DNA from: Sinanaerobacter sp. ZZT-01
Lineage (GTDB): Bacteria; Bacillota; Clostridia; Peptostreptococcales; Anaerovoracaceae
Direction: 5' to 3'
Length of the DNA stretch: 64,000 nucleotides
Assembly (NCBI RefSeq): GCF_035621135.1
Contig: NZ_CP141728.1
Location: forward strand, 1,488,001 to 1,552,000
Below are positions 1-64,000 of the stretch, one piece after another. Numbering within the stretch: position 1 is the stretch's first letter; every line of letters begins with the position of its first letter. Position numbers and translations under genes: made by a program. The notes under the pieces are model-generated. The model was not told the DNA's origin and made no database searches. It saw only the letters and a list, made by a program, of their open reading frames with translations.

Positions 1-134
1 CAGTGAGTTGCGGTTAGATTCCCTTGCTTCATAGACCAAAGACAGTCTTCGGGCGTTTCCAAAACTTTTGAAGAACGTTTTTTATTCTTTTTTTTCTCTT
101 CCGATATATTTATATTTTTTTTATCTTTTGCCAT
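1..134 (-). CDS. Partial 5' end of an unidentified lysine-rich protein
   Basis: Only the first 44 codons are in the window; the gene runs leftward off the edge. The ATG (complement of 132-134) follows a GGGAGG ribosome binding site with good spacing, and the frame stays open to base 1. The visible N-terminus is strongly basic (MAKDKKNINIS, then several Lys runs) with no signal peptide or membrane segment. It is divergent from the small gene at 295. There is too little sequence to name a family. Confidence 0.55.
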   Translation of the reverse strand, partial: MAKDKKNINISEEKKKNKKRSSKVLETPEDCLWSMKQGNLTATH

Positions 135-294
135 GGTAGCCTCCCGCAATTTATATCTATTTCTAAACATAGATATTTAATAGATCTTATTATATAAGAA
201 TACTTATACTGGAACAAGGGTATTTCAGTGAATTATAATAGAAGCTGCTTATTTTTGGAATTTTTGGTTACACTACCGGCAGGAGGTGAAATAA

Positions 295-531
295 ATGAGT
301 AAAAATTATCACGATGGTATCGACAGAGGTGAGATGACCTCAAGACAGAATGGAAATCTGACCCGTGCAATGGTAGAGCAGGCAGAGCAGGGCATGAAGG
401 CTCAGGAAGCACAAACCGTTGAGTTTGCGAAGGAATTAGCCGATGAGGAATGCATTCCAAACGCACTGCCTCATCAAAATTTAGGTCATAATTCCAAGAA
501 GACCGGACTTGGCCCAAATACAAAGAGGTAG
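295..531 (+). CDS. Small hydrophilic protein of unknown function (78 aa)
   Basis: A 78-residue protein with a very strong ribosome binding site (AGGAGGTG, 7 bases before the ATG), which is the main reason to believe it is real. It is rich in Glu, Gln, Asn and Lys, has no membrane segment and no cysteine pair (a single Cys at about residue 53), and ends in a Gly/Asn/Lys-rich tail (LGHNSKKTGLGPNTKR). The composition recalls small spore-associated proteins of Firmicutes, but I do not recognise a family and make no functional claim. It stands alone, divergent from the gene at 134 and convergent with the patatin gene. Confidence 0.6.
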   Translation: MSKNYHDGIDRGEMTSRQNGNLTRAMVEQAEQGMKAQEAQTVEFAKELADEECIPNALPHQNLGHNSKKTGLGPNTKR

Positions 532-565
532 TTAAAATTAAGTATAGAAAAGCATAGATTTGCAA

Positions 566-1747
566 TTAGATTTTAGACTGATTTTCTGCATATGGAGAGT
601 AATAGCAAAGCTCCGTATATTTTGCGGTTTCATATCCGTGATTGAGAATTAGGTTAAAATCCTCTTCTGACGGTGATTTCAAAGTAGTTGGATAATGCTT
701 TACACGTTCAATTTCTTTCTCACTTAACATGGGTAGTGTGCCGCTTTTGAAGGCTGGAAGTGAACTGGAAGAAAAGGCAAAGATATGCTTTTTTTTGCTT
801 CCGATTTGTACATAATATCCTTTTTGGGTACGCAGAAAGTAATCAATGACGTCACGACTTCGAAGAGATACGACCTGATCCATGTTTATGCCCAAAAGCT
901 GCCGTAGATTGCGCGGAGAAAAAAGATTATCCCATTTTCGGTAGGATGATGGAGAGGAAGCGTTGCTGACAATCAGAAAGTCCAGATCACCTGTAAGATG
1001 GCCGCCGTCCGAAATTTTATAAAGAGCTTCCAGTCCTAAATTATCATAGACACCACCGTCCCATAGATGGAGATATTTCCAATCTTTTAAAGCAGGGGAT
1101 GGAAGAGAAGAACTGTGACTTTCTGTTTTTTTCAGCAGGGTTGCCCATTGGTAATCATCAATAGAGAGCTTGTATGCCCCGATGAGTACCGGAAAACCTG
1201 CGGAAGCGGAGATGGCATCTGAAATGGACATTTGTGGGTGGGAAACATAGCCGATTTTGTAGTCTCCCATCTGTTTTTGATTAATACGGAAATTATTGCC
1301 TGTCTCAAACGTCGTGCAGTTGATGGACCACAACGGAGTGAGTGGCAAATCACAGATTTGTCCGCGAACACCCCATTTTTTTTCAATAACATGAGCCAGA
1401 ACATTTACTTTTTGATTCCATTTCCATGGTGTTTCAATCAGTGAAAAAATGGAATCTTGTTGAATATTATTATTTAATATAGTATCTCGTACCTTAGGGA
1501 GTGTTCTTCCAAGGTAAAGACAGCTGTCCGGCCAGCGGTAGTGATTTCTTGCATAAATAAGACCGATTGCTAAGCTGGCACCGGAAACAGACGAAATATG
1601 CCGGATGTTTTCTAATTCATTGTTTTCTGCGAGCCATTTCAGTACACCTAAGTGAAAAATGGCAGCACGAATACCGCCGCCTGAAAGTGAAATGCCGATA
1701 TTTTGGTTACCTACACTGCGTCTCATAGCGATTCGATGGTTTCCCAT
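566..1747 (-). CDS. Patatin-like phospholipase family protein
   Basis: A predicted cytoplasmic lipid acyl hydrolase using the patatin Ser-Asp dyad. The oxyanion-hole motif GGGIRAA is at about residues 23-29. The nucleophile elbow GASLA puts Ser at about 58 and the DGG motif puts Asp at about 230. The elbow has Ala where most patatins have Gly (GXSXG), a minor deviation also found in some bacterial members. There is no signal peptide. The start is supported by AAGGGGGAA upstream of the ATG. It is transcribed alone, divergent from the MBOAT gene. The substrate cannot be predicted; the fold assignment is secure. Confidence 0.88.
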   Translation of the reverse strand: MGNHRIAMRRSVGNQNIGISLSGGGIRAAIFHLGVLKWLAENNELENIRHISSVSGASLAIGLIYARNHYRWPDSCLYLGRTLPKVRDTILNNNIQQDSIFSLIETPWKWNQKVNVLAHVIEKKWGVRGQICDLPLTPLWSINCTTFETGNNFRINQKQMGDYKIGYVSHPQMSISDAISASAGFPVLIGAYKLSIDDYQWATLLKKTESHSSSLPSPALKDWKYLHLWDGGVYDNLGLEALYKISDGGHLTGDLDFLIVSNASSPSSYRKWDNLFSPRNLRQLLGINMDQVVSLRSRDVIDYFLRTQKGYYVQIGSKKKHIFAFSSSSLPAFKSGTLPMLSEKEIERVKHYPTTLKSPSEEDFNLILNHGYETAKYTELCYYSPYAENQSKI

Positions 1748-1829
1748 AGGATTCCCCCTTGCCCTTCTTACTCTTTTATTTTAAAATAATAGAAGTTACA
1801 AAAATCAGATTTAGAAGGGATTTCCTCTG

Positions 1830-3311
1830 ATGTTATTTAACTCCTTTAATTTTTTACTTTTTTTCCCGATTGTAACGGGAATCTATTACTTGATACCACA
1901 TAAGTTTCGCTATTTGTGGCTGCTTTTCGCAAGCTACTATTTTTATATGTCTTGGAATCCTAAATATGCCTTACTTATCGCAACATCGACGCTGCTTACT
2001 TATGGCAGCGGTATTTTAATTGCGAAAGCGGATAAAAAAAAGCAGGAATTAAAAAAACGATTTTGGGTCGGCATCAGCTTTCTTTCTAATTTAAGCATCT
2101 TATTTTTCTTTAAATACTTTGATTTTGCAATTGCAAATATAAATACAGTTTTTATAAAATTTGGGATAGATCTGATTCAACCGCAATTTGATGTGATTTT
2201 ACCGGTAGGAATTTCTTTTTATACTTTTCAGGCATTAAGCTATACGATGGATGTATACCGCAAGGATATCTATGTAGAACGCAATCTGTTAAAATATGCA
2301 TTGTTTGTTTCCTTTTTTCCACAACTGGTAGCAGGACCGATTGAACGTTCCAAGAACCTTCTTGTGCAAATCAGTGAACGGCATTCATTTGACTATGAAA
2401 GAATGAAATCCGGTCTTCTTCTTATGCTGTGGGGGCTCTTTTTAAAACTGGTAATTGCAGACCGTATCGCAACTTTGGTAAATCAGGTTTATGGACAGTA
2501 TACCTATTATCTGGGACTGCAGGTGGTTGTAGCGACCTTGTTTTTCGGTATTCAGATTTATTGTGATTTTAATTCCTACTCTCTGATTGCAAAAGGTGCT
2601 GCAGAAGTGATGGGTTTTCGTTTAATGGATAATTTTAAACAGCCTTACTTTTCCAGAAGTATTCAGGAATTTTGGCAGCGGTGGCACATTTCTCTGAGCA
2701 CTTGGTTTCGAGATTATTTGTACATCCCTCTAGGGGGGAATCGAAAAGGAACATGGAGAAAATACGCCAATATCATGATTGTCTTTTTAGTCAGCGGACT
2801 TTGGCATGGAGCAAATTGGACGTTTGTCATGTGGGGATTTCTGCATGGAGCTTTTCAAGTGATCGGTCAAGTACTTCGCCCTTTAAAAAATACAGTATTT
2901 GATTTTTTGGGAATCAATCGAAAAAATTTCGGCTATCAATTGGGACAAGGTGTAATTACTTTTTTTCTTGTAAACTTTGCGTGGATTTTCTTTCGAGCAC
3001 CTAGTTTGGACGATGCCTTTGGCGTAATCCAGCAAATTTTTTTGAAGTGGAATCCAATTGTATTTGTGGACGGAACACTATGGCAGCTTGGGCTGAACCA
3101 AAAGAATTTTCTTTTAGCTCTCGCAGCAATTTTTGTAATGATCTGTATGAGTATTGCAGAGTATCATGGTGTAGATTGGAGAAAAAAAGTCTTAGAGCAG
3201 GGATTCCTATTTCGCTGGAGTGTGTATCTGCTACTGATTTTTTCGATCGTTATCTTTGGCGTCTACGGCCCTGGTTACAGTGAAAGCCAATTTATATATT
3301 TTCAATTTTAA
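1830..3311 (+). CDS. MBOAT family membrane O-acyltransferase (AlgI/DltB-like)
   Basis: A 493-residue polytopic membrane protein of the MBOAT family. In AlgI-type systems these proteins move acyl groups across the membrane for O-acetylation of a polysaccharide. The invariant catalytic His lies in SGLWHGANW at about residue 326, preceded by the conserved FWQRWHISLSTWFRDY block (His about 286) and PLGG. About ten hydrophobic segments are visible. An SGNH-like membrane-anchored protein follows 150 bases downstream, the usual partner that transfers the acyl group to the glycan. The nearby dehydratase and pgi genes fit a surface-polysaccharide role. The acetylated polymer is not identifiable. Confidence 0.93.
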   Translation: MLFNSFNFLLFFPIVTGIYYLIPHKFRYLWLLFASYYFYMSWNPKYALLIATSTLLTYGSGILIAKADKKKQELKKRFWVGISFLSNLSILFFFKYFDFAIANINTVFIKFGIDLIQPQFDVILPVGISFYTFQALSYTMDVYRKDIYVERNLLKYALFVSFFPQLVAGPIERSKNLLVQISERHSFDYERMKSGLLLMLWGLFLKLVIADRIATLVNQVYGQYTYYLGLQVVVATLFFGIQIYCDFNSYSLIAKGAAEVMGFRLMDNFKQPYFSRSIQEFWQRWHISLSTWFRDYLYIPLGGNRKGTWRKYANIMIVFLVSGLWHGANWTFVMWGFLHGAFQVIGQVLRPLKNTVFDFLGINRKNFGYQLGQGVITFFLVNFAWIFFRAPSLDDAFGVIQQIFLKWNPIVFVDGTLWQLGLNQKNFLLALAAIFVMICMSIAEYHGVDWRKKVLEQGFLFRWSVYLLLIFSIVIFGVYGPGYSESQFIYFQF

Positions 3312-3477
3312 GGATTTATTTTTTAACAAACATTTATGTGCCGCAAATGCGAGTCATACTTATGGAGCATGCCTTTATGGACAAAATTTCTTAACGGAGT
3401 GTTTACTTTGAGTTTGAAATTTGCAGAGGAGATTTGTTTGAAATAAATAAAAAGCTTGTTTTTTAATGGAGAAGAAA

Positions 3478-4431
3478 ATGAAGTTACATTTGAAAATTAC
3501 AATGAGAATATTCCGTATAGCCTGCTTCTTGCTGATTTTAACGCTATTATTTGCAGAAGTCAGTGATCTTTTAGTGCGTAAAAGCTTGACGCAGCCGTGG
3601 GATATGTCGGTAAAAATTGGCGGATTTTATAATGAGCCGAAAAACAGCTTTGATGTCATGTATTTTGGTTCGAGTCATATGTATTGTTCCATTGATCCGA
3701 AAATGGTGGAAGAGCAAACTGGACTACACTCCTATGTCCTGGCAACGCAGGAACAGCCGATTTGGATCAGTTACTATTACATGAAAGAAGCCCTGAAGAC
3801 GCAAAGTCCGAAGGCAGTCGTATTGGAAGTAAATATGATGACAGAAAAGAAAAAATTTCCGAAGGAGGGCACCTTGTATTCTGCAATGGACCCGATCCCT
3901 TTATCCAAGAATAAGCTCGATATGGTCTTTGCATCCGCTCCGAATGGAGAACGGAGAAATTATATATTTAATATTATGAAATACCATGACAGGTGGGAAG
4001 AGTTGACGTTAGAGGATTACAAGCGAGAGTACCAAAAAAAATGTGATCCGTATCAGGGATTTGTTCGCTTAGAGCAGATTACTCCGATCGAAAGTCGTGA
4101 GGACATTTCTAACGTGATAGAAACAAGAGAACCACTCTCCAAAACAATGCAGTACTTAGAAAAAATTTATGAATTGACAAATAAAGAAGGGATTACTCTT
4201 ATTTTTTTAAAAACACCATCCAATGCAACCAGAAAGGAGCAGATGCTCTATAATGCGGCGTGGAAGTTTGCAGAGGAACACGATATTGCCTATATCGATT
4301 ACAACCAAAAATATGAAGAGCTGGGATTAAAGCTTAATGAAGATTTTTACGATCGGCGTCATCTTAATTTTCGGGGCGTGCAGAAATTGACGCCAAGTTT
4401 TTCTGCTTATCTTTTGCAGCAGATCTCATAA
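3478..4431 (+). CDS. SGNH-like membrane-anchored protein, MBOAT partner (AlgJ/AlgX-like role)
   Basis: A protein of about 317 residues with an N-terminal membrane anchor and an extracytoplasmic domain. The block FGSSHMYCSI (GxSH-type nucleophile region) and the C-terminal DRRHLN resemble the Ser and Asp-x-x-His elements of SGNH/AlgX-type O-acetyltransferases. I chose the ATG at 3478 because GGAG lies six bases upstream; the in-frame ATG at 3466 has no ribosome binding site. It follows the MBOAT gene in the same direction, the usual arrangement for a two-component O-acetylation system. The family assignment rests on motif and context, so the enzymatic role is an inference. Confidence 0.75.
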   Translation: MKLHLKITMRIFRIACFLLILTLLFAEVSDLLVRKSLTQPWDMSVKIGGFYNEPKNSFDVMYFGSSHMYCSIDPKMVEEQTGLHSYVLATQEQPIWISYYYMKEALKTQSPKAVVLEVNMMTEKKKFPKEGTLYSAMDPIPLSKNKLDMVFASAPNGERRNYIFNIMKYHDRWEELTLEDYKREYQKKCDPYQGFVRLEQITPIESREDISNVIETREPLSKTMQYLEKIYELTNKEGITLIFLKTPSNATRKEQMLYNAAWKFAEEHDIAYIDYNQKYEELGLKLNEDFYDRRHLNFRGVQKLTPSFSAYLLQQIS

Positions 4432-4504
4432 GCTTGCTAAAATAAAATAATTGACGTAAAATAGAGTAATACAAGGAAATCAGGATTAGATTGAGGATAG
4501 ATAC

Positions 4505-6454
4505 ATGATAAAATATTCGAGAATTATATTTCTCTTAATTGCAGATGTCATTTGCATGAATTTGGCTTATATACTGGCTTTTTTATTTCGATTTGACTTC
4601 AATGTCACAAGTGATGTTTTCGAAGGATTTTTTGCTGTTTATGTAAATAACATTGTTATACTGTCTATAATAAAGATAGCCGTTTTGTGGTTGTTTGGAT
4701 TGTATAACAGCTTATGGAAATATGCAGGTGTAGAAGAGTTAGCGAATGTAGCCATAGCCTCCATTGTCGCAGGAGCAGCCGTCATCGTCTATTTGGAATT
4801 TACGCAGCAATTTTTTCCTAGGAGCATTTACATCACTAGCTGCAATATGGACATTCTTTTTTTTGGAGGGAGTCGTCTTCTTTACCGTACGCTGCGAAAT
4901 TGGCGTTCTCCGGGTAAATTCAATGATTATTTTAATAAAAATAAAACCACAATTATTGAAGAACTTACCGGTAAAACAGGCTTGACTAAAGTAATGCTAA
5001 TAGGAGCGGGAGATGCAGGAGCTTCTATTATAAAGGAGATAAAGCATCATCCGGAATACAATAAAAAAGTGGTAATTGCAGTGGATGATAATCCAGAGAA
5101 GCTAAAACGGCGGATTTCTGGTGTGAAAATAGCGGGTAATCGCTCGGATATAAAAAGACTGGCAAGAAAATATGGTATAGATGAAATTATTATTGCAATT
5201 CCTTCGGGAGCGAAAAAAGAAATTCAAGAACTTGTAGCGGAATGCAATAAAACGCGGTGCAAAATGAAAATTGTTCCCTCGTTGATTGATTTGATTAATG
5301 ACAAAGTCAGCGTAAGTAAGCTTCGTGATGTTGATATTGAAGATTTATTAGGCAGAGATACCGTTCAGGTAAATTTGAGAGAAATCAGTCAATATATAGA
5401 AGGGAAAATTGTTCTGGTTACGGGTGCAGGAGGTTCTATTGGGTCAGAGCTTTGCCGGCAGATTGCAGCTTTTAAACCAAGGCGTTTAGTGGCATTAGAT
5501 ATTTATGAAAACACTATTTTTGAATTATCGAATGAGATTAAAAAGACAAATCCACATCTGGAGTTTGATATTGTGATCTGTTCAGTAAGAGATAAAGATC
5601 GCTTAGAGGAAATGTTTGAGAAATATAAACCGCATGTTGTGTTCCATGCAGCGGCACATAAGCATGTACCATTAATGGAATTGAATCTGAAAGAAGCCAT
5701 TGTGAACAATATTCTAGGTACCCAGAATATGGTAGATTTATCGGATAAGTATGCGGTCGGGAAATTCGTATTGATTTCAACAGATAAAGCGGTAAATCCA
5801 ACAAATGTCATGGGTGCGACAAAACGAGTAGCTGAAATGATTTTACAGCATAAGAGTACAAAATCCAATACGTGTTATTCCGCAGTACGTTTCGGAAATG
5901 TGCTTGGAAGCAACGGAAGTGTCATTCCTATTTTTAGAAAACAAATTGCTCAAGGCGGACCGGTTACTGTAACGCATCCAAAGATTACGCGTTATTTTAT
6001 GACAATACCGGAAGCGGTGCAATTGGTTATTCAGGCAGGTGCAATGGCAGAAGGGGGAGAAATTTTCATTTTAGATATGGGCAATCCTGTAAAAATTATG
6101 GAATTGGCAGAAAATGTAATCCGATTATCCGGCTATGTGCCGTATGTGGATATTGACATTAAAATTACTGGTCTTCGCCCCGGGGAGAAACTATTTGAGG
6201 AACTCCTTTTAGATGAGGAGGGTATAAAAAAGACCAATCATAATAAAATATATGTGGGACATCCAGTGCCACCTCCAGAAGAATTAAAGCTCCTATTGGA
6301 ACAAGAGGGAAATGGCATAATAGAGGGAATACAAGAGATTCTTACGCAGAAAGAAGCGGATGCTAGACTTTGGTTAAAAAAATTAGTGCCAAACTATAAT
6401 TTGGCAAATGTAAAAAGGACATATATGGGATTGAAAGAGAAAAAGGATGAGTAG
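4505..6454 (+). CDS. Membrane-bound nucleotide-sugar 4,6-dehydratase (CapD/PglF/WbpM family)
   Basis: A 649-residue protein with four N-terminal membrane helices (about 1-130), a first Rossmann domain (GAGDAGAS at about 167) and a C-terminal extended SDR domain (TGAGGSIGSE at about 306). The segment STDKAVNPTNVMGATKR (about 425-441) is diagnostic: as in PglF/WbpM/FlaA1, Met replaces the usual SDR tyrosine while the Lys is kept. Family members convert UDP-GlcNAc to the 4-keto-6-deoxy sugar for glycans or protein glycosylation. Its stop overlaps the start of pgi by eight bases, so the two are probably co-translated. Confidence 0.92.
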   Translation: MIKYSRIIFLLIADVICMNLAYILAFLFRFDFNVTSDVFEGFFAVYVNNIVILSIIKIAVLWLFGLYNSLWKYAGVEELANVAIASIVAGAAVIVYLEFTQQFFPRSIYITSCNMDILFFGGSRLLYRTLRNWRSPGKFNDYFNKNKTTIIEELTGKTGLTKVMLIGAGDAGASIIKEIKHHPEYNKKVVIAVDDNPEKLKRRISGVKIAGNRSDIKRLARKYGIDEIIIAIPSGAKKEIQELVAECNKTRCKMKIVPSLIDLINDKVSVSKLRDVDIEDLLGRDTVQVNLREISQYIEGKIVLVTGAGGSIGSELCRQIAAFKPRRLVALDIYENTIFELSNEIKKTNPHLEFDIVICSVRDKDRLEEMFEKYKPHVVFHAAAHKHVPLMELNLKEAIVNNILGTQNMVDLSDKYAVGKFVLISTDKAVNPTNVMGATKRVAEMILQHKSTKSNTCYSAVRFGNVLGSNGSVIPIFRKQIAQGGPVTVTHPKITRYFMTIPEAVQLVIQAGAMAEGGEIFILDMGNPVKIMELAENVIRLSGYVPYVDIDIKITGLRPGEKLFEELLLDEEGIKKTNHNKIYVGHPVPPPEELKLLLEQEGNGIIEGIQEILTQKEADARLWLKKLVPNYNLANVKRTYMGLKEKKDE

Positions 6455-7712
6455 TCTGGAAATAGAAGCTCTATCCATTGATTTGTCAATGGTAGAAGGA
6501 ATGGGTCACATTAAAAAGCATGAAAAAAAATTGATAAAAAGCTGGGCGAAGCTGAAAAGTGGGGCGGAAGCGTTTACTGACTGGGTGGATTTACCGCTTC
6601 ATTACGACAAGGAAGAAATCAGAAAGATCAAGCAGACTGCGCAGCATATTCATAAGCAATGCAATGCTTTTGTTGTCATTGGCATCGGCGGTTCCTACCT
6701 TGGTGCTCGTGCAGCGATTGAGATGTTGCATTCCGAATCTGAAAGTAAGAATGTACCGAAGGTATATTTTGCCGGAAATAATCTGAGTGGAACCTATCAC
6801 TGTGAGTTGTTGGAAGCGTTAGAAGATAAAGAAGTATGCATTTGCGTCATTTCTAAATCGGGTACAACGACGGAGACTAGTGTAGCGTTTGCGTTACTCA
6901 AAGAATTTTTAATAAAAAAATATGGAAAAAAAGGATGCCGAGAGCGTATTTATGCAGTTACCGATCAGAAGAGAGGAATTCTTCGCTGCGAAGTGGAAGA
7001 AGAAGGCTATCAAAGCTTTGCTGTACCGCAGGATATTGGAGGACGCTATTCCGTATTAAGTGCAGTAGGTCTTTTACCGATCGCAGTCGCCGGAATTGAC
7101 ATACGGGAGATGCTTGATGGTGCGGCAGATATGGCGACTGTGCTGGCGAAGAGTGAGACAGCAGGTGAGGCCGGCAAGCTTGCGGCAGCGAGAAATGAAT
7201 TATATCAAAACGGGAAGGTCATTGAAATTTTTGAATGTTATGAACCTAAGCTTTATTTTTTCACCGAGTGGCTGAAGCAGCTCTTTGGAGAAAGCGAAGG
7301 CAAAGAAGGAAAAGGAATTTTTCCTTCCGCTTTACAGTTCAGTACAGAATTGCATTCAATGGGACAATTTTTGCAGCAGGGAAATCAAATTTTCTTTGAA
7401 ACCATCCTTTCTTTGCAGAATCCGAAAAAAGACCTTAAAGTACCGAAAAGCGCCGGAGAATTTTTAGCCGGACGCAGTATAAATGAAATAAATAATGCGG
7501 CTATGGCCGGAGTGATAAAGGCACATCAAAAAGAGGGAATTTCCATGATTAAGGTTGACATTCCTTTCCTAAACGCCTATCATTTTGGTCAGATGGTATA
7601 TTTTTTTGAAACCACCTGTGCCTTAAGTGGTTACCTGCTTGGGATCAATCCGTTTGACCAGCCGGGGGTGGACAGCTACAAGTTAGAGATGCGCAAAGCG
7701 CTCACTAAATAA
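6447..7712 (+). CDS. pgi: Glucose-6-phosphate isomerase
   Basis: Interconverts glucose-6-phosphate and fructose-6-phosphate. The 421-residue length is a little short for the Firmicute family. The sugar-phosphate isomerase fold is marked by VIGIGGSYLGARAAIE (about 77-92) and SGTTTET (about 138-144); the C-terminal region QPGVDSYK is also typical. It overlaps the dehydratase gene by eight bases, linking hexose-phosphate supply to nucleotide-sugar synthesis. Its ribosome binding site is weak (AAAAAGG), consistent with translational coupling. Confidence 0.96.
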   Translation: MSSLEIEALSIDLSMVEGMGHIKKHEKKLIKSWAKLKSGAEAFTDWVDLPLHYDKEEIRKIKQTAQHIHKQCNAFVVIGIGGSYLGARAAIEMLHSESESKNVPKVYFAGNNLSGTYHCELLEALEDKEVCICVISKSGTTTETSVAFALLKEFLIKKYGKKGCRERIYAVTDQKRGILRCEVEEEGYQSFAVPQDIGGRYSVLSAVGLLPIAVAGIDIREMLDGAADMATVLAKSETAGEAGKLAAARNELYQNGKVIEIFECYEPKLYFFTEWLKQLFGESEGKEGKGIFPSALQFSTELHSMGQFLQQGNQIFFETILSLQNPKKDLKVPKSAGEFLAGRSINEINNAAMAGVIKAHQKEGISMIKVDIPFLNAYHFGQMVYFFETTCALSGYLLGINPFDQPGVDSYKLEMRKALTK

Positions 7713-7754
7713 ATTGAAACGATCATTGATCGAACATTGATCGAAAACCCACAA

Positions 7755-7781
7755 TTTAACGTTAGTAAAATAACGGTTAAA
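7755..7781. promoter_or_regulatory. Imperfect inverted repeat before crt, possible Rex-like site
   Basis: TTTAACGTTA and TAACGGTTAAA are separated by GTAAAA. The core GTTA-N6-TAAC has the same geometry as the Rex box seen before hbd, but the outer bases (CG instead of TT/AA) deviate. It lies just before the crt ribosome binding site. The inverted repeat is real; binding by Rex is a guess. Confidence 0.3.
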
Positions 7782-7799
7782 CAAATGGAGGAAAATGAA

Positions 7800-8573
7800 A
7801 TGAGTGTAGTGGTAACAGAAAAAAAAGACAAGGTTGCAATTATTAAGATCAACCGACCGGAAGCGATGAATTCACTAAACGGAGAGGTGCTGCAGGCAAT
7901 TTCCGATGCGGTAGATAAAGTGGCTTCTGATGACGAAGTAAAAGTCTTAATCTTTACCGGTGAGGGTAAGGCATTTGTTGCAGGAGCTGACATTGCGGCT
8001 ATGAGCGTAATGGATGAAAAAGCAGGAAATGAATTTGGTACATTTGGTTCTGCTGTGTTCCGCAAAATTGAGACGCTTGAAAAACCATCTATTGCAGCAA
8101 TTAACGGATTCGCTTTAGGTGGCGGCTGTGAATTGTGTATGAGCTGTGATATGCGGATTGCAAGTGAAAAGGCAAAATTTGGTCAACCTGAGGTGGGTCT
8201 TGGTATCACACCAGGCTATTCCGGTACGCAGAGGCTGCCTAGAATTGTAGGGAAAGCGAAAGCAATGGAATTGATTCTGACCGGAGAAATTATTACTGCT
8301 CAGCAGGCAGCAGAAATTGGCTTAGTCAATAAAGTGGTTGCACCAGAAAGCTTGATGGAAGAAGCGATGGGGCTTGCTGCAAAGATTACGAAGAATGCAC
8401 CTTTTGCTGTACGAGCTTCCAAGAAAGCGATACAAATGGGTGTTGAGTTGCCTATGACAGAAGCAATGGCTCTTGAAACTGAACTTTTTGGGCAGTGCTT
8501 TGCGACAGAGGATCAAAAAGAAGGCATGAATGCCTTTTTAGAGAAGAGAAAAGCAGAATTTAAGGGTAAATAA
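7800..8573 (+). CDS. crt: Short-chain enoyl-CoA hydratase (crotonase)
   Basis: Hydrates crotonyl-CoA to 3-hydroxybutyryl-CoA in the clostridial butyryl-CoA pathway. Starting at 7800, the ATG with GGAGG seven to eleven bases upstream, gives 257 residues, the normal crotonase length. An in-frame ATG at 7737 has no ribosome binding site. The oxyanion-hole glycines are in AGADIAAM (about 61-68) and ALGGGCE (105-111). The two catalytic glutamates are Glu111 and Glu131 (QPEVGLG). It is followed by hbd, the next enzyme. Other butyryl-CoA genes (thl, bcd, etfAB) are not in the window, so this is a split arrangement. Confidence 0.94.
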   Translation: MSVVVTEKKDKVAIIKINRPEAMNSLNGEVLQAISDAVDKVASDDEVKVLIFTGEGKAFVAGADIAAMSVMDEKAGNEFGTFGSAVFRKIETLEKPSIAAINGFALGGGCELCMSCDMRIASEKAKFGQPEVGLGITPGYSGTQRLPRIVGKAKAMELILTGEIITAQQAAEIGLVNKVVAPESLMEEAMGLAAKITKNAPFAVRASKKAIQMGVELPMTEAMALETELFGQCFATEDQKEGMNAFLEKRKAEFKGK

Positions 8574-8654
8574 AAAATAATTGATATTTTTAACGGAAAT
8601 ATTATTTTACTCTTGCAATTTATTCAGTTATGAATTAATCTAACATTATAGGCT

Positions 8655-8672
8655 TTGTTAAAAATGTAACAA
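8655..8672. promoter_or_regulatory. Rex-type operator upstream of hbd
   Basis: TTGTTA-AAAATG-TAACAA is a perfect six-plus-six inverted repeat with a six-base spacer and closely matches the established Rex consensus TTGTTAANNNNTTAACAA. One more base pair extends each arm. It lies about 55 bases before the hbd start. Rex senses NADH/NAD+ and commonly represses butyrate-pathway genes in clostridia. No rex gene is in the window. Confidence 0.7.
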
Positions 8673-8726
8673 ACAATACATAGTTAAGACATGGGCGCAA
8701 GCCCAACCGAAATGGAGGAGTTTAAC

Positions 8727-9575
8727 ATGAAAAAGATTGGCGTATTAGGAACAGGTACAATGGGTGCTGGAATCATTCAGGTATTGGCACAAAATGGTTA
8801 CGAAGTTGTTCTTAGAGCAAGAAGACAGACTTCCGTAGATAAGGGAATTGCAACTGTGACTAAAAATCTTGACAAAATGATTGCAAAAGAAAAGATTTCT
8901 GCTGCAGATAAAGACGAAATCTTAGCAAGAGTTCATGGTTCCACAGACATTTCCATCGTAGCGGATGCAGATTTAATTATCGAAGCAGCTACAGAGGATA
9001 TGGAAGCAAAGAAAGCATTATTTAAGGAACTGGATGAGCTTTGCAAGCCTGGTACTATTTTGGCTACCAATACTTCATCGCTTTCCATTACAGAAATTGC
9101 TTCTGCTACAAATAGACCGGATAAAATTATTGGCATGCATTTCTTCAATCCGGTTCCTGCAATGAAGCTGGTTGAAATTATTAAAGGTCTTGCGACTTCT
9201 GAAGAGACAAAAGCTACTATTTTAGAGCTTTCTGAGAAATTAAAGAAAACTCCGGTAGAAGTAGACGAGGCTCCTGGATTCGTTGTAAATAGAATTTTGA
9301 TTCCTATGATTAACGAAGCAGTTGGAATTTTAGCTGACGGTGTTGCAAAGGCAGAAGATATTGATACTGCTATGAAGCTTGGTGCAAACCATCCAATGGG
9401 TCCTCTAGCTTTAGGTGATTTGATCGGTCTGGATGTATGCTTGGCAATCATGGACGTTCTTTACAGTGAATATGGTGATCCAAAATACAGAGCTCATGTT
9501 CTTTTAAAGAAGATGGTTCGTGCTGGAAAGCTTGGAAGAAAGAGCGGCATAGGCTTCTTTGACTACAGCAAATAA
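8727..9575 (+). CDS. hbd: 3-hydroxybutyryl-CoA dehydrogenase
   Basis: Interconverts acetoacetyl-CoA and 3-hydroxybutyryl-CoA. Starting at 8727 (GGAGG eight bases upstream) gives 282 residues, exactly the family length; an in-frame ATG at 8691 would add an unrelated dozen residues. The Rossmann motif GTGTMGAG is at about 8-15, and catalytic His138 lies in GMHFFNPVP. At the end of strand beta-2, where NADH-dependent homologues have Asp (VVLRDIKDE in the classical clostridial enzyme), this one has VVLRARRQT. The loss of the acidic residue and gain of two arginines suggest preference for NADP(H). It has its own upstream region with a Rex-type box. Confidence 0.95.
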
Positions 9576-9616
9576 GAAAAATGGATGATATCCTGTTGAA
9601 TGATTACTAAAAACGT

Positions 9617-9652
9617 AAAGCCCTTTTGCATTGATTGTGAGAGGGCTTTTGT
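9617..9652 (+). terminator. Probable terminator after hbd
   Basis: AAAGCCCT pairs with AGGGCTTT across a loop of about 17 bases. Only a short T-rich tail follows, so its strength is uncertain. Confidence 0.55.
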
Positions 9653-9789
9653 TATGTAATTCACTACGATTTTTTTATTTTCTTCTTGCATTTTTGTCAA
9701 ATCAGTATAAAATATTACGGTGTATAATGAAAATAATATATTAGAATGTTGAAGCATATAAAGGGAAAAAGGAATAAGAGAGTTGCAAT

Positions 9790-10785
9790 ATGAAAGTATT
9801 TTTTAAGCAATTTATCATTGCATTTATTATTTTTACGGTGATAATGATACCGGTACAAATTATGATAAATCGTGTTGGCGAGGTTCGTATTTTTTCAGGG
9901 GAAGAGAACCTCATGAAGGACATGAATGTTTTAATTGACCCCAATAGTCCATTTTTTGAAGCCTTTCAGGACAGCCAAAGAGTGAACATTCTGGTTCTTG
10001 GAGTAAATGACGGAATGACGGACACGATTATGCTTGGGAGCTATGACATGAAAAATCAGCATGTTGATGTTATTTCTGTGCCACGGGATACCTATTATCC
10101 GAGAAAAGGTGTAACAACCCCGGCAGCAAAAAAGATTAATGCAATTTATCATAGCAGTAATAGCGGCGGAGCTGTTGGAACGGCAACTGCGGTTAGTGAT
10201 GTACTTTTGGGGATGCCAATTCATTATTACGCTGTGATTGACTATAAAGGTGTAGGAAACATTGTAGAGGCATTGGGAGGCGTTCCGATGAATATTCCAT
10301 TTCATATGAAATATGATGATCCATATGACAAGCCGGCTCTGCATATTAACATTCCGAAAGGTCAACAGGTATTGAACAAGGATACTGCGATTCAATTTCT
10401 GCGATTCCGCCATGCAAATAAGAACTCCGGCTACCAGAGTTACCCGGAAGGGGACATCGGTCGGATTAAGGCGCATCAAGAATTTATGAAATCTGCATTT
10501 CGGCAGGCATTGGGCTTTAACCTTCCGAATGTTGCTAGGACTGTGGTTGCGAATGTGGATTCGGATGTTGACGTGGGCATTGCAGTAAAAATTGCGACAA
10601 AGGCAATGAGCCTTTCCAAAGAAAATATTCAAACTTATTTAATACCGGGCTATCCAAAAACAGTGGACAAGGCATCTTATTGGTTTGCCAAAGATGAGGA
10701 AGTAAAGGAAATGATCGAAGAAATTTATTCCATTAGTGATGAAACGGATGAAACAAAAGAGCAAAATACGGAAAAAGAAGAATAA
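9790..10785 (+). CDS. LytR-CpsA-Psr (LCP) family protein, copy 1
   Basis: LCP proteins attach lipid-linked glycopolymers such as teichoic acids or capsule to peptidoglycan. This 331-residue protein has one N-terminal membrane helix (about 7-26) and an extracytoplasmic LCP domain. Conserved elements are NILVLGVN (66-73), the DTIML strand, the SVPRDTYY block with Arg99 and Asp100, and RFRHANKNSGY. It ends in an acidic tail. It is closely related to the next gene, so the pair looks like a tandem duplication. Each copy is followed by its own hairpin, which suggests separate transcripts. Confidence 0.93.
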   Translation: MKVFFKQFIIAFIIFTVIMIPVQIMINRVGEVRIFSGEENLMKDMNVLIDPNSPFFEAFQDSQRVNILVLGVNDGMTDTIMLGSYDMKNQHVDVISVPRDTYYPRKGVTTPAAKKINAIYHSSNSGGAVGTATAVSDVLLGMPIHYYAVIDYKGVGNIVEALGGVPMNIPFHMKYDDPYDKPALHINIPKGQQVLNKDTAIQFLRFRHANKNSGYQSYPEGDIGRIKAHQEFMKSAFRQALGFNLPNVARTVVANVDSDVDVGIAVKIATKAMSLSKENIQTYLIPGYPKTVDKASYWFAKDEEVKEMIEEIYSISDETDETKEQNTEKEE

Positions 10786-10798
10786 TCAAGAAAAAAAT

Positions 10799-10833
10799 AT
10801 AGGGAATCTTTTGATTCCCTATTTCTTTTTTTT
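10799..10833 (+). terminator. Rho-independent terminator between the two LCP genes
   Basis: ATAGGGAATC and GATTCCCTAT form a perfect ten-base stem with a TTTT loop, followed by a T-rich tract (TTCTTTTTTTT). Confidence 0.92.
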
Positions 10834-10886
10834 GAAAAAAGGGATAAAATAATTACGATTACTTATTTTATAAAATAGAAAGGGAG

Positions 10887-11951
10887 ATGACATTGGGAAA
10901 AGAAAGTCTGAAAAGGGGAACAGGCGTAAAACAATTTATAAAAGTATTTTTAATTGCACTTGTAATATTTACCGGGATTGGGATACCGTTTCATTGGACG
11001 TTTCGTTCGGCTGCAGAAGCACCGGTTTTTGGTGAATCGGAATCTAATTTATTGAATGAGATGTCACCGCTGTATGATGCAAGCAGTCCTTTTTTTGAGG
11101 CTTTTGAGGACAAGCAGAGAGTTAATATTTTGCTTTTGGGGGTAAATACCGGATTAACGGATACCATTATACTAGCGAGCTTTGATATGAAGGCAAAGCA
11201 TGTTGACTTGATTTCTGTTCCTCGTGACACGTATTACAAACGACCTGGCTACAACCTTCCGGCGCAGATGAAAATCAATGCCGCTTATCAAAAGGAACCA
11301 GTTAACACGGCTAGAGCCGTAAGTGATATTCTTTTGGGGATGCCGATTCATTATTACGCGGTTGTAACGTATGAGGGCGTATCTAATATTGTAGAGGCAA
11401 TGGGAGGGGTTCCTATGGACATCCCGTTTACAATGAAATATATTGATCGATATGATAAACCGCCGCTTAAAATCTATATAAAAGAAGGACCGCAGGTATT
11501 AGACGGTGAACATGCAGTTCAATTTTTACGATTTCGCCATGCAAATAAAGGCTCTGGTTATAAGAGTTATCCAGAAGGTGATATCGGGCGTGTGAAGGCG
11601 CAACAAGAATTTATGAAATCTGCATTTAAACAAATGATGAGTTTTAAACTACCTCAAATCACAAAAGAAATTTTTAAAAATGTCGATTCAGATATTACGT
11701 TGGATATGTCTTTAAAAATTGCAAAAGAAGCACTGGGGATGTCACCAGAAAATATTGAAACGTATATGATGCCAAATAAACCAGATCCGGAGCCGCCTTA
11801 TTATGTATACCCTCAGTCAGAGGAAATTGCAGATATGCTTACACAAATCTATTCGATTGAAGCACCGGAAGAATCTGATAAAACCACAGACGGGAAAAAA
11901 GACGAGACTAAACACGAGACTAAAATGGTCCTAGACAGTGGTGGGTTGTAA
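10887..11951 (+). CDS. LytR-CpsA-Psr (LCP) family protein, copy 2
   Basis: The second LCP paralogue (354 residues), with the same layout as copy 1: an N-terminal helix, NILLLGVNTG, SVPRDTYYKR and RFRHANKGSGY. It has a longer N-terminal leader and a charged, low-complexity C-terminus. The GGGAG ribosome binding site abuts the ATG at 10887 but is six bases from an in-frame TTG at 10893, so translation may really start at TTG. By family it is predicted to anchor glycopolymers to the wall; the two copies may differ in substrate. Confidence 0.92.
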   Translation: MTLGKESLKRGTGVKQFIKVFLIALVIFTGIGIPFHWTFRSAAEAPVFGESESNLLNEMSPLYDASSPFFEAFEDKQRVNILLLGVNTGLTDTIILASFDMKAKHVDLISVPRDTYYKRPGYNLPAQMKINAAYQKEPVNTARAVSDILLGMPIHYYAVVTYEGVSNIVEAMGGVPMDIPFTMKYIDRYDKPPLKIYIKEGPQVLDGEHAVQFLRFRHANKGSGYKSYPEGDIGRVKAQQEFMKSAFKQMMSFKLPQITKEIFKNVDSDITLDMSLKIAKEALGMSPENIETYMMPNKPDPEPPYYVYPQSEEIADMLTQIYSIEAPEESDKTTDGKKDETKHETKMVLDSGGL

Positions 11952-11972
11952 AAAACGATTTGTTTTCTATTC

Positions 11973-12006
11973 GTGCCAAATAGGGAAAGCCTGTTTGGCA
12001 CTTCTT
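11973..12006 (+). terminator. Possible terminator after LCP copy 2
   Basis: GTGCCAAA and TTTGGCAC form a perfect eight-base stem around a 13-base loop, followed by TTCTT and then an A/T-rich stretch. The T-tract is weak. Confidence 0.55.
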
Positions 12007-12132
12007 AAAAAATTTTATTTTTATATAACTCCATTTAAACAAGTCTAATGATTCAGCAAAAAATGCAAGAATTGTAAAAATAAATAAGAAGAAATATTTG
12101 TTGCTTTTAACGATATTAAAGGAGGATTTTAA

Positions 12133-13125
12133 ATGAATTCCATAAATCGAAATTTGGGATTAAGTCTTGCGCGCGTTACAGAAATCGCTGCGATTGAATG
12201 TGGGAAATGGATGGGACGAGGAGATAAAATAGCTGCAGATCAAGCAGCCGTAAACGGTATGCGTCGTATGTTTGATACCATTGATATTGATGGGACGGTT
12301 GTGATTGGAGAGGGAGAAAAGGATGAGGCCCCTATGCTTTACATTGGGGAGCGGATCGGAAAGGCCAGCGCACATGCACCAATGGTTGACATCGCAGTCG
12401 ACCCGCTAGATGGAACAACCTCCACTGCAAAAGGGCTGTCCAATGCGATTTCTGTAATTGCAGTCGCACCGAAAGGTACTTTGTACAATACAGAGGTGTA
12501 TTATATGGAAAAAATAGCGGTGGGACCGGAAGCAAAGGGTTGCATAGATTTAAATAAACCACTAAAGGATAATCTTATAGCGATCGCAGTTGCATTGGGT
12601 AAAAACCTAGAAGATTTGACCGTCACGATCCAGGAAAGAGACCGTCATGATGCTTATATTAAACAATGTCGTGAACTTGGATGTCGTATTAAACTCTTTC
12701 GTGACGGAGATGTTGGGATGGCGATCGCTACCTGTATAGAAGACAGCGGAATTGATGTTTTGGTAGGAATCGGAGGTGCACCAGAAGGGGTACTGGCCGC
12801 AGCTGCAATGCGTTGTCTAGGTGGAGAAATTCAAGGCAGGCTCTTCCCCATGACGCAGGAGGAAAAACTAAAAGCCCCAAAAGAAGACTTTGATCGTGTA
12901 TTAACGATTGATGAACTTGTGAAAACAAATGAAGTTATTTTTGTAGCGACCGGCGTTTCCGATGGAGATATGTTGAAGGGTGTGCGTTACCTTTCCGGCA
13001 GCAGAGTAAAAACGCATTCAGTAGTTATGCGGGGTGAAACAGGGACTGTTCGTTATATTGAAGCCATTCATAATATGGACAAAAAGATTGCATATGCAGA
13101 TGTATATGCAGCACCGGGAGAATAA
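12133..13125 (+). CDS. glpX: Class II fructose-1,6-bisphosphatase
   Basis: Hydrolyses fructose-1,6-bisphosphate in gluconeogenesis. The 330-residue protein has the metal/phosphate motifs of the GlpX family: GEGEKDEAP (59-67) and DPLDGTT (90-96), plus the downstream RDGDVG and [10 protein letters not shown] blocks. The ATG is preceded by AAAGGAGG. The rho gene starts two bases after its stop, so the two are an operon. The glpX-rho order is conserved in several Firmicutes. Confidence 0.96.
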
Positions 13126-13127
13126 AA

Positions 13128-14582
13128 ATGAGTGAAAAAATGATACTTCTTAAAGCAAAGAAGGTAGCAGAATTGCGAGAAATTGCACAGCATATGGGTC
13201 TTGCCGGATTTGAAAAAATGAAAAAAGCAGAGCTATTAGAAGCAATTGTGAATTCTGGAAAATCAGATTTGTCAAAAGAAGAAAAAGAGCCGGAGGATAA
13301 AGCTAGACCGAGTGATGAACCTTTACAGGGTGAAAAAAAACAGGAAGTTCAAGAAGCGTATAAGGAAAAAAAATCTGCAGAAGAGACAAAAGAGGAGCAC
13401 GTGGTCAAAAAAGAGCGCACGTATTCTCAAGAGGAGCGTCCCGAGGTAGAAGGAATCTTAGACATTGCAGAGGGTGGCTTTGGATTTTTACGCTTTCATA
13501 ACTTTTTGACCAGTGAGCGTGACGTATATGTATCTCCTTCTCAGATTCGGCGTTTTAATCTGAAAAAAGGGGATAAAATCAGGGGTATTACGAGAAAGCC
13601 GAATGAAGGAGAAAAATTTGGTGCTTTACTCTATGTAAAAAAAGTAAATGGAGATGAGCCCGGCGTATCCATTCGCAGACCGGATTTTGATGATTTAACT
13701 CCAATCTTCCCAAATAAACGTATGACGCTTGAAGATGGAAGGGATCTGTCAATGCGCCTCATCGATTTGGTTGCTCCAATCGGGAAAGGGCAAAGAGGCC
13801 TGATTGTAGCTCCGCCGAAAGCAGGAAAGACGGTTCTTTTAAAGAAAGTAGCTAATAATATTGAAAAAAAATATCCTGAGGTTGAACTGATTGTTCTTTT
13901 AGTCGATGAACGCCCGGAAGAGGTAACTGACATGCAGCGCTCCATTAAAGGAGAAGTCATTTATTCTACATTTGACGAACTTCCGGCAAACCATGTCAAG
14001 GTTGCAGAGATGGTGCTGGCGAGAGCGCAGAGACTTGTGGAGCATGGAAAGGATGTTGTGATTCTCCTAGACAGCATCACCCGGTTAGCAAGAGCATATA
14101 ACCTCGTAGTACCGGCTTCGGGAAGAACGCTATCCGGAGGTCTTGATCCGGGAGCCTTGCATAAACCTAAGAAATTTTTTGGAGCGGCTCGTAATATGGA
14201 AGAAGGCGGAAGTATTACAATTTTGGCGACTGCACTTGTAGAGACCGGAAGCCGAATGGACGACGTTATTTTTGAGGAGTTTAAAGGCACTGGAAATATG
14301 GAACTGCACTTAGATCGAAAGTTGTCAGAAAAGAGAATTTTCCCAGCAATTAACTTAAATAAATCAGGGACAAGAAGAGAAGACCTGCTAATGTCGCAGG
14401 AAGAAATGGAAGCGGTATGGATTATGAGACGTGCCATGGCAAATGTCGGTACACAGGAAGTTACAGAAAAAATTATCGATCAATTGATGCATACAAAAAA
14501 TAATGATGATTTTATACAGGTTTTGAAAAAAATTCATTTGGAAGACAATCAGAACCAGACAAACGGTCGTTCAGACCGTTAA
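13128..14582 (+). CDS. rho: Transcription termination factor Rho
   Basis: A hexameric RNA helicase that terminates transcription. The 484-residue protein has a Rho N-terminal SAP-like helix bundle (about 5-42), a charged insertion (about 45-105), the cold-shock-like primary RNA-binding domain (about 106-175), and the ATPase domain with Walker A APPKAGKT (228-235) and Walker B VVILLD (310-315). The charged Glu/Lys insertion between the first two domains is typical of Clostridia. It starts two bases after glpX; yqhQ follows after ten bases, indicating a shared transcript. Confidence 0.97.
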
Positions 14583-14592
14583 GAGGAAAATT

Positions 14593-15657
14593 ATGGATTT
14601 TAGTAAAATATTTATAAAAAATGCATCTCCTACAAAGGTGGGAGGGCAAGCCATTTTAGAAGGCATTATGATGCGTGGAAAAGATCGCATTGCAACAGTT
14701 CTTAGAAAACCTGACGGTGGAATGCATATGAAGGTGGACCCGTTAAAAAAACCAAGTAAATGGAGAAAGATTCCGATTGTGCGAGGGGTGGCTGCCTTTG
14801 TGGATTCGCTGGTAACAGGAACGAGCATCCTGCTTTATTCTGCAGAGATGCTGGAGCAATTTGATACGGAAACTGTTTATGAAAAAGATAAGATGACATT
14901 GTGGCTTGAAAAACGGTTTGGTGAAAAAGGCGCATTTAGTGCGATGCTTTATTTTTCTGTCGTTCTTGCTATTCTTTTTACGGTTGGAGTTTTTATTATC
15001 TTGCCAACTGCGTTGACGAGTGTGGCAGAGTCTGTAACTGAGAACGAAATTGCATTGAACCTGATTGAAGGGGTGGTGCGAATTTTGATGTTTGTTCTAT
15101 ACATTGCTGTAATTTCAAAAATGGAAGACATAAAAAAAGTATTTCAATACCATGGAGCAGAACATAAGACCATTCATTGCTATGAAAACAAACTGAATCT
15201 GACACCGGAAAATGCACAGCAGTTTGAAACCCTCCATCCAAGGTGCGGAACGAGTTTCTTAATGTTTGTTATGGTAATCAGTCTATTGCTGTTTTCTCTC
15301 TTGGGCTGGCAAAATTTATGGATGAGAATTGGATCAAGACTGCTTTTGATTCCCGTCGTTGCGGGATTGTCTTATGAGCTTTTACAATGGGCAGGCAGAA
15401 GTGACTCCTGGGTGGTAAAGGTGTTAAGCGTGCCGGGTCTGCTGCTTCAAATGCTGACCACGAAGCGCCCCAGCAACGAACAGCTTGAAGTTGCAATTGC
15501 GGCAATGAAAGAAGTACTAAAGGAAGAGGACGCACGTGCATATATTGCAGAATGCGGACCGGATGGTATTTTTAAAGAAATTACAAAAGCAGAAGAAGAA
15601 ACAGCAGGAGACGAAGAAAAGCCCGATGACAGGGATGCAGGCAGAAGTGAGGACTAG
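14593..15657 (+). CDS. yqhQ: DUF1385 membrane protein (YqhQ-like)
   Basis: A 354-residue member of the DUF1385/YqhQ family, whose function is not established. It has the diagnostic N-terminal block KVGGQAILEGIMMRG and the central YHGAEHKTIHCYE, whose His and Glu residues suggest metal binding. About four hydrophobic segments lie between residues 115 and 260. The C-terminus is acidic. Its place between rho and prmC is conserved in many Clostridia, which supports the assignment but does not reveal the role. Confidence 0.88.
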   Translation: MDFSKIFIKNASPTKVGGQAILEGIMMRGKDRIATVLRKPDGGMHMKVDPLKKPSKWRKIPIVRGVAAFVDSLVTGTSILLYSAEMLEQFDTETVYEKDKMTLWLEKRFGEKGAFSAMLYFSVVLAILFTVGVFIILPTALTSVAESVTENEIALNLIEGVVRILMFVLYIAVISKMEDIKKVFQYHGAEHKTIHCYENKLNLTPENAQQFETLHPRCGTSFLMFVMVISLLLFSLLGWQNLWMRIGSRLLLIPVVAGLSYELLQWAGRSDSWVVKVLSVPGLLLQMLTTKRPSNEQLEVAIAAMKEVLKEEDARAYIAECGPDGIFKEITKAEEETAGDEEKPDDRDAGRSED

Positions 15658-15660
15658 AAG

Positions 15661-16557
15661 ATGGGTTTAATGATTAAGGAATTGTTGGCAATTGGCGAAA
15701 GAAGACTTTCCGATGCGTCTTGTATGGATGCCAGACTAGATGCTGAGCTTTTACTCTGCGATCTGCTAAAACGAGGCCGCAGCTTTTTATTTAGCCACAT
15801 TGGAGACGAGCTGGATGATCGAAGGTGTGAATTTTACTTTGAACAGATTGATATACGGGCGACCGGAAAACCTTTACAATATATTTTGGGTAATCAGGAA
15901 TTTATGGGGCTGCGCTTTCAAGTGAATGAAGATGTACTGATTCCAAGACAAGATACCGAAACGCTCGTAGAAACCGCTTTAGAGTATCTAAAGGATACAA
16001 AAACACCGATGGGCGGATTTGAAATTTTAGACTTATGCTGCGGAAGTGGTGCGATTGCAATCAGCCTAGCTTACTATTTAGGCACAGCTAAAGCGAAAAT
16101 TACAGCTGCGGATTATAGTGAAAAAGCACTTTTGATTGCAAAGGAAAACGCATCAGGATATGGACCGGCAAAAGGGATATCCTTTGTTCACAGTGACCTC
16201 TTTGAAGCTTTTCCCAAAAATAGAAAAGGGAGAGGAAAGCGGCAATTTGATTTGATTGTTTCAAACCCTCCTTACATATGCAGTGATGTGATTCCTACCT
16301 TGCAGAGGGAGGTTGCTTGTTTTGAACCGAGGATGGCTTTGGATGGGGGCGCTGACGGACTGGATTTCTATCGCCGCATCGCAAAAGATGCAGAGAATTA
16401 TTTAAAAACAAACGGCCTGATGCTTCTAGAAATTGGGCATGATCAAGCAGAAGAGGTTATACAATTTCTAGAGGAGAGCAATTTTTTTAAAACCGTTGAG
16501 GTAAAAAAGGATTTAGCCGGAAAAGATCGGATTATATGGGCAAAAGCGGACAAATAG
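15661..16557 (+). CDS. prmC: Peptide chain release factor N5-glutamine methyltransferase
   Basis: Methylates the Gln of the GGQ motif in release factors RF1 and RF2. The 298-residue protein has the N-terminal helical domain, the SAM-binding motif LDLCCGSG (about 123-130) and the catalytic NPPY (202-205). It starts three bases after the stop of yqhQ. Its target RF1 (prfA) is two genes downstream, a conserved linkage. The in-frame ATG at 15670 is an alternative start. Confidence 0.95.
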   Translation: MGLMIKELLAIGERRLSDASCMDARLDAELLLCDLLKRGRSFLFSHIGDELDDRRCEFYFEQIDIRATGKPLQYILGNQEFMGLRFQVNEDVLIPRQDTETLVETALEYLKDTKTPMGGFEILDLCCGSGAIAISLAYYLGTAKAKITAADYSEKALLIAKENASGYGPAKGISFVHSDLFEAFPKNRKGRGKRQFDLIVSNPPYICSDVIPTLQREVACFEPRMALDGGADGLDFYRRIAKDAENYLKTNGLMLLEIGHDQAEEVIQFLEESNFFKTVEVKKDLAGKDRIIWAKADK

Positions 16558-16654
16558 CTTTACACATTAAAAGAATCAAAATTAACGATATGGATAAAAT
16601 GATGGAGAAAGTCATCAGAAATTCAGGAAATAATCGACAAAAACAAAAAAATAC

Positions 16655-16683
16655 TTGCAGCAAATCAATGCTTGTGCTAATAT
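16655..16683 (+). promoter_or_regulatory. Sigma-A-type promoter of rpmE
   Basis: TTGCAG, a 17-base spacer and TAATAT with an upstream TGC extended -10 element. It predicts a start near 16690 and a leader of about 95 bases before rpmE, long enough to carry a regulatory fold; I could not match that fold to a known class. Confidence 0.7.
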
Positions 16684-16784
16684 ATAGTAGCTATCGTGTA
16701 TAGGGATTCGTATCTATAAAGATATGGCAGATAGATAATTTTATTTTTACAATGTGTAAAAATAGCAGGAAAGAGGTGAAAAAC

Positions 16785-16985
16785 ATGAAAGAAGGAATTC
16801 ATCCAGATTACAAAGAATGTAAAGTTACATGTGCATGTGGCAACACATTTGTTACGAAGTCTACAAAGGAAGAGCTTAGATTAGATGTATGCTCTGCTTG
16901 CCATCCGTTCTTTACCGGACAGCAAAAGTTCATTAATCGAGGCGGACGTGTAGAAAAATTCAAGAAAAAGTTCAATATCGAATAA
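16785..16985 (+). CDS. rpmE: 50S ribosomal protein L31 (zinc-binding type)
   Basis: A structural protein of the large ribosomal subunit. Starting at 16785 (AGAGGTG seven bases upstream) gives 66 residues, the normal L31 length. The two Cys pairs (TCACGN and VCSACH) form the zinc ribbon of the C+ form, which is used under zinc-replete conditions. It has its own promoter and terminator between prmC and prfA. A longer in-frame start at 16752 lacks a ribosome binding site. Confidence 0.97.
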
Positions 16986-16993
16986 TAACAAAA

Positions 16994-17026
16994 AAACCTG
17001 GAAATCTTGATTTCAGGTTTTTTTTT
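16994..17026 (+). terminator. Rho-independent terminator of rpmE
   Basis: AAACCTGGAAATC pairs with GATTTCAGGTTT, with one bulged G and a two-base apex, followed by a run of nine T. Confidence 0.93.
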
Positions 17027-17105
17027 AAGCCTTTTTGTGGTAGAATAGTTCAGATATAATGGGAAGAAATCGAAAAAAATACTTTTATGCGGGAGTGAAC
17101 AATTC

Positions 17106-18173
17106 ATGTACGATAAATTAAAATTTATTGAGGAAAAATATGAGGAACTGAGCCTCAAAGTTTCCGATCCTGATATTATCAACAATCAGGTAGTTTGGCA
17201 AAAGCACATCAAAGAAATGAGTGAGATGGAGCCGATTGTCAATAAATATAAAGAATATAAGAAAGTTAATGAAGACCTGCAAGCCACGAAAGAATTATTG
17301 ACCGAAAATGGCTTGGATGAAGAAATGCGTGATATGGCTAAGATGGAATTAGCTGATTTGGAAGAAAAGCGGCAAAGTATAAGTGATGAGCTTCGCATAC
17401 TTCTTTTGCCAAAAGATCCAAATGATGAAAAGAATGTTATCTTGGAAGTGCGTGCTGGTACAGGCGGTGACGAAGCGGCTCTTTTTGGAGCAGATTTATT
17501 GCGCATGTATACCCGTTATGCGGAGCGGCGCGGCTGGAAGACGGAGCTAATGGACTTAAATGACACAGACATCGGAGGCGTGAAGGAAGCGGTTGTCATT
17601 ATAAAAGGGAAAGGAGCCTATTCCAGATTAAAGTATGAAAGCGGTGTGCATCGTGTACAGCGTGTTCCGGAAACTGAATCCAGCGGCAGAGTGCATACGT
17701 CAGCAGCTACAATTGCTGTGCTTCCGGAGGTCGATGATGTTGAGGTGGAGATCAACCCAAATGATGTGCGCGTTGATGTTTATCGTTCATCCGGAAATGG
17801 AGGGCAGTGCGTAAATACAACGGACTCGGCAGTGCGCCTAACTCATACGCCAAGCGGACTTGTTGTTACGTGCCAGGATGAAAAGTCGCAAATTAAAAAT
17901 AAAGAAAAAGCATTTAAAGTTTTAAAAGCACGGCTTTATGATATGGAAACCAAAGCAAAACAGGCACAGGAAGCCGCTGCACGGAAAAGTCAGGTAGGGA
18001 GCGGAGATCGAAGTGAAAGAATCCGCACTTATAATTTTCCGCAAGGTCGTGTGTCCGACCATCGAATCGGTATGACGATTTACCGCTTAGATCAATTTCT
18101 TGATGGTGATATTGACGAAATTATTGACGGCCTTGTGACGACTGAGCAAGCGGAAAAGATGCAGAATTACTAA
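17106..18173 (+). CDS. prfA: Peptide chain release factor 1
   Basis: Terminates translation at UAA and UAG. The 355-residue protein has the peptidyl-hydrolysis motif GGQ at 232-234 ([13 protein letters not shown]) and the stop-codon-reading PxT motif as PET at 188-190, which marks RF1 and not RF2. The ATG follows GGGAGTG. A TATAAT preceded by a poor -35 region lies just upstream (around 17056), so it may have its own weak promoter after the rpmE terminator. It continues with tsaC, rpiB and upp in close order. Confidence 0.97.
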
Positions 18174-18203
18174 TGATAAATTAAAATCGGAATGGAGTTT
18201 AAA

Positions 18204-19232
18204 ATGGAGACCAAACTAATCGATATAACGGATATAAAGAAGGGAGAAGTGCAGTTGAGAGAAGCTGCGTCCCTTTTGTGTGCCGGAGGTTTGGTCGCCT
18301 TTCCGACAGAAACCGTGTATGGTCTTGGTGCAGATGCGATGAATCCAAAAGCTGCTGAAAAAATATATGCAGCAAAAGGCAGACCTTCTGATAACCCACT
18401 GATTGTTCATATTGCAGAACTGGGAGATTTAGCGAAGCTTACAAGTAATGTGCCGGATTCGGCAAAGAAACTAATGGATAATTTGTGGCCGGGACCTTTG
18501 ACTATGATATTTAAAAAGAAAGAAGAAGTGCCTTATAAAACTACAGGAGGTTTGGATACCGTAGCGGTACGGATGCCGGATCACCCCATTGCGCTTGCCC
18601 TGATTCGTGAATCAGGTTGCCCGATTGCAGCACCGAGTGCGAATCTTTCGGGAAAGCCAAGTCCGACAAGGTGGGAACATGTGTATCAGGATTTAAACGG
18701 AGCGATTGATGCCATTGTTAAGGGAGAACCTTGCAGAGTGGGGATTGAATCAACCGTATTAGATATGACCGGAGAGATCCCAATGGTTCTGAGACCTGGA
18801 ATTTTAACTCCAGAACAGATTGAAAGAGTAATTGGAGGAAAAGTAATTTTAGATCCGGCGCTGCTGGTTCATAGACCAAGGGATGTCAGTGGGACTGAAA
18901 TGATAGCTCCCAAGGCACCCGGTATGAAGTACAAGCATTATGCACCAAAAGCAGAAATGATGATTTTACAAGGTGATTTTAACCGTGTAAAAGAAGAGAT
19001 GAAACGTATTGCAGATGAGAAAAGAAAACAGGGAAGCAAGGTGGGGACGATTTTGTTTGATGAAAACGAATTTGAACAAGCAGCGCATGATTTTTTTTCT
19101 CAATTGCGTCAGATGGATGAGGACCACGTGGATTTTATTTTGGCCGGTGCATTAAGTGATAAAAATTCAATAGGATTTGCAGTGATGAACCGTATGTGGA
19201 AATCTGCGGGATATCACGTTATTCAAGTTTAG
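18204..19232 (+). CDS. tsaC: L-threonylcarbamoyladenylate synthase (Sua5/YwlC type)
   Basis: Makes threonylcarbamoyl-AMP for the tRNA t6A37 modification. The protein of about 342 residues has a YrdC domain (about 10-205, with KGRPSDNPLIVHI and APSANLSGKPSPT) followed by a C-terminal Sua5 domain, the long form also called sua5/ywlC. I chose 18204 because GGAG lies seven bases upstream; the ATG at 18192 has no clear site. It follows prfA and precedes rpiB, as in many Firmicutes. Confidence 0.94.
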   Translation: METKLIDITDIKKGEVQLREAASLLCAGGLVAFPTETVYGLGADAMNPKAAEKIYAAKGRPSDNPLIVHIAELGDLAKLTSNVPDSAKKLMDNLWPGPLTMIFKKKEEVPYKTTGGLDTVAVRMPDHPIALALIRESGCPIAAPSANLSGKPSPTRWEHVYQDLNGAIDAIVKGEPCRVGIESTVLDMTGEIPMVLRPGILTPEQIERVIGGKVILDPALLVHRPRDVSGTEMIAPKAPGMKYKHYAPKAEMMILQGDFNRVKEEMKRIADEKRKQGSKVGTILFDENEFEQAAHDFFSQLRQMDEDHVDFILAGALSDKNSIGFAVMNRMWKSAGYHVIQV

Positions 19233-19242
19233 GAGGAAATGT

Positions 19243-20321
<1,079 letters not shown>

Positions 20322-20400
20322 AAAATCAATATTTTTGGTTTAATTTGGTCGGCTTTGATAATAATAAAATCATCGGAGGATATGAGGATAGGTGATAGAT

Positions 20401-21660
20401 ATGTACAAGATTGATGATAACGTAAGTAAACATACAAATGTATTTGATGTCCTGAAAGAAAGAGGATTTATTAAACAAACGACACATGAAGAAGAAATTC
20501 GTGAGCTTTTAGGAAAAGAAAAAGTTAAATTCTATATTGGATTTGATCCGACGGCAGACAGCTTGCACGTAGGACACTTTATGCAGATCATTATTATGAT
20601 GTATATGCAAAAGTATGGACATACTCCAATTGTTCTGGTTGGAGGAGGAACAGGTATGATCGGGGACCCTTCCGGCAGAACAGATATGCGTCAGATGATG
20701 ACAAAAGAGATTGTCATGGATAACTGCAATCATTTTACAAAGCTATTCAATCAATTTATTGATTTTTCTGAGGATAGAGCAATTGCAGTCAATAATGCAG
20801 ATTGGCTCTGGAACTTAAATTATATTGATTTCATCCGTGATATCGGCAGACATTTTTCTGTAAATAATATGCTGCGTGCAGAATGCTTTAAAAAGCGTTT
20901 GGAAACAGGGCTTTCTTTCTTGGAATTCAATTATATGCTGATGCAGTCCTACGATTTCTTAGAGTTGAATAAGAGGTATGACTGCAAGATGCAGTTTGGT
21001 GGAGATGACCAATGGTCTAATATACTGGGTGGAGTTGATTTGGTTCGAAGAGAACTTGGTAATCAGGTATATGGTATGACATTCTCGCTTTTGACGACCA
21101 GTGAAGGCGTAAAAATGGGTAAGACGCAAAAAGGAGCGTTATGGCTGAATCCGCAGAAAACAACACCGTATGAATTCTATCAGTATTGGAGAAATGTAGA
21201 AGATGCAGATGTTCGTACGTGTCTTTCCATGCTGACTTTCCTGCCAATGGAAGAGGTAGAACGCTTATCCTCTTTAGAAGGTTCTGAAATCAATCAGGCG
21301 AAGGAAATTTTGGCGTATGAGGTAACGAAGCTGGTTCATGGTGAAACAGAAGCAGAGAAAGCACAGTCTGCGGCAAGAGCTTTGTTTGCCGGAGGCGGTG
21401 CGATGGATCATGTACCGACAACACAGATGGAAGCCTCTCGGTTTGAAGGAGAAGGAATGGGTGTGGTTACCTTAATCAAAGAAATTGGACTGGTTCCAAG
21501 CAATGCAGAAGGGTTCCGTACGATCGAACAAGGCGGACTGACTATAGACGATGTCAAAGTAACGGATAAAAAATTAATTTTGACAAGAGAAATGTTTAAA
21601 GAGAATGCCATTCTAATTAAAAAAGGGAAAAAGACTTTCCATAGAGTGGAATTGATTTAG
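20401..21660 (+). CDS. tyrS: Tyrosyl-tRNA synthetase
   Basis: A class I aminoacyl-tRNA synthetase that charges tRNA-Tyr. The HIGH motif appears as HVGH (DSLHVGHF) and the KMSKS motif as KMGKT ([10 protein letters not shown]), a form common in Clostridia. A C-terminal S4-like RNA-binding segment follows. I chose the ATG at 20401, six bases after AGGTG; an in-frame GTG at 20392 is possible. The 80-base gap before it is too short for a T-box leader, so tyrosine-responsive attenuation is not supported here. Confidence 0.96.
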
Positions 21661-21674
21661 ATCGAATCATGAAT

Positions 21675-21727
21675 ACCGCCTTGAAAAGCCATAATTTCAG
21701 ATTATGGTTTTTCGATGGCGGTTTCTT
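21675..21727 (+). terminator. Rho-independent terminator after tyrS
   Basis: Nested stems: an outer ACCGCC/GGCGGT and an inner AAAAGCCATAAT pairing with ATTATGGTTTTT (one G-U pair), followed by TTCTTTG. A strong extended hairpin. Confidence 0.85.
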
Positions 21728-21829
21728 TGTTATTCAGCGGAGGTGAATAAGGGGAAAATAAGAGGGGAATGCGTTGTCGTTACTAACAAGAACAGAAAGC
21801 CCGATATTTTAGGGAGAGGAAAAGACTCT

Positions 21830-23836
21830 ATGAAAATGGATCGCAGACAAAAAATATTATTGGCAGTTTTTTTAGTAGCAGTCTTGGTTATTGCAGTAAT
21901 ACCAGGCATTAAAGCTTATATGGACCAGGAGCATAAAAGAGATGTTTTAAAGCGTCTTGCAGAGGATGGTATTTTAATCTACGGTGCGGATCAGAATGCA
22001 CCCCCTTTGCGTTTTTTGGATGAGGATGGTATCTATAAAGGTGTTGTAGTTGACTTTATGAATCAGCTTTCATTAGAAATCGGTGTGGAAATTAAGACCG
22101 TTCCATATCTTTGGGAGGATGCTCTAGCTGCTTTGGAAAACGGCGATACGGATATCTGTGATATGTTTATGAACGAAGAGCGAAGTGCCAAATATGCCGC
22201 AACGAAGTCAATTTATAATCTTAGAACGGTTCTTGCGATTCAGGGAGATTCAGATTTCACGCTGGAAGACATCAATCATATGAGCATTGCGACACAAAAA
22301 GGAGATTATGCAAATGCGTATTTGAAAAAAAATTATTCAAAGGCAGAGCTCGTCTATGTGCCAGATGTTTCTTCCGGAATGAAGCTTCTTTCAGAAAAAA
22401 AAGTGGATGCAGTCATAGGAGATGAGCCGGTTGTTTATTATACGATGAGCCATAATAAGGATTACAGCAGTTTTAAATTGATCAATACCGCTCTCTATGA
22501 AGAAGATGTGGTTCTAGCGCTTAACAAGCAAAAATCAGAATTAATTCCAATATTAAATGATGCAATTACGAATATACGAAATAAAGGGCAGCTTGAGAAA
22601 ATACAGCAAAAATGGTTTGGAATTTCAACCCCTCTATTAAAGGCAAATCCTCGAAAGGACTTTTTGAAGTTCTTTGGAATTCCTATGGGTGCAGTGCTTG
22701 CAATCTTAATTTTTATCATGGTGAATAATCATGCTTTGAAGCGGCAGGTAAAAGAACGTACAGTGGAGCTGGAAGACAGTCGAAATGAGTTGCAGATGAT
22801 CTTTGACGGCATTACAGAATATATTGCGGTTATCAGCAAGGATAAGGTGATTATGAATGCCAATCAAGGTCTAATGAACTGCTTGCGTAAAAAGCAAGAA
22901 GCAGTTTTCGGACAGCCTTGTGAAGGTCTGTTTTCTGTACTTTGTAAAGATTGTAGTGCATGTCCGATTGACGAATGCTTGGAAAGCGGCGGAACCGTAA
23001 AGCGGGAAGTGGCGATCGAGAGCGAAGTATATGAGATGGCAGTTTACGGACTTTCTGATTCCCAAAGCGGCGTTTTGATTACCTTGAGAAATGTTTCCAT
23101 TGAAAAGATACAGAGAAATCAGCTGTTACAATCTTCAAAAATGATTGCAATTGGGCAGCTTGCAGCCGGAATGGCGCATGAAATTCGAAATCCACTTGGG
23201 ATTATTCGCACGCAAAGCTATCTTTTGCGCAGCGGGGAACGTCTTTCTGAAACCGCAAGTAAGTCGTTGGATTTTATTGATGCAAATATAAAGCGTGCAG
23301 GCGGAATTATAGACAATGTTATGAAATTTTGGAGAGTGTCAGATGATAAGCCGGAGCATTTGAATTTGAGAGAAAGTATGCAGGATATCATTGCACTTCA
23401 AAGTGAAGAAACAAAAAAGAAAAAAATTAAGATTTCATTAGACTGTGATCCGAATATTTGGGTGTATTGCAGTACAGAGACATTGAAGCATATTCTGCTA
23501 AACCTGAGTGCAAATGCCATTGATGCACTAGACGAGGGTGGAATTCTTAGAATCTGCGGAGAATTGCGGAAACACGCATTTTGTGTCATCTGTGAGGATA
23601 ATGGAAGCGGGATTGACGAGAATCATTTAGATACTTTATTCAATCCGTTTTTTACAACAAAAGAACCGGGAAAAGGGACTGGATTAGGACTATTTATTGT
23701 ATATTCTGAGGTACAAAGGCTGAATGGTACGATTACGGTAGACAGCGAACTGGGAAAAGGAACAAAATTTACCATCGTCATTCCGCAGGAACAGGAGAAG
23801 GAGTCACGATACAAGAAAGCAGCTTTAAAATATTAA
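21830..23836 (+). CDS. Sensor histidine kinase with extracytoplasmic solute-binding domain and PAS domain
   Basis: A sensor of about 668 residues. It has a membrane helix (about 8-27), a family-3 solute-binding domain (about 38-275, starting at GILIYGADQNAPPLRF), a second helix (about 285-305), a PAS domain containing the cysteine cluster LCKDCSACPIDEC, then HisKA with the phospho-acceptor in GMAHEIRNPLG and an HATPase domain with an N-box (NLSANAID) and GTGLGLF. The solute domain suggests direct sensing of a small ligand such as an amino acid. The ATG at 21830 is chosen because it precedes the signal-like helix; longer in-frame forms reach into the terminator. The 3' end overlaps the regulator gene. 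Confidence 0.9.
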   Translation: MKMDRRQKILLAVFLVAVLVIAVIPGIKAYMDQEHKRDVLKRLAEDGILIYGADQNAPPLRFLDEDGIYKGVVVDFMNQLSLEIGVEIKTVPYLWEDALAALENGDTDICDMFMNEERSAKYAATKSIYNLRTVLAIQGDSDFTLEDINHMSIATQKGDYANAYLKKNYSKAELVYVPDVSSGMKLLSEKKVDAVIGDEPVVYYTMSHNKDYSSFKLINTALYEEDVVLALNKQKSELIPILNDAITNIRNKGQLEKIQQKWFGISTPLLKANPRKDFLKFFGIPMGAVLAILIFIMVNNHALKRQVKERTVELEDSRNELQMIFDGITEYIAVISKDKVIMNANQGLMNCLRKKQEAVFGQPCEGLFSVLCKDCSACPIDECLESGGTVKREVAIESEVYEMAVYGLSDSQSGVLITLRNVSIEKIQRNQLLQSSKMIAIGQLAAGMAHEIRNPLGIIRTQSYLLRSGERLSETASKSLDFIDANIKRAGGIIDNVMKFWRVSDDKPEHLNLRESMQDIIALQSEETKKKKIKISLDCDPNIWVYCSTETLKHILLNLSANAIDALDEGGILRICGELRKHAFCVICEDNGSGIDENHLDTLFNPFFTTKEPGKGTGLGLFIVYSEVQRLNGTITVDSELGKGTKFTIVIPQEQEKESRYKKAALKY

Positions 23837-25185
23837 TTGTAGATGATGACACGGATTATCGAGAAACTTATAGGATGCTGCTCTGCGGAAAAGGCTACGA
23901 AATTGTTACCGCTGCTTCTGCAAAGGAGGCGCTTGAGATATTGGAGCATGAATATTTTCCTCTGGTTATCACAGACATTCTTATGCCCGGAATTGATGGA
24001 ATTGAATTTTTGAAACAAATTAAGAGCATCTATAATAATACCATCGAAGTCATTATGGTAACCGGATATGGGAGCATTGAAACAGCAGTGCAGACAATGA
24101 AGATGGGAGCATTTGGATATTTTATAAAAAGTCATGATCCAGAAGAATTAGTCCTAGAAATTAAAAAAGTAGAAAAAATGATGGAACTTACGTGCATGAA
24201 TATCCATAATGAATCACAGAGCAATAAAGATGCGCTGTTAGGGAGCAAGAACAAAGAAATGCATGAGCTTTGGGAGCTTGTCCAGCAGGTAGCTGCTTCA
24301 AAAGCAAGCATTCTTATTATGGGAGAGTCAGGCGTTGGAAAAGAAATTGTGGCACAGAGACTGCACCAAATCAGCGGAAGAGGCAAACGACCGTTCATTC
24401 CATTAAATTGCCAGCACTATCCGGAAAACTTAATTGAATCGGAATTGTTTGGGCATGAAAAAGGTGCCTTTACCGGAGCATTGAGCAAAAGAGTCGGCAA
24501 GCTGGAAGAAACGAATGGTGGTACCATTTTTTTGGATGAGATCGGTGACATGGATTTGGGGACGCAGGTGAAGCTGCTGCGCGTATTGGAAAGCAGGCAG
24601 ATTGAGAGGATTGGATCGAATAAATTAATTAATGTAGATTTTCGTTTAATTTCTGCTACCAATAAAAATGTATACGAAAAAGTAAAAGAAGGAACATTCC
24701 GAGAAGATTTTCTTTATCGCATCAACACTATTGAAATTCACATTCCTCCACTGCGGAAAAGACGGGAGGATTTAGAAGACTTTATAGAATTTTTTCTGCA
24801 GCGTTTCAGTAGAGAAACTGGAAAAAGCATTTTAGAAATCGAGCCAAGAACCAAAGAATTCTTATTGAATTATGATTACCCGGGAAATGTAAGAGAGTTA
24901 AAGAACATGATTGAAAGATTAGTGATTTTAAGCAATAATGGCGTTTTGCAAATAAATCAGTCGGAACAAATAGAGATTTTTGAAGAAAATCTTTCTTCTT
25001 CATCCAGTCAGGACGAGTTACTTTCTTATAAGGAGGCGAAGCAGGAGTTTGAAAAAAAATATATTAAAGAAGCACTTTTCACCTGCGGAAACAACATCAC
25101 AAAAACAGCAGAAAGAATGGGAATGAGCAGGCGGCAGCTTTTCAATAAAATTGTGGAATATAAAATCGATACAAGTGAAAAATAA
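23809..25185 (+). CDS. NtrC-type sigma-54-dependent response regulator, apparent AUA start
   Basis: It has a receiver domain (Asp12/Asp13 acidic pair in ILIVDDD, phospho-acceptor Asp56 in VITDILMPG), a sigma-54 AAA+ domain (Walker A GESGVGKE, the GAFTGA loop contacting sigma-54) and a C-terminal Fis-type helix-turn-helix (NITKTAERMGMSRRQLFNK). The frame has no ATG, GTG, TTG or CTG between the upstream stop at 23707 and an ATG at 23875. Starting at 23875 would remove the first receiver strand and the acidic pair. A perfect AAGGAG at 23798-23803 sits five bases before an ATA at 23809, so an AUA start is the best reading. It overlaps the kinase gene by 28 bases, which favours coupling. Confidence 0.85.
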   Translation: MQESSFKILIVDDDTDYRETYRMLLCGKGYEIVTAASAKEALEILEHEYFPLVITDILMPGIDGIEFLKQIKSIYNNTIEVIMVTGYGSIETAVQTMKMGAFGYFIKSHDPEELVLEIKKVEKMMELTCMNIHNESQSNKDALLGSKNKEMHELWELVQQVAASKASILIMGESGVGKEIVAQRLHQISGRGKRPFIPLNCQHYPENLIESELFGHEKGAFTGALSKRVGKLEETNGGTIFLDEIGDMDLGTQVKLLRVLESRQIERIGSNKLINVDFRLISATNKNVYEKVKEGTFREDFLYRINTIEIHIPPLRKRREDLEDFIEFFLQRFSRETGKSILEIEPRTKEFLLNYDYPGNVRELKNMIERLVILSNNGVLQINQSEQIEIFEENLSSSSSQDELLSYKEAKQEFEKKYIKEALFTCGNNITKTAERMGMSRRQLFNKIVEYKIDTSEK

Positions 25186-25199
25186 AAAACGGCAAAAAA

Positions 25200-25249
25200 G
25201 TACCATGCAAAAAATTTCCGATATGAAATTTTTTGCATGGTGCTTTTTT
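25200..25249 (+). terminator. Strong rho-independent terminator after the regulator gene
   Basis: A 19-base stem (GTACCATGCAAAAAATTTC with its complement, one G-U pair) around a CGATAT loop, followed by six T. It separates the two-component genes from the antiporter, which has its own promoter. The stretch 25250-25360 holds nothing I can identify. Confidence 0.95.
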
Positions 25250-25360
25250 AATAATGGAAATTGTTATATATATATAGCAGGCAGGGAGAAAAACAGCTGT
25301 CGCTGATTGATTGATTTAAAATTTTATTAAGATTAAGAAGAACAGATGAAATACTTTAAG

Positions 25361-25379
25361 GTCTTTGTAAATCAAGGAC
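25361..25379. promoter_or_regulatory. Candidate enhancer site for the sigma-54 regulator
   Basis: GTCTTTG-TAAAT-CAAGGAC is an interrupted inverted repeat (six of seven pairs) about 86 bases upstream of the -24 element, a usual distance for NtrC-type activator sites. Only one copy is seen, so this is tentative. Confidence 0.35.
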
Positions 25380-25464
25380 TGGCTCTATGTGTATAAGCGG
25401 AATCAAAGATTATAGTAAAATCCGAAAGAATTCTACGCATTTCATAAAAAATAAACAAATATTC

Positions 25465-25481
25465 TTGGCATGATGTTTGCA
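25465..25481 (+). promoter_or_regulatory. Sigma-54 (-24/-12) promoter of the antiporter gene
   Basis: TTGGCATGATGTTTGCA matches the consensus YTGGCACGRNNNTTGCW at all but one defined position (T for C), with the correct GG-to-GC spacing. It lies 55 bases before the nhaC-like start and directly downstream of a gene for a sigma-54-dependent activator. Confidence 0.88.
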
Positions 25482-25535
25482 ATATTATAAAAGTGAAATT
25501 ATATTTGGAAGTTATTTTTAAAAGGAGGCAGTGTT

Positions 25536-26969
25536 ATGGAAAAAGGAACAAAACGCTTGGAGTTTTATGGCGGCGTATGGATGTCATTCTTGCCATTCAT
25601 CGTTTTTTTGGCATTAATCGTCTTAACGACCTTCCATTGGGCATCTATTTCAGATGGTGCTTTATGGGTGCCGGCGTTTTCCGCATTAGCTATTCCATTT
25701 TTCTTTGCGAAAAGCAAGAGAGAATACGCAGATGCGGTTATTGAAGGAATGGCAAGCAAGGAAGCAATTATTCCAGTAGTATGTTGGATTTTTGCAGGTG
25801 TATTCTCTAGGATTCTTCGGATGTCCGGACTTGCATCCGGTGTTGCGGGTGTTGCTGCGGGATTAGGTGTAAACAGCACTTTATTCGCAATTGTCACGTT
25901 TATCGCGTCAGCAGTATTTGCGACTGCATCAGGGACAGGATTTGGCACCATTGCAGCCGGGATGGGTGTTCTTTATCCGGCAGGAATTGCATTGGGAGGC
26001 AATCCGGGACTTTTAGCGGGAGCCATCATATCCGGGGCTGCATTTGGAGATAATCTTGCACCGGTATCGGATACAACGATTTGTTCTGCAACTTCCCAGG
26101 GTGTTGACGTACCGGGAGTAGTAAGATCCAGATTAAAGTATGCTTTGGTTGCCGGAGCGATTACAGTTGTAGCTATTTTAATATATGGAACGATGACTGC
26201 CGGAGAAGCTGGTACTGTAGATTCCTATGCTTACGATCCGAAGACCTTGATGATGTTTATTCCGGTTGTAATTACAATTTATATCGCAATCAAGACAGGA
26301 GATATAATTATTGCGACTACCATTGGTTCTTTAGTGGGTATCGTAACAGCTTGTGCATTCGGACTCTTTGACTTCGTTCAGATTGATGCAGTGGACCCTA
26401 GCGTTCCTGCCGTAATTTCAGTACATGGTGAGGGTTTAGACCGTACGGTAGATGGTGTCATTTATACAGGTATTGCAAGCATGTTGCAGGTATGTATCTT
26501 AGCATTGCTTTTATTCGGTTCTATTTCTATTATGAGAAAAGGACAAGGAGATATTCAACTTCTAAATGCGCTTGGAAAAGTGGCAAAAACTCCATTTTCC
26601 GCAGAGATTACGATATCTTTAATGGTCATTGTTCTGTCTGCACTTATGGGTTTAAACGCACCGGCTATATTGGCAGTCGGAGCATCCTTTGCAAAACCTT
26701 TGGCAAAACAGCATGGGATCAGCCCTTACAGAGCAGCAAACCTTATGGATGCACAGTCTAACACCTTATGTTACTGTCTGCCATGGACACCGGCTATGAT
26801 TTATACGCTGGGTTTTGCAGCTGACAGCAGTGCACCGTTAACTGCCGTTCAAATCATGCCGTTTGTATTTTATTCTTTCGCTATGCTGGGAGTTATGTTC
26901 CTAAGTATGGTTTTCGGGATTGGCAGATATGATTTTATGGATAGAGTGAAAGAAGAAAAAGCGGCATAA
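25536..26969 (+). CDS. NhaC-family sodium/proton antiporter-like transporter
   Basis: A 477-residue polytopic membrane protein of the NhaC family, with about eleven hydrophobic segments and the conserved ASGTGFGTIAAGMGVLYPAG and FGDNLAPVSDTT blocks. Family members exchange Na+ with protons or with organic ions, and the paralogous range includes substrate/cation exchangers. The start has AAAGGAGG. It is preceded by a sigma-54 promoter and a sensor/regulator pair whose sensor binds a solute, so a small-molecule/cation exchanger induced by its substrate is more likely than a housekeeping pH antiporter. That last step is inference. Confidence 0.88.
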   Translation: MEKGTKRLEFYGGVWMSFLPFIVFLALIVLTTFHWASISDGALWVPAFSALAIPFFFAKSKREYADAVIEGMASKEAIIPVVCWIFAGVFSRILRMSGLASGVAGVAAGLGVNSTLFAIVTFIASAVFATASGTGFGTIAAGMGVLYPAGIALGGNPGLLAGAIISGAAFGDNLAPVSDTTICSATSQGVDVPGVVRSRLKYALVAGAITVVAILIYGTMTAGEAGTVDSYAYDPKTLMMFIPVVITIYIAIKTGDIIIATTIGSLVGIVTACAFGLFDFVQIDAVDPSVPAVISVHGEGLDRTVDGVIYTGIASMLQVCILALLLFGSISIMRKGQGDIQLLNALGKVAKTPFSAEITISLMVIVLSALMGLNAPAILAVGASFAKPLAKQHGISPYRAANLMDAQSNTLCYCLPWTPAMIYTLGFAADSSAPLTAVQIMPFVFYSFAMLGVMFLSMVFGIGRYDFMDRVKEEKAA

Positions 26970-26995
26970 AATCTCGATTACCCTTATTTTGCTTG

Positions 26996-27107
26996 AAAAA
27001 ACCTTCCTCTTTGACAATTTAGATGACAGATATTGTATTTGACGTTCAGAAAAAACAGATTGGTAAGGCATCAGGAAAAGACATGGAAGATAGAGGAAGG
27101 CTTTTTT
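26996..27107 (+). terminator. Long-loop inverted repeat downstream of the antiporter gene
   Basis: AAAAAACCTTCCTCT pairs with AGAGGAAGGCTTTTTT (one bulged C), enclosing about 81 bases. The 3' arm ends in six T, as in a terminator, but the loop is unusually long for one. No open reading frame with a ribosome binding site fits inside it. Confidence 0.5.
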
Positions 27108-27133
27108 CATATAAAAATTAATAAAAAATTAAT

Positions 27134-27187
27134 AAAAAAAGGACTCTAATATGGTAGAATATACGACAAAGAGTTCTTTTTTTGTCG
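27134..27187 (+). terminator. Two mutually exclusive hairpins in the leader of the ABC operon
   Basis: Stem A: an A-rich arm ending GGACTCT (27134-27147) pairs with AGAGTTC plus T7 (27170-27183), a terminator-like 14-base stem. Stem B: CGACAAA (27164-27170) pairs with TTTGTCG (27181-27187) and reuses the 3' arm of stem A, so both cannot form at once. The rest of the 26970-27336 gap is A/T-rich, with no gene I can support; any promoter for the ABC operon is poorly defined. Confidence 0.5.
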
Positions 27188-27336
27188 AAAAGAAACAATT
27201 ATCCTTTAAGTATATAAAATTTCAAAAAAAGATGATAAATATAAATAAAAACACAAAAAAGTAACAAATATTTTGCAACATTTTGGAGACTTATAGCGTC
27301 TAATAATATACAAGATGGGTAAAAGGGGATTAAAAA

Positions 27337-28104
27337 ATGGAAAATCAAACGATACCGCTTTCTAATAATGAGAAGAAATCATTGATTGAGGTAGAGCACG
27401 TACGAAAGGTGTATCGAATGGGCGATGAGAAAGTCGTTGCCTTAGATGATGTAAGTCTTACAATTGAAAAAGGCGAAATTGTATGTTTCCTCGGTACTTC
27501 GGGATCGGGGAAATCTACATTTTTAAATATGGTAGCTGGCTTGGAAAAACCAACAAAAGGGAAAATTTTTATCGGCGGAATTCCAATTCATAAATTAAAT
27601 GAAGCCAATGTGACTTTGTTTCGACAGAAAAACATCGGATTTATTTTTCAAGCATACCATTTAATGCCTATGATGACAGCGGTAGAAAATGTAAGTTTAC
27701 CGCTTATTTTTCGTGGTGTTGAAACAAAGAAGCGAAATGCGGTTGCAAAAGAGATGCTGCAAGCAGTTGGACTTAAGGGTTATGAGAAAAGAAAACCTTC
27801 GCAAATGTCGGGAGGACAGCAGCAGCGTGTCGGAATTGCGAGAGCGTTAGCCGGCAATCCCAAAATTATTTTTGCCGATGAGCCTACGGGTAATTTGGAT
27901 ACCAATACGACCAAAGAGGTAATGGGCCTGATTGTAAATCAAGTGAGACAACATAATCAGACACTGATTTTAGTGACACATGATCGAAGCATTGCGAGCT
28001 ATGCAGATAAGGTTGTTACCATTCAAGATGGGAATATTGTAAATATAGAACAGAAAGAGAAAGAACAAAATTTACAAAAGGGGCCGAAGGAGGAACTTTC
28101 ATAA
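27337..28104 (+). CDS. ABC transporter ATP-binding protein (MacB/LolD type)
   Basis: The nucleotide-binding subunit of an FtsX/MacB-class exporter. The 255-residue protein has Walker A GTSGSGKST, the signature MSGGQQQR, Walker B IIFADEP and the H-loop LVTHD. It is the first gene of a three-gene unit (ATPase, exported NEW3-like protein, permease). The exported partner starts two bases after its stop. Substrate unknown. Confidence 0.94.
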   Translation: MENQTIPLSNNEKKSLIEVEHVRKVYRMGDEKVVALDDVSLTIEKGEIVCFLGTSGSGKSTFLNMVAGLEKPTKGKIFIGGIPIHKLNEANVTLFRQKNIGFIFQAYHLMPMMTAVENVSLPLIFRGVETKKRNAVAKEMLQAVGLKGYEKRKPSQMSGGQQQRVGIARALAGNPKIIFADEPTGNLDTNTTKEVMGLIVNQVRQHNQTLILVTHDRSIASYADKVVTIQDGNIVNIEQKEKEQNLQKGPKEELS

Positions 28105-28106
28105 CG

Positions 28107-30143
28107 ATGAATAGTGTGAATCGAAAAGAGACGCGGAGAAAATCGAAGCGTGTTAAAAAATTTTTTAGCGGGATTTTAGTGCTGCTGATTGCAGTTGGGT
28201 GCGTAAACCTTCCGATGGATGTCTATGCAGCAGATGAAATTGAAATCACATGCAATGATACTTTTCAAGAACCAGGGCAAAGCGTTAGTATAGAAATAAA
28301 AATCAAAAACAACAATACAAAAAAAGAATTTGAATTTGACAAGGCAACTTTGGAGGTTACTGGTGGTGGAGTGTCAGTGGAAGAACTCGATACGAAAGTG
28401 ACGATTCCTTCTGGTGAGGTCCATAAGCTGTCTTTCGATGCGGACATTGATCAGTCTGCATCAGCTGGCGAAAGAGATATGATACTGGTGTTGTATCAGA
28501 ATGATGGGAAGAGGAAAATCTTAGAGGAGACACTTAGTGGATTTTCGGTAGCAGAAAAGTATGCAGCTCCAAGAGCCAGTTATGATGGGAATTATACCAT
28601 CAGTTTTGATGTAAAATGTACGACCAATCATTCAGAAGGTTTGCTTGCTGGGTCTGACAATATTTTAACAGTGCAACTGTTTAATCGAGGAAATACACAT
28701 TTGAAAAATACGGATGTCAGTCTGACTTTGCCGGAAGGAATTACCCCACACAATGCTTCTACCTCTGTGAACGCGGGTTATGTTACTATCGGAAGTAGTT
28801 ATACAGCAAAATTTCCGTTGACTGTCGATTCTAAGATGGAAAGCAAAAACTATCCGATTGAAGTAAATATTTTAGGGGCAGATAGAGAGAATTCTTCTCA
28901 AAACCTGAAAAAAGTATTTTATTTCCCAGTCATTGCAGGAAACAGTACGTATTCAACGGACAATGTTGATATTACAAATGTGTCCATGCCGAACCAGGTG
29001 CTTGGCGGAGAGGATTTTACCCTGTCCTTTGCTGTAAAGAATCAGGGCAGTACAGATGCGAGTGACTTAAAAGTATCGGTAGAAATGCCGGAGGGAATTG
29101 TCAATAAAACAAAGAATGTATTTTCTTTGAAGAAATTAGAGAAAAACGAGACTAAGAATTATAATGTTACAATGGTGTGCCCGGACAAGACAACGGAAAA
29201 ATATTACTCCTTTAAAATCACGGTGGAACCGATGGGTGAGAATAAAGGCAGCTCTATTTCTCAATTTGCGGGGACACTTGTAAAAGGGGTTTCGGGGAGC
29301 TCAAAGACACCGCAGCTCATGGTAGAATCCTATAACTATGGAGGCTCATACGTACAGGCAGGAGATGAATTCATACTGAATTTAGGCATTTACAATACGA
29401 ATAAAAGTCATGATTTACAAAATATAAAGGTGACTGTTTCCTCAGAGGACGGAACTTTTATTCCGGTGCAGAGCAGCAATTCCTTCTATATAGATGGAAT
29501 TAAAGCGAAAGAAAGAATGTCTCACGCTTTACATATGACCACGAAGCAGGATGCGGAACAAAAAACATCTACACTGACGGTTGAAATGAGTTATGAGGAT
29601 TCAGCTGGGAACGCACTGGAAGCAAAAGATGTTATTTCTATTCCAATCATGCAGGAAGCAAGGTTGGTAATTGATGATATCATTGCACCTTCAGAGCTCT
29701 ATGCAGGAATGCAAACAGGCGGATCTGTAAAATTTTATAATATGGGAAAAACCGTTTTAAATAATTTAAGAGTGGATATAAGCGGCGATTTTGATACGAT
29801 GGAATCCAACCTGTATTATGTTGGAAATATGGAAGGCGGAAAGAGCGATTCTTTTGACTATTCTTTTACACCGAGACAACAGGGACCGATGTCCGGTGTC
29901 ATCACGTTTATTTATGAGAATGCGTCCGGTGAAGAAATGAGATTTGAAAAACCGTTTGAGTTTCAGGTCATGGAGGAAATGCCTTTTGACGACATGGAAA
30001 TGATGCCGGAAGAAGAGGTAAAGAAGAAGCCATGGCTTGCAATTGGTATAGCAGCAGCAGCCGTAATTGTAATTGGAGGAGTTATTTTCTGGAGAAGGAG
30101 AAGACGTAAAAAGCTGCATCAGGAGATGGAAATCGATGAATAA
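28107..30143 (+). CDS. Exported NEW3/CARDB-like repeat protein, membrane anchored, ABC exporter accessory
   Basis: A 678-residue protein with an N-terminal signal/anchor (about 18-42, ending in DVYAAD). It has a long extracytoplasmic region of beta-sandwich modules resembling NEW3/CARDB adhesion-like domains (recurring patterns such as SLTLPEGITP and SVEMPEGIVN), then one C-terminal membrane helix (about 645-663) and a basic cytoplasmic tail. Sitting between the ATPase and permease, it probably serves as the extracellular adaptor, in the position taken by MacA-like proteins elsewhere but of a different fold. It overlaps the permease gene by eight bases. Confidence 0.8.
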   Translation: MNSVNRKETRRKSKRVKKFFSGILVLLIAVGCVNLPMDVYAADEIEITCNDTFQEPGQSVSIEIKIKNNNTKKEFEFDKATLEVTGGGVSVEELDTKVTIPSGEVHKLSFDADIDQSASAGERDMILVLYQNDGKRKILEETLSGFSVAEKYAAPRASYDGNYTISFDVKCTTNHSEGLLAGSDNILTVQLFNRGNTHLKNTDVSLTLPEGITPHNASTSVNAGYVTIGSSYTAKFPLTVDSKMESKNYPIEVNILGADRENSSQNLKKVFYFPVIAGNSTYSTDNVDITNVSMPNQVLGGEDFTLSFAVKNQGSTDASDLKVSVEMPEGIVNKTKNVFSLKKLEKNETKNYNVTMVCPDKTTEKYYSFKITVEPMGENKGSSISQFAGTLVKGVSGSSKTPQLMVESYNYGGSYVQAGDEFILNLGIYNTNKSHDLQNIKVTVSSEDGTFIPVQSSNSFYIDGIKAKERMSHALHMTTKQDAEQKTSTLTVEMSYEDSAGNALEAKDVISIPIMQEARLVIDDIIAPSELYAGMQTGGSVKFYNMGKTVLNNLRVDISGDFDTMESNLYYVGNMEGGKSDSFDYSFTPRQQGPMSGVITFIYENASGEEMRFEKPFEFQVMEEMPFDDMEMMPEEEVKKKPWLAIGIAAAAVIVIGGVIFWRRRRRKKLHQEMEIDE

Positions 30144-31473
30144 TTGGGATTTAATCAGCTTATGCGGCAGGAATCTGCTGCGGAGGCGGACCAGAACCTT
30201 GTTAGCTATTATGGGGGTTGTTGTTGGAACGTGTGCGATTGTGGTTATGCTTTCCATCGGGTTTGGCTTGTCTGTCAGCTTTCAGGAAGAAATTGAAAGC
30301 TACGGAAATCTGCATCTAGTAAATGTGCGTACCGGGGGCGGAATGAGCTCCTATGGTGGGACCGGAGATAAAAAACAAGCAGTACTCGACAATAAAACAA
30401 TTGCGGAAATAGAACGGATCAAAGGTGTAGACGCTGCTTCACCAACTATCTCAGAATATCTAACTTTGGTAATCGGCAAATATGTGGCACAGTCAGAAGT
30501 GGTCGGTATTCGTCCGGAAGTGATGCAAAAGTTTGGATATGATGTAGAGGAAGGTCGGCTTTTGCAGCAAGGAGATAAGTATGCCATTGTATTTGGAAAT
30601 CAAATACCGTCGTGGTTTTATAACCCCAAAAAAACACGAGATTATACTTGGGGTGCGGAACCACAGGTCGATGTAATCACTAATAAGTTGATGATTACGG
30701 GGGACTATCAATATGGTCAGAAAAAGCAGAATTCTCCGGATGAGGAAAAAATCACTTATCAAGAATATAAAGCAAAAGGCGTTGGCATTTTAGCGAATCC
30801 AAATGACGAATCAGCCTGGAGTGCTTATATGAGCTTAGAAGGCTTAGAGCAGATTCAAAAAGATTTAAAAAAGGCAAGAAAAGAGAATACAGGTTATCAA
30901 AAAAAAGGATACGATGAAGTGATGGTCTATGTTGGTAATATCAATGATGTGGAGAGTGTGAGTGAGACTATCAGGGGAATGGGATTTCAAACCGACAGTT
31001 TAAATGACTGGTTAAAATCAATGCAAGATACGGCTCGTATGATTCAAGGGATTTTAGGCGGAATCGGTGCAATTTCTCTTTTAGTAGCGGCTCTTGGAAT
31101 CACAAATACTATGATTATGTCGATTTATGAGCGTACTAAGGAAATTGGTGTTATGAAGGTAATCGGTGCAAATCTTAGGGATATTAAAAGGATGTTTCTT
31201 TTAGAAGCGGCAATGATTGGATTTCTTGGAGGCGTGATCGGTTTGATCTTGAGTTATATCCTATCCTTACTCATGAATACGGTGCTCTTGGGAGTAATGA
31301 GTGGAATTTTAGGCAGCATTGGCGGCGGCATGGGATCAACCGTTTCTATTATTCCATGGTGGGTTGCAGCTGGATCTTTAATTTTTTCAACTACAATCGG
31401 CGTTGTTTCCGGATACCACCCAGCTCGCCGTGCCATGAATTTAAGCGCATTGGAAAGTTTGAAGAATGAATAA
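30136..31473 (+). CDS. ABC transporter permease (MacB/FtsX type)
   Basis: A 445-residue permease. It has an N-terminal helix (RTLLAIMGVVVGTCAIVVML), a large extracytoplasmic MacB core domain and three C-terminal helices with the FtsX signature (IYERTKEIGVMKVIGA). I chose the ATG at 30136, which has AGGAGATGG upstream and overlaps the previous stop; an in-frame ATG at 30073 would lie well inside the preceding gene. It forms the exporter with the ATPase at 27337. MacB-type exporters move peptides, lipoproteins or antibiotics; nothing here selects one. Confidence 0.93.
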   Translation: MNNWDLISLCGRNLLRRRTRTLLAIMGVVVGTCAIVVMLSIGFGLSVSFQEEIESYGNLHLVNVRTGGGMSSYGGTGDKKQAVLDNKTIAEIERIKGVDAASPTISEYLTLVIGKYVAQSEVVGIRPEVMQKFGYDVEEGRLLQQGDKYAIVFGNQIPSWFYNPKKTRDYTWGAEPQVDVITNKLMITGDYQYGQKKQNSPDEEKITYQEYKAKGVGILANPNDESAWSAYMSLEGLEQIQKDLKKARKENTGYQKKGYDEVMVYVGNINDVESVSETIRGMGFQTDSLNDWLKSMQDTARMIQGILGGIGAISLLVAALGITNTMIMSIYERTKEIGVMKVIGANLRDIKRMFLLEAAMIGFLGGVIGLILSYILSLLMNTVLLGVMSGILGSIGGGMGSTVSIIPWWVAAGSLIFSTTIGVVSGYHPARRAMNLSALESLKNE

Positions 31474-31516
31474 TAAAAAAATTGATTATAATTAGGAGTA
31501 AAGGTGGTGAGCAAAT

Positions 31517-31963
31517 ATGGAAAAAATAAAACAAAGCATGAATACTTTGGCAAATTTGATTTTTTACTTATGCAGCCTTCTTGAAGGAATCATTTCAATC
31601 ATCATCTTACTGGTTATTGTTATCGAGACGATAGTAATGGTTGATCGGTTTGATGTATTGGATTTTCAAAACTTAGGTTCCGCACAGCTGAATTCTATTT
31701 TAGGCAGTATTCTTTGGCTAGTGATTGGCTTGGAATTTATTAAGATGCTTATGGAGCATTCACATGGAGCAGTTCTTGAAGTTTTATTGTTCGCAGTAGC
31801 CCGCCAGATGATTGTAGAGCATACATCAATGATAGAAAATTTTTTTGCCGTAGCAGCCATTGCGGGGATTTTTGCAATTCGTAAATTTCTGTATAATAAA
31901 GAGGAAGATAAAGAACCGATTTTGGGGAATGAATCGCTTCATTTGAAAACAGAGAAGGAATGA
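31517..31963 (+). CDS. Small membrane protein, PsiE-like
   Basis: A 148-residue protein with four predicted membrane helices. The central part (EFIKMLMEHSHGAVLEVLLFAVARQMIVEH) resembles the PsiE family of phosphate-starvation-induced membrane proteins, whose function is unknown. The start is supported by GGTGG upstream. It lies 43 bases after the exporter permease and may be in its transcript. The family call is tentative. Confidence 0.6.
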   Translation: MEKIKQSMNTLANLIFYLCSLLEGIISIIILLVIVIETIVMVDRFDVLDFQNLGSAQLNSILGSILWLVIGLEFIKMLMEHSHGAVLEVLLFAVARQMIVEHTSMIENFFAVAAIAGIFAIRKFLYNKEEDKEPILGNESLHLKTEKE

Positions 31964-31994
31964 AAGAAGAAGGAATGGAATTGAAAGAATCAGC

Positions 31995-32023
31995 TTGACT
32001 TAAATGAGAATACATAATATAAT
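31995..32023 (+). promoter_or_regulatory. Sigma-A promoter of rplM-rpsI
   Basis: TTGACT, a 17-base spacer and a perfect TATAAT. It predicts a start near 32030 and a leader of about 155 bases before rplM. Confidence 0.85.
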
Positions 32024-32029
32024 ACTCTT

Positions 32030-32185
32030 GCGTTGTGTGAAAAACACATTAGATCGTGTAAGAAGCCCTTTTACCGGGGGTTTTTAACATAAGGTGCAGG
32101 CTGGGTTACCGGCCGTGGCCGAAACGTTATTGCAGTGAAACCGAACACGATTGTTTGGACAATCTCAGTAGGTAAGGAGGTAAAA
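32030..32185 (+). promoter_or_regulatory. Structured leader RNA of rplM-rpsI, likely ribosomal-protein autoregulatory
   Basis: The leader holds four hairpins: TGTGT/ACACA; AAGCCC with GGGTTT followed by a T-run (terminator-like, around 32060-32090); GGCTGG-GTTA-CCGGCC (about 32099-32114); and GATTGT-TTGG-ACAATC (about 32149-32164), close to the AAGGAGG site. L13 is known to be controlled through its leader in Firmicutes. The position fits, but I cannot confirm the specific Rfam class by eye. Confidence 0.5.
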
Positions 32186-32614
32186 ATGAAGTCATTTATT
32201 GCGAAGCCTCAGGAAGTAGAAAGAAAGTGGTATGTTATCGATGCAGAGGGAAAAACACTCGGTCGTCTAGCCACAGAAATTGCTTCTATTTTGAGAGGTA
32301 AGAGAAAACCGATTTATACACCGCATGTTGATACAGGTGATTATGTCATCGTTGTCAATGCGGAAAAAGTAGAGGTTACTGGAAAGAAAAGAAAAGAGAA
32401 AATTTATAAAAGACATACGGGATTCCCGGGTGGTCTTCGTGAATTAACTTTTGAAAAGTTGCAGGCTAGAAAGCCGGAAGAAATTATTCGCCATGCAGTG
32501 AAGGGCATGATGCCTAAAGGACCTCTTGGACGTGAAATGTACAAGAAACTTAAGGTATATGCAGGCCCAGAGCATAACCATGCAGCACAAAAACCAGAAA
32601 TTTGGAATTATTAA
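32186..32614 (+). CDS. rplM: 50S ribosomal protein L13
   Basis: A core 50S assembly protein. Starting at 32186 (AAGGAGG seven bases upstream) gives 142 residues, the normal length; a GTG at 32135 would lie inside the structured leader. Conserved blocks: [37 protein letters not shown] and [10 protein letters not shown]. It is co-transcribed with rpsI, the usual pairing. Confidence 0.97.
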
Positions 32615-32632
32615 TAAAGGGAGGAATCAGAA

Positions 32633-33025
32633 ATGGCAAAAATGCAGTACTGCGGAACAGGCAGAAGAAAATCATCTGTTGCTAGAGTTCGATTGATCCC
32701 TGGCAAAGGAACCATTACAGTAAACAAAAAACCTCTTGAAGATTATTTCGGTATGGAAATTGTTAAGAGAGAAGTAAGAAGACCTTTAGAGGTTGCTGGT
32801 GTTGAAGGCCAGTTTGATATTATTGCAACAGTAAGAGGCGGCGGATTTACCGGTCAGGCAGGTGCTTTAAGACATGGAGTATCGAGAGCCCTTTGTGTAG
32901 CAGATATTGCACACAGACCTGCTTTAAAAGCTGCAGGCTTTTTAACTAGAGACCCAAGAATGAAGGAAAGAAAGAAATACGGACTCAAGAAAGCAAGAAA
33001 AGCTTCTCAGTTCAGCAAACGTTAA
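32633..33025 (+). CDS. rpsI: 30S ribosomal protein S9
   Basis: The 130-residue S9, with the conserved [16 protein letters not shown] start, [14 protein letters not shown] and the basic tail ending QFSKR that reaches the P-site tRNA. It starts 18 bases after rplM with GGGAGG. Confidence 0.97.
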
Positions 33026-33038
33026 TTTGTTTCCATAT

Positions 33039-33067
33039 GGCGATCGTATTTACGGTCGCCTTTTTTT
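33039..33067 (+). terminator. Rho-independent terminator of rplM-rpsI
   Basis: GGCGATCGT pairs with ACGGTCGCC (one G-U pair) around ATTT, followed by seven T. Confidence 0.94.
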
Positions 33068-33188
33068 ATCTAATAGAAAATAAAACTCATTTCCATTAAA
33101 TATTAACAAGCGTTAAGACATGGTATGAGTATATTGATAACGTAAATCTCTTGAGGAAATTTATTTGAGTGATTTGCTTTAATGATGA

Positions 33189-34073
33189 ATGACATTTTAT
33201 TATAGATTGATTCCTTTAATAATTAGTATTTTTACTTTTGCTTGCGAGGAAGGAAAGAAAATTAGTAAGATGAATGAAGATATTCAGAGAGAATTAAAAG
33301 CAGTGGAGAAAATAGGGAATCAAATAGCGAGAAAATTTATCCTCCAAAAATTTGTGCTCCTATTTGTTGCATTATTTGCAATTTTAACCAGTATTAAGCT
33401 CTACAGTGTGCAGGTATATCTGCTTGTTGAGCTTGTAATACTTTGGCTTGTTTTACGATTTATAAGAAAAAATCAAATAAAATTTCAAACCGCACTGTAT
33501 GAAAAATGTGATCCATATCTGCAATTTACCGTTATTGATTACTATAAAAATCATTGGAGAATTATTCCTAAGAATGTTAAGAATCAATTGCTGATTGCGA
33601 TGGCACAGTGCATGCTGCTGGCAGGGGAGCCGCAAGAGGCGATTTCGATTTCAAATAAAATTGAGAACCCTTCTCGTATGAGAGTTGCATATCAGGCGAT
33701 TTATTATAATAATCTTTTGAATGCTTACGGGCAATTTTGCTGGGACAGCAAAAGATTTGATTTGGTTAATGAAATAAAAAAATTAAAAGAACGTTGTAGA
33801 AAAAAAGATGCAATGTATTTAGACGTGATTCTACGATTAGAAGAACTCCATATGCATCGAGCGAATCTCGACCTGGATTTTGTAAAAAAATATTTTGAAA
33901 AAAATCCGGCACAGCATCAATTTCAAAAAGTAGCCATGCATTATTACATCGCTGAGATATTACTGAAAAGCGGGAAGAAAGAAGAAGCAGAAGAGTCTAT
34001 TTCATTTGTTAGGGAATATGGAAATAAACTTTATTATAAAAAAGAACTGGTAAAATTAATACAAAGGGTATAG
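33189..34073 (+). CDS. Membrane protein of unknown function with TPR-like C-terminus
   Basis: A protein of up to 294 residues. A hydrophilic N-terminus is followed by two membrane helices (about 55-92) and a cytoplasmic helical domain rich in Leu, Lys and Glu (about 105-290) that looks like degenerate TPR repeats. I do not recognise the family. The start is uncertain: 33189 has no ribosome binding site, while the ATG at 33270 has a distant AGGAAGGAAAG and gives a cleaner cytoplasmic N-terminus. It stands alone between rpsI and the glyoxalase gene. Confidence 0.65.
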   Translation: MTFYYRLIPLIISIFTFACEEGKKISKMNEDIQRELKAVEKIGNQIARKFILQKFVLLFVALFAILTSIKLYSVQVYLLVELVILWLVLRFIRKNQIKFQTALYEKCDPYLQFTVIDYYKNHWRIIPKNVKNQLLIAMAQCMLLAGEPQEAISISNKIENPSRMRVAYQAIYYNNLLNAYGQFCWDSKRFDLVNEIKKLKERCRKKDAMYLDVILRLEELHMHRANLDLDFVKKYFEKNPAQHQFQKVAMHYYIAEILLKSGKKEEAEESISFVREYGNKLYYKKELVKLIQRV

Positions 34074-34105
34074 AATAAAAAAGTTACAGATAGGAGGAAA
34101 TGAAT

Positions 34106-34474
34106 ATGAAATTTGCATTGACTCACAATTGCATAAATGTATTGGACTTGGAACGTTCTATGCGATTTTACGAACAAGCTTTAGATATGAAAGAAGTTAG
34201 AAGGCTTACGGATGAGGAAGGAAATTATATCCTATCGTTTATTGCCAATGAAAATGCGACGCATCAGATTGAGCTTACATGGCTGAAAGAGCGTACAGAG
34301 CCGTATAACCTTGGAGATAATGAAATCCATATGGGACTTGTGACCGATGATTATGAAGCCGCTTTAGCGAAGCATAAAGCAATGGGTGTGGTGTGTTTTG
34401 AGAATACGAAGTTCGGGGTTTATTTTATTGAAGACCCGGACGGATATTGGATCGAAATCGTACCGCAGCGTTAA
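34106..34474 (+). CDS. VOC family protein, probable lactoylglutathione lyase/glyoxalase I
   Basis: A 122-residue single-domain vicinal-oxygen-chelate enzyme. The metal-ligand pattern of glyoxalase I (His, Glu, His, Glu) is visible in ALTHNC, QIELTW, EIHMGL and WIEIVP. The start at 34106 has GGAGG eight bases upstream; the ATG at 34100 is only two bases from it. Typical substrates are hemithioacetals of methylglyoxal. The low-molecular-weight thiol in this organism is unknown, so the exact reaction is inferred. Confidence 0.87.
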   Translation: MKFALTHNCINVLDLERSMRFYEQALDMKEVRRLTDEEGNYILSFIANENATHQIELTWLKERTEPYNLGDNEIHMGLVTDDYEAALAKHKAMGVVCFENTKFGVYFIEDPDGYWIEIVPQR

Positions 34475-34480
34475 AAGACT

Positions 34481-34514
34481 AAAAAATGCAGTGAATGTTT
34501 CACTGCATTTTTTT
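34481..34514. terminator. Bidirectional terminator between the glyoxalase gene and the mrp operon
   Basis: AAAAAATGCAGTGAA and its exact complement form a 15-base stem with a three-base loop, flanked by A and T runs, so it can end transcripts from both convergent sides. The mrpG stop codon lies within it. Confidence 0.93.
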
Positions 34515-34859
34515 ATTCCATTTCTCCAGTTCATCCACCATACTCTCTTTCCACATTGGAATACCGCTGCGGTAAGATGCTTTGACCATCATATGAGAGC
34601 CAAGCGGTACTGTAATGATAAGAAAAACAATAGCTAAAATTCCTTTTAGAGAAAAGCCTAAATCGGTATAATAAAGGAAAAGAATATAGGCGACAATTAA
34701 ATTGAAGATACCAAGAGTAACTGGCTTTGAAAGTGCCTGCATACGGCAATAAATATCCGGAAAACGTAAGAGACCCACACTGCCTCCAAAACAAAATACG
34801 GCACCGACAATAAGAAAGGCACAGATAAGAAACTGCCAAAAAATATCATACATTTGCAT
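34500..34859 (-). CDS. mrpG: Mrp antiporter subunit G
   Basis: The last gene of the Mrp operon. A 119-residue protein with three membrane helices and the MnhG/MrpG motif GSVGLLRFPDIYCRMQALSKPVTLG. It is a small subunit needed for the assembly of the multi-subunit Na+(K+)/H+ antiporter. It starts two bases after mrpF. Confidence 0.94.
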   Translation of the reverse strand: MQMYDIFWQFLICAFLIVGAVFCFGGSVGLLRFPDIYCRMQALSKPVTLGIFNLIVAYILFLYYTDLGFSLKGILAIVFLIITVPLGSHMMVKASYRSGIPMWKESMVDELEKWNKKMQ

Positions 34860-34861
34860 TG

Positions 34862-35233
34862 TTAAAGATCCTCTCCTTTTTTTCTAGTATATTTGATTTC
34901 ATCCTGTGTTTTAGGTTTTTGAGGGTATTTTTTCAATGGATAAAGAACATCCCCTTTTTGCATATATTTACTCCAAACGACCATTGCGACAAAGCCTAGA
35001 ATGGATAAAATCAAAACAGCATCCATATAATAGGCAGTGCCATGCTTAAAAGCATAGAGGATAATGAGTGCCAGTGTTTGGGTGCTTAGCGCATCCAAGC
35101 CGACGACACGGTCTGCAAGCGTTTTACCTGTGACGACTGTAAGTAAATTAATGACCAAAGATATAGAGATAAAAATCAATACAATATTGACCACAAGATT
35201 AATGATTGGATAGTCATGCAAAAAATTAATCAT
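34862..35233 (-). CDS. mrpF: Mrp antiporter subunit F
   Basis: A three-helix MnhF/MrpF protein with the conserved LADRVVGLDALS motif. At 123 residues it is longer than the usual 90-95, because of a basic cytoplasmic tail (about 90-123). It overlaps mrpE by eight bases, so translation is coupled. Confidence 0.93.
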   Translation of the reverse strand: MINFLHDYPIINLVVNIVLIFISISLVINLLTVVTGKTLADRVVGLDALSTQTLALIILYAFKHGTAYYMDAVLILSILGFVAMVVWSKYMQKGDVLYPLKKYPQKPKTQDEIKYTRKKGEDL

Positions 35234-35708
35234 AGCCGACGACCTCCTTGATTCGATTTACAAACTCTTTTTCGATGTGGGCTAGAACCTTTGGTGCATC
35301 GGCACAGTCTAGCATATGAACATATAAAATATTGCCTTCTGGGGCAATCTCTACGGTTAAAGTTCCCGGGGTCAGTGTAATCATATTTGCAAGAAGTACA
35401 ATTTCAAAATTACTTCGCAAATCGATGTGAAGTGCTACAATTCCCGGATTTAAATGCGACAAAGGAAGGCAGACATACCGAAGTACAGAAAGATTTGCAA
35501 CGATTACCTCTTTACAAAAAACGAAAAAAAGTATGAAAGCTCTCCATATTCTTCTAAGATAAAACTGCTTGTGTGCTTGCGAATAAAAAACAGATAAGAA
35601 AAATGCACCCAGTAAATACCCAAAAAGAAAGCTTGCGATGGAAGGAGAATCACTGAGAAATAACCATATACCTGCCAGACCTAAATTTAATACGATTTGA
35701 GTTGCCAT
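35226..35708 (-). CDS. mrpE: Mrp antiporter subunit E
   Basis: A 160-residue MnhE/MrpE protein. It has N-terminal membrane helices followed by a cytoplasmic domain with the family motifs ANMITLTPGTLTVEI and LYVHMLD. It starts eight bases after mrpD and overlaps mrpF. Confidence 0.94.
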   Translation of the reverse strand: MATQIVLNLGLAGIWLFLSDSPSIASFLFGYLLGAFFLSVFYSQAHKQFYLRRIWRAFILFFVFCKEVIVANLSVLRYVCLPLSHLNPGIVALHIDLRSNFEIVLLANMITLTPGTLTVEIAPEGNILYVHMLDCADAPKVLAHIEKEFVNRIKEVVGYD

Positions 35709-35716
35709 TTTACCTC

Positions 35717-37216
35717 CTATCTGCCTCCAATAGTATTTAATACCGCATCGATATACGTCTGCGGTGTCATAAGCTGCTCAGAAGCTTCGGTGCAAAGAGA
35801 AAGAATTGGTTGTGCAAAAATACCCAAAAGAAGAGAGATACCTGCGAGAAGAAAGCATGGAATCAGTGCATTTTTATATTGAAAACCAGCAGCAGGGACA
35901 TATTCACGCGGAGCTCTTCCCCAAAATACATATAGAAATAATTTTATCATTGAAAATAATGTGAATACGCCAGCACCGATTGCACAGGTGAGTGCCCAAT
36001 AATTTTGCTGGTTTGCAGCAGATAAAGCGATCATATATTTTGCAAAGAAACCGGATAAGGGAGGAACGCCGGAAAGTGACATTGCAACGATAAAAAAGGT
36101 CCAACCAAGCGCAGGATGTGTTGCAAGCAAACCCCCCATCTTTTTTAAATCTCGTGTCCCGGTGATTTTTTCAGTAATCCCTGCAGTTAGAAATAAGCAG
36201 CCTTTTACAACACCGTGATGAAAGATAAAATAGATGGAAGCGCTAATCGATGAAACACTGAAAAGACCAAGACCTAATATAACATAGCCTATCTGCGATA
36301 TACTATGATAGGCCAATATGCTTTTATAATTCATTTGACTTACAGCTCCGAATACGCCAAGGAATATAGATAAAATGGCTAATACGGTAAGAATGAGATG
36401 CGTGTGTGCAGTATCGCCGATGAAAATTAAAGTAAAGGTCCGGATCATTGCATAAGCGCCAACTTTAATTACAAGGCCGGAAAAGATAGAGCTTACAGAA
36501 GCGGTTGCAACTGTATGTACTTTTGGGAGCCAAAAGTACAGAGGAAACATAGCAGCTTTAATGCCGAATACTGTTATAAGTAGCATAGCAACAACTGTGA
36601 AATAACCTTGATTTTCGACCATACTTGCTTTTTGAGCGGCATCTGCCATATTCATCGTTCCAAGCATTGCATAAAGAACGCCAAGTGCGATCAAAAATAC
36701 TGTAGATGAAACGATATTAATCAAAAGATATTTAAAGGTTTCACGGAGTTGTGCTTTGGATGCACCGTGAACCAAGAGCGCATAAGACGACAAGAGCATA
36801 ATCTCAAAGAATACAAATAAGTTAAATAAATCTCCTGTTAGAAAAATACCATGAATACCCATCATTAAAAATTGCCAGAGCACATAAAAATCGTGTTTTT
36901 CACGCTCGACACCAATGGTTTCGAAGCTGAAGAGAAGCCCTGTAAAAAATAATAAGCTGCTCAGGCAAAGCAAAATGACAGAGAACAAGTCTGCAACGAA
37001 AACAATACCAAAGGGAGGAGACCAGCCGCCGGCACAGAAAATCAATATTCCCTCTGTACGAACTTGAACGAGTAAGAATACAGACAGGACAATCATTAAC
37101 GTGCAGCTGATAAAGCTGAATAAACGTTGTGCGAGTACATTTTTTCGAAAGAATAACAAAAGAATCCCGCTTATCAGAGGAATTAGAACCGGAAGCAAAG
37201 GAAGGTTAGTGCTCAT
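35717..37216 (-). CDS. mrpD: Mrp antiporter subunit D (NuoM/NuoN-like)
   Basis: A 499-residue proton-channel-like subunit homologous to complex I antiporter subunits, with about 14 helices. The conserved parts are FFEIMLLSSYALLVHG (the key Glu on the fifth helix), FPLYFWLPKVHTVA (Lys region) and KSILAYHSISQIGYV. It overlaps mrpC by 11 bases. With MrpA it forms the ion-translocating core. Confidence 0.95.
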   Translation of the reverse strand: MSTNLPLLPVLIPLISGILLLFFRKNVLAQRLFSFISCTLMIVLSVFLLVQVRTEGILIFCAGGWSPPFGIVFVADLFSVILLCLSSLLFFTGLLFSFETIGVEREKHDFYVLWQFLMMGIHGIFLTGDLFNLFVFFEIMLLSSYALLVHGASKAQLRETFKYLLINIVSSTVFLIALGVLYAMLGTMNMADAAQKASMVENQGYFTVVAMLLITVFGIKAAMFPLYFWLPKVHTVATASVSSIFSGLVIKVGAYAMIRTFTLIFIGDTAHTHLILTVLAILSIFLGVFGAVSQMNYKSILAYHSISQIGYVILGLGLFSVSSISASIYFIFHHGVVKGCLFLTAGITEKITGTRDLKKMGGLLATHPALGWTFFIVAMSLSGVPPLSGFFAKYMIALSAANQQNYWALTCAIGAGVFTLFSMIKLFLYVFWGRAPREYVPAAGFQYKNALIPCFLLAGISLLLGIFAQPILSLCTEASEQLMTPQTYIDAVLNTIGGR

Positions 37217-37553
37217 CGTTATGCTCCTTTCCTAAAAGATCATCTACATCATCACTTTCCATTTCCTGATATGTGCGGTAAGCAAGAACCAAACAAAATG
37301 CAGTGGTTGCAAAGCTGATAACAATGGCTGTTAAAATCATTGCCTGTGGCAATGGGTCTGTGTATATGGCAGAAAGCCTTCCTAAAATAGGAGATTCTCC
37401 CCTCTGAAGTTTTCCGGAGGTCATCAAAAATAATAAAGTTCCATTCGAGAGCAATGAGGTACCAAAGACAATGCGAAGAAGTCTCCTTGAAAGTATCATA
37501 TAAGTACCAGCAGAAAATAATATCCCAATCAATAAAGCAATCAGTAATTCCAT
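37206..37553 (-). CDS. mrpC: Mrp antiporter subunit C (NuoK-like)
   Basis: A 115-residue three-helix protein homologous to NuoK. The start at 37553 is set by AAGGAG seven bases upstream; the frame is open further upstream, but that part runs into mrpA. Motifs: LLSNGTLLFLM and DPLPQAMILTAIVISFATTAF. It lies 13 bases after the mrpA stop. Confidence 0.94.
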   Translation of the reverse strand: MELLIALLIGILFSAGTYMILSRRLLRIVFGTSLLSNGTLLFLMTSGKLQRGESPILGRLSAIYTDPLPQAMILTAIVISFATTAFCLVLAYRTYQEMESDDVDDLLGKEHNDEH

Positions 37554-37566
37554 AAGAGTCTCCTTT

Positions 37567-40434
37567 CTATGATTTTGTTTTGCCGATATTAAATAGAATC
37601 GACATAACGGTTCCAAGTACTACGAAATAAACACCAATGTCAAAAATCAATGCACTGGCAAGCTCTATTTTTCCAAACCAAGGAAGGATGATATGTCCGA
37701 AGGTCTGTGTTAAAAACGGCTTATGAAAATAAATGGATAAAATACCGCAGCCCCCAACGATAGAAAGCCCCAAAGGCAGGAACAAACCTACTTTAAATGG
37801 CAGATGAGACATAAAGTCTTTCCCAATTGTAATGTACATCAGAAGTAGAGCGCATGATGTCATTAGTCCTGCAATAAATCCACCGCCCGGGGCGTTATGA
37901 CCAGCGAGCAGAAGATAGACCGATACAAACAAAATAATGAAGGCAACCGGCTTTGAAAAGGTTAAGATAACTAGGTCATTGTCCTTTTGATGAGTTTTTT
38001 GCAGTGTGGTAGAAGCAAGCGCATTTGTCTCGGTGTAATCTTTTAAATAAGTAATATCTTCATCTATATAAGCATCATCAGAAATGGATTGTACCTTTCC
38101 ATTGTCGTCGGTAAAAAGGTGAAGAACGACATAAATGCTTAAGGATGCGAGACAAAGAACGGTGATCTCTCCCAGTGTATCCAGACCACGGAAATCTACT
38201 AAAGTTACATTCACAATGTTGCTGCCGCCACCCTTTGACTTGCTGAATGCGGTGTAAAACCAGGAAATGGATTCGTAGAATCGGTTTGAATGGGAGAAAA
38301 AGCTAAGGAAAGCAACGCTGAATCCCACAAGTAATGATAGGAGAATGTTTGAGACTCTCTTTTTTGGATTACTTTGTGCATGTGGTTCCATGCCAAGCGG
38401 AAACTGTTTTAAGACCAATACATACAGAATCAGAGTGACCGTTTCTACTAAAAGCTGAGTCAAGGCTAAATCAGGGGCACCAAACATAACAAAGAACATG
38501 GCGACCATATAACCGACAATTCCCATTGAAAGAATAGCGGCAACACGTTTTTTCATTCGTGTGGCAAGAATGGCTGCTGTCGCTGTGACAAATATCATAA
38601 CAACTTCAATTAATTCAATTTGAGCAAGATCGTTAGTAGACACTGCAGAGATAAAGCCATAGTACAAAATTGGATATCCAACAAGAAGTAAGCATGCGAG
38701 AATGATATAGGACAAGTAATTGGTGAGAGAACCTGTCATGTAAAAATTCGTAAAACGCCCCGTTACTTTTGGCAGACCATATAAACAGGTGTCGTAAATA
38801 CGATTTGCACTAAGCGGGAAGGAGTCTTGTCCAAGTTCTGGTTTACGTAAAGTTAGACGACTGTATAAAATCGCACCTCCAATAACAACGACAAGGGTCA
38901 TCATAAGCGGTACGGTAAATCCATGCCAGAACATAACGTGTATTTCAGGAAGAGAACCACTTACAACAAGAGCAGCCGGCGCAATCAAAGCATGGGCTGC
39001 GATGTTTGGGAAAAAAGCAACAAGCAGGTTCAAAAGAACCAAAAGTATTGTAGGAAAAAGCATACCAATCGGTGCTTCATGTGGTTTTTTTGGAGTGACG
39101 CAAGAGACTTCCTTACCAAGAAAAACAGCACTGAAAAGATGCAGTGAATATACAAATGTAAAAAGGCTCGCTAAGACTGCAATCAGAGGAATGATGTAGG
39201 CAAAGCTTCCTAAGAAGGAAAAGGCATGAGACGGAGCCTCCGCAGCAGCCTCAAAGAAAAGTTCTTTACTTAAAAAACCTGAGAATGGAGGAAGACCTGC
39301 CATAGAAAATGATGCAATAAAAGCAATCATACCCGTATAAGGCATGGCTTTTCCCAGTCCGTGAAGCAGTGACAAATCTCTTGTTCCTGTCTCGTGATCT
39401 ACCATTCCGGTCATAAGAAACAAGCTGCCTTTAAAAGCAGAATGATTCAAAAGGTGAAATAAGCCAGCAAAGATTGCGGCTTTAGTACCGATACCGAATA
39501 AACATAAGATAAGACCCAATTGGCTTATGGTGGAATAAGCAAGCAAAGCCTTTAAATCTTTTTGACTGAGAGCAGTAAAAGAGCCAAAAAGAAGAGAAAT
39601 AAGGCCGACAAAGGTAATTGTTGTATTCCACAATACGGTATCTCCAAGAAGTGGTGTGAAACGGGCAACGAGAAAGATCCCGGCCTTTACCATAGTAGCA
39701 GAGTGCAGGTAGCAGCTGATCGGTGTTGGAGCCTCCATTGCGGACGGAAGCCAAATGTGAAAGGGTACTTGCGCAGATTTAGTAAAAGCACCGATTAGCA
39801 GTAAAATAGAAGCGGCCGGATAGAGGCTGCTTTGACGGATCAAATCATAGGAATTCATTAGTTCATTGATTTCAAAGGTACCGGCTATATTTCCAATAAG
39901 AATAAACGAAATTAACATACAAAATCCACCGGAAACAGTGATAAGCAGCGCTTTTTGAGCGCCATAGCAGGAACGCTCCTTCTCAAACCAAAAGCCAATT
40001 AAAAGGAAGCTGGATATACTTGTCAACTCCCAGAAAAAGTATAGCAGTATTAAATTGTTTGAAGTAACAACGCCCAACATCGCCCCCATAAATAGGAGCA
40101 GGAAAGCATAAAAGTGAACCAAGCGTTCTCGCTCGGATAAATAGTATATAGAGTACAGGATTACTAAAATTCCAACGAAGCTGATGAGAAGTGCAAAAAA
40201 TAGTGAAAGACCGTTGATTTCAAAAGAAAGTGTAATTTTTAACATAGGAATCCAAGATAAACTTGTTGATATGGTCTCACCTGAAAGGGTTCGTGGCAGC
40301 ATTGCAAGATAAAATAAAAACAGCACAATTGGAACCGGAAGTGCTGTCCAGCCCAGTTTTGTTTTAATAAATCGATGGGATATCATAATAAAAAATGAAA
40401 CAACAAATGGAATAAGTATTAATGAAAAAAGCAA
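37567..40434 (-). CDS. mrpA: Fused Mrp antiporter subunits A and B
   Basis: A protein of about 955 residues. Its first part (about 1-720) is NuoL-like MrpA with the usual proton-channel motifs (FFWELTSISSFLLIGFWFE, HIWLPSAMEAPTPISCYLHSATMVKAG) and a NuoJ-like segment. The last 140 or so residues (from FSKPVAFIILFVS through HNAPGGGFIAGL) are MrpB. Classical Firmicute operons encode MrpA (about 800) and MrpB (about 140) separately, so this is an AB hybrid and the operon has six genes. The start is probably TTG at 40434, with GAGGGGAG seven bases upstream; the ATG at 40500 has none. The complex exchanges Na+ or K+ for protons. Confidence 0.93.
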   Translation of the reverse strand: MLFSLILIPFVVSFFIMISHRFIKTKLGWTALPVPIVLFLFYLAMLPRTLSGETISTSLSWIPMLKITLSFEINGLSLFFALLISFVGILVILYSIYYLSERERLVHFYAFLLLFMGAMLGVVTSNNLILLYFFWELTSISSFLLIGFWFEKERSCYGAQKALLITVSGGFCMLISFILIGNIAGTFEINELMNSYDLIRQSSLYPAASILLLIGAFTKSAQVPFHIWLPSAMEAPTPISCYLHSATMVKAGIFLVARFTPLLGDTVLWNTTITFVGLISLLFGSFTALSQKDLKALLAYSTISQLGLILCLFGIGTKAAIFAGLFHLLNHSAFKGSLFLMTGMVDHETGTRDLSLLHGLGKAMPYTGMIAFIASFSMAGLPPFSGFLSKELFFEAAAEAPSHAFSFLGSFAYIIPLIAVLASLFTFVYSLHLFSAVFLGKEVSCVTPKKPHEAPIGMLFPTILLVLLNLLVAFFPNIAAHALIAPAALVVSGSLPEIHVMFWHGFTVPLMMTLVVVIGGAILYSRLTLRKPELGQDSFPLSANRIYDTCLYGLPKVTGRFTNFYMTGSLTNYLSYIILACLLLVGYPILYYGFISAVSTNDLAQIELIEVVMIFVTATAAILATRMKKRVAAILSMGIVGYMVAMFFVMFGAPDLALTQLLVETVTLILYVLVLKQFPLGMEPHAQSNPKKRVSNILLSLLVGFSVAFLSFFSHSNRFYESISWFYTAFSKSKGGGSNIVNVTLVDFRGLDTLGEITVLCLASLSIYVVLHLFTDDNGKVQSISDDAYIDEDITYLKDYTETNALASTTLQKTHQKDNDLVILTFSKPVAFIILFVSVYLLLAGHNAPGGGFIAGLMTSCALLLMYITIGKDFMSHLPFKVGLFLPLGLSIVGGCGILSIYFHKPFLTQTFGHIILPWFGKIELASALIFDIGVYFVVLGTVMSILFNIGKTKS

Positions 40435-40595
40435 AAAATATCTCCCCTCAATAAAAACGGTTTTCTTATCAGATATAACTATTAAATCATATTTTACCAT
40501 AAGCGTGAAATAATTACGATAAAAACCTTATTGATAAAAGAATAAAAAGTAGAATAAGAAGATGACTATTAAAAGAAAATGTCCGATTAGATGTA

Positions 40596-40624
40596 TTGAC
40601 AAAATAGATAAATTTTTCTATATT
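40596..40624 (+). promoter_or_regulatory. Promoter of the tRNA-Ala gene
   Basis: TTGACA, a 17-base spacer and TATATT, about 20 bases before the tRNA. The start is predicted near 40631. Confidence 0.8.
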
Positions 40625-40645
40625 AGTAAATAGAAAAGAATATGA

Positions 40646-40721
40646 GGGGAATTGGCGCAGCTGGGAGCGCGTTTGACTGGCAGTCAAGAGGTCAGGGGTT
40701 CGATCCCCCTATTCTCCACCA
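40646..40721 (+). tRNA. tRNA-Ala (anticodon GGC)
   Basis: A full cloverleaf can be folded: acceptor GGGGAAT/ATTCTCC (one G-U), D-stem GCGC/GCGC, anticodon stem TTTGA/TCAAG with loop CTGGCAG giving anticodon GGC (codon GCC), and T-arm AGGGG-TTCGATC-CCCCT. The CCA end is encoded. It has its own promoter and terminator. The accessory gene block starts directly after it. Confidence 0.95.
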
Positions 40722-40726
40722 CTGGA

Positions 40727-40769
40727 AAAGTTCGGGAAATCAGAAATCAACGGTTTACCGAACTTTTTG
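40727..40769 (+). terminator. Terminator after tRNA-Ala
   Basis: AAAGTTCGG pairs perfectly with CCGAACTTT across a loop of about 22 bases, followed by TTTTTG. Confidence 0.8.
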
Positions 40770-40870
40770 TTATATATTACTACACCATGAATGAATAGTT
40801 TGGTTTGATAATCGTTTAGAATAAATCACGGACGTAGCCTGGTAGCTTATTCTTACTTTATTTCATGCTA

Positions 40871-42130
40871 TTAGGATGCAATTACCGTATCACTCAGTTG
40901 ATGGAACACGGCTTGGGACACTGTGCACAAGCCAAGGCAGGCTGCAAATGCACCAAAATAAATCCAATCAACGTTGGTTGAAAGGAATTCAAACAACACG
41001 CCGTATATCACCTGTCCAATCGGATTACCGCACATGGCAAGGCACATGATCAAAGCCATGACTTTTCCGGTGAGGGTACCAGGTGTAATCTTTTGCAGAT
41101 AGGTGATCATTTCCACGTTGAAGATCGTTGAAATCACCATCATAATTACACAAAAGCCGGAAATAAGAAAATATGTTGTCATTGAACCGATTGGTAGTCG
41201 AAGTGCAAGGCCCATTGGGAATAGCGACGCCGTACACCAGAAGAGCAGCCTTGCTCCGTGGCTTGCTTTTAGCTTATGACCAACCATGCCTGAGAGCAGT
41301 CCGCCCAATAGCCCGCCAGCCGCCAGTGCACCCTCGGCATAACCGTAAAGGCGGTTTCCGGTTGCTTGGTCAAATCCTAAATGGCTGGTGATGAGGATGG
41401 GTAGACCTACAATAATCAGTGCCGAAAAGACCATATTGACTGCGGAGAGCAGAAAACCTAGCCGTATAATTTCTGAACGCTCATGACGGATAAAATGCCA
41501 ACTTTCCCGCAGATCGGAAGCGACGAGAGAGCGTATGCTCCCCTCAGAATCTCGCTTTTCAAAGGGAATGTGAATAAAGATTTCCATAACGGCAGAGAAG
41601 AAAAAGCAGACAATGCTGAGATACAAAACCGGCCTTATTCCGTAAAATCCGAAGATCAGTCCGCCCAGGACAGGACCTACTACTCCGGACAGTGAGTTTA
41701 CCATGTTAATAACGGCGTTTCCGGCCATCAGCTTGTCGGGTGGTGTCAGCACCGGCAATGATGCTTGCACTGTGGGTTGATATGCGCCCTGAATGCCATA
41801 GAGCAGCATCAGGACGGTGATGAGTAAAGGCACCAAAGGGAGGCTCTCAAAGCTTAGTGAGTAAAATAGCATCAGTGCTGCGGTAAAGCAATCCAGCCAT
41901 ACCATCACGTTCCGCTTGTTTACTCGATCGGCTACAATACCACCGACTGGTGAAAGTAGTAGCATCGGCAGAAAAGAAAGCGCCATAACAAGCCCGTACA
42001 GTGCGGCGGAATGGGTTTTGTTAAGCAGATAGAGCGGCAACGCATAACGAAGGATATTGTTGCCAAACAGAGAAATGATCTGGCCGATTACAACCATTAA
42101 AAAATCTCGATGAAATAGTTTTGTGTTCAT
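40871..42130 (-). CDS. MFS efflux transporter, TetR-linked
   Basis: A 419-residue, 12-helix major facilitator of the macrolide/multidrug or siderophore exporter branch. Motif A is visible as GGIVADRVNKRN. Starting at 42130 puts GGAGG eight bases upstream; a longer in-frame form would cross the palindrome at 42150. It follows the tetR gene on the same strand, and the palindrome between them suggests direct control. Substrate unknown. Confidence 0.88.
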   Translation of the reverse strand: MNTKLFHRDFLMVVIGQIISLFGNNILRYALPLYLLNKTHSAALYGLVMALSFLPMLLLSPVGGIVADRVNKRNVMVWLDCFTAALMLFYSLSFESLPLVPLLITVLMLLYGIQGAYQPTVQASLPVLTPPDKLMAGNAVINMVNSLSGVVGPVLGGLIFGFYGIRPVLYLSIVCFFFSAVMEIFIHIPFEKRDSEGSIRSLVASDLRESWHFIRHERSEIIRLGFLLSAVNMVFSALIIVGLPILITSHLGFDQATGNRLYGYAEGALAAGGLLGGLLSGMVGHKLKASHGARLLFWCTASLFPMGLALRLPIGSMTTYFLISGFCVIMMVISTIFNVEMITYLQKITPGTLTGKVMALIMCLAMCGNPIGQVIYGVLFEFLSTNVDWIYFGAFAACLGLCTVSQAVFHQLSDTVIAS

Positions 42131-42149
42131 GTAAGTTCCTCCTTGATAA

Positions 42150-42166
42150 ATACCAAACGTTGGTAT
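42150..42166. promoter_or_regulatory. Palindromic operator between tetR and the MFS gene
   Basis: ATACCAA-ACG-TTGGTAT is a perfect seven-plus-seven palindrome, of the type bound by TetR repressors. It lies 20 bases before the MFS start. Confidence 0.75.
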
Positions 42167-42207
42167 GTATAAATTTAAAAAATGAAACCCTTTATTGGGC
42201 ATTCATT

Positions 42208-42864
42208 TTATTTGGGTTTCTGATTCACGAGAGCGCAGTATCTCCTGTAAGATTCTATCATCTGTTCATCTAGCAACTCGATTCCCATATTCTTTAAGAT
42301 CGAATTGAAAAAGCGAACCCGCTTTTCCATACTATCCACATCCGTTTCAATCACTAACGGATTAAGCCAAAGATTCGTCAGCATAGTGATGACCTCCGCA
42401 AGTTCCTTTGGATACTCTGTGAGAATAGAGCCATCTGATACGCCTTGCTCAATGACAGGCTGGACATAGTGCGGCACAACATCCGAAAAGATTTCATGCA
42501 TCTGCATGGCCAACAATTTTGAATGTTTCAACATATTTGGTGCTACTGTAAAAACAATGTCACGGTCTGCGCTGGAAAGCGATTGATAAAATATCCTTTT
42601 CAGTTTTTCGTAACCGGTAAGTCTGGAATCATCCCGAATGGCTGTCAATTCTCTGATGATTTGCTTATTGAATCGGTCACCCACTGCATTGAAAATCTCT
42701 TCCTTGGATTTGAAGTGATGGTAGACGGCACCTTTGGAAAGGCCGCCCAGACCATTGATAATTTCCTGTATGGAAGTGTGCTCATATCCCTTCTCGAGAA
42801 ACAGCTGCTGTGCCACGTCCAATATCAATCGGATGGTCTCCTCTGGGTATTTGTTCCGCGCCAT
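42208..42864 (-). CDS. TetR family transcriptional regulator
   Basis: A 218-residue regulator. The N-terminal helix-turn-helix (ILDVAQQLFLEKGYEHTSIQEIINGLGGLSKGAVYHHFKSKEEIF) is textbook TetR; the C-terminal ligand domain is not recognisable. The start has AGGAGGTG upstream. It is the first gene of a minus-strand unit with the MFS exporter, preceded by a consensus promoter and a palindrome at the start point, so it is probably self-repressed. Confidence 0.93.
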   Translation of the reverse strand: MARNKYPEETIRLILDVAQQLFLEKGYEHTSIQEIINGLGGLSKGAVYHHFKSKEEIFNAVGDRFNKQIIRELTAIRDDSRLTGYEKLKRIFYQSLSSADRDIVFTVAPNMLKHSKLLAMQMHEIFSDVVPHYVQPVIEQGVSDGSILTEYPKELAEVITMLTNLWLNPLVIETDVDSMEKRVRFFNSILKNMGIELLDEQMIESYRRYCALVNQKPK

Positions 42865-42883
42865 AGTGCACCTCCTTCTCTAT

Positions 42884-42902
42884 AACATACCAGTAGTATG
42901 TT
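42884..42902. promoter_or_regulatory. Palindromic operator at the minus-strand tetR start point
   Basis: AACATAC-CAGTA-GTATGTT is a perfect seven-plus-seven inverted repeat located just downstream of the -10 element, where bound repressor would block transcription. It shares the ATACC half-site core with the operator at 42150. Confidence 0.7.
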
Positions 42903-42905
42903 TGA

Positions 42906-42934
42906 ATTATATTATAGTAATTTCACGTTGTCAA
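42906..42934 (-). promoter_or_regulatory. Consensus sigma-A promoter of the minus-strand tetR gene
   Basis: Read on the minus strand: TTGACA, a 17-base spacer and TATAAT, identical to consensus at all twelve positions. Confidence 0.92.
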
Positions 42935-43029
42935 TCGAAATTTCATAGCATTGGAGCCTTAGCTTCTCAATAACTCCAAGTTTAATGGCCAGGCAAAACC
43001 TCCTAAAACAATTTTTTAACCGAGGGCTA

Positions 43030-43058
43030 TTGACAAAGCATACAAAGTACTATATCAT
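43030..43058 (+). promoter_or_regulatory. Sigma-A promoter of the plus-strand tetR-exporter operon
   Basis: TTGACA, a 17-base spacer and TATCAT. The predicted start falls inside the palindrome at 43066. Confidence 0.88.
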
Positions 43059-43065
43059 CATATCG

Positions 43066-43082
43066 ACAGACAGTCGGTCTGT
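43066..43082. promoter_or_regulatory. Palindromic operator at the plus-strand tetR start point
   Basis: ACAGAC-AGTCG-GTCTGT is a perfect six-plus-six inverted repeat directly downstream of the -10 element. Its sequence differs from the ATACC-type operators, so the two TetR proteins probably do not cross-bind. Confidence 0.75.
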
Positions 43083-43100
43083 AAGATTGGAGATGTAATA

Positions 43101-43751
43101 ATGAGGATTGTTAAAGAAGCTGTAGAACGCCGTAATGAGATTCTGGATGCGGCTGACGAACTCTTTGGTAAAAAAGGATTTGACGGTACCAGTACAAACG
43201 ATATTTTAGATATAGTAGGAATTGCGAGGGGGACGCTTTATTATCATTTCAAGTCAAAAGAGGAGATTTTGGATGCATTGATTGAGCGCTATAACGAGCA
43301 ACTGATTAAAAATGCAAAAAAGGCTGCCAGTGATAAGAGTTTATCAGTAAATGAACGCATGGTTCGAGCGATCACTTCGCTCAACATAAGCGGTGGGAGC
43401 GGCAGTCAGATTATCGAACAGATGCATAAACCGCAAAATGCACTGATGCATCAGAAGACACAGTATGCTATGCTCATGGGGATAACACCCATACTTGCTG
43501 AAATAGTTCGCGAGGGAAACGATCAGGGAATTTACGATACACCTTATCCATACGAATGCATGGAAATGATTATGGCCTATGGAAGCACCATTTTTGATGA
43601 TGCGATGATTGTTATGAGTGCGGATGAAAAAGAGCTGAGGATTCAGGCTTTCATTTTCAATATAGAAAGATTACTTGGAGTTCCTGCCGGAAGTATGGTC
43701 AAGTATGTTATGCGGATGCTTGTTAGCAGTGATGAGGAGGATCATGAATAA
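43101..43751 (+). CDS. TetR family transcriptional regulator
   Basis: A 216-residue regulator. Its N-terminal helix-turn-helix (ILDAADELFGKKGFDGTSTNDILDIVGIARGTLYYHFKSKEEIL) is well conserved. It is the first gene of an operon with an MFS exporter and an ABC exporter, has its own promoter and operator, and overlaps the MFS gene by eight bases. The inducer is unknown. Confidence 0.93.
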   Translation: MRIVKEAVERRNEILDAADELFGKKGFDGTSTNDILDIVGIARGTLYYHFKSKEEILDALIERYNEQLIKNAKKAASDKSLSVNERMVRAITSLNISGGSGSQIIEQMHKPQNALMHQKTQYAMLMGITPILAEIVREGNDQGIYDTPYPYECMEMIMAYGSTIFDDAMIVMSADEKELRIQAFIFNIERLLGVPAGSMVKYVMRMLVSSDEEDHE

Positions 43752-45042
43752 TTCAAAACAGTCTTTTGGGAAGTTCATTCTTCTTTGGTCAGGTCAGCTT
43801 GTTTCTGCAATTGGCAGCGGGCTTACTGCCTTTGGACTAGGTGTATATGTTTATCAGCAGACCGGAAAGGTGTCTACTATGGCACTTGTCACTCTGCTTG
43901 CGTTTTTGCCGTCACTCTTACTAAGTGCACCGGCAGGCGTGCTTGCCGACCGCTATGACCGCAGGCTGTTAATGGTAATTGGTGACAGCCTTTCCGCAGT
44001 TGGGTTAGTGTTTATCCTCATCTGTATGCTTTACGGGGAAGCGCACCTTTGGCAAATTTGTGTCGGCGTAAGTATCAGCTCTGTTTTCTCATCTCTTCTT
44101 GAGCCTTCATATAAAGCGACGGTTACGGATTTGCTGACCGAAGAGCAGTATACAAAAGCAAGCGGACTTGTACAGACGGCAGCCTCAGCAAAATATCTGA
44201 TTTCTCCTATCATCGCCGGATATCTGCTTGTTGTTTCGGATATCAAGCTGCTCCTGATTATTGATATCAGCACCTTTTTTGTAACAGTTTTATCGACTTT
44301 TGTGGTGCGCCGCGGTCTCAAGGCAAAATCAGGAGTACAAATAGATTCTTTCATCTGTGAATTTAAAGAAGGCTGGGAAGCAATATCTGAAAAACGTGGG
44401 GTGCTGATTCTTGTAATGATAACTTCAATTATAACTTTTTTTCTTGGATTTATACAAACGCTCTCTGCGCCAATGATCCTTGCATTTTCAGACAGTGCTT
44501 TGCTGGGAACTACCGAAACGATCTGCGCCTCTGGTATGTTGGTGACAAGCGTCATCGTTGGAATTGTTCCCATTAAAAAGAGCTATGTGAAGCTGCTGTC
44601 AGGCTCGTTGTTCAGCGCCGGATTGTTTATGGTGGGATTCGGATTCCGTGAGAACCTTGTTCTCATTTGCATCATGGGATTTTTGTTTTTTGCAATGCTT
44701 CCGCTGGCAAACACGAGTCTGGATTATCTTATTCGTACGAATATCAAAAACGTCGTTCAAGGCAGAGCATGGGGGTTGATAGGGCTTATTTCACAGCTGG
44801 GATATGTTATAGCCTATGTTCTTTCAGGCATTCTTTCGGATTATGTGTTTACCCCTCTTTTAAGTAACGACGGAGCACTTGCGGGAACCATTGGAAAAGT
44901 GATTGGTACTGGAAATGGCAGAGGCGCCGGTTTTCAAATAATCATTGCAGGGATGCTTTTATGTGTTACTGCATTTGCGATTTACGTTATGAGGAGCATA
45001 AAAGAACTGGAGAAAAGAGGTTGCGTATGTACTTCAGAATAA
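43744..45042 (+). CDS. MFS efflux transporter
   Basis: A 432-residue, 12-helix major facilitator with motif A as GVLADRYDRR. Starting at 43744 puts GAGGAGG directly upstream and overlaps the tetR stop; longer in-frame starts lie inside tetR. It overlaps the next gene, an ABC permease, by 16 bases. An MFS and an ABC exporter under one TetR suggest a resistance or export module for one compound class. Confidence 0.9.
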   Translation: MNNSKQSFGKFILLWSGQLVSAIGSGLTAFGLGVYVYQQTGKVSTMALVTLLAFLPSLLLSAPAGVLADRYDRRLLMVIGDSLSAVGLVFILICMLYGEAHLWQICVGVSISSVFSSLLEPSYKATVTDLLTEEQYTKASGLVQTAASAKYLISPIIAGYLLVVSDIKLLLIIDISTFFVTVLSTFVVRRGLKAKSGVQIDSFICEFKEGWEAISEKRGVLILVMITSIITFFLGFIQTLSAPMILAFSDSALLGTTETICASGMLVTSVIVGIVPIKKSYVKLLSGSLFSAGLFMVGFGFRENLVLICIMGFLFFAMLPLANTSLDYLIRTNIKNVVQGRAWGLIGLISQLGYVIAYVLSGILSDYVFTPLLSNDGALAGTIGKVIGTGNGRGAGFQIIIAGMLLCVTAFAIYVMRSIKELEKRGCVCTSE

Positions 45043-47345
45043 TTCGTAATGACATTAAGAAAAGTAAACTTATTAACATAATCATGATGTTGTTTATCGC
45101 TTCGGCAGCTATGCTTGTGTCACTTGCTGCAGTGCTTACGGTTAATCTCTTCGGATCAATTGATACACTTATGACAAGAGCTGAAACGCCGCATTTTATG
45201 CAGATGCATTCGGGAACAATAGATAGGAGTCGGCTTGAACTCTTTGCGGAGCAGAACGGAAATGTTGAAAAACTACAGATAGCTGAGTTTTTAAATATTG
45301 ATGGGGCAGAGATTACCATCGGCGAAAATTCTCTTGCAGGATCGGTACAGGATAATGGTTTAAGTACGCAGAGCAGTGATTTTGACTATCTATTCGATCT
45401 GGACGGGCAAGCAATAAATGCTTCTGATGATGAAGTCTACGTTCCGATATGCTATTTGAAGGATGGAACCGCAAAAGTAGGAGATCGTATACGGATATGC
45501 GGAAAATCGTTTACTGTTGCGGGGTTTGTTCGGGATTCACTAATGATGTCGACCCTTTCTTCCTCAAAGCGTTTTCTCGTAAGCGATAACGCCCTCACGG
45601 CACTTAAAGACAGCGGAAGTGTTGAATATTTGATTGCGTTTCGGCTAAAAGATCAGGCGGGGATCTCCGACTTTGAAACAGCTTATACGTCAGCGGGACT
45701 CGAAAGGAACGGGCCAGCCATCACATATCCGCTTATCAGAATACTGAACGCAATCAGTGACGGAATGATGATCGGCGTGATACTGCTCGTGAGTCTGCTC
45801 ATTGTTGCAGTCGCCTTCTTATGCATACGCTTTACGTTACTAGCTAAAATGGAAGAAGATTTCCGGGAAATTGGAGTTATGAAAGCGATCGGGTTGCGTG
45901 TAAGCGATATTAAACGGATCTACCTTTCAAAATATGCTGCTCTTGCGGGTTTGGGGTGCACTCTAGGCTGTGTGCTTTCTTTCGCATTTAAAGGCATGCT
46001 TCTTGAGAACATTCGGCTGTACATGGGCGAAAACGAAGATGCAGGCATCGCTATTCTTTTCGGAATTTTTGGGATTGTGTTTATCTTTTTTGCTGTCCTT
46101 ATATTTGTTAGTGGCGTACTGAGACGTTTACGAAAGTTATCAGCAGCAGAAGCGGTTCGTTTCGGAACAACTCAGGAAAAAGCAAGCAAGAACAGGAGAT
46201 TATCTTTGAGTCGGAATCGGCTTATGAGTACGAATGCTTTTATGGGTATCATTGATGTTTTCTCAAGAAAAAGACTGTACACATCTATTTTAATCGTCTT
46301 TTCCATTGCAATTTTTATCACGGTAGTTCCCAAGAATCTCTATAACACCCTTTCTTCCAAAGATTTCATCGAGTACATGGGAGTTGGAAACTGTGACCTC
46401 AGATTTGACATTTAGCAGACTGATGACATTTCCGGAAAAGCTGCTGAAATTGCTGAGACGTTGGAAATGGACAGCAATATTTCAAAATATACTGTGCTTA
46501 CAACAAAATCTCTGAAAATGATAACCGATGAGGGAACGGAGGATACGATAAAGGTTGAGCTTGGCGATCACTCTATTTTCCCCGTCAAGTATAGCTCTGG
46601 AGAAGCACCTTCCTCTGAAAACGAAATCGCACTTTCAGCAATCAACGCAAAGGAACTAGAAAAAGAGGTGGGGGATTCCATAAGCTTGGTGATTGGAGGA
46701 AAGGAAAGAAATCTTTCTGTTTGTGGAGTATACTCTGATATCACCAATGGCGGGAAAACAGCAAAAGCGATATTCACCGATGAAACGGCAGCAACCATGT
46801 GGTGCGTGATCAGTGCAGAGTTTGCAGACGATGTATCTATTGGTGGAAAGATAAAGCATTATACAGCAGCATTTACCTTTGCCAAAGTTTCTGACGTGGA
46901 TGAATATATATACCAAACCTTTGGGTCGACAATAGGCTCCGTAAAAAACGCAGCAGTTGTCTCGGCTTCGGTTGCGCTAATTATTTCTGCGTTAATAACG
47001 GTGTTGTTTATAAAAATGATCCTTTCCAGAGATCGATATTCGATTGCAGCGATGAAAGCATTGGGTTTCAGGAGCTCAGATATAGAAAAGCAGTACATCT
47101 CGAGGTTGATTTTTGTTCTCATAATAAGCATGGTCGTTGGCACAATTCTAGCAAATACACTCGGCGAAGTTCTCGCAGGGGCCATTATTTCTTCTTTCGG
47201 TGCTTCATCGTTCAAGTTTATTATTAATCCTGTCAGCGCTTACATTATTTCTCCACTCATGCTGCTATTTGCTGTGCTTGTCGCAGTCTTTATAGGTGTG
47301 CATGATGCCGGAAAGATAAAAATACCCGAATACATTAAGGAGTGA
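45027..47345 (+). pseudogene. ABC transporter permease (FtsX type) with an in-frame amber stop
   Basis: One continuous frame of about 773 codons is broken only by a TAG at 46413-46415 (codons before it read NCDLRFDI, after it QTDDISGKA). The first part (462 residues) carries the N-terminal helix, an extracytoplasmic domain and an FtsX domain (FREIGVMKAIGLRVSD). The second part carries another extracytoplasmic domain and a C-terminal FtsX domain (IAAMKALGFRSSD). This is the normal length of a two-FtsX-domain permease. A single C-to-T change from CAG would explain it. The second part has an internal ATG at 46461 but no good ribosome binding site. TAG is an ordinary stop elsewhere in the window (tyrS, prmC). 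A sequencing error is also possible. Confidence 0.75.
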
Positions 47346-47349
47346 GAAA

Positions 47350-48108
47350 ATGAAAAAGGTAATAAGTGGCGAAAAAATAATAAAAATATTTGGTGATGCC
47401 GATGAAAAGCGTAACGTTCTCGACGGCGTTTCTCTGGAAATAAATGAGGGCGAATTCGTGTCTGTAATGGGGCCTTCCGGCTCCGGAAAATCGACGCTTC
47501 TGTTCGCTTTAAGCGGCATGGACAATATAGATAGTGGAAAAGTGTTCTTCAATGGAAAAAATCTGGCGGAACTAAAAGAGGATCGCCTGGCCGATATTCG
47601 GCGTAAGGAAATGGGATTCGTTTTTCAGCAGCCCACGCTGTTAAAAAACCTCAGCATTCTTGATAATATCATACTGCCATCCGTTCGTGACAATAGAAAA
47701 AACACTGCACAAATTGTTGAAAAAGCCAGATCGTTGATGAAGGAAACTGACATACTTAAGCTTGAATCTCGCAGCACTACTCAGGTATCGGGTGGACAGC
47801 TTCAACGTGCCGGGATTTGCCGTGCACTTATGAATGATCCTAAAATAATCTTCGGAGATGAACCGACTGGTGCACTCAATTCAAAATCTGCACAGGAAAT
47901 CATGGACATTTTTTCTGAAATTAACGCCAAGGGTACTGCTGTTATGCTTGTGAGTCACGATGTAAAGATTGCAGCTCGCACGGAACGTATTCTGTTCATG
48001 CTGGATGGGAAGATTGCAAGTGAAATCAGACTCCCTAAATTTATAGGCGTCGGATTAGAAAGCAGAATAGAAAAAATAACACTTAAGATGCAAAAAATAG
48101 GGATTTGA
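47350..48108 (+). CDS. ABC transporter ATP-binding protein
   Basis: A 252-residue ATPase with Walker A GPSGSGKST, signature VSGGQLQR, Walker B IIFGDEP and the H-loop LVSHD. It starts five bases after the permease frame ends, with AAGGAGTG upstream, and is the natural partner of that permease. Because the ATPase is intact, the permease stop may be recent. Confidence 0.92.
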   Translation: MKKVISGEKIIKIFGDADEKRNVLDGVSLEINEGEFVSVMGPSGSGKSTLLFALSGMDNIDSGKVFFNGKNLAELKEDRLADIRRKEMGFVFQQPTLLKNLSILDNIILPSVRDNRKNTAQIVEKARSLMKETDILKLESRSTTQVSGGQLQRAGICRALMNDPKIIFGDEPTGALNSKSAQEIMDIFSEINAKGTAVMLVSHDVKIAARTERILFMLDGKIASEIRLPKFIGVGLESRIEKITLKMQKIGI

Positions 48109-48245
48109 TTAATATCTGTAAGGACATGAATCCAGAATATATGAAATGAGATGTTCCATATGAAAATTTCAGACAGTATGTTAAAATATAGATAAGAAAA
48201 AGGAGCGTGCGTGTGCGATCTATATAATTGAAATGGAGGCTTAAA

Positions 48246-49100
48246 ATGAAAGAAAAACAGTATTTTAATCCCGTGCAGTTCATCCTAATTATTTACTTAG
48301 CATGCTTTTCATTCCGAATGGTCGAATATCTATTAATCCGCACAGATCAAAGTTTCTTTGGCGAGGCATTTATACACAAACTGATCGGCATCTTTGTACT
48401 CGTACTTGCAGCAAGATTTTTTTCGATTAGGAGGTCAGAAATTGGCTTTACGAGCAAATTCGCGATGAAAAACAGTTTTTACGGCCTTCTGCTTGGATTC
48501 GTTGTATATATAATTACTTATGGCAGTGAATTTCTAATACAATTTTCAAGAGGAAACATACCTTCATTACAAATTTATGTTACCAGTTATGCGATCAGCG
48601 GCAACCAAGGGAAACAAACAGCTTTTATATTTTTTGCTCTCTGTGTGATTGGTAATATAATAAACGTGATTATGGAAGAAGGCATTTTCAGAGGCCTATT
48701 TATTAAGCTCGGACAAACAAGGTATTCTTTTATCGCTGCCACTATTTTTTCTTCCGTCCTATTTGGATTGTGGCATGTTGCCGCTCCGGTACGCAGTTTG
48801 CTGGATGGAGAGATGAGCAGTGGCGGTGCAGCTGTGTATGCGCTGATGCTTATCTTGACAACGGGAATTGTCGGAGTTAAGTTTTGTCTGCTCACCAAGA
48901 TTACCGGCTCTCTTTGGATGTCTATGGCAGATCATTTTTTTAATAATACCATTATAAATATTCTTCACATCGTTTCTCTTTCCGGTGTCGATGAGTTACA
49001 GATAATACGCATTTCAATTGCGCAAGCGATATCATTCTTAATTGCCCTTTTTATCTATTGGAAAAGCAGAGCACACAGCAAAAGCACGTTTCGGGGTTAG
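48246..49100 (+). CDS. CPBP family intramembrane protease-like protein
   Basis: A 284-residue, eight-helix membrane protein with the CPBP (Abi) motifs: EEGIFRG (the EExxxR element), FGLWHV and a later His in MADHFFNN. Family members include Rce1-like proteases and bacteriocin-immunity proteins. The start at 48246 has GGAGG seven bases upstream. It lies 140 bases after the ABC ATPase gene. A protective role against a secreted peptide would fit the exporter context but is not shown. Confidence 0.88.
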   Translation: MKEKQYFNPVQFILIIYLACFSFRMVEYLLIRTDQSFFGEAFIHKLIGIFVLVLAARFFSIRRSEIGFTSKFAMKNSFYGLLLGFVVYIITYGSEFLIQFSRGNIPSLQIYVTSYAISGNQGKQTAFIFFALCVIGNIINVIMEEGIFRGLFIKLGQTRYSFIAATIFSSVLFGLWHVAAPVRSLLDGEMSSGGAAVYALMLILTTGIVGVKFCLLTKITGSLWMSMADHFFNNTIINILHIVSLSGVDELQIIRISIAQAISFLIALFIYWKSRAHSKSTFRG

Positions 49101-49270
49101 ATAATCCATTAATTGTTTTATTGGAGAGTCTGTCATACGGAATCAATAGATTTATAGAGACTATATGCCAGATGTTTCTAAACGCTGGTTTTGATGTGCA
49201 TTGCCCTAATATGATCGGCAGGCCTCCCTTTAGCTATGAGGAAGAACAAAAGGCTATCATCAAAATACAA
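49090..49270 (+). pseudogene. Remnant of a dienelactone-hydrolase-like gene
   Basis: In the frame of an ATG at 49058, the segment from PLIVLLESLSYGINRF through FDVHCPNMIGRPPFSYEEE resembles the N-terminal third of dienelactone hydrolase/alpha-beta hydrolase proteins (an I-x-V-L-x-E strand, then C..F..AG(Y/F)DV.CPN..GR.P). There is no ribosome binding site and no nucleophile region, and the frame runs into a rho-independent terminator. I read it as a decayed or truncated gene, not a protein. Confidence 0.5.
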
Positions 49271-49271
49271 A

Positions 49272-49305
49272 AAATATTAGGGCGTATGAGTCCTAATATT
49301 TTTTT
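49272..49305 (+). terminator. Rho-independent terminator ahead of the NRPS operon
   Basis: AAATATTAGG and CCTAATATTT form a perfect ten-base stem with a ten-base loop, followed by seven T. It insulates the NRPS operon from the exporter region. Confidence 0.92.
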
Positions 49306-49465
49306 ATATGTATTAGAAATCCACTGGCTGTGCCGGTGGGTAAAATATTCCGAAGTCGTTGAAATTAATCCATATCTAAAAATATTTTTTTGAAAGGAAG
49401 AACATAGAAATCAATAGATAATTCCCTCAAGAGTATAAAAAAATTTCTAAATATTAAAAAAAATA

Positions 49466-49493
49466 TTGAAATTATTAATATGTGTGATATGAT
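49466..49493 (+). promoter_or_regulatory. Likely promoter of the NRPS operon
   Basis: TTGAAA, a 16-base spacer and TATGAT. The predicted start falls at or just inside the palindrome that follows, as expected for a repressor-controlled promoter. Confidence 0.65.
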
Positions 49494-49498
49494 ATTGG

Positions 49499-49524
49499 CA
49501 TAAGTTAGCATATGCTAACTTATG
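49499..49524. promoter_or_regulatory. Perfect 26-bp palindrome, probable iron-box-like operator of the NRPS operon
   Basis: CATAAGTTAGCAT is followed directly by its exact reverse complement. The core TTAGCATATGCTAA shares the TTAG-N6-CTAA pattern with DtxR/IdeR-type boxes. It sits five bases after the -10 element. Control by a metal-responsive DtxR-family repressor is an inference; no such gene is in the window. Confidence 0.75.
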
Positions 49525-49530
49525 GAAAAT

Positions 49531-49548
49531 AAGTTGGTAAATGCGAAC
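49531..49548. promoter_or_regulatory. Second, degenerate copy of the operator
   Basis: AAGTTGGTAAATGCGAAC matches the inner 18 bases of the palindrome (AAGTTAGCATATGCTAAC) at 14 positions. It is centred 28 bases downstream, suggesting cooperative or two-site binding. Confidence 0.45.
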
Positions 49549-49584
49549 AAAATTCTAAGCTATTATAGCAGAAAGGTGAGGTAA

Positions 49585-50361
49585 GTGGATACTATAATAC
49601 TAAATAAATATTTTCCATTTGAAAGTAAATATTTAACGGGCTATGAACCTAAGATATTCTGTTTTCATCATGCGGGCGGAACCGCCGCGACATATAGAAA
49701 ATGGACGTTAAAGCCATCTTCTGTGCATTTCATTTGTGTAGAGCTTCCGGGCAAGGGGGCTCGGCGCAGTGAAATCTTTGAGAATGATTTTAAATCTATT
49801 TTAGATCCATTATGCCAAGCAATCATAGAAAAAAGCGATGGGAAACCTTTTCTTTTATTTGGACACAGTATGGGTGCAGCGATGGCTTTTTATACGGCAT
49901 ATAGGCTTGAAACCTTTTACGGGATAACTCCGCAGAGACTGATCGTTGCAGGGAGACAGGCGCCAAATGAAGAGAATCCTATCGAATTCAAGACACACAT
50001 GCCTGACAGCGCGTTGCTCGATGAGCTAAAGCGTTATAAAGCCACTCCAAAAGAAGTTTTTTTAAATAACGATTTATTAAAGCATATCGTTTCAGAATTA
50101 CGCAGGGATTACGAATTAAATGAAAGCCTCATATACCATGGAGAGCGCATAAGCATACCCATTTTTGCACATGCGGCAGACCAAGATTGCGAGGCAGACC
50201 CAGACGTTATGAGCAGATGGGGTTCTGTGACGACAAGTCGGGTCAGTGTAAGTGGATTCAAAGGAGAGCACTTCTTTGTTTTAGAAGATTGGTATCGCGC
50301 CCAGCTTGTTTGCGCTGCTGTCGACGGAGGCTTACCAGAGAGAGAAGGAGTAGCGACATGA
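49585..50361 (+). CDS. Type II thioesterase (NRPS editing, PchC/YbtT-like)
   Basis: A 258-residue alpha/beta hydrolase that clears misloaded carrier proteins in nonribosomal synthesis. It has the family start FCFHHAGGTAATYRKW, nucleophile Ser95 in GHSMG, and a catalytic His in GEHFFVLED. It starts at GTG with AGGTGAGG upstream. Its stop overlaps the NRPS start by four bases (ATGA). It is the first gene of the cluster, corresponding to PchC in the pyochelin pathway. Confidence 0.93.
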   Translation: MDTIILNKYFPFESKYLTGYEPKIFCFHHAGGTAATYRKWTLKPSSVHFICVELPGKGARRSEIFENDFKSILDPLCQAIIEKSDGKPFLLFGHSMGAAMAFYTAYRLETFYGITPQRLIVAGRQAPNEENPIEFKTHMPDSALLDELKRYKATPKEVFLNNDLLKHIVSELRRDYELNESLIYHGERISIPIFAHAADQDCEADPDVMSRWGSVTTSRVSVSGFKGEHFFVLEDWYRAQLVCAAVDGGLPEREGVAT

Positions 50362-53261
50362 AAAGAGCGATTCACTTAAATGCGGAAACGAACGTATTGT
50401 CAAAAGAACAGATGAAAACGCAGGCATTTGTTCGAGAATCAGTCAATCAGACCGATAAAGAGATTGTAGCATCCTGTATTCACGAAGGCTTTTTTAAAAG
50501 TGTAAAGCAAACACCAGACTTGACAGCTGTTGTGTGGCTTGAAAAGGGAAAAAAAAGAACACTTACATATCAACAGTTGTATTCTGAGGTTATGAAAACC
50601 GCTGCTTTATTAAAAGCACGAGGAATAAAATCGGATAGTAATGTTCTAATTACACTGCCCAAAGGGTATGAGCAGATCATTGCCGTTCTTTCTGTACTTG
50701 CATTAGGCTGTACATATGTGCCGGTCAACGTATCGCATCCACAAAAACGAGTGGAGCGGATTACTCAAGCTACTGGTGCTGTACATGTGCTGACAAATAA
50801 AGAGTATGTAAATACAAGACAACTTCCGTTCGGATTGCTGCCTGTAATGATTGAGGAACGTACGCAGTATGATGAAATGCTCTCCCCGCTTTTCCCTGAT
50901 CCGCAGGCTGCTGCTTATATTATTTTTACATCAGGTTCTACGGGAGAGCCGAAGGGCGTCGTTATCTCACACGATGCAGCGAATAACACCATAGTTGACA
51001 TCAACGAAAAAATGAATATTGGCAGGAGAGATTGCATATTTGCTATATCGGAATTGGACTTTGATTTATCTGTGTACGATGTCTTTGCGCCTTTAAGTGT
51101 AGGCGGGTGTGCCGCACTCATATCGGAAGAGGAAAAAAAAGAGCCTGCAAGCTGGATGGAAATAGTAAAGGCTTTAGAGGTAACGGTTTGGAATAGTGTT
51201 CCAATGCTTTTTAACATGCTTCTGACGGTCTGTGAATCCGTAGGGGAGAAGCTGCCTTTAAAGATAGTTATGTTGTCGGGAGACTGGGTGCCGCTAAACC
51301 TATATGATCGCTTAAAAAAAATAGCAGACAGTTGCCGTTTGATCGCTTTGGGAGGGGCTACAGAGGCCGCTATTTGGTCGAATTATTACGAAGTACTGGG
51401 CATATGCGAAGAATGGAGATCAATACCTTACGGAAAACCGCTAAGTAATCAAAAGATGCGGGTCGTAGATAAAAACGGCTTGGATTGTCCGGACTATGTA
51501 AGCGGGGAACTGTGGATCGGAGGGCGCGGGGTTGCGAAAGGGTATATACAGCAGGAAGAGCTGACGCAGGAGCGCTTTTGTTCAGTAGATGGAGTCCGTT
51601 GGTATCGGACAGGAGATCGTGCCCTTTATTGGGAAGACGGAACTGTGGAGTTTTTAGGAAGGCTGGACAATCAGGTAAAGCTAAGAGGGTACCGGATTGA
51701 GTTAGGTGAAATAGAGTCTGTCTGCAAATTGGAGAAAATGATTGAAGATGCGGCAGCAGTTGTGATCGAAAGCAATCGATCTTCTCAGTTGGCTTTGGCT
51801 GTAACGGCAAAGAAAAATCAAAATCGACAAGCCCACTGTGTTCTGCAAAAGGACAAGACAAAATGGAAAGATGAGAAGTTAAACGAGAGAAAAAATTTAA
51901 TCGAAGCCTACCTGTTACATTTATGCTCGTTTGATAACTTAGTTATCAATTCGGAAAAAAGATGGGTCAGTAAGCAGGCTCAGCCTTTATTTGATTTTTG
52001 GTGCCGTTGGTTACAGCGCCAAGATATTGTAAAAATAGAAGATGGAATCATAACAGCGGGAAATCGTTACCGAGAGGTTGATGTTAGCCGGTGCAGAAAA
52101 ACAACGCCATTACAAGCTGTATTAAATCAGAGCGTGGAGACATATCGCAAAATACTTTCTGGAGAAGACGCTGCAAATGTGATACTTCAAATGGAAGAAC
52201 TTTCTCCGGAAGCATTGTCTATGCAGGGAAGCCACATCCGTTCTTGCATTGACCAGATTGCTTCCATAATCAAGCAGCATTCCGGCGGTGGCGTAAAAAT
52301 AGCTGTGCTGGGTGCTAGAACCGGCCTTGCGGCTAAATATCTTTATGACAAACTGGAAGGAATTGCATGCGAACTGACACTTTTTGATGATTCAGCAGGA
52401 TTGCTCCATCAAGCTGAAAAAAGATGGGATGAAAGCTGCACCGTTGTTCGGTACGCATCGACTTCCAACGGGATGCTTGCATCGGAGCATGTCCATACAT
52501 ATGATTTTGCAGTTTCTGTAAATGCACTTCACCGATATGTTAATCCTCAGAGCGGGCTTGATTATGCATACTCATTACTAAAAAAGCAGGGATGCTTGCT
52601 GGCCGTAGAGCTTGAGGAACTAGACCCAGTGGCACTGATTTCATCAGCTGTATTGGAAAATGGATTTCAGAGGTTTGCCTGCATGAGGAAAAGAGCTGAT
52701 ACACCACTGCTGGATAAAGAAGAATGGCAGCAAATATTTTTAAAATCTCAATTTGAACATACAAAAATTACGGTTTCTGCGGACGACGGGGTGCTTTTCA
52801 TTGAAGCTAAACGCGGAAAAGAAAAGGAGTTTACATTGATGCAGCTGCAAGAGGAGCTTTGCAACTACTTGCCACAATATATGATTCCGGATACAATCTG
52901 TCTGTTTCTTCAATTTCCTTTGAATGATAACGGGAAAATTGACCGTAGAAAAATAGTAGACACCATTTCTGCAACTGCACAGCAAGACGTAGCTGATACT
53001 GTATATTCCCGCATGGAAGAGCGGATTGCAGCCATTTGGCATGAATTACTTGGCTGTGGAGCGGTTGGCAGACAGCAGGGTTTTTTTGAAATCGGAGGAG
53101 ACAGCCTTTCTGCAACAAAATTTATCTCATTACTAAAGGAAGATGTGGGAATTAATTTTTCTTTGCGTGAAATCTTTGACAATCCGTTTTTACAAAGCAT
53201 AGCGGCTTTAGCCGAGAAAAAACTGGATCATCTTGAGCCGGTGGTGGAGGGAGAACTGTGA
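50358..53261 (+). CDS. Nonribosomal peptide synthetase, A(embedded MT-like)-PCP, cysteine-specific (PchE-like core)
   Basis: A 967-residue synthetase. The adenylation core is residues 45-490 (A3 FTSGSTGEPKG 190-200, A7 YRTGD 416-420). The A10 lysine (NGK, 860) is separated from the core by an embedded methyltransferase-like domain (about 560-830), as in PchE/PchF and HMWP2. A carrier domain follows, with Ser916 in EIGGDS. The specificity residues read D236, L237, Y240, N279, M305, S307, L331, I339, W340, one change from the cysteine code DLYNLSLIW. The embedded domain has a damaged SAM motif (VLGARTG), like the epimerase-type domain of PchE. There is no condensation or cyclisation domain and no N-terminal aryl carrier; a stand-alone Cy gene at 60838 may supply the former. 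Confidence 0.93.
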   Translation: MKRAIHLNAETNVLSKEQMKTQAFVRESVNQTDKEIVASCIHEGFFKSVKQTPDLTAVVWLEKGKKRTLTYQQLYSEVMKTAALLKARGIKSDSNVLITLPKGYEQIIAVLSVLALGCTYVPVNVSHPQKRVERITQATGAVHVLTNKEYVNTRQLPFGLLPVMIEERTQYDEMLSPLFPDPQAAAYIIFTSGSTGEPKGVVISHDAANNTIVDINEKMNIGRRDCIFAISELDFDLSVYDVFAPLSVGGCAALISEEEKKEPASWMEIVKALEVTVWNSVPMLFNMLLTVCESVGEKLPLKIVMLSGDWVPLNLYDRLKKIADSCRLIALGGATEAAIWSNYYEVLGICEEWRSIPYGKPLSNQKMRVVDKNGLDCPDYVSGELWIGGRGVAKGYIQQEELTQERFCSVDGVRWYRTGDRALYWEDGTVEFLGRLDNQVKLRGYRIELGEIESVCKLEKMIEDAAAVVIESNRSSQLALAVTAKKNQNRQAHCVLQKDKTKWKDEKLNERKNLIEAYLLHLCSFDNLVINSEKRWVSKQAQPLFDFWCRWLQRQDIVKIEDGIITAGNRYREVDVSRCRKTTPLQAVLNQSVETYRKILSGEDAANVILQMEELSPEALSMQGSHIRSCIDQIASIIKQHSGGGVKIAVLGARTGLAAKYLYDKLEGIACELTLFDDSAGLLHQAEKRWDESCTVVRYASTSNGMLASEHVHTYDFAVSVNALHRYVNPQSGLDYAYSLLKKQGCLLAVELEELDPVALISSAVLENGFQRFACMRKRADTPLLDKEEWQQIFLKSQFEHTKITVSADDGVLFIEAKRGKEKEFTLMQLQEELCNYLPQYMIPDTICLFLQFPLNDNGKIDRRKIVDTISATAQQDVADTVYSRMEERIAAIWHELLGCGAVGRQQGFFEIGGDSLSATKFISLLKEDVGINFSLREIFDNPFLQSIAALAEKKLDHLEPVVEGEL

Positions 53262-54340
53262 TTGGAATCCTTGGTGGATGTGGTGATATTGGAGGTAAGC
53301 TGTCACAGATACTTTCTAATGAAACAGAGGAAGTGATACGTATCGGGGGCAGGCATAAGAAGCACACGGTACAATTTGATAATAAGCATTTCGCGTGGAT
53401 GCAGGCAGATGTGAGTGACGCTGGCAGTTTACGGGCGTTTGTTGATGGTTGCCGCATTGTGGTAAATTGTGCCGGATTAAAAAAAGAAAGTTCTGCGCAG
53501 GTAGCAGAAATAACGACGGATGCCGGCAGCCATTACGTCGATCTCGGTGCGGCTGAACAGAGTCCATCCTCCTTGAAAGGAAATAGTGGTCTGTGTGCGG
53601 TATACGGTGCCGGCTCAATGCCAGGTTTATCCGGACTACTGCCTCGCTGGCTTTCGAAGAAATTTGACAGGGTATTTGATTTGGAATTTTATTATGCGGG
53701 GCTTGGCTCGTTTACTGAGACTGCCGCCCGAGATTACTTAGAGGGATTATCGGATAGTCAGAATAAAGCAATTGCGATATGGAAAGATGGACGGGCAGTT
53801 CCATTCACGTCGCAGAGTGCCCGTATAAAAGTATCGCAGCAGTATGTGAGGGCATTCCCGTATTTTGACGAAGAGTCCTCCTTTGTTGCCCAAGAACTCC
53901 GTCTGAAAAACGGAGTATGGTATATGGGGATTGATGGAGATTGTACTTGCAAGGCTTTGGAAAAAATTAAATACAACTATATGCGCAATCCGTATGAAGC
54001 AGTCAAGGATTTATGTGCAGCGTCAAAAGCGGATTGCGCTGCCAGAAAGGGATATGCGGGAATGTTGATTCAGCTGAATGGAGAGCGTTCCGGTAGAAAA
54101 AAAACGGAGACACTCCGTTGTCTGTTCAGAAGCCCATCTCATTTCACTGCCTCAGCGACTGCGGCTGTAGTTTTGGCTATATCAAAACATAAAATGCCAA
54201 AAGGATCATATCTTCTTGGGAAAAGCCCACACACGGAAGGATACACGGAGGAACTGATGAAAATAGCTCCTTCTGGGGGAATACAGATTTATGAGCATAC
54301 AATTGGAGAATTGTATGAAGAGGTAGAGGGGGCGCTTTAA
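53258..54340 (+). CDS. Saccharopine dehydrogenase-like NAD(P)-binding oxidoreductase
   Basis: A 360-residue protein with an N-terminal Rossmann motif (GILGGCGDIGG) and the saccharopine dehydrogenase-like pattern VVNCAGLKK...DAGSHYVDLG, plus VYGAGSMPGLSGLLP. It starts at GTG and overlaps the NRPS stop by four bases, so it belongs to the pathway. Pyochelin and yersiniabactin clusters have one reductase; here it is a second oxidoreductase, so it may reduce or rearrange an intermediate, or make an opine-like bond as in staphylopine-type metallophores. The precise role cannot be read from sequence. Confidence 0.82.
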   Translation: MIGILGGCGDIGGKLSQILSNETEEVIRIGGRHKKHTVQFDNKHFAWMQADVSDAGSLRAFVDGCRIVVNCAGLKKESSAQVAEITTDAGSHYVDLGAAEQSPSSLKGNSGLCAVYGAGSMPGLSGLLPRWLSKKFDRVFDLEFYYAGLGSFTETAARDYLEGLSDSQNKAIAIWKDGRAVPFTSQSARIKVSQQYVRAFPYFDEESSFVAQELRLKNGVWYMGIDGDCTCKALEKIKYNYMRNPYEAVKDLCAASKADCAARKGYAGMLIQLNGERSGRKKTETLRCLFRSPSHFTASATAAVVLAISKHKMPKGSYLLGKSPHTEGYTEELMKIAPSGGIQIYEHTIGELYEEVEGAL

Positions 54341-54341
54341 T

Positions 54342-55424
54342 ATGAGTGGTAAAATACGCGTTATTGTGTGCGGAACGACATTCGGTCAGCATTATTTAAA
54401 AGCATTGGAACAGCTGCGTGGGCAGTTTGAAGTTGCCGGACTTTTTGCAAAGGGGAGCGAGCGATCAAGGTTATGTGCGGAAAAGCATAATATCCCGCTA
54501 TATACGTCAATGGCAGACTTACCGGAGGATATTGACCTAGCTTGTGTTGTAATTCGCTCCGGTGCAATTGGAGGCAAGGGAACTGAAGTAGCTCTGCAAT
54601 TTTTGGAAAAAGGAATCAGTGTGATACAAGAGCAGCCAATTCATCCAAAGGATTTGGAATTATGCCATCGAACTGCCCGAAAGCATAAGGTGCACTTTAT
54701 GACAGGAGATCTGTATCCAAATCTCCCGGAAGTAGAGCGTTTTATAACAATTGCCAGAGAACTGAATAAGACGGAGGCTCCCGTTTATGTCAATGCATCC
54801 TTTGCGCCGCAGGTTTCCTACCCTGCGATGGATATACTCATGCAGGCTCTTCCGTCTGTCCGAAACTGGAAGATTTATCATTTAACTCAGGAAGTGGGGC
54901 CGTTTGATGTATTGGTTGGAGAACTGGGCTCTATCCCTATTACAATTGAATACCATAACCAAATCAATCCGCATGACCCGGATAATTACATGCACCTTTT
55001 GCACAATATTGCGCTGGTGTATGAAAGTGGACGCCTTACCTTGGAAGACACCTTTGGACCGGTGACCTGGAAGCCGCGGATGCATATACCGACATTGCTG
55101 TACAATACGGCAAACGCAGAGGAGACATATCCTGCGTATTTGGATGAAAATTCAATGGAAATATTGGGAGACTATAAAAGCAGAAGTTTTAAATCTGTTG
55201 TGACACAGGGGTGGCCATATGCCATTTCGAAGGATTTAATTTCAGTAAGAGAATTAATTTTGGGAGAGAAGAATGTGAATCAAAAGGCGCAGCAGGAAAT
55301 TTTATGCGCATTACAATGGACGGAAATGACAAAAACATTTGGCTATGCACGCTTGACAGAGGACAATGAGCGTCACTACACTCCATTTCAAATGATTAAA
55401 ATGACTGCTGACAGTATTAAATAA
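54342..55424 (+). CDS. Thiazolinyl imide reductase (PchG/Irp3/YbtU family)
   Basis: A 360-residue Gfo/Idh/MocA-fold enzyme. In pyochelin and yersiniabactin synthesis, this family reduces one carrier-bound thiazoline to a thiazolidine with NADPH. The match to Irp3-type proteins is clear: VIVCGTTFGQHYLKAL, GLFAKGSERSRLCAE, CVVIRSGAIGGKGTEVA and VIQEQPIHPKDLELC. It starts one base after the previous stop. Its presence strongly implies that the cyclised cysteine is reduced in the final product. Confidence 0.92.
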   Translation: MSGKIRVIVCGTTFGQHYLKALEQLRGQFEVAGLFAKGSERSRLCAEKHNIPLYTSMADLPEDIDLACVVIRSGAIGGKGTEVALQFLEKGISVIQEQPIHPKDLELCHRTARKHKVHFMTGDLYPNLPEVERFITIARELNKTEAPVYVNASFAPQVSYPAMDILMQALPSVRNWKIYHLTQEVGPFDVLVGELGSIPITIEYHNQINPHDPDNYMHLLHNIALVYESGRLTLEDTFGPVTWKPRMHIPTLLYNTANAEETYPAYLDENSMEILGDYKSRSFKSVVTQGWPYAISKDLISVRELILGEKNVNQKAQQEILCALQWTEMTKTFGYARLTEDNERHYTPFQMIKMTADSIK

Positions 55425-55439
55425 GGAGCTACGAAAAAT

Positions 55440-58400
55440 ATGGAATTTCAAAAGGGAAAAGAATTAATTGAATATTTTATGGATCAAGGAATCCAACTGT
55501 GGACAGAAGAAGGAAAATTGCGCTATAAAGCGCCTTTATCTTCCCTGTCTGAGGAAACATTGCAGATACTCAAAGATAACAAAGCAATACTTGTTGATTA
55601 CATGACGGCAAGTGAGGAGGAGCAGGTGAAATCGGATCCGGAATCTAAGTATGATCCGTTTCCAATGACCGATATTCAGACCGCATATGTTTTGGGGCGG
55701 AAAGATACCTTCCAATATGGTGGGGTTGCCTGCCATGTTTACTTAGAGCTTTTGTATGAATCACTTGAGGAAGAAAGGGTGCAAGCTGCTTGGCAAACCT
55801 TGATTGAACGTCACGACATGCTTCATGCAGTAATGTATGAAAATGGATACCAAGCGATACTGGAGGATATTCCTGAAATCCGCGTGAATTGCTACGATAT
55901 GAGAGATGATGAAGAAAAATTGGTGAGGCTGCGTGAGGATATGGGACACCGCATGTACCCGCTTGGAAATTGGCCTATGTTTGAAATTGCTGTATCCAAA
56001 CATAGTCACGAAGATATTCTTCATTTCTCAATGGAGTTTCTTTTGGCTGATTGGGTCAGCATATGGTCCTTATTTGCTGAATTTGAAAAAATTTATTTTA
56101 ATAAAGAAGAGGTGAATCCGGAAATACGTGTCACTTTCCGTGATTGTGTGTTAGGAGAAAAAAGAATCAAAAACGGAGATTCTTATCTAAGGGATAGAAA
56201 ATATTGGTTGGAGCAGTTGGAACGATTTCCGTCTGCACCGCAGCTTCCCTTGAAACGTAATCTTTCAGAAAGCATTCGGCCGAAGTTTGAGAGGTATATG
56301 CTGCGTCTGAATCCGGATCGCTGGAATTCGTTGAAAGCAAACGCTCAGGTTGTGGGAGTTACGCCCACCGTTTCTGTACTTACGGCATACGCCGATGCAC
56401 TCGCCCGTTGGAGTCTAAATCGGGACTTTTGCATAAATATGACGGTACTGAACAGGATGCCGATCTTTAAGGATATTAACCGCGTGGTTGGTGATTTCAC
56501 ATCGCTGAATTTATTGCCGGTTTATTATAACAGGGAAGATAATTTCGTCCAACGGGCAAAAAATATAAACAGCAGACTATTCAACGATTTGGATCATAGG
56601 CTTTATTCCGGCGTCGAGATGATTCGTGAATTGGTAAAAATTCATGGGCGTGAACTGTCACTTATGCCGATTGTATTTACAAGTGCAATCGGATTGGTAG
56701 ATTCAAATAATCAATTGATTGGACAGTTTGGAGATTATGGGATTACGCAGACACCGCAGGTCTTTATTGATTGCCAGGCGATGGACGGTTATTTCGGACT
56801 ACAGGTAAACTGGGACGTTCGGAAAGGAATTTTTCCCGACGGGTTGATCTCCGATCTGTTCTGCGCATTTGAACAGCAGCTGAATCTACTGGCTGAGCAG
56901 TGTGAGAATTGGAAGAATCCTCTGCATGTGAGCCTGCCGGATTGGCAAAAAAGCGAAAGAGAACATGCGAATGCGACAGAGGCTCTCTTGCCAAATGGCG
57001 TACTACATGAAAAATTTCTTGAAATGGTGAAAAAGTATCCAAAACATACGGCAGTTGCTGATGCACATGGGGAATTGTCTTATGAAGAGCTTGACCAGCT
57101 GGCCAGGCAGGTTGCTGAAGAAATTATTCGTTCAGGCGGCAGGCAGCAGGATAACATTGCCGTCATCATGGAAAAGTGTCGCTATCAGGCGGCAGGCGTA
57201 CTAGGCGTACTTTATATGGGTGGTGTTTATGTTCCGATTGATGCGAAGCAGGCTCAAATACGGAGAAATAAAATCCTTGAGAATGTCAAAAGTGAGATTA
57301 TTTTGACGACATCTGATTTGAAAACGGCATTTGATGAAAAATTATCGGTGATTGAAGTAGATCAATTGAATCTGTCAGAAACTGACTTCGTTCCAAGACT
57401 GACCGGCGCTTCCAAGCCTGCATATATCATTTATACATCAGGCTCTACCGGCGAACCGAAAGGCGTCGTTATCTCTCATGCGGCGGCTCGTAATACCATT
57501 GAGGACATCAATGCAAGATACCAGATCGGGCATAATGATGCGGTGTTCGGAATCTCACAGTTGAATTTTGATTTATCGGTATATGATCTTTTTGGGCTAT
57601 TATCGGCAGGTGGTACAGTGGTTTATCCGGATGCCGCAAGATATATGGATCCAGAGCATTGGAGTGAGCTGATCAAGAAGTATCGTGTCAGCATTTGGAA
57701 CAGCGTGCCAGCATTGATGCAAATGTTCTTAACATACTTAAAATCATATCAAGAAGAAGACATACCGCTACGGATCGCACTTTTATCCGGTGATTGGATT
57801 CCTTTGGAGCTGCCCGAACAGCTTCTTAAAGAAATTCCGGAGCTAAGGCTTGTCTCACTGGGTGGAGCGACGGAAGCATCAATTTGGTCCAATTACCACG
57901 AATATCAGGAGGTACAAAAAGATTGGGTCAGCATTCCGTATGGCAGACCTCTTTCAAACCAGAAATACTATATACTTGATGCCGAATTTCAGGATTGTCC
58001 GGTATGGAAGGCCGGCGCTCTTTACATAGCGGGCAGCGGTCTTGCGGAATGCTATTTCGGCGACTCTGAATTAACAGATGAAAAATTTGTCCGCCACCCG
58101 CATACCGGAGAACGTATCTATTGTACGGGAGATATGGCACGCTATCTGCCTGGCGGAGAGATTGAATTTTTAGGAAGAAAGGACACGCAAATTAAGATAC
58201 GGGGGAACCGCATTGAATTAGGGGAAATCGAACATGTATTAAGCCACGCACCGTCAGTTCAGTCCGCAGTCGCCTGTGTGAATCAGAATAAAAATGAAAT
58301 TTTAGCATTGGCAGAAATTCGGCAGGACGGAAATTATGATAAAAAAAAATCTAGCGAAGATTTTTTGATGCTTACAAAGGACATTGAGATATCGGCTATA

Positions 58401-60845
58401 AAAGAGAATCAAGAACTATACGGTAAAAATTTTGATAAGGCCCTTCAAAGCAGAAATACTGCCGCTGCATATGCAATGTGTCGGGCAATTGAGGAAAGTG
58501 GTTATTTCGCTACCGATGCATTGGAGCATATTGATGAAAAGTACCATTGGATCGTACGGCACTGGGCGGCGCATTTACAGAAACAGGGGTATTTTAACCA
58601 ACAGGCCGACGGGTTGCGAGACGGCTTGGATATCTCCCGAAATGCAGTAGCTAAAAAGTGGAGTGAGGCATACCGGGCCTGGGATACTGCGTTGGGAAGC
58701 AAAGATATCATTGACTATATTAAGCTGAATGCAGACAACCTCACGGAGATTTTATCCGGAAAGGCTGATCCCGTGGGATTCCTTTATTCAAATGGAGAGG
58801 ATCGTTTTGTAGAAGCTCTGTATATTAATAATTCCATGGCAGCGTATTTGAATCGTTGCATTGAAGAAACATTACGAAAAATTGTATCAAAGGCATCTGG
58901 ACGGAAGCTAAGAGTTCTTGAAATAGGAGCGGGAAGCGGGGCAACAACAGAATATGTCCTTCGAGCTTTGGAAGGAGCGGAATTTGAATACTATTTTACG
59001 GATGTTACCAAATACTTTTTTCCGGCGGCAAAAGAAAGATTTATCAATCCTAATATAAAGTTTTGCCTGTTGGACATTGACGATGATATGAAAATGCAAG
59101 GGTTTGCATCAAATTACTTTGACATTATTGTAGGTGCTTATGTTATGAATAATGCCAAAGATATCAAAAAAAGCCTTAAACAGATAGAAGAATTAATTGC
59201 GCCAAAGGGATATTTCTTGTTTTCTGAGCCGGTTCAGGAGGAGACTTGGCTGCTCGCTTCCCAAGCCTTAATGATGAATCAGCCGCAAGATGATTTGAGG
59301 AATAAATCGCTATTTTCGAGCGTTGAAGATTGGATTCGACTTCTAGGAGAAGATTCGCCAGTAAAAGTGGTACCAAAGGATGGTTCAGAACTTCAAAAGC
59401 TATCTGTTTCTCTCTTCATCAAGCAATATAAAACAGATCAGTGCATTGTGGATGAGAATGAGTTAAAAAGCTATCTTTCTTTACATTTACCGGAATATAT
59501 GATGCCATCTCATATTATTTTCACAAACCGGTTTCCGCTGACTTCAAATGGTAAAGTAGATCGAAAGCAAGCGTTGAAATGGGCAGAGGTTTTTACAAAT
59601 TCACATGAGGCAGATGTGGGTGAGGATGCGTCGATGCAGCTTGAAAATAAGCTTGAAGAGCAGGTGGCACAAATCTGGAAGGGACAGCTCAATATAGATA
59701 AGATAGGAAAAAATCAAAATTTTTATGATTTTGGGGCAGATTCGCTAATCATGGCACAAGCTGCAACAAAGATAAGGAATGTATTAAAATTGGATATTCC
59801 ATTTGATTCGATATTGCGGCAGATGCTTAATTATCCGACAGTCAAGGATACGGCACAATTTATTTCACATGAAAAGAAAAAGGATAAGAGTGAAGTTGAC
59901 GAAAAAGAAGATTTTAATGACAACCATTCATTTGCTTATATTCAAAATTACGGCAGAGACTCTGGCGAGCAGCGGGCTCGGATATTGATACACGGTGTGT
60001 TGGGATCGGTAGATATTTTCCGTCATTTAGGTCCGGCACTTGCAGAGCAAAAGCAGGGAAACGTTTTCGCAATTGGTATTGCGGATATAGAGCAGTACTG
60101 CAAGCTGCAAGCGGATGAGGCGGTGGAGTTTTTAGCCGATCAATATACGGAGCTCTTGTGCGATATGAAAGTCAAACATGTTCAGATAATCGGCTACAGC
60201 TTCAGCGGTGTGGTTGCAGTTGAGCTGGCTAAGCGCCTTTTAGAAAGGGGCATTGAGGTCGATGACGTGTCAATTGTTGACGGAGGAACTATGCCGATTC
60301 AGCTGCAGGAGGAGTTGCTGTATGAATTGTTATTTCTTGACAATATCCATGTAACATTAAAAGACTTGGGATTTGGCAGTCAGGCATTGCTGGAGAAAGC
60401 TTTTATGCAGATCGAGCAGAGTAAAAACAAAACCTTGGCATTGGTGGACATGAATCTGTCTGACGGCGACAGAGAACGCATTGAAGAGCTGAGGCTGGCT
60501 TCACAGCCGGATCGGTTTGAATTGTATGCGCAGATCAGCAGGGAAAACAGCGGTATGCTTATTGAACCGAAAGTGATGACTACACTTTTTCATACTTTTA
60601 AACAGTCTTTTCAAGCATTGCAGTTTGTACCAGAAGCTTATTTTGGGGATATTCATTATTATGCGTCGAAGGATAGGAGGGGAGTATTTCAGCATCTGGA
60701 TATGCTGCTGGATTATTGGGAAAATGTCTGCCTTGGCGAATTTAGCCGCACAGAAATTGACGGAAACCATTATACTTGTCTTGAAAATAAGGAAAATGCG
60801 ATTCGTTTAGCGTCGATGCTTAAGGAGGCGTTACTCAATGCATGA
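55440..60845 (+). CDS. Nonribosomal peptide synthetase, docking-Cy-A(MT)-PCP-TE, cysteine-specific (PchF-like)
   Basis: An 1801-residue synthetase with the PchF layout: a TubC-type docking domain (about 1-58), a heterocyclisation domain (about 72-500), an adenylation core (about 520-960, A3 YTSGSTGEPKG), an embedded methyltransferase with an intact SAM motif EIGAGSG (1161-1167), the A10 lysine 1372, a carrier with Ser1435 (FGADS), and a thioesterase (Ser1587 in GYSFSG, His in DGNHYTC). The specificity residues D711, L712, Y715, N754, L781, S783, L807, I815, W816 spell DLYNLSLIW, the cysteine code. The Cy active motif is ExxxxDxxS (Glu199, Asp204, Ser207) instead of DxxxxDxxS. Predicted: adds and cyclises a second cysteine, N- or C-methylates it, and releases the product. 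Confidence 0.95.
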   Translation: MEFQKGKELIEYFMDQGIQLWTEEGKLRYKAPLSSLSEETLQILKDNKAILVDYMTASEEEQVKSDPESKYDPFPMTDIQTAYVLGRKDTFQYGGVACHVYLELLYESLEEERVQAAWQTLIERHDMLHAVMYENGYQAILEDIPEIRVNCYDMRDDEEKLVRLREDMGHRMYPLGNWPMFEIAVSKHSHEDILHFSMEFLLADWVSIWSLFAEFEKIYFNKEEVNPEIRVTFRDCVLGEKRIKNGDSYLRDRKYWLEQLERFPSAPQLPLKRNLSESIRPKFERYMLRLNPDRWNSLKANAQVVGVTPTVSVLTAYADALARWSLNRDFCINMTVLNRMPIFKDINRVVGDFTSLNLLPVYYNREDNFVQRAKNINSRLFNDLDHRLYSGVEMIRELVKIHGRELSLMPIVFTSAIGLVDSNNQLIGQFGDYGITQTPQVFIDCQAMDGYFGLQVNWDVRKGIFPDGLISDLFCAFEQQLNLLAEQCENWKNPLHVSLPDWQKSEREHANATEALLPNGVLHEKFLEMVKKYPKHTAVADAHGELSYEELDQLARQVAEEIIRSGGRQQDNIAVIMEKCRYQAAGVLGVLYMGGVYVPIDAKQAQIRRNKILENVKSEIILTTSDLKTAFDEKLSVIEVDQLNLSETDFVPRLTGASKPAYIIYTSGSTGEPKGVVISHAAARNTIEDINARYQIGHNDAVFGISQLNFDLSVYDLFGLLSAGGTVVYPDAARYMDPEHWSELIKKYRVSIWNSVPALMQMFLTYLKSYQEEDIPLRIALLSGDWIPLELPEQLLKEIPELRLVSLGGATEASIWSNYHEYQEVQKDWVSIPYGRPLSNQKYYILDAEFQDCPVWKAGALYIAGSGLAECYFGDSELTDEKFVRHPHTGERIYCTGDMARYLPGGEIEFLGRKDTQIKIRGNRIELGEIEHVLSHAPSVQSAVACVNQNKNEILALAEIRQDGNYDKKKSSEDFLMLTKDIEISAIKENQELYGKNFDKALQSRNTAAAYAMCRAIEESGYFATDALEHIDEKYHWIVRHWAAHLQKQGYFNQQADGLRDGLDISRNAVAKKWSEAYRAWDTALGSKDIIDYIKLNADNLTEILSGKADPVGFLYSNGEDRFVEALYINNSMAAYLNRCIEETLRKIVSKASGRKLRVLEIGAGSGATTEYVLRALEGAEFEYYFTDVTKYFFPAAKERFINPNIKFCLLDIDDDMKMQGFASNYFDIIVGAYVMNNAKDIKKSLKQIEELIAPKGYFLFSEPVQEETWLLASQALMMNQPQDDLRNKSLFSSVEDWIRLLGEDSPVKVVPKDGSELQKLSVSLFIKQYKTDQCIVDENELKSYLSLHLPEYMMPSHIIFTNRFPLTSNGKVDRKQALKWAEVFTNSHEADVGEDASMQLENKLEEQVAQIWKGQLNIDKIGKNQNFYDFGADSLIMAQAATKIRNVLKLDIPFDSILRQMLNYPTVKDTAQFISHEKKKDKSEVDEKEDFNDNHSFAYIQNYGRDSGEQRARILIHGVLGSVDIFRHLGPALAEQKQGNVFAIGIADIEQYCKLQADEAVEFLADQYTELLCDMKVKHVQIIGYSFSGVVAVELAKRLLERGIEVDDVSIVDGGTMPIQLQEELLYELLFLDNIHVTLKDLGFGSQALLEKAFMQIEQSKNKTLALVDMNLSDGDRERIEELRLASQPDRFELYAQISRENSGMLIEPKVMTTLFHTFKQSFQALQFVPEAYFGDIHYYASKDRRGVFQHLDMLLDYWENVCLGEFSRTEIDGNHYTCLENKENAIRLASMLKEALLNA

Positions 60846-62319
60846 TGGAATAATAAATATAAAAGCCTGCACAGAGGTATTTAGCCTGTGTGAAGCTTCA
60901 GGAGTGAAGCTTTGGGCAGAAGGAGAAAAGCTCAGGTATCAAGCACCAAAAAATGCCTTAACAAAAAATTTAATTGAGAAGATTAAGGAAAGCAAAAACG
61001 ATATTATATTCTACCTTCAAAAGCTGGATGCGCTTTGTGGCAGTGCAGAGGCACTGCCACTTACGCCGATACAGAGTGCCTATTACATGGGACGGAGAGA
61101 AGATTATGAATTAGGAAATGTAAATGCACATTATTATATGGAAGCAGAGTATGGGGAAATTGATTGTGATCGGTTTCAGTCAGCAGTGAATACGGTTATC
61201 CAGCATCAGGATGCCTTGCGTAATGTGATACTCCCAAACGGCTTGCAGCTGATTCAAGAGAGGGTGCCAGAATATTCCGTACCCGTGCATGTATTTCAAT
61301 CGGAGCAGGAGCGTGAAGAGAGCAGGGAAGCTTGGTCGCATCATAAATACCCTTATGGAGTATGGCCTATGTTTGATATTCACATTAGCTCCGTGCAGAG
61401 CTGTGACTGGCATTTGCATATCAGTTTTGATTGCATGATATTAGATGCATGGAGCTTATTAATGATGCTCCATAACCTGATGGAAGTATACCAGGGCAAA
61501 GACGTTACGTGGCCCAATTATAGCTTTCGGCAGTATTGCTTGGAGGAAAGCAGTTACAGAGAAAATAAGAAGGAGCAATCCCTTCAAGCTGAGGCATATT
61601 GGAGTAGAAGGGCACCCGAAATGCCTCCCTCCCCGCAGCTGCCTTACTGTAAAAATTTATTTGAAATAAAGAGTCCCCGATTTTTCCGGCTCCATTCCTA
61701 TTTATCAAAGGAGGACACCAGAATTTTATATGAGCGAGCCAAGCAATATCGTTTGACACCGGCCGCAGTTATTTGCACCGCCTACATGAAGACTCTGTCC
61801 GAATTTAGTACGGAGCAAAGTCTGTCGATCAATATCACTCTTTATAATCGACTTCCGCTTCACAGAGATGTCACGCGGGTTTTAGGCGATTTTACAAATA
61901 ATGCACTTGCAAGCTACGAAGGCGAGGGGCAAACCTTTCTCGAGGAAGTAAAGCTTACGCAGGCACAATTTTGGACATTGGTGAAATATAAGGATTATCA
62001 CGGTGTGGATTTGATAAAAAAATTGAGTAGAAGCCAGCCGGGAAAAGCAGTTATGCCTGTGGTTTTTACAGGGGTTTTACAGGGGCTGAAGTCCGAATTA
62101 AATTATTTTCCGGAGGGGATGAGAGAAATTTACTGCATCAGCCAAACACCGCAGGTTGTTCTCGACTATCAGGCAACCGATTTTTCCGGCCGGCTTTCGG
62201 TAAATTGGGACTATGTTACAGAAGCTTTTACGGAAAAACAGATTCAGGCGATGTACCAGTCGCACTTGGCTCTTTTGAAAGCAATCATTCAGACAAATGA
62301 TTGGAATATGTCGATTTAA
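60838..62319 (+). CDS. Stand-alone docking-heterocyclisation (Cy) protein
   Basis: A 493-residue protein with a TubC-type docking domain (about 1-62) and a single Cy domain (about 70-490) carrying the perfect DxxxxDxxS motif (Asp198, Asp203, Ser206 in FDCMILDAWS) and VLGDFTNN. It has no adenylation or carrier domain. The cysteine-loading protein at 50358 lacks a Cy domain, so the likely job is to join the starter acyl group to that cysteine and close the first thiazoline in trans. It overlaps the previous gene by eight bases. In known pathways this Cy is part of PchE or HMWP2. Confidence 0.92.
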   Translation: MHDGIINIKACTEVFSLCEASGVKLWAEGEKLRYQAPKNALTKNLIEKIKESKNDIIFYLQKLDALCGSAEALPLTPIQSAYYMGRREDYELGNVNAHYYMEAEYGEIDCDRFQSAVNTVIQHQDALRNVILPNGLQLIQERVPEYSVPVHVFQSEQEREESREAWSHHKYPYGVWPMFDIHISSVQSCDWHLHISFDCMILDAWSLLMMLHNLMEVYQGKDVTWPNYSFRQYCLEESSYRENKKEQSLQAEAYWSRRAPEMPPSPQLPYCKNLFEIKSPRFFRLHSYLSKEDTRILYERAKQYRLTPAAVICTAYMKTLSEFSTEQSLSINITLYNRLPLHRDVTRVLGDFTNNALASYEGEGQTFLEEVKLTQAQFWTLVKYKDYHGVDLIKKLSRSQPGKAVMPVVFTGVLQGLKSELNYFPEGMREIYCISQTPQVVLDYQATDFSGRLSVNWDYVTEAFTEKQIQAMYQSHLALLKAIIQTNDWNMSI

Positions 62320-62363
62320 AAATATGGGTAAATTGGGCTTATTGAAACAGATGAGGTGAAAAA

Positions 62364-64000
62364 ATGAAAAGTATGGAGATGTCATTTCCAAATTTGCGTG
62401 AAATGATTCAATATCAGTGTGTAAACAGCGGTAAGAAGATTATTTTTATAGACCAAAATGGTACAAATGTTTTAAATTACAGGCAGCTTGGGCGTTGCAT
62501 ATGCAAAATAAGCGAGTTGCTGATGCAAAAGGGGATTCATAAAGGAGAGCGTGTTATTCTTCAAATGAACAAGAAACAACATGTGTTTATCACGATTCTT
62601 TCCTTGATTTATATGGGAGCAATTCCGATCCTGTTACCTGTTTGCATCAATGAGGTTCAATATCGGCAATTTAAAAGGATTTCTGAGCAAAATCCTGCGT
62701 TTCATATACTGTGTGATAAGTCGGGAGAAAAGTATCTCAATTTTTATAGCGGGGATAGCCCTGCATCTATCGTCTTGGAGGATAACGAATTTGAGGCAGA
62801 AGATACAAGAGGCAAAAGCATTTTTAAACAGTATGATGATTTATCAGTTGTGACGGATGAAGCCGCTGTTTTATATTCCTCAGGAAGCACATCTGATCCG
62901 AAGGGAATTGTATGGACACATAACAGTGTTCTGAGTATATTGTCTGCAACTGCACAGGAATATAAGGTAACTTCTGAGGATATTTTTATGGCATGGTATC
63001 CCCTTGAACATACACTAGGACTTACTTATTTTATGCTGCTGCCGATTTTTATGGGCTGCGAGATTGTGCATCTAGACAAGGAAGCATTTGCAGAAAACCC
63101 AAAAAGCTGGTTTGACGCGATTGAAAAATATAAGGCCACCATATCCTCCGCACCGAATTTTGCGTTTCAGCGGATGAGTAAGCTCATCACTATGCAGGAC
63201 AGCTGGAGGCTTGATAGTATAAGGCTGATGCTTAATTCAGGAGAGCCGATTTCGCACGAAGTAACAGAGCAATTTTCTTTAAAAACAAAGAGGTTTGGAT
63301 TATCTGCCGATCGCATGGTTCCTATGTACGGATTGACTGAAGCCAGTGGTACCCCTATTACAAATACTCAGGGCTGGTGTCCTCAGATTTCTGCCCGGCA
63401 GCTTAAGGTGGGAATTGAATTTAATGAAAGTGCGTTAGAATTGCTGCTGAAAGATATCGTTTGCCAAGGAAAGCCAATCTCAGGGGTATCGATGAAGATT
63501 GTTGATGAGAATGAAGTCGAGCTGGGTGAAGATACTGTTGGATACATACAAATCGGAGGAAAAACGTTAAGCAAAGGCTATCTCAATATAAAAAATGACG
63601 ATTTTTTTAATAATGGATGGCTTAATACCGGCGATATCGGTTTTATAAATCAAGGGCTGCTTTTTATTATTGGAAGAAAAAAGGACATGTTTTTTTTAAA
63701 TGGACGGAATATTTTTCTTCGAGACATTGAGCAGATGATTCAGGAAGAATTCGGTTGGAGGTGTGCTGCATGTGGCGAAAATATTGCACAGGAAGGCAAG
63801 TCGCTTATTTATGTGTTTATAGAGCTGAAAATAACCGAAGAGGAGATAACGGAGAAAAAAAGAAAGATTATGCAAAGGGTATACTCCAAATCCGGAATAC
63901 GCTTAGAGGATGTTATTTTTGTAAGCAGCCTTGCTATGACACAAGTTGGTAAAGTGAATAAGCCACAGCTGCTTCAGAGCTATAGAGACGGTATCCAATG
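62364..64000 (+). CDS. Acyl-AMP ligase (FAAL/adenylation type), starter enzyme, truncated by the window end
   Basis: The frame is open from the ATG at 62364 (GAGGTG upstream) to the window end, at least 545 residues. Motifs in order: A3 YSSGSTSDPKG, the fatty-acyl-ligase-like MAWYPLEHTLGLTYF and ISSAPNFAFQRM, A5 MYGLTEASG, A7 NTGDIGF with GRKKD, and the A10 lysine in VGKVNKPQL close to the edge. The overall pattern is closer to fatty-acyl-AMP ligases than to salicyl-AMP ligases (PchD/YbtE). It probably activates the starter acid. A carrier domain could follow A10 beyond the window; none is visible elsewhere in the cluster for the starter. Confidence 0.88.
   Translation, partial: MKSMEMSFPNLREMIQYQCVNSGKKIIFIDQNGTNVLNYRQLGRCICKISELLMQKGIHKGERVILQMNKKQHVFITILSLIYMGAIPILLPVCINEVQYRQFKRISEQNPAFHILCDKSGEKYLNFYSGDSPASIVLEDNEFEAEDTRGKSIFKQYDDLSVVTDEAAVLYSSGSTSDPKGIVWTHNSVLSILSATAQEYKVTSEDIFMAWYPLEHTLGLTYFMLLPIFMGCEIVHLDKEAFAENPKSWFDAIEKYKATISSAPNFAFQRMSKLITMQDSWRLDSIRLMLNSGEPISHEVTEQFSLKTKRFGLSADRMVPMYGLTEASGTPITNTQGWCPQISARQLKVGIEFNESALELLLKDIVCQGKPISGVSMKIVDENEVELGEDTVGYIQIGGKTLSKGYLNIKNDDFFNNGWLNTGDIGFINQGLLFIIGRKKDMFFLNGRNIFLRDIEQMIQEEFGWRCAACGENIAQEGKSLIYVFIELKITEEEITEKKRKIMQRVYSKSGIRLEDVIFVSSLAMTQVGKVNKPQLLQSYRDGIQ

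Follow-up and report, generated by a model that had tools for sequence, protein, structure and literature searches.

The seven same-strand genes at positions 49585-64000 of the window (the whole stretch of 64,000 nucleotides that was analysed, C1:1488001-1552000 of a 3.37 Mb single-contig genome) raise the question of what compound is made by a thiazoline-type assembly line in a bacterium which is probably an anaerobe, and whether it serves in the acquisition of iron. Based on the gene and domain order, the adenylation codes, the motifs and the predicted operator regulon, as these can be read in the sequence, the locus is likely a siderophore operon of the type known for equibactin, yersiniabactin and pyochelin, which is repressed by iron and has a split-module assembly line that uses four cysteines.

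Gene content and extent of the cluster

The functions assigned to the seven genes in the preliminary description, viz. a thioesterase, an A-PCP protein with an embedded domain, a PchG-like reductase, a PchF-like protein and a starter enzyme, agree with the domain map. When the contig was followed beyond position 64000, as had been suggested, the seven-gene cluster proved to be real but the picture of it truncated: the window end cuts the last gene, and the cluster extends about 17 kb further in the genome, to about extended coordinate 80828 (extended coordinate 1 being C1:1488001). A condensation-domain search of the genome (E up to 0.001) gave four matches, all of them inside this cluster.

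A sigma-70-like promoter, TTGAAA-16-TATGAT with an extended -10 (49466-49493, + strand), precedes the genes; it is a consensus match only, and 5 such matches are present in the stretch against a shuffle mean of 2.5 (sd 1.7). Directly after its -10 hexamer lies a perfect palindrome of 26 bp, CATAAGTTAGCATATGCTAACTTATG (49499-49524), which is predicted to be the operator for an iron repressor of the DtxR family. The genes that follow, all on the + strand, code for an EqbB/PchC-like type II thioesterase (49585-50361, 258 aa, GTG start; Pfam Thioesterase 5.9e-37, GHSMG), a protein with the order A(Cys)-embedded epimerase-type domain-PCP, which is a PchE module without Cy and has the C-terminus VEGEL (50358-53261, 967 aa), an EqbM/PchK-like saccharopine-dehydrogenase-like reductase with the C-terminus VEGAL (53258-54340, 360 aa; Pfam Sacchrp_dh_NADP 3.7e-7), a thiazolinyl imine reductase of the YbtU/Irp3/PchG kind (54342-55424, 360 aa; TIGR01761 264 bits against a cut-off of 188.8, PDB 4gmf 1.1e-35), a PchF-like terminal module TubC_N-Cy-A(MT)-PCP-TE (55440-60845, 1801 aa), a free-standing TubC_N-Cy protein (60838-62319, 493 aa), and a loading synthetase AL-PCP-Cy-A-PCP-Cy-A-PCP of 2674 aa, the 5' part of whose gene is in the window (62364-64000) and which continues to extended coordinate 70388. 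Further along, in extended coordinates, are a reductase-MT fusion (70411-72612), a PPTase (72757-73623), a TetR regulator (73773-74390), a second operator palindrome (74471-74498), two ABC half-transporters (74513-76237 and 76249-77973) and the S, T and A components of an ECF transporter (78031-80828).

The assembly line and its predicted product

The Cys code DLYN(M/L)SLI, read against the codes of known Cys domains, is found in all four amino-acid A domains, and in the two within the window (DLYNMSLI and DLYNLSLI) it had been recognised earlier. The count of two A domains and the missing aryl carrier in the preliminary description are both due to the window ending inside the loading synthetase gene; two more Cys-coded A domains, as well as the loading carrier (NDSL motif), are present in this 2,674-aa protein, and the line has in total four A domains with a Cys code, as many Cy domains and one loading carrier. 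The assignment of the PchE Cy to a separate protein holds, as the 493-aa TubC_N-Cy protein is apart from the 967-aa A(E)-PCP protein.

A check for degraded active sites, also suggested earlier, indicates that the catalytic motifs are mostly intact. The carrier Ser is kept in all five carriers, TxQxxxDxQ is present in all four Cy domains and DxxxxDxxS in three of them (TPQVVLDYQ and DCMILDAWS, respectively, in the free Cy protein). The exceptions are the Cy domain of the PchF-like protein, where the core motif reads ExxxxDxxS with a conservative change of the first Asp to Glu, and the RED2 domain, which looks degenerate. The embedded domain of the A-PCP protein is of the epimerase type and keeps the His of PchE H1204; the second proposed epimerase residue, PchE E1234, is not conserved in it (Leu by alignment). 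The PchE/PchF comparison was made with an unannotated Burkholderia arboris locus, whose genes were assigned as pchE/pchF by homology.

The starter ligase matches McyG most closely in the PDB, followed by StsA-type and FAAL enzymes, and its match to the best DHB ligase is only 1.3e-15, against 1.9e-55. It is thus not of the aryl-acid (salicylate/DHB) AMP ligase type expected of thiazoline metallophore clusters but FAAL/McyG-like; the fatty-acyl specificity proposed earlier is one possibility, and the acid which it loads is probably not salicylate. KS/AT domains were not found in the loading protein, setting it apart from micacocidin-type clusters, which start from a ligase and an iterative PKS; in one related cluster (in genome G692), unlike in this protein, KS-AT-DH-KR is present. 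No gene for salicylate or catechol synthesis occurs in the cluster, due to which the metal ligands of the product are uncertain.

The following scheme is inferred as to the sequence of the steps, the state of the rings, the sites of methylation, the metal, the direction of transport and the identity of the regulator. The FAAL/McyG-like ligase would load a carboxylic acid on the loading synthetase, at its first carrier, and the two Cy-A-PCP modules of this protein would then attach two Cys, both in the form of thiazolines. A split third module, made up of the free Cy protein and its predicted partner, the A(E)-PCP protein, would add an epimerised (D) Cys, while a fourth Cys would be added and methylated by the PchF-like protein, whose TE would release the acid. 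At least one ring would be reduced to a thiazolidine by the thiazolinyl reductase, probably with a contribution from the saccharopine-dehydrogenase-like enzyme, and the reductase-MT fusion may supply a further methyl group. The acyl-thiazoline-thiazolidine product envisaged earlier is therefore in need of revision in its size, as the number of units derived from Cys is probably four and not two. Import of the ferric complex would fall to the ECF transporter, and the ABC pair may serve in its export or import.

The saccharopine-dehydrogenase-like protein and the C-terminal tails

The saccharopine-dehydrogenase-like enzyme had been regarded as an addition to the pyochelin set; however, it has precedents in EqbM, in PchK and in the C. 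difficile RT023 cluster. A PDB sequence search with this protein gave nothing at E 0.01, and an AlphaFold fold built from a two-sequence alignment (pLDDT 35) was discarded. Tails of the EGEL type, such as VEGEL and VEGAL, were counted over the full set of 119 cluster proteins with 180 aa or more from 11 stretches, and 17 of these proteins have them: 14 of the 54 for which the next gene starts -30 to +12 nt away, but only 3 of the other 65. As the pattern is tied to a close next gene, overlap with the ribosome site of that gene explains much of it. Three of the 17 tails are on proteins of neither the epimerase-carrier nor the saccharopine-dehydrogenase-like kind (an ABC protein in G611, a thioesterase in G011 and an ABC protein of a Klebsiella plasmid), and two that are too distant for overlap (in G611, 23 nt; on the saccharopine-dehydrogenase-like protein of G011, 63 nt) are still on proteins of these two kinds. 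The VEGEL/VEGAL-type tail fits the LRGEI-type SLiM described in PMC6195595. These tails may thus be either SLiM docking motifs or the result of ribosome-site overlap, and both readings are kept.

A predicted iron regulon

The palindrome core AGTTAGN6CTAACT occurs at 10 places in the genome, versus one for a reversed control. When up to one mismatch is allowed, the excess is small (25 places versus 16), but all 25 are located outside any ORF of 100 aa or more, versus none of the 16 for the control. The neighbours of perfect sites include FeoB, one Fe_dep_repress protein and a ZIP transporter, and those of one-mismatch sites two FeoA, a flavodoxin and a second Fe_dep_repress protein; about eleven scanned neighbours of other sites (e.g. 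MATE, VOC, BspA-like and subtilase proteins) are without an obvious iron role. The genes of two DtxR-family proteins are at C1:126015-126476 and C1:1387596-1388003. The motif is also present upstream of the related clusters in G692 and G611, and a Fur-box-like palindrome upstream of that in G849. The operator common to the cluster and the FeoAB, flavodoxin and Fe_dep_repress genes makes a strong sequence-based case for iron-controlled expression, in which a DtxR-family iron regulator would repress transcription at this palindrome. The regulator gene of the cluster itself is for a TetR, not a DtxR, and this TetR may provide a second layer of control. The metallophore function and the pyochelin/yersiniabactin kinship proposed earlier are both supported, and both are strengthened by the predicted iron-regulon operator.

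The same observations bear on two other interpretations. If the regulon belonged to a DtxR-family regulator that is MntR-like, then the metal bound by the product could be one other than iron (Zn, Mn or Cu): the ZIP transporter has a perfect motif site, the Fe_dep_repress model match fits a response to manganese as well as to iron, and the sequence does not reveal the metal of the product. However, the presence of the motif at FeoB, two FeoA and flavodoxin is a signature of iron starvation, and we regard another metal as unlikely. It is less probable still that the cluster makes a polythiazoline antibiotic or signal, similar to the bilothiazoles or tantazole-type compounds, rather than a metal scavenger. 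The FAAL/McyG-like starter and the lack of a chelator-synthesis gene in the cluster would be in keeping with this, as would the reported antibacterial activity of arylthiazoles from a Bilophila cluster; it is opposed by the fact that two of the promoters here have the predicted iron-regulon operator and by the ECF and paired ABC transporters, which recur in most related clusters.

Genomic segment and mobility

Synteny with one congeneric genome ends 6 bp past a tRNA-Ala and restarts at about extended coordinate 93287. A duplicated tRNA end was not found in the 163 kb examined, and no integrase was recognised by eye among the ORFs listed at 80.8-94.5 kb (a profile scan covered the first of these ORFs only); the region is therefore called a variable segment and not an integrative element. 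A near-identity search of positions 1-25000 of the window in plasmids gave no match. Although the location of the cluster in a segment of about 52.6 kb bounded by this synteny break, the failure to find its reductase genes in the one congeneric genome compared and the degenerate RED2 domain could suggest a horizontally acquired cluster that is decaying or silent, this is very improbable, as each of the 15 reading frames runs uninterrupted to one stop codon at its end, the catalytic motifs are kept and the operators are perfect palindromes.

Relationship to known systems

The closest known kin of this presumed siderophore operon are the equibactin, C. kluyveri and C. difficile RT023 clusters, the latter two judged by description. 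With eqbA-N of Streptococcus equi ICESe2, as described in PMC3672683, it has in common Cy, a Cys-type A domain, a thiazoline reductase, an EqbM-like enzyme, a type II TE, a PPTase, an importer (EqbHIJ), ABC proteins (EqbK/L) and a metal-dependent repressor. However, equibactin is described there with one A domain, probably serving three PCPs, and three Cy, in place of the four of each seen here, and with a ligase of the salicylate type and a DtxR-like gene within its cluster, in place of FAAL/McyG-like loading and a local TetR; the free Cy and the reductase-MT fusion are found here but not in equibactin. With four A(Cys) domains and a ligase of non-aryl type, the cluster lacks both the single in-trans A domain and the salicylate start of equibactin proper. 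The same account reports that EqbM was needed for equibactin when reconstituted in E. coli, that EqbM and EqbHIJ genetics exist in S. equi, and that equibactin itself was never detected by CAS or LC-MS.

C. kluyveri NRPS cluster 1 (CKL_1504-1523) and C. difficile RT023 023_CTn1, as described in PMC3672683 and PMC6814731, are clostridial as is this cluster, and share a saccharopine dehydrogenase, thiazolinyl reductase(s) and ABC transporters with this cluster, and RT023 also an ECF-type transporter (PMC6814731). Unlike here, both are described as having a DHB/salicylate-type AMP ligase, and RT023 as having a salicylate synthase, none of which is in our cluster. The host group had earlier been taken as a sign of novelty; Firmicute precedents exist in equibactin, C. 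kluyveri, C. difficile RT023 and Sporomusa, and therefore the host group alone should not be interpreted as making the cluster new.

With pyochelin the cluster shares the PchE-type A(E)-PCP, the PchF-type Cy-A(MT)-PCP-TE with a TubC_N-like start and the PchG reductase, and PchK of enantio-pyochelin, annotated as a saccharopine dehydrogenase, has a counterpart here. Unlike pyochelin, it is without PchD/PchA/PchB-type genes and has two extra upstream Cys modules; the ArCP-Cy-A(E)-PCP order within one PchE protein is also absent, the Cy being separate. The thiazoline NRPS region of the Klebsiella pneumoniae plasmid pINF237_01-VP (CP032834.1) shares Cy-A-PCP-Cy-A(E)-PCP, the saccharopine dehydrogenase, the reductase-MT fusion and the ABC pair, its PchF-like protein being 41% to that here; however, its Cy is not split off and it has TonB receptors, an FAD oxidoreductase and an MFS protein. 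Photoxenobactin/piscibactin (pxb), as described in PMC9396620, likewise has four cysteines in a yersiniabactin-type line, but with a salicylate start, PKS domains and hosts in Proteobacteria. Relatives that have a large part of this gene set were also found, and in four of them the PchE module is likewise split, with Cy on another protein than A-epimerase-carrier; matches in G713 and G696 (E about 1e-4 over about 110 residues) were not accepted as thiazolinyl reductases. A search of the open-licence literature gave no paper on this cluster.

Significance of the cluster

What is new here is the 26-bp palindrome on the operon promoter, with a core that recurs genome-wide, and the whole cluster is available in a single-contig genome with an operator common to a predicted iron regulon. 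A recent automated metallophore rule, as described in PMC12971057, relies on chelator-synthesis genes; due to the lack of such genes within the cluster, this rule would probably not flag it. It is a tentative possibility, which we hold with considerably less confidence than the siderophore function and which the ribosome-site overlap of the tails makes somewhat less likely, that a Clostridia-type clade has an undescribed class of iron siderophores. In these, a non-catechol, non-salicylate acyl starter would be followed by an unbroken row of four thiazoline/thiazolidine rings derived from Cys; the line would have a PchE module split in two, and the VEGEL/VEGAL docking motif that would join the carrier protein to TubC_N might perhaps also recruit the saccharopine-dehydrogenase-like reductase. 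The cluster provides a defined locus for questions on the nature of thiazoline siderophores in anaerobes and on the role of the saccharopine-dehydrogenase-like enzyme.

Extent, gene content and genomic setting of the predicted siderophore cluster

The genome of Sinanaerobacter sp. ZZT-01 is a single contig of 3,370,808 bp, of which the window covers C1:1488001-1552000. As the preliminary description had stated, there are seven genes; they fill 49585-64000 on one strand, and genes eight to fifteen follow on the same strand beyond the window end, reaching extended coordinate 80828. Based on Pfam domain assignments, these genes encode, in order, a type II thioesterase (TE2), a 967-aa A-(embedded domain)-PCP protein, a saccharopine-dehydrogenase-like protein (SDH), an Irp3-like reductase, the PchF-like terminal protein F (TubC_N-Cy-A(MT)-PCP-TE), a free TubC_N-Cy protein, a 2,674-aa loading synthetase (ligase-PCP-Cy-A-PCP-Cy-A-PCP; 62364-70388), a fusion of a reductase-like half with a methyltransferase (70411-72612), a PPTase, a TetR protein, two ABC half-transporters (genes 11 and 12) and ECF S (Trep_Strep), T and A components (genes 13-15). 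The carrier earlier described as missing is present, as a loading carrier with an NDSL motif follows the ligase past the window end, and its apparent lack is due to the window ending inside the loading-synthetase gene. All four condensation-domain matches in this genome lie inside the cluster.

Synteny with G088, a genome of the same genus (79% identity), ends at 40727, 6 bp past a tRNA-Ala(GGC) gene (40646-40721), and resumes near extended coordinate 93287, ~52.6 kb on; G088 carries about 9.4 kb of different sequence between these edges. Within the variable segment, ahead of the siderophore operon, positions 40871-43751 encode an MFS-like protein, two divergent TetR-like regulators close by (identified by eye) and a second MFS protein. 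Further, an FtsX-like permease (named by eye) at 44961-47345, beside an ABC ATPase, consists of two ORFs (44961-46415 and 46461-47345) and is possibly a split or broken gene. The RpoB protein scores highest against PDB 7l7b and 8i23 (1919 and 1859 bits), from C. difficile and C. thermocellum, and lower against 6wvj of B. subtilis (1637 bits), which probably places the organism in Clostridia.

Starter ligase and catalytic motifs of the assembly line

The best PDB match of the ligase was McyG (4r0m, 1.9e-55), followed by the StsA-type enzyme 6ulx and the FAAL-type proteins 3kxw and 3pbk, with the best DHB ligase scoring far lower (1.3e-15); in NCBIfam it matched long-chain and FAAL families, none above cut-off among the 25 matches listed. 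Due to these match patterns, the ligase is assigned to the FAAL/McyG class, and its substrate could be any of a fatty acid, a phenylalkanoic acid or a keto acid. The cluster itself contains no gene for salicylate or catechol synthesis. By comparison with Cys domains of known function, each of the four amino-acid A domains has a Cys code (DLYNMSLI once, DLYNLSLI three times), so that the earlier reading of cysteine codes holds, while the number of such domains is four rather than two.

Three of the four Cy domains carry the core DxxxxDxxS; in that of F it reads ExxxxDxxS, as it does in the G692 and G011 homologues; the first core residue is Asp in the F-Cy homologues of G849, G706, K. pneumoniae and B. 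arboris. The motif TxQxxxDxQ, found in 4/4 Cy domains, matches by sequence the PchE residues T474, D480 and Q482 named in PMC8807600. The terminal TE of F retains its Ser (GYSFS) and His (GNH). The reductase passes the NCBI thiazolinyl imide reductase cut-off (264 bits vs 188.8), whereas the N-terminal half of the fusion (128.5 bits) falls below it. Since this half lacks a Gly of the nucleotide motif (VCADAYAE vs VCGTTFGQ) as well as the His within EQPIHP, the fusion is read as a degenerate reductase joined to an intact methyltransferase.

The embedded domain and possible docking of the 967-aa protein

By its sequence, the domain embedded in the 967-aa protein belongs to the epimerase type rather than to the methyltransferases. 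When 20 embedded or fused domains were aligned, the column corresponding to PchE His1204, a residue named essential in PMC8807600 and located by counting on the PDB 7emy alignment, contained His in all 10 domains grouped as epimerase-type, and Asn (8) or Glu (2) in the 10 PchF-like or reductase-fused domains. Seven of the 10 epimerase-type domains were grouped by position in the protein, and the other three (one in G692 and two in G611, in other modules) largely by alignment, so for these three the test is in part circular. At the position of Glu1234, the other residue proposed for PchE, alignment gives Leu in the ZZT-01 protein. The embedded domain also lacks the acidic residue of the SAM motif (AVLGARTG vs LEIGAGSG in F).

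The C-terminal ends of this protein (VEGEL) and of SDH (VEGAL) resemble the five-residue Kj12B SLiM (L, R, G, E, I), which, according to PMC6195595, binds domains of the TubC_N type. Among 23 tails picked for comparison, the pattern was seen in 8/8 epimerase-carrier, 5/6 SDH and 0/9 other proteins. A wider count is less clear-cut: the pattern was present in 17 of 119 cluster proteins, three of which are neither epimerase-carrier nor SDH-like, and for 14 of the 17 the next gene begins at or very near the stop codon; the SDH-like proteins of G611, G825 and a Clostridiaceae plasmid have tails that do not fit. Examined by eye, the docking domain of F apparently has Lys (LRYK) where the charge rule of the same paper would favour Glu in the tail; the free Cy apparently has Gln at this position. 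It is thus possible that the 967-aa protein docks to F via its tail and that SDH is recruited likewise.

Related clusters in other genomes

The thiazolinyl-reductase profile PF21390 was found in 2/296 genomes of the family and 2/398 of a phylum sample, and the reductase protein as query in 7/393 genomes of the order (two of the seven marginal), ZZT-01 being counted each time; in the genus sample of 2 genomes, the other genome gave no reductase match. The closest relative is locus L012 of G692, with identities of 54% (TE2), 45% (967-aa protein), 40% (SDH), 67% (reductase), 56% (F), 53% (Cy) and 44% (fusion). However, its loading protein begins with KS-AT-DH-KR, whereas that of ZZT-01 begins with the ligase. 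G692 is a MAG titled Halothermothrix sp., and its 5.1 Mb and 101 condensation-domain matches are odd for such a title.

G849 has the ZZT-01 gene set except the fusion, with the ligase as a protein of its own, the PPTase gene at another place and no MT in F. G706 has a free Cy and an epimerase-PCP without A, an A domain being seen only in F (its contig begins within the cluster). Because the Cy and epimerase-PCP modules visible in this region (L038, G706:C6:1-19999) are without A domains, that of the PchF-like protein may charge more than one carrier in trans. In G011, TubC_N-Cy is fused at the end of the loading protein. By domain content, the A(E)-carrier protein is apart from its Cy in ZZT-01 and, with variations, in four other genomes. 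This split was not seen in 20 kb of G825; Cy and A(E)-PCP lie within one protein in G611 and the K. pneumoniae plasmid, as does Cy-A-PCP in the Clostridiaceae plasmid. The reductase-methyltransferase fusion is also present in G692, G706, G611 and the K. pneumoniae plasmid. The region of the latter (pINF237_01-VP; L014, CP032834.1 55434-99877) is a pyochelin-like NRPS region with SDH, the fusion, an FAD oxidoreductase and TonB receptors.

Predicted operator palindromes and a probable iron regulon

Upstream of the first cluster gene, a weak scan found a -35/-10 pair (49466-49493), immediately 3' of which lies a perfect palindrome of 26 bp (49499-49524); another, of 28 bp and with identical half-sites (74471-74498), precedes the first ABC gene. 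Their common core, AGTTAGN6CTAACT, occurs at 10 perfect places in the genome vs 1 for the reversed control pattern, and at 25 vs 16 with at most one mismatch. All 25 motif places, but none of the 16 control places, fall outside ORFs of 100 aa or more (Fisher P about 1e-11; one ORF caller for both); lowering the limit to 50 aa puts one motif place within an ORF of 50 aa. The neighbour scan took in 20 genes, not counting those beside 1991842, 2949732 and 281629 or a number of short ORFs. Perfect sites precede FeoB, a protein of the iron-dependent-repressor family, a ZIP transporter and a NifH-like protein, and one-mismatch sites precede two consecutive FeoA, a flavodoxin, another member of that repressor family and an ABC half-transporter. 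Neighbours with no obvious iron role are MATE, AraC, alpha/beta hydrolase, VOC, DUF3793, DUF2325, O-methyltransferase, permease, PNPOx-like, BspA-like and subtilase proteins. Due to the perfect site directly upstream, the NifH-like protein (L046, C1:135935-136690) may belong to the iron regulon. At the level of sequence, this putative regulon is good evidence that the product is an iron siderophore, with the palindrome as the predicted operator of a DtxR-family iron repressor.

The motif was found in 2 of 10 upstream stretches from five relatives, viz. 5' of the loading synthetase in G692 and of an ABC1 homologue in G611. In G849, ATTGATAATAATTATCAAT lies 5' of the thioesterase gene, a palindrome that is Fur-box-like. 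A second ZZT-01 palindrome, GATAACTAAGTTATC (extended 73738-73752), 5' of the TetR gene, is a candidate TetR operator; compared by eye, close copies of it are present in G849 and looser copies in G825.

Relationship to known systems

According to PMC3672683, conditioned medium from E. coli with the equibactin enzymes without EqbM was inactive (streptonigrin MIC 1 vs 0.002, Table 2), and PchK of enantio-pyochelin carries a saccharopine dehydrogenase annotation. Because of these two observations, SDH is likely, by analogy, a required reductase. Most equibactin-dependent iron import is described as dependent on EqbHIJ, and we infer that this is an ECF transporter like that of ZZT-01, since the C. 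difficile RT023 table in PMC6814731 names a cobalt ECF transporter.

Firmicute thiazoline siderophore clusters are already known, so that the host group is by itself no novelty. PMC12971057 discusses a Sporomusa thiazol(id)ine cluster, and its phylum table gives 192 regions for Firmicutes_I and 28 (0.3% of genomes) for Firmicutes, with no further Firmicutes row. The automated rule described there depends on chelator-synthesis genes, none of which is present in the ZZT-01 cluster. As far as the searched open-licence literature shows, what is new is a line of four A and four Cy domains with FAAL/McyG-type loading, a PchE module that is split in several genomes, and the operator link of the cluster to the predicted iron regulon.
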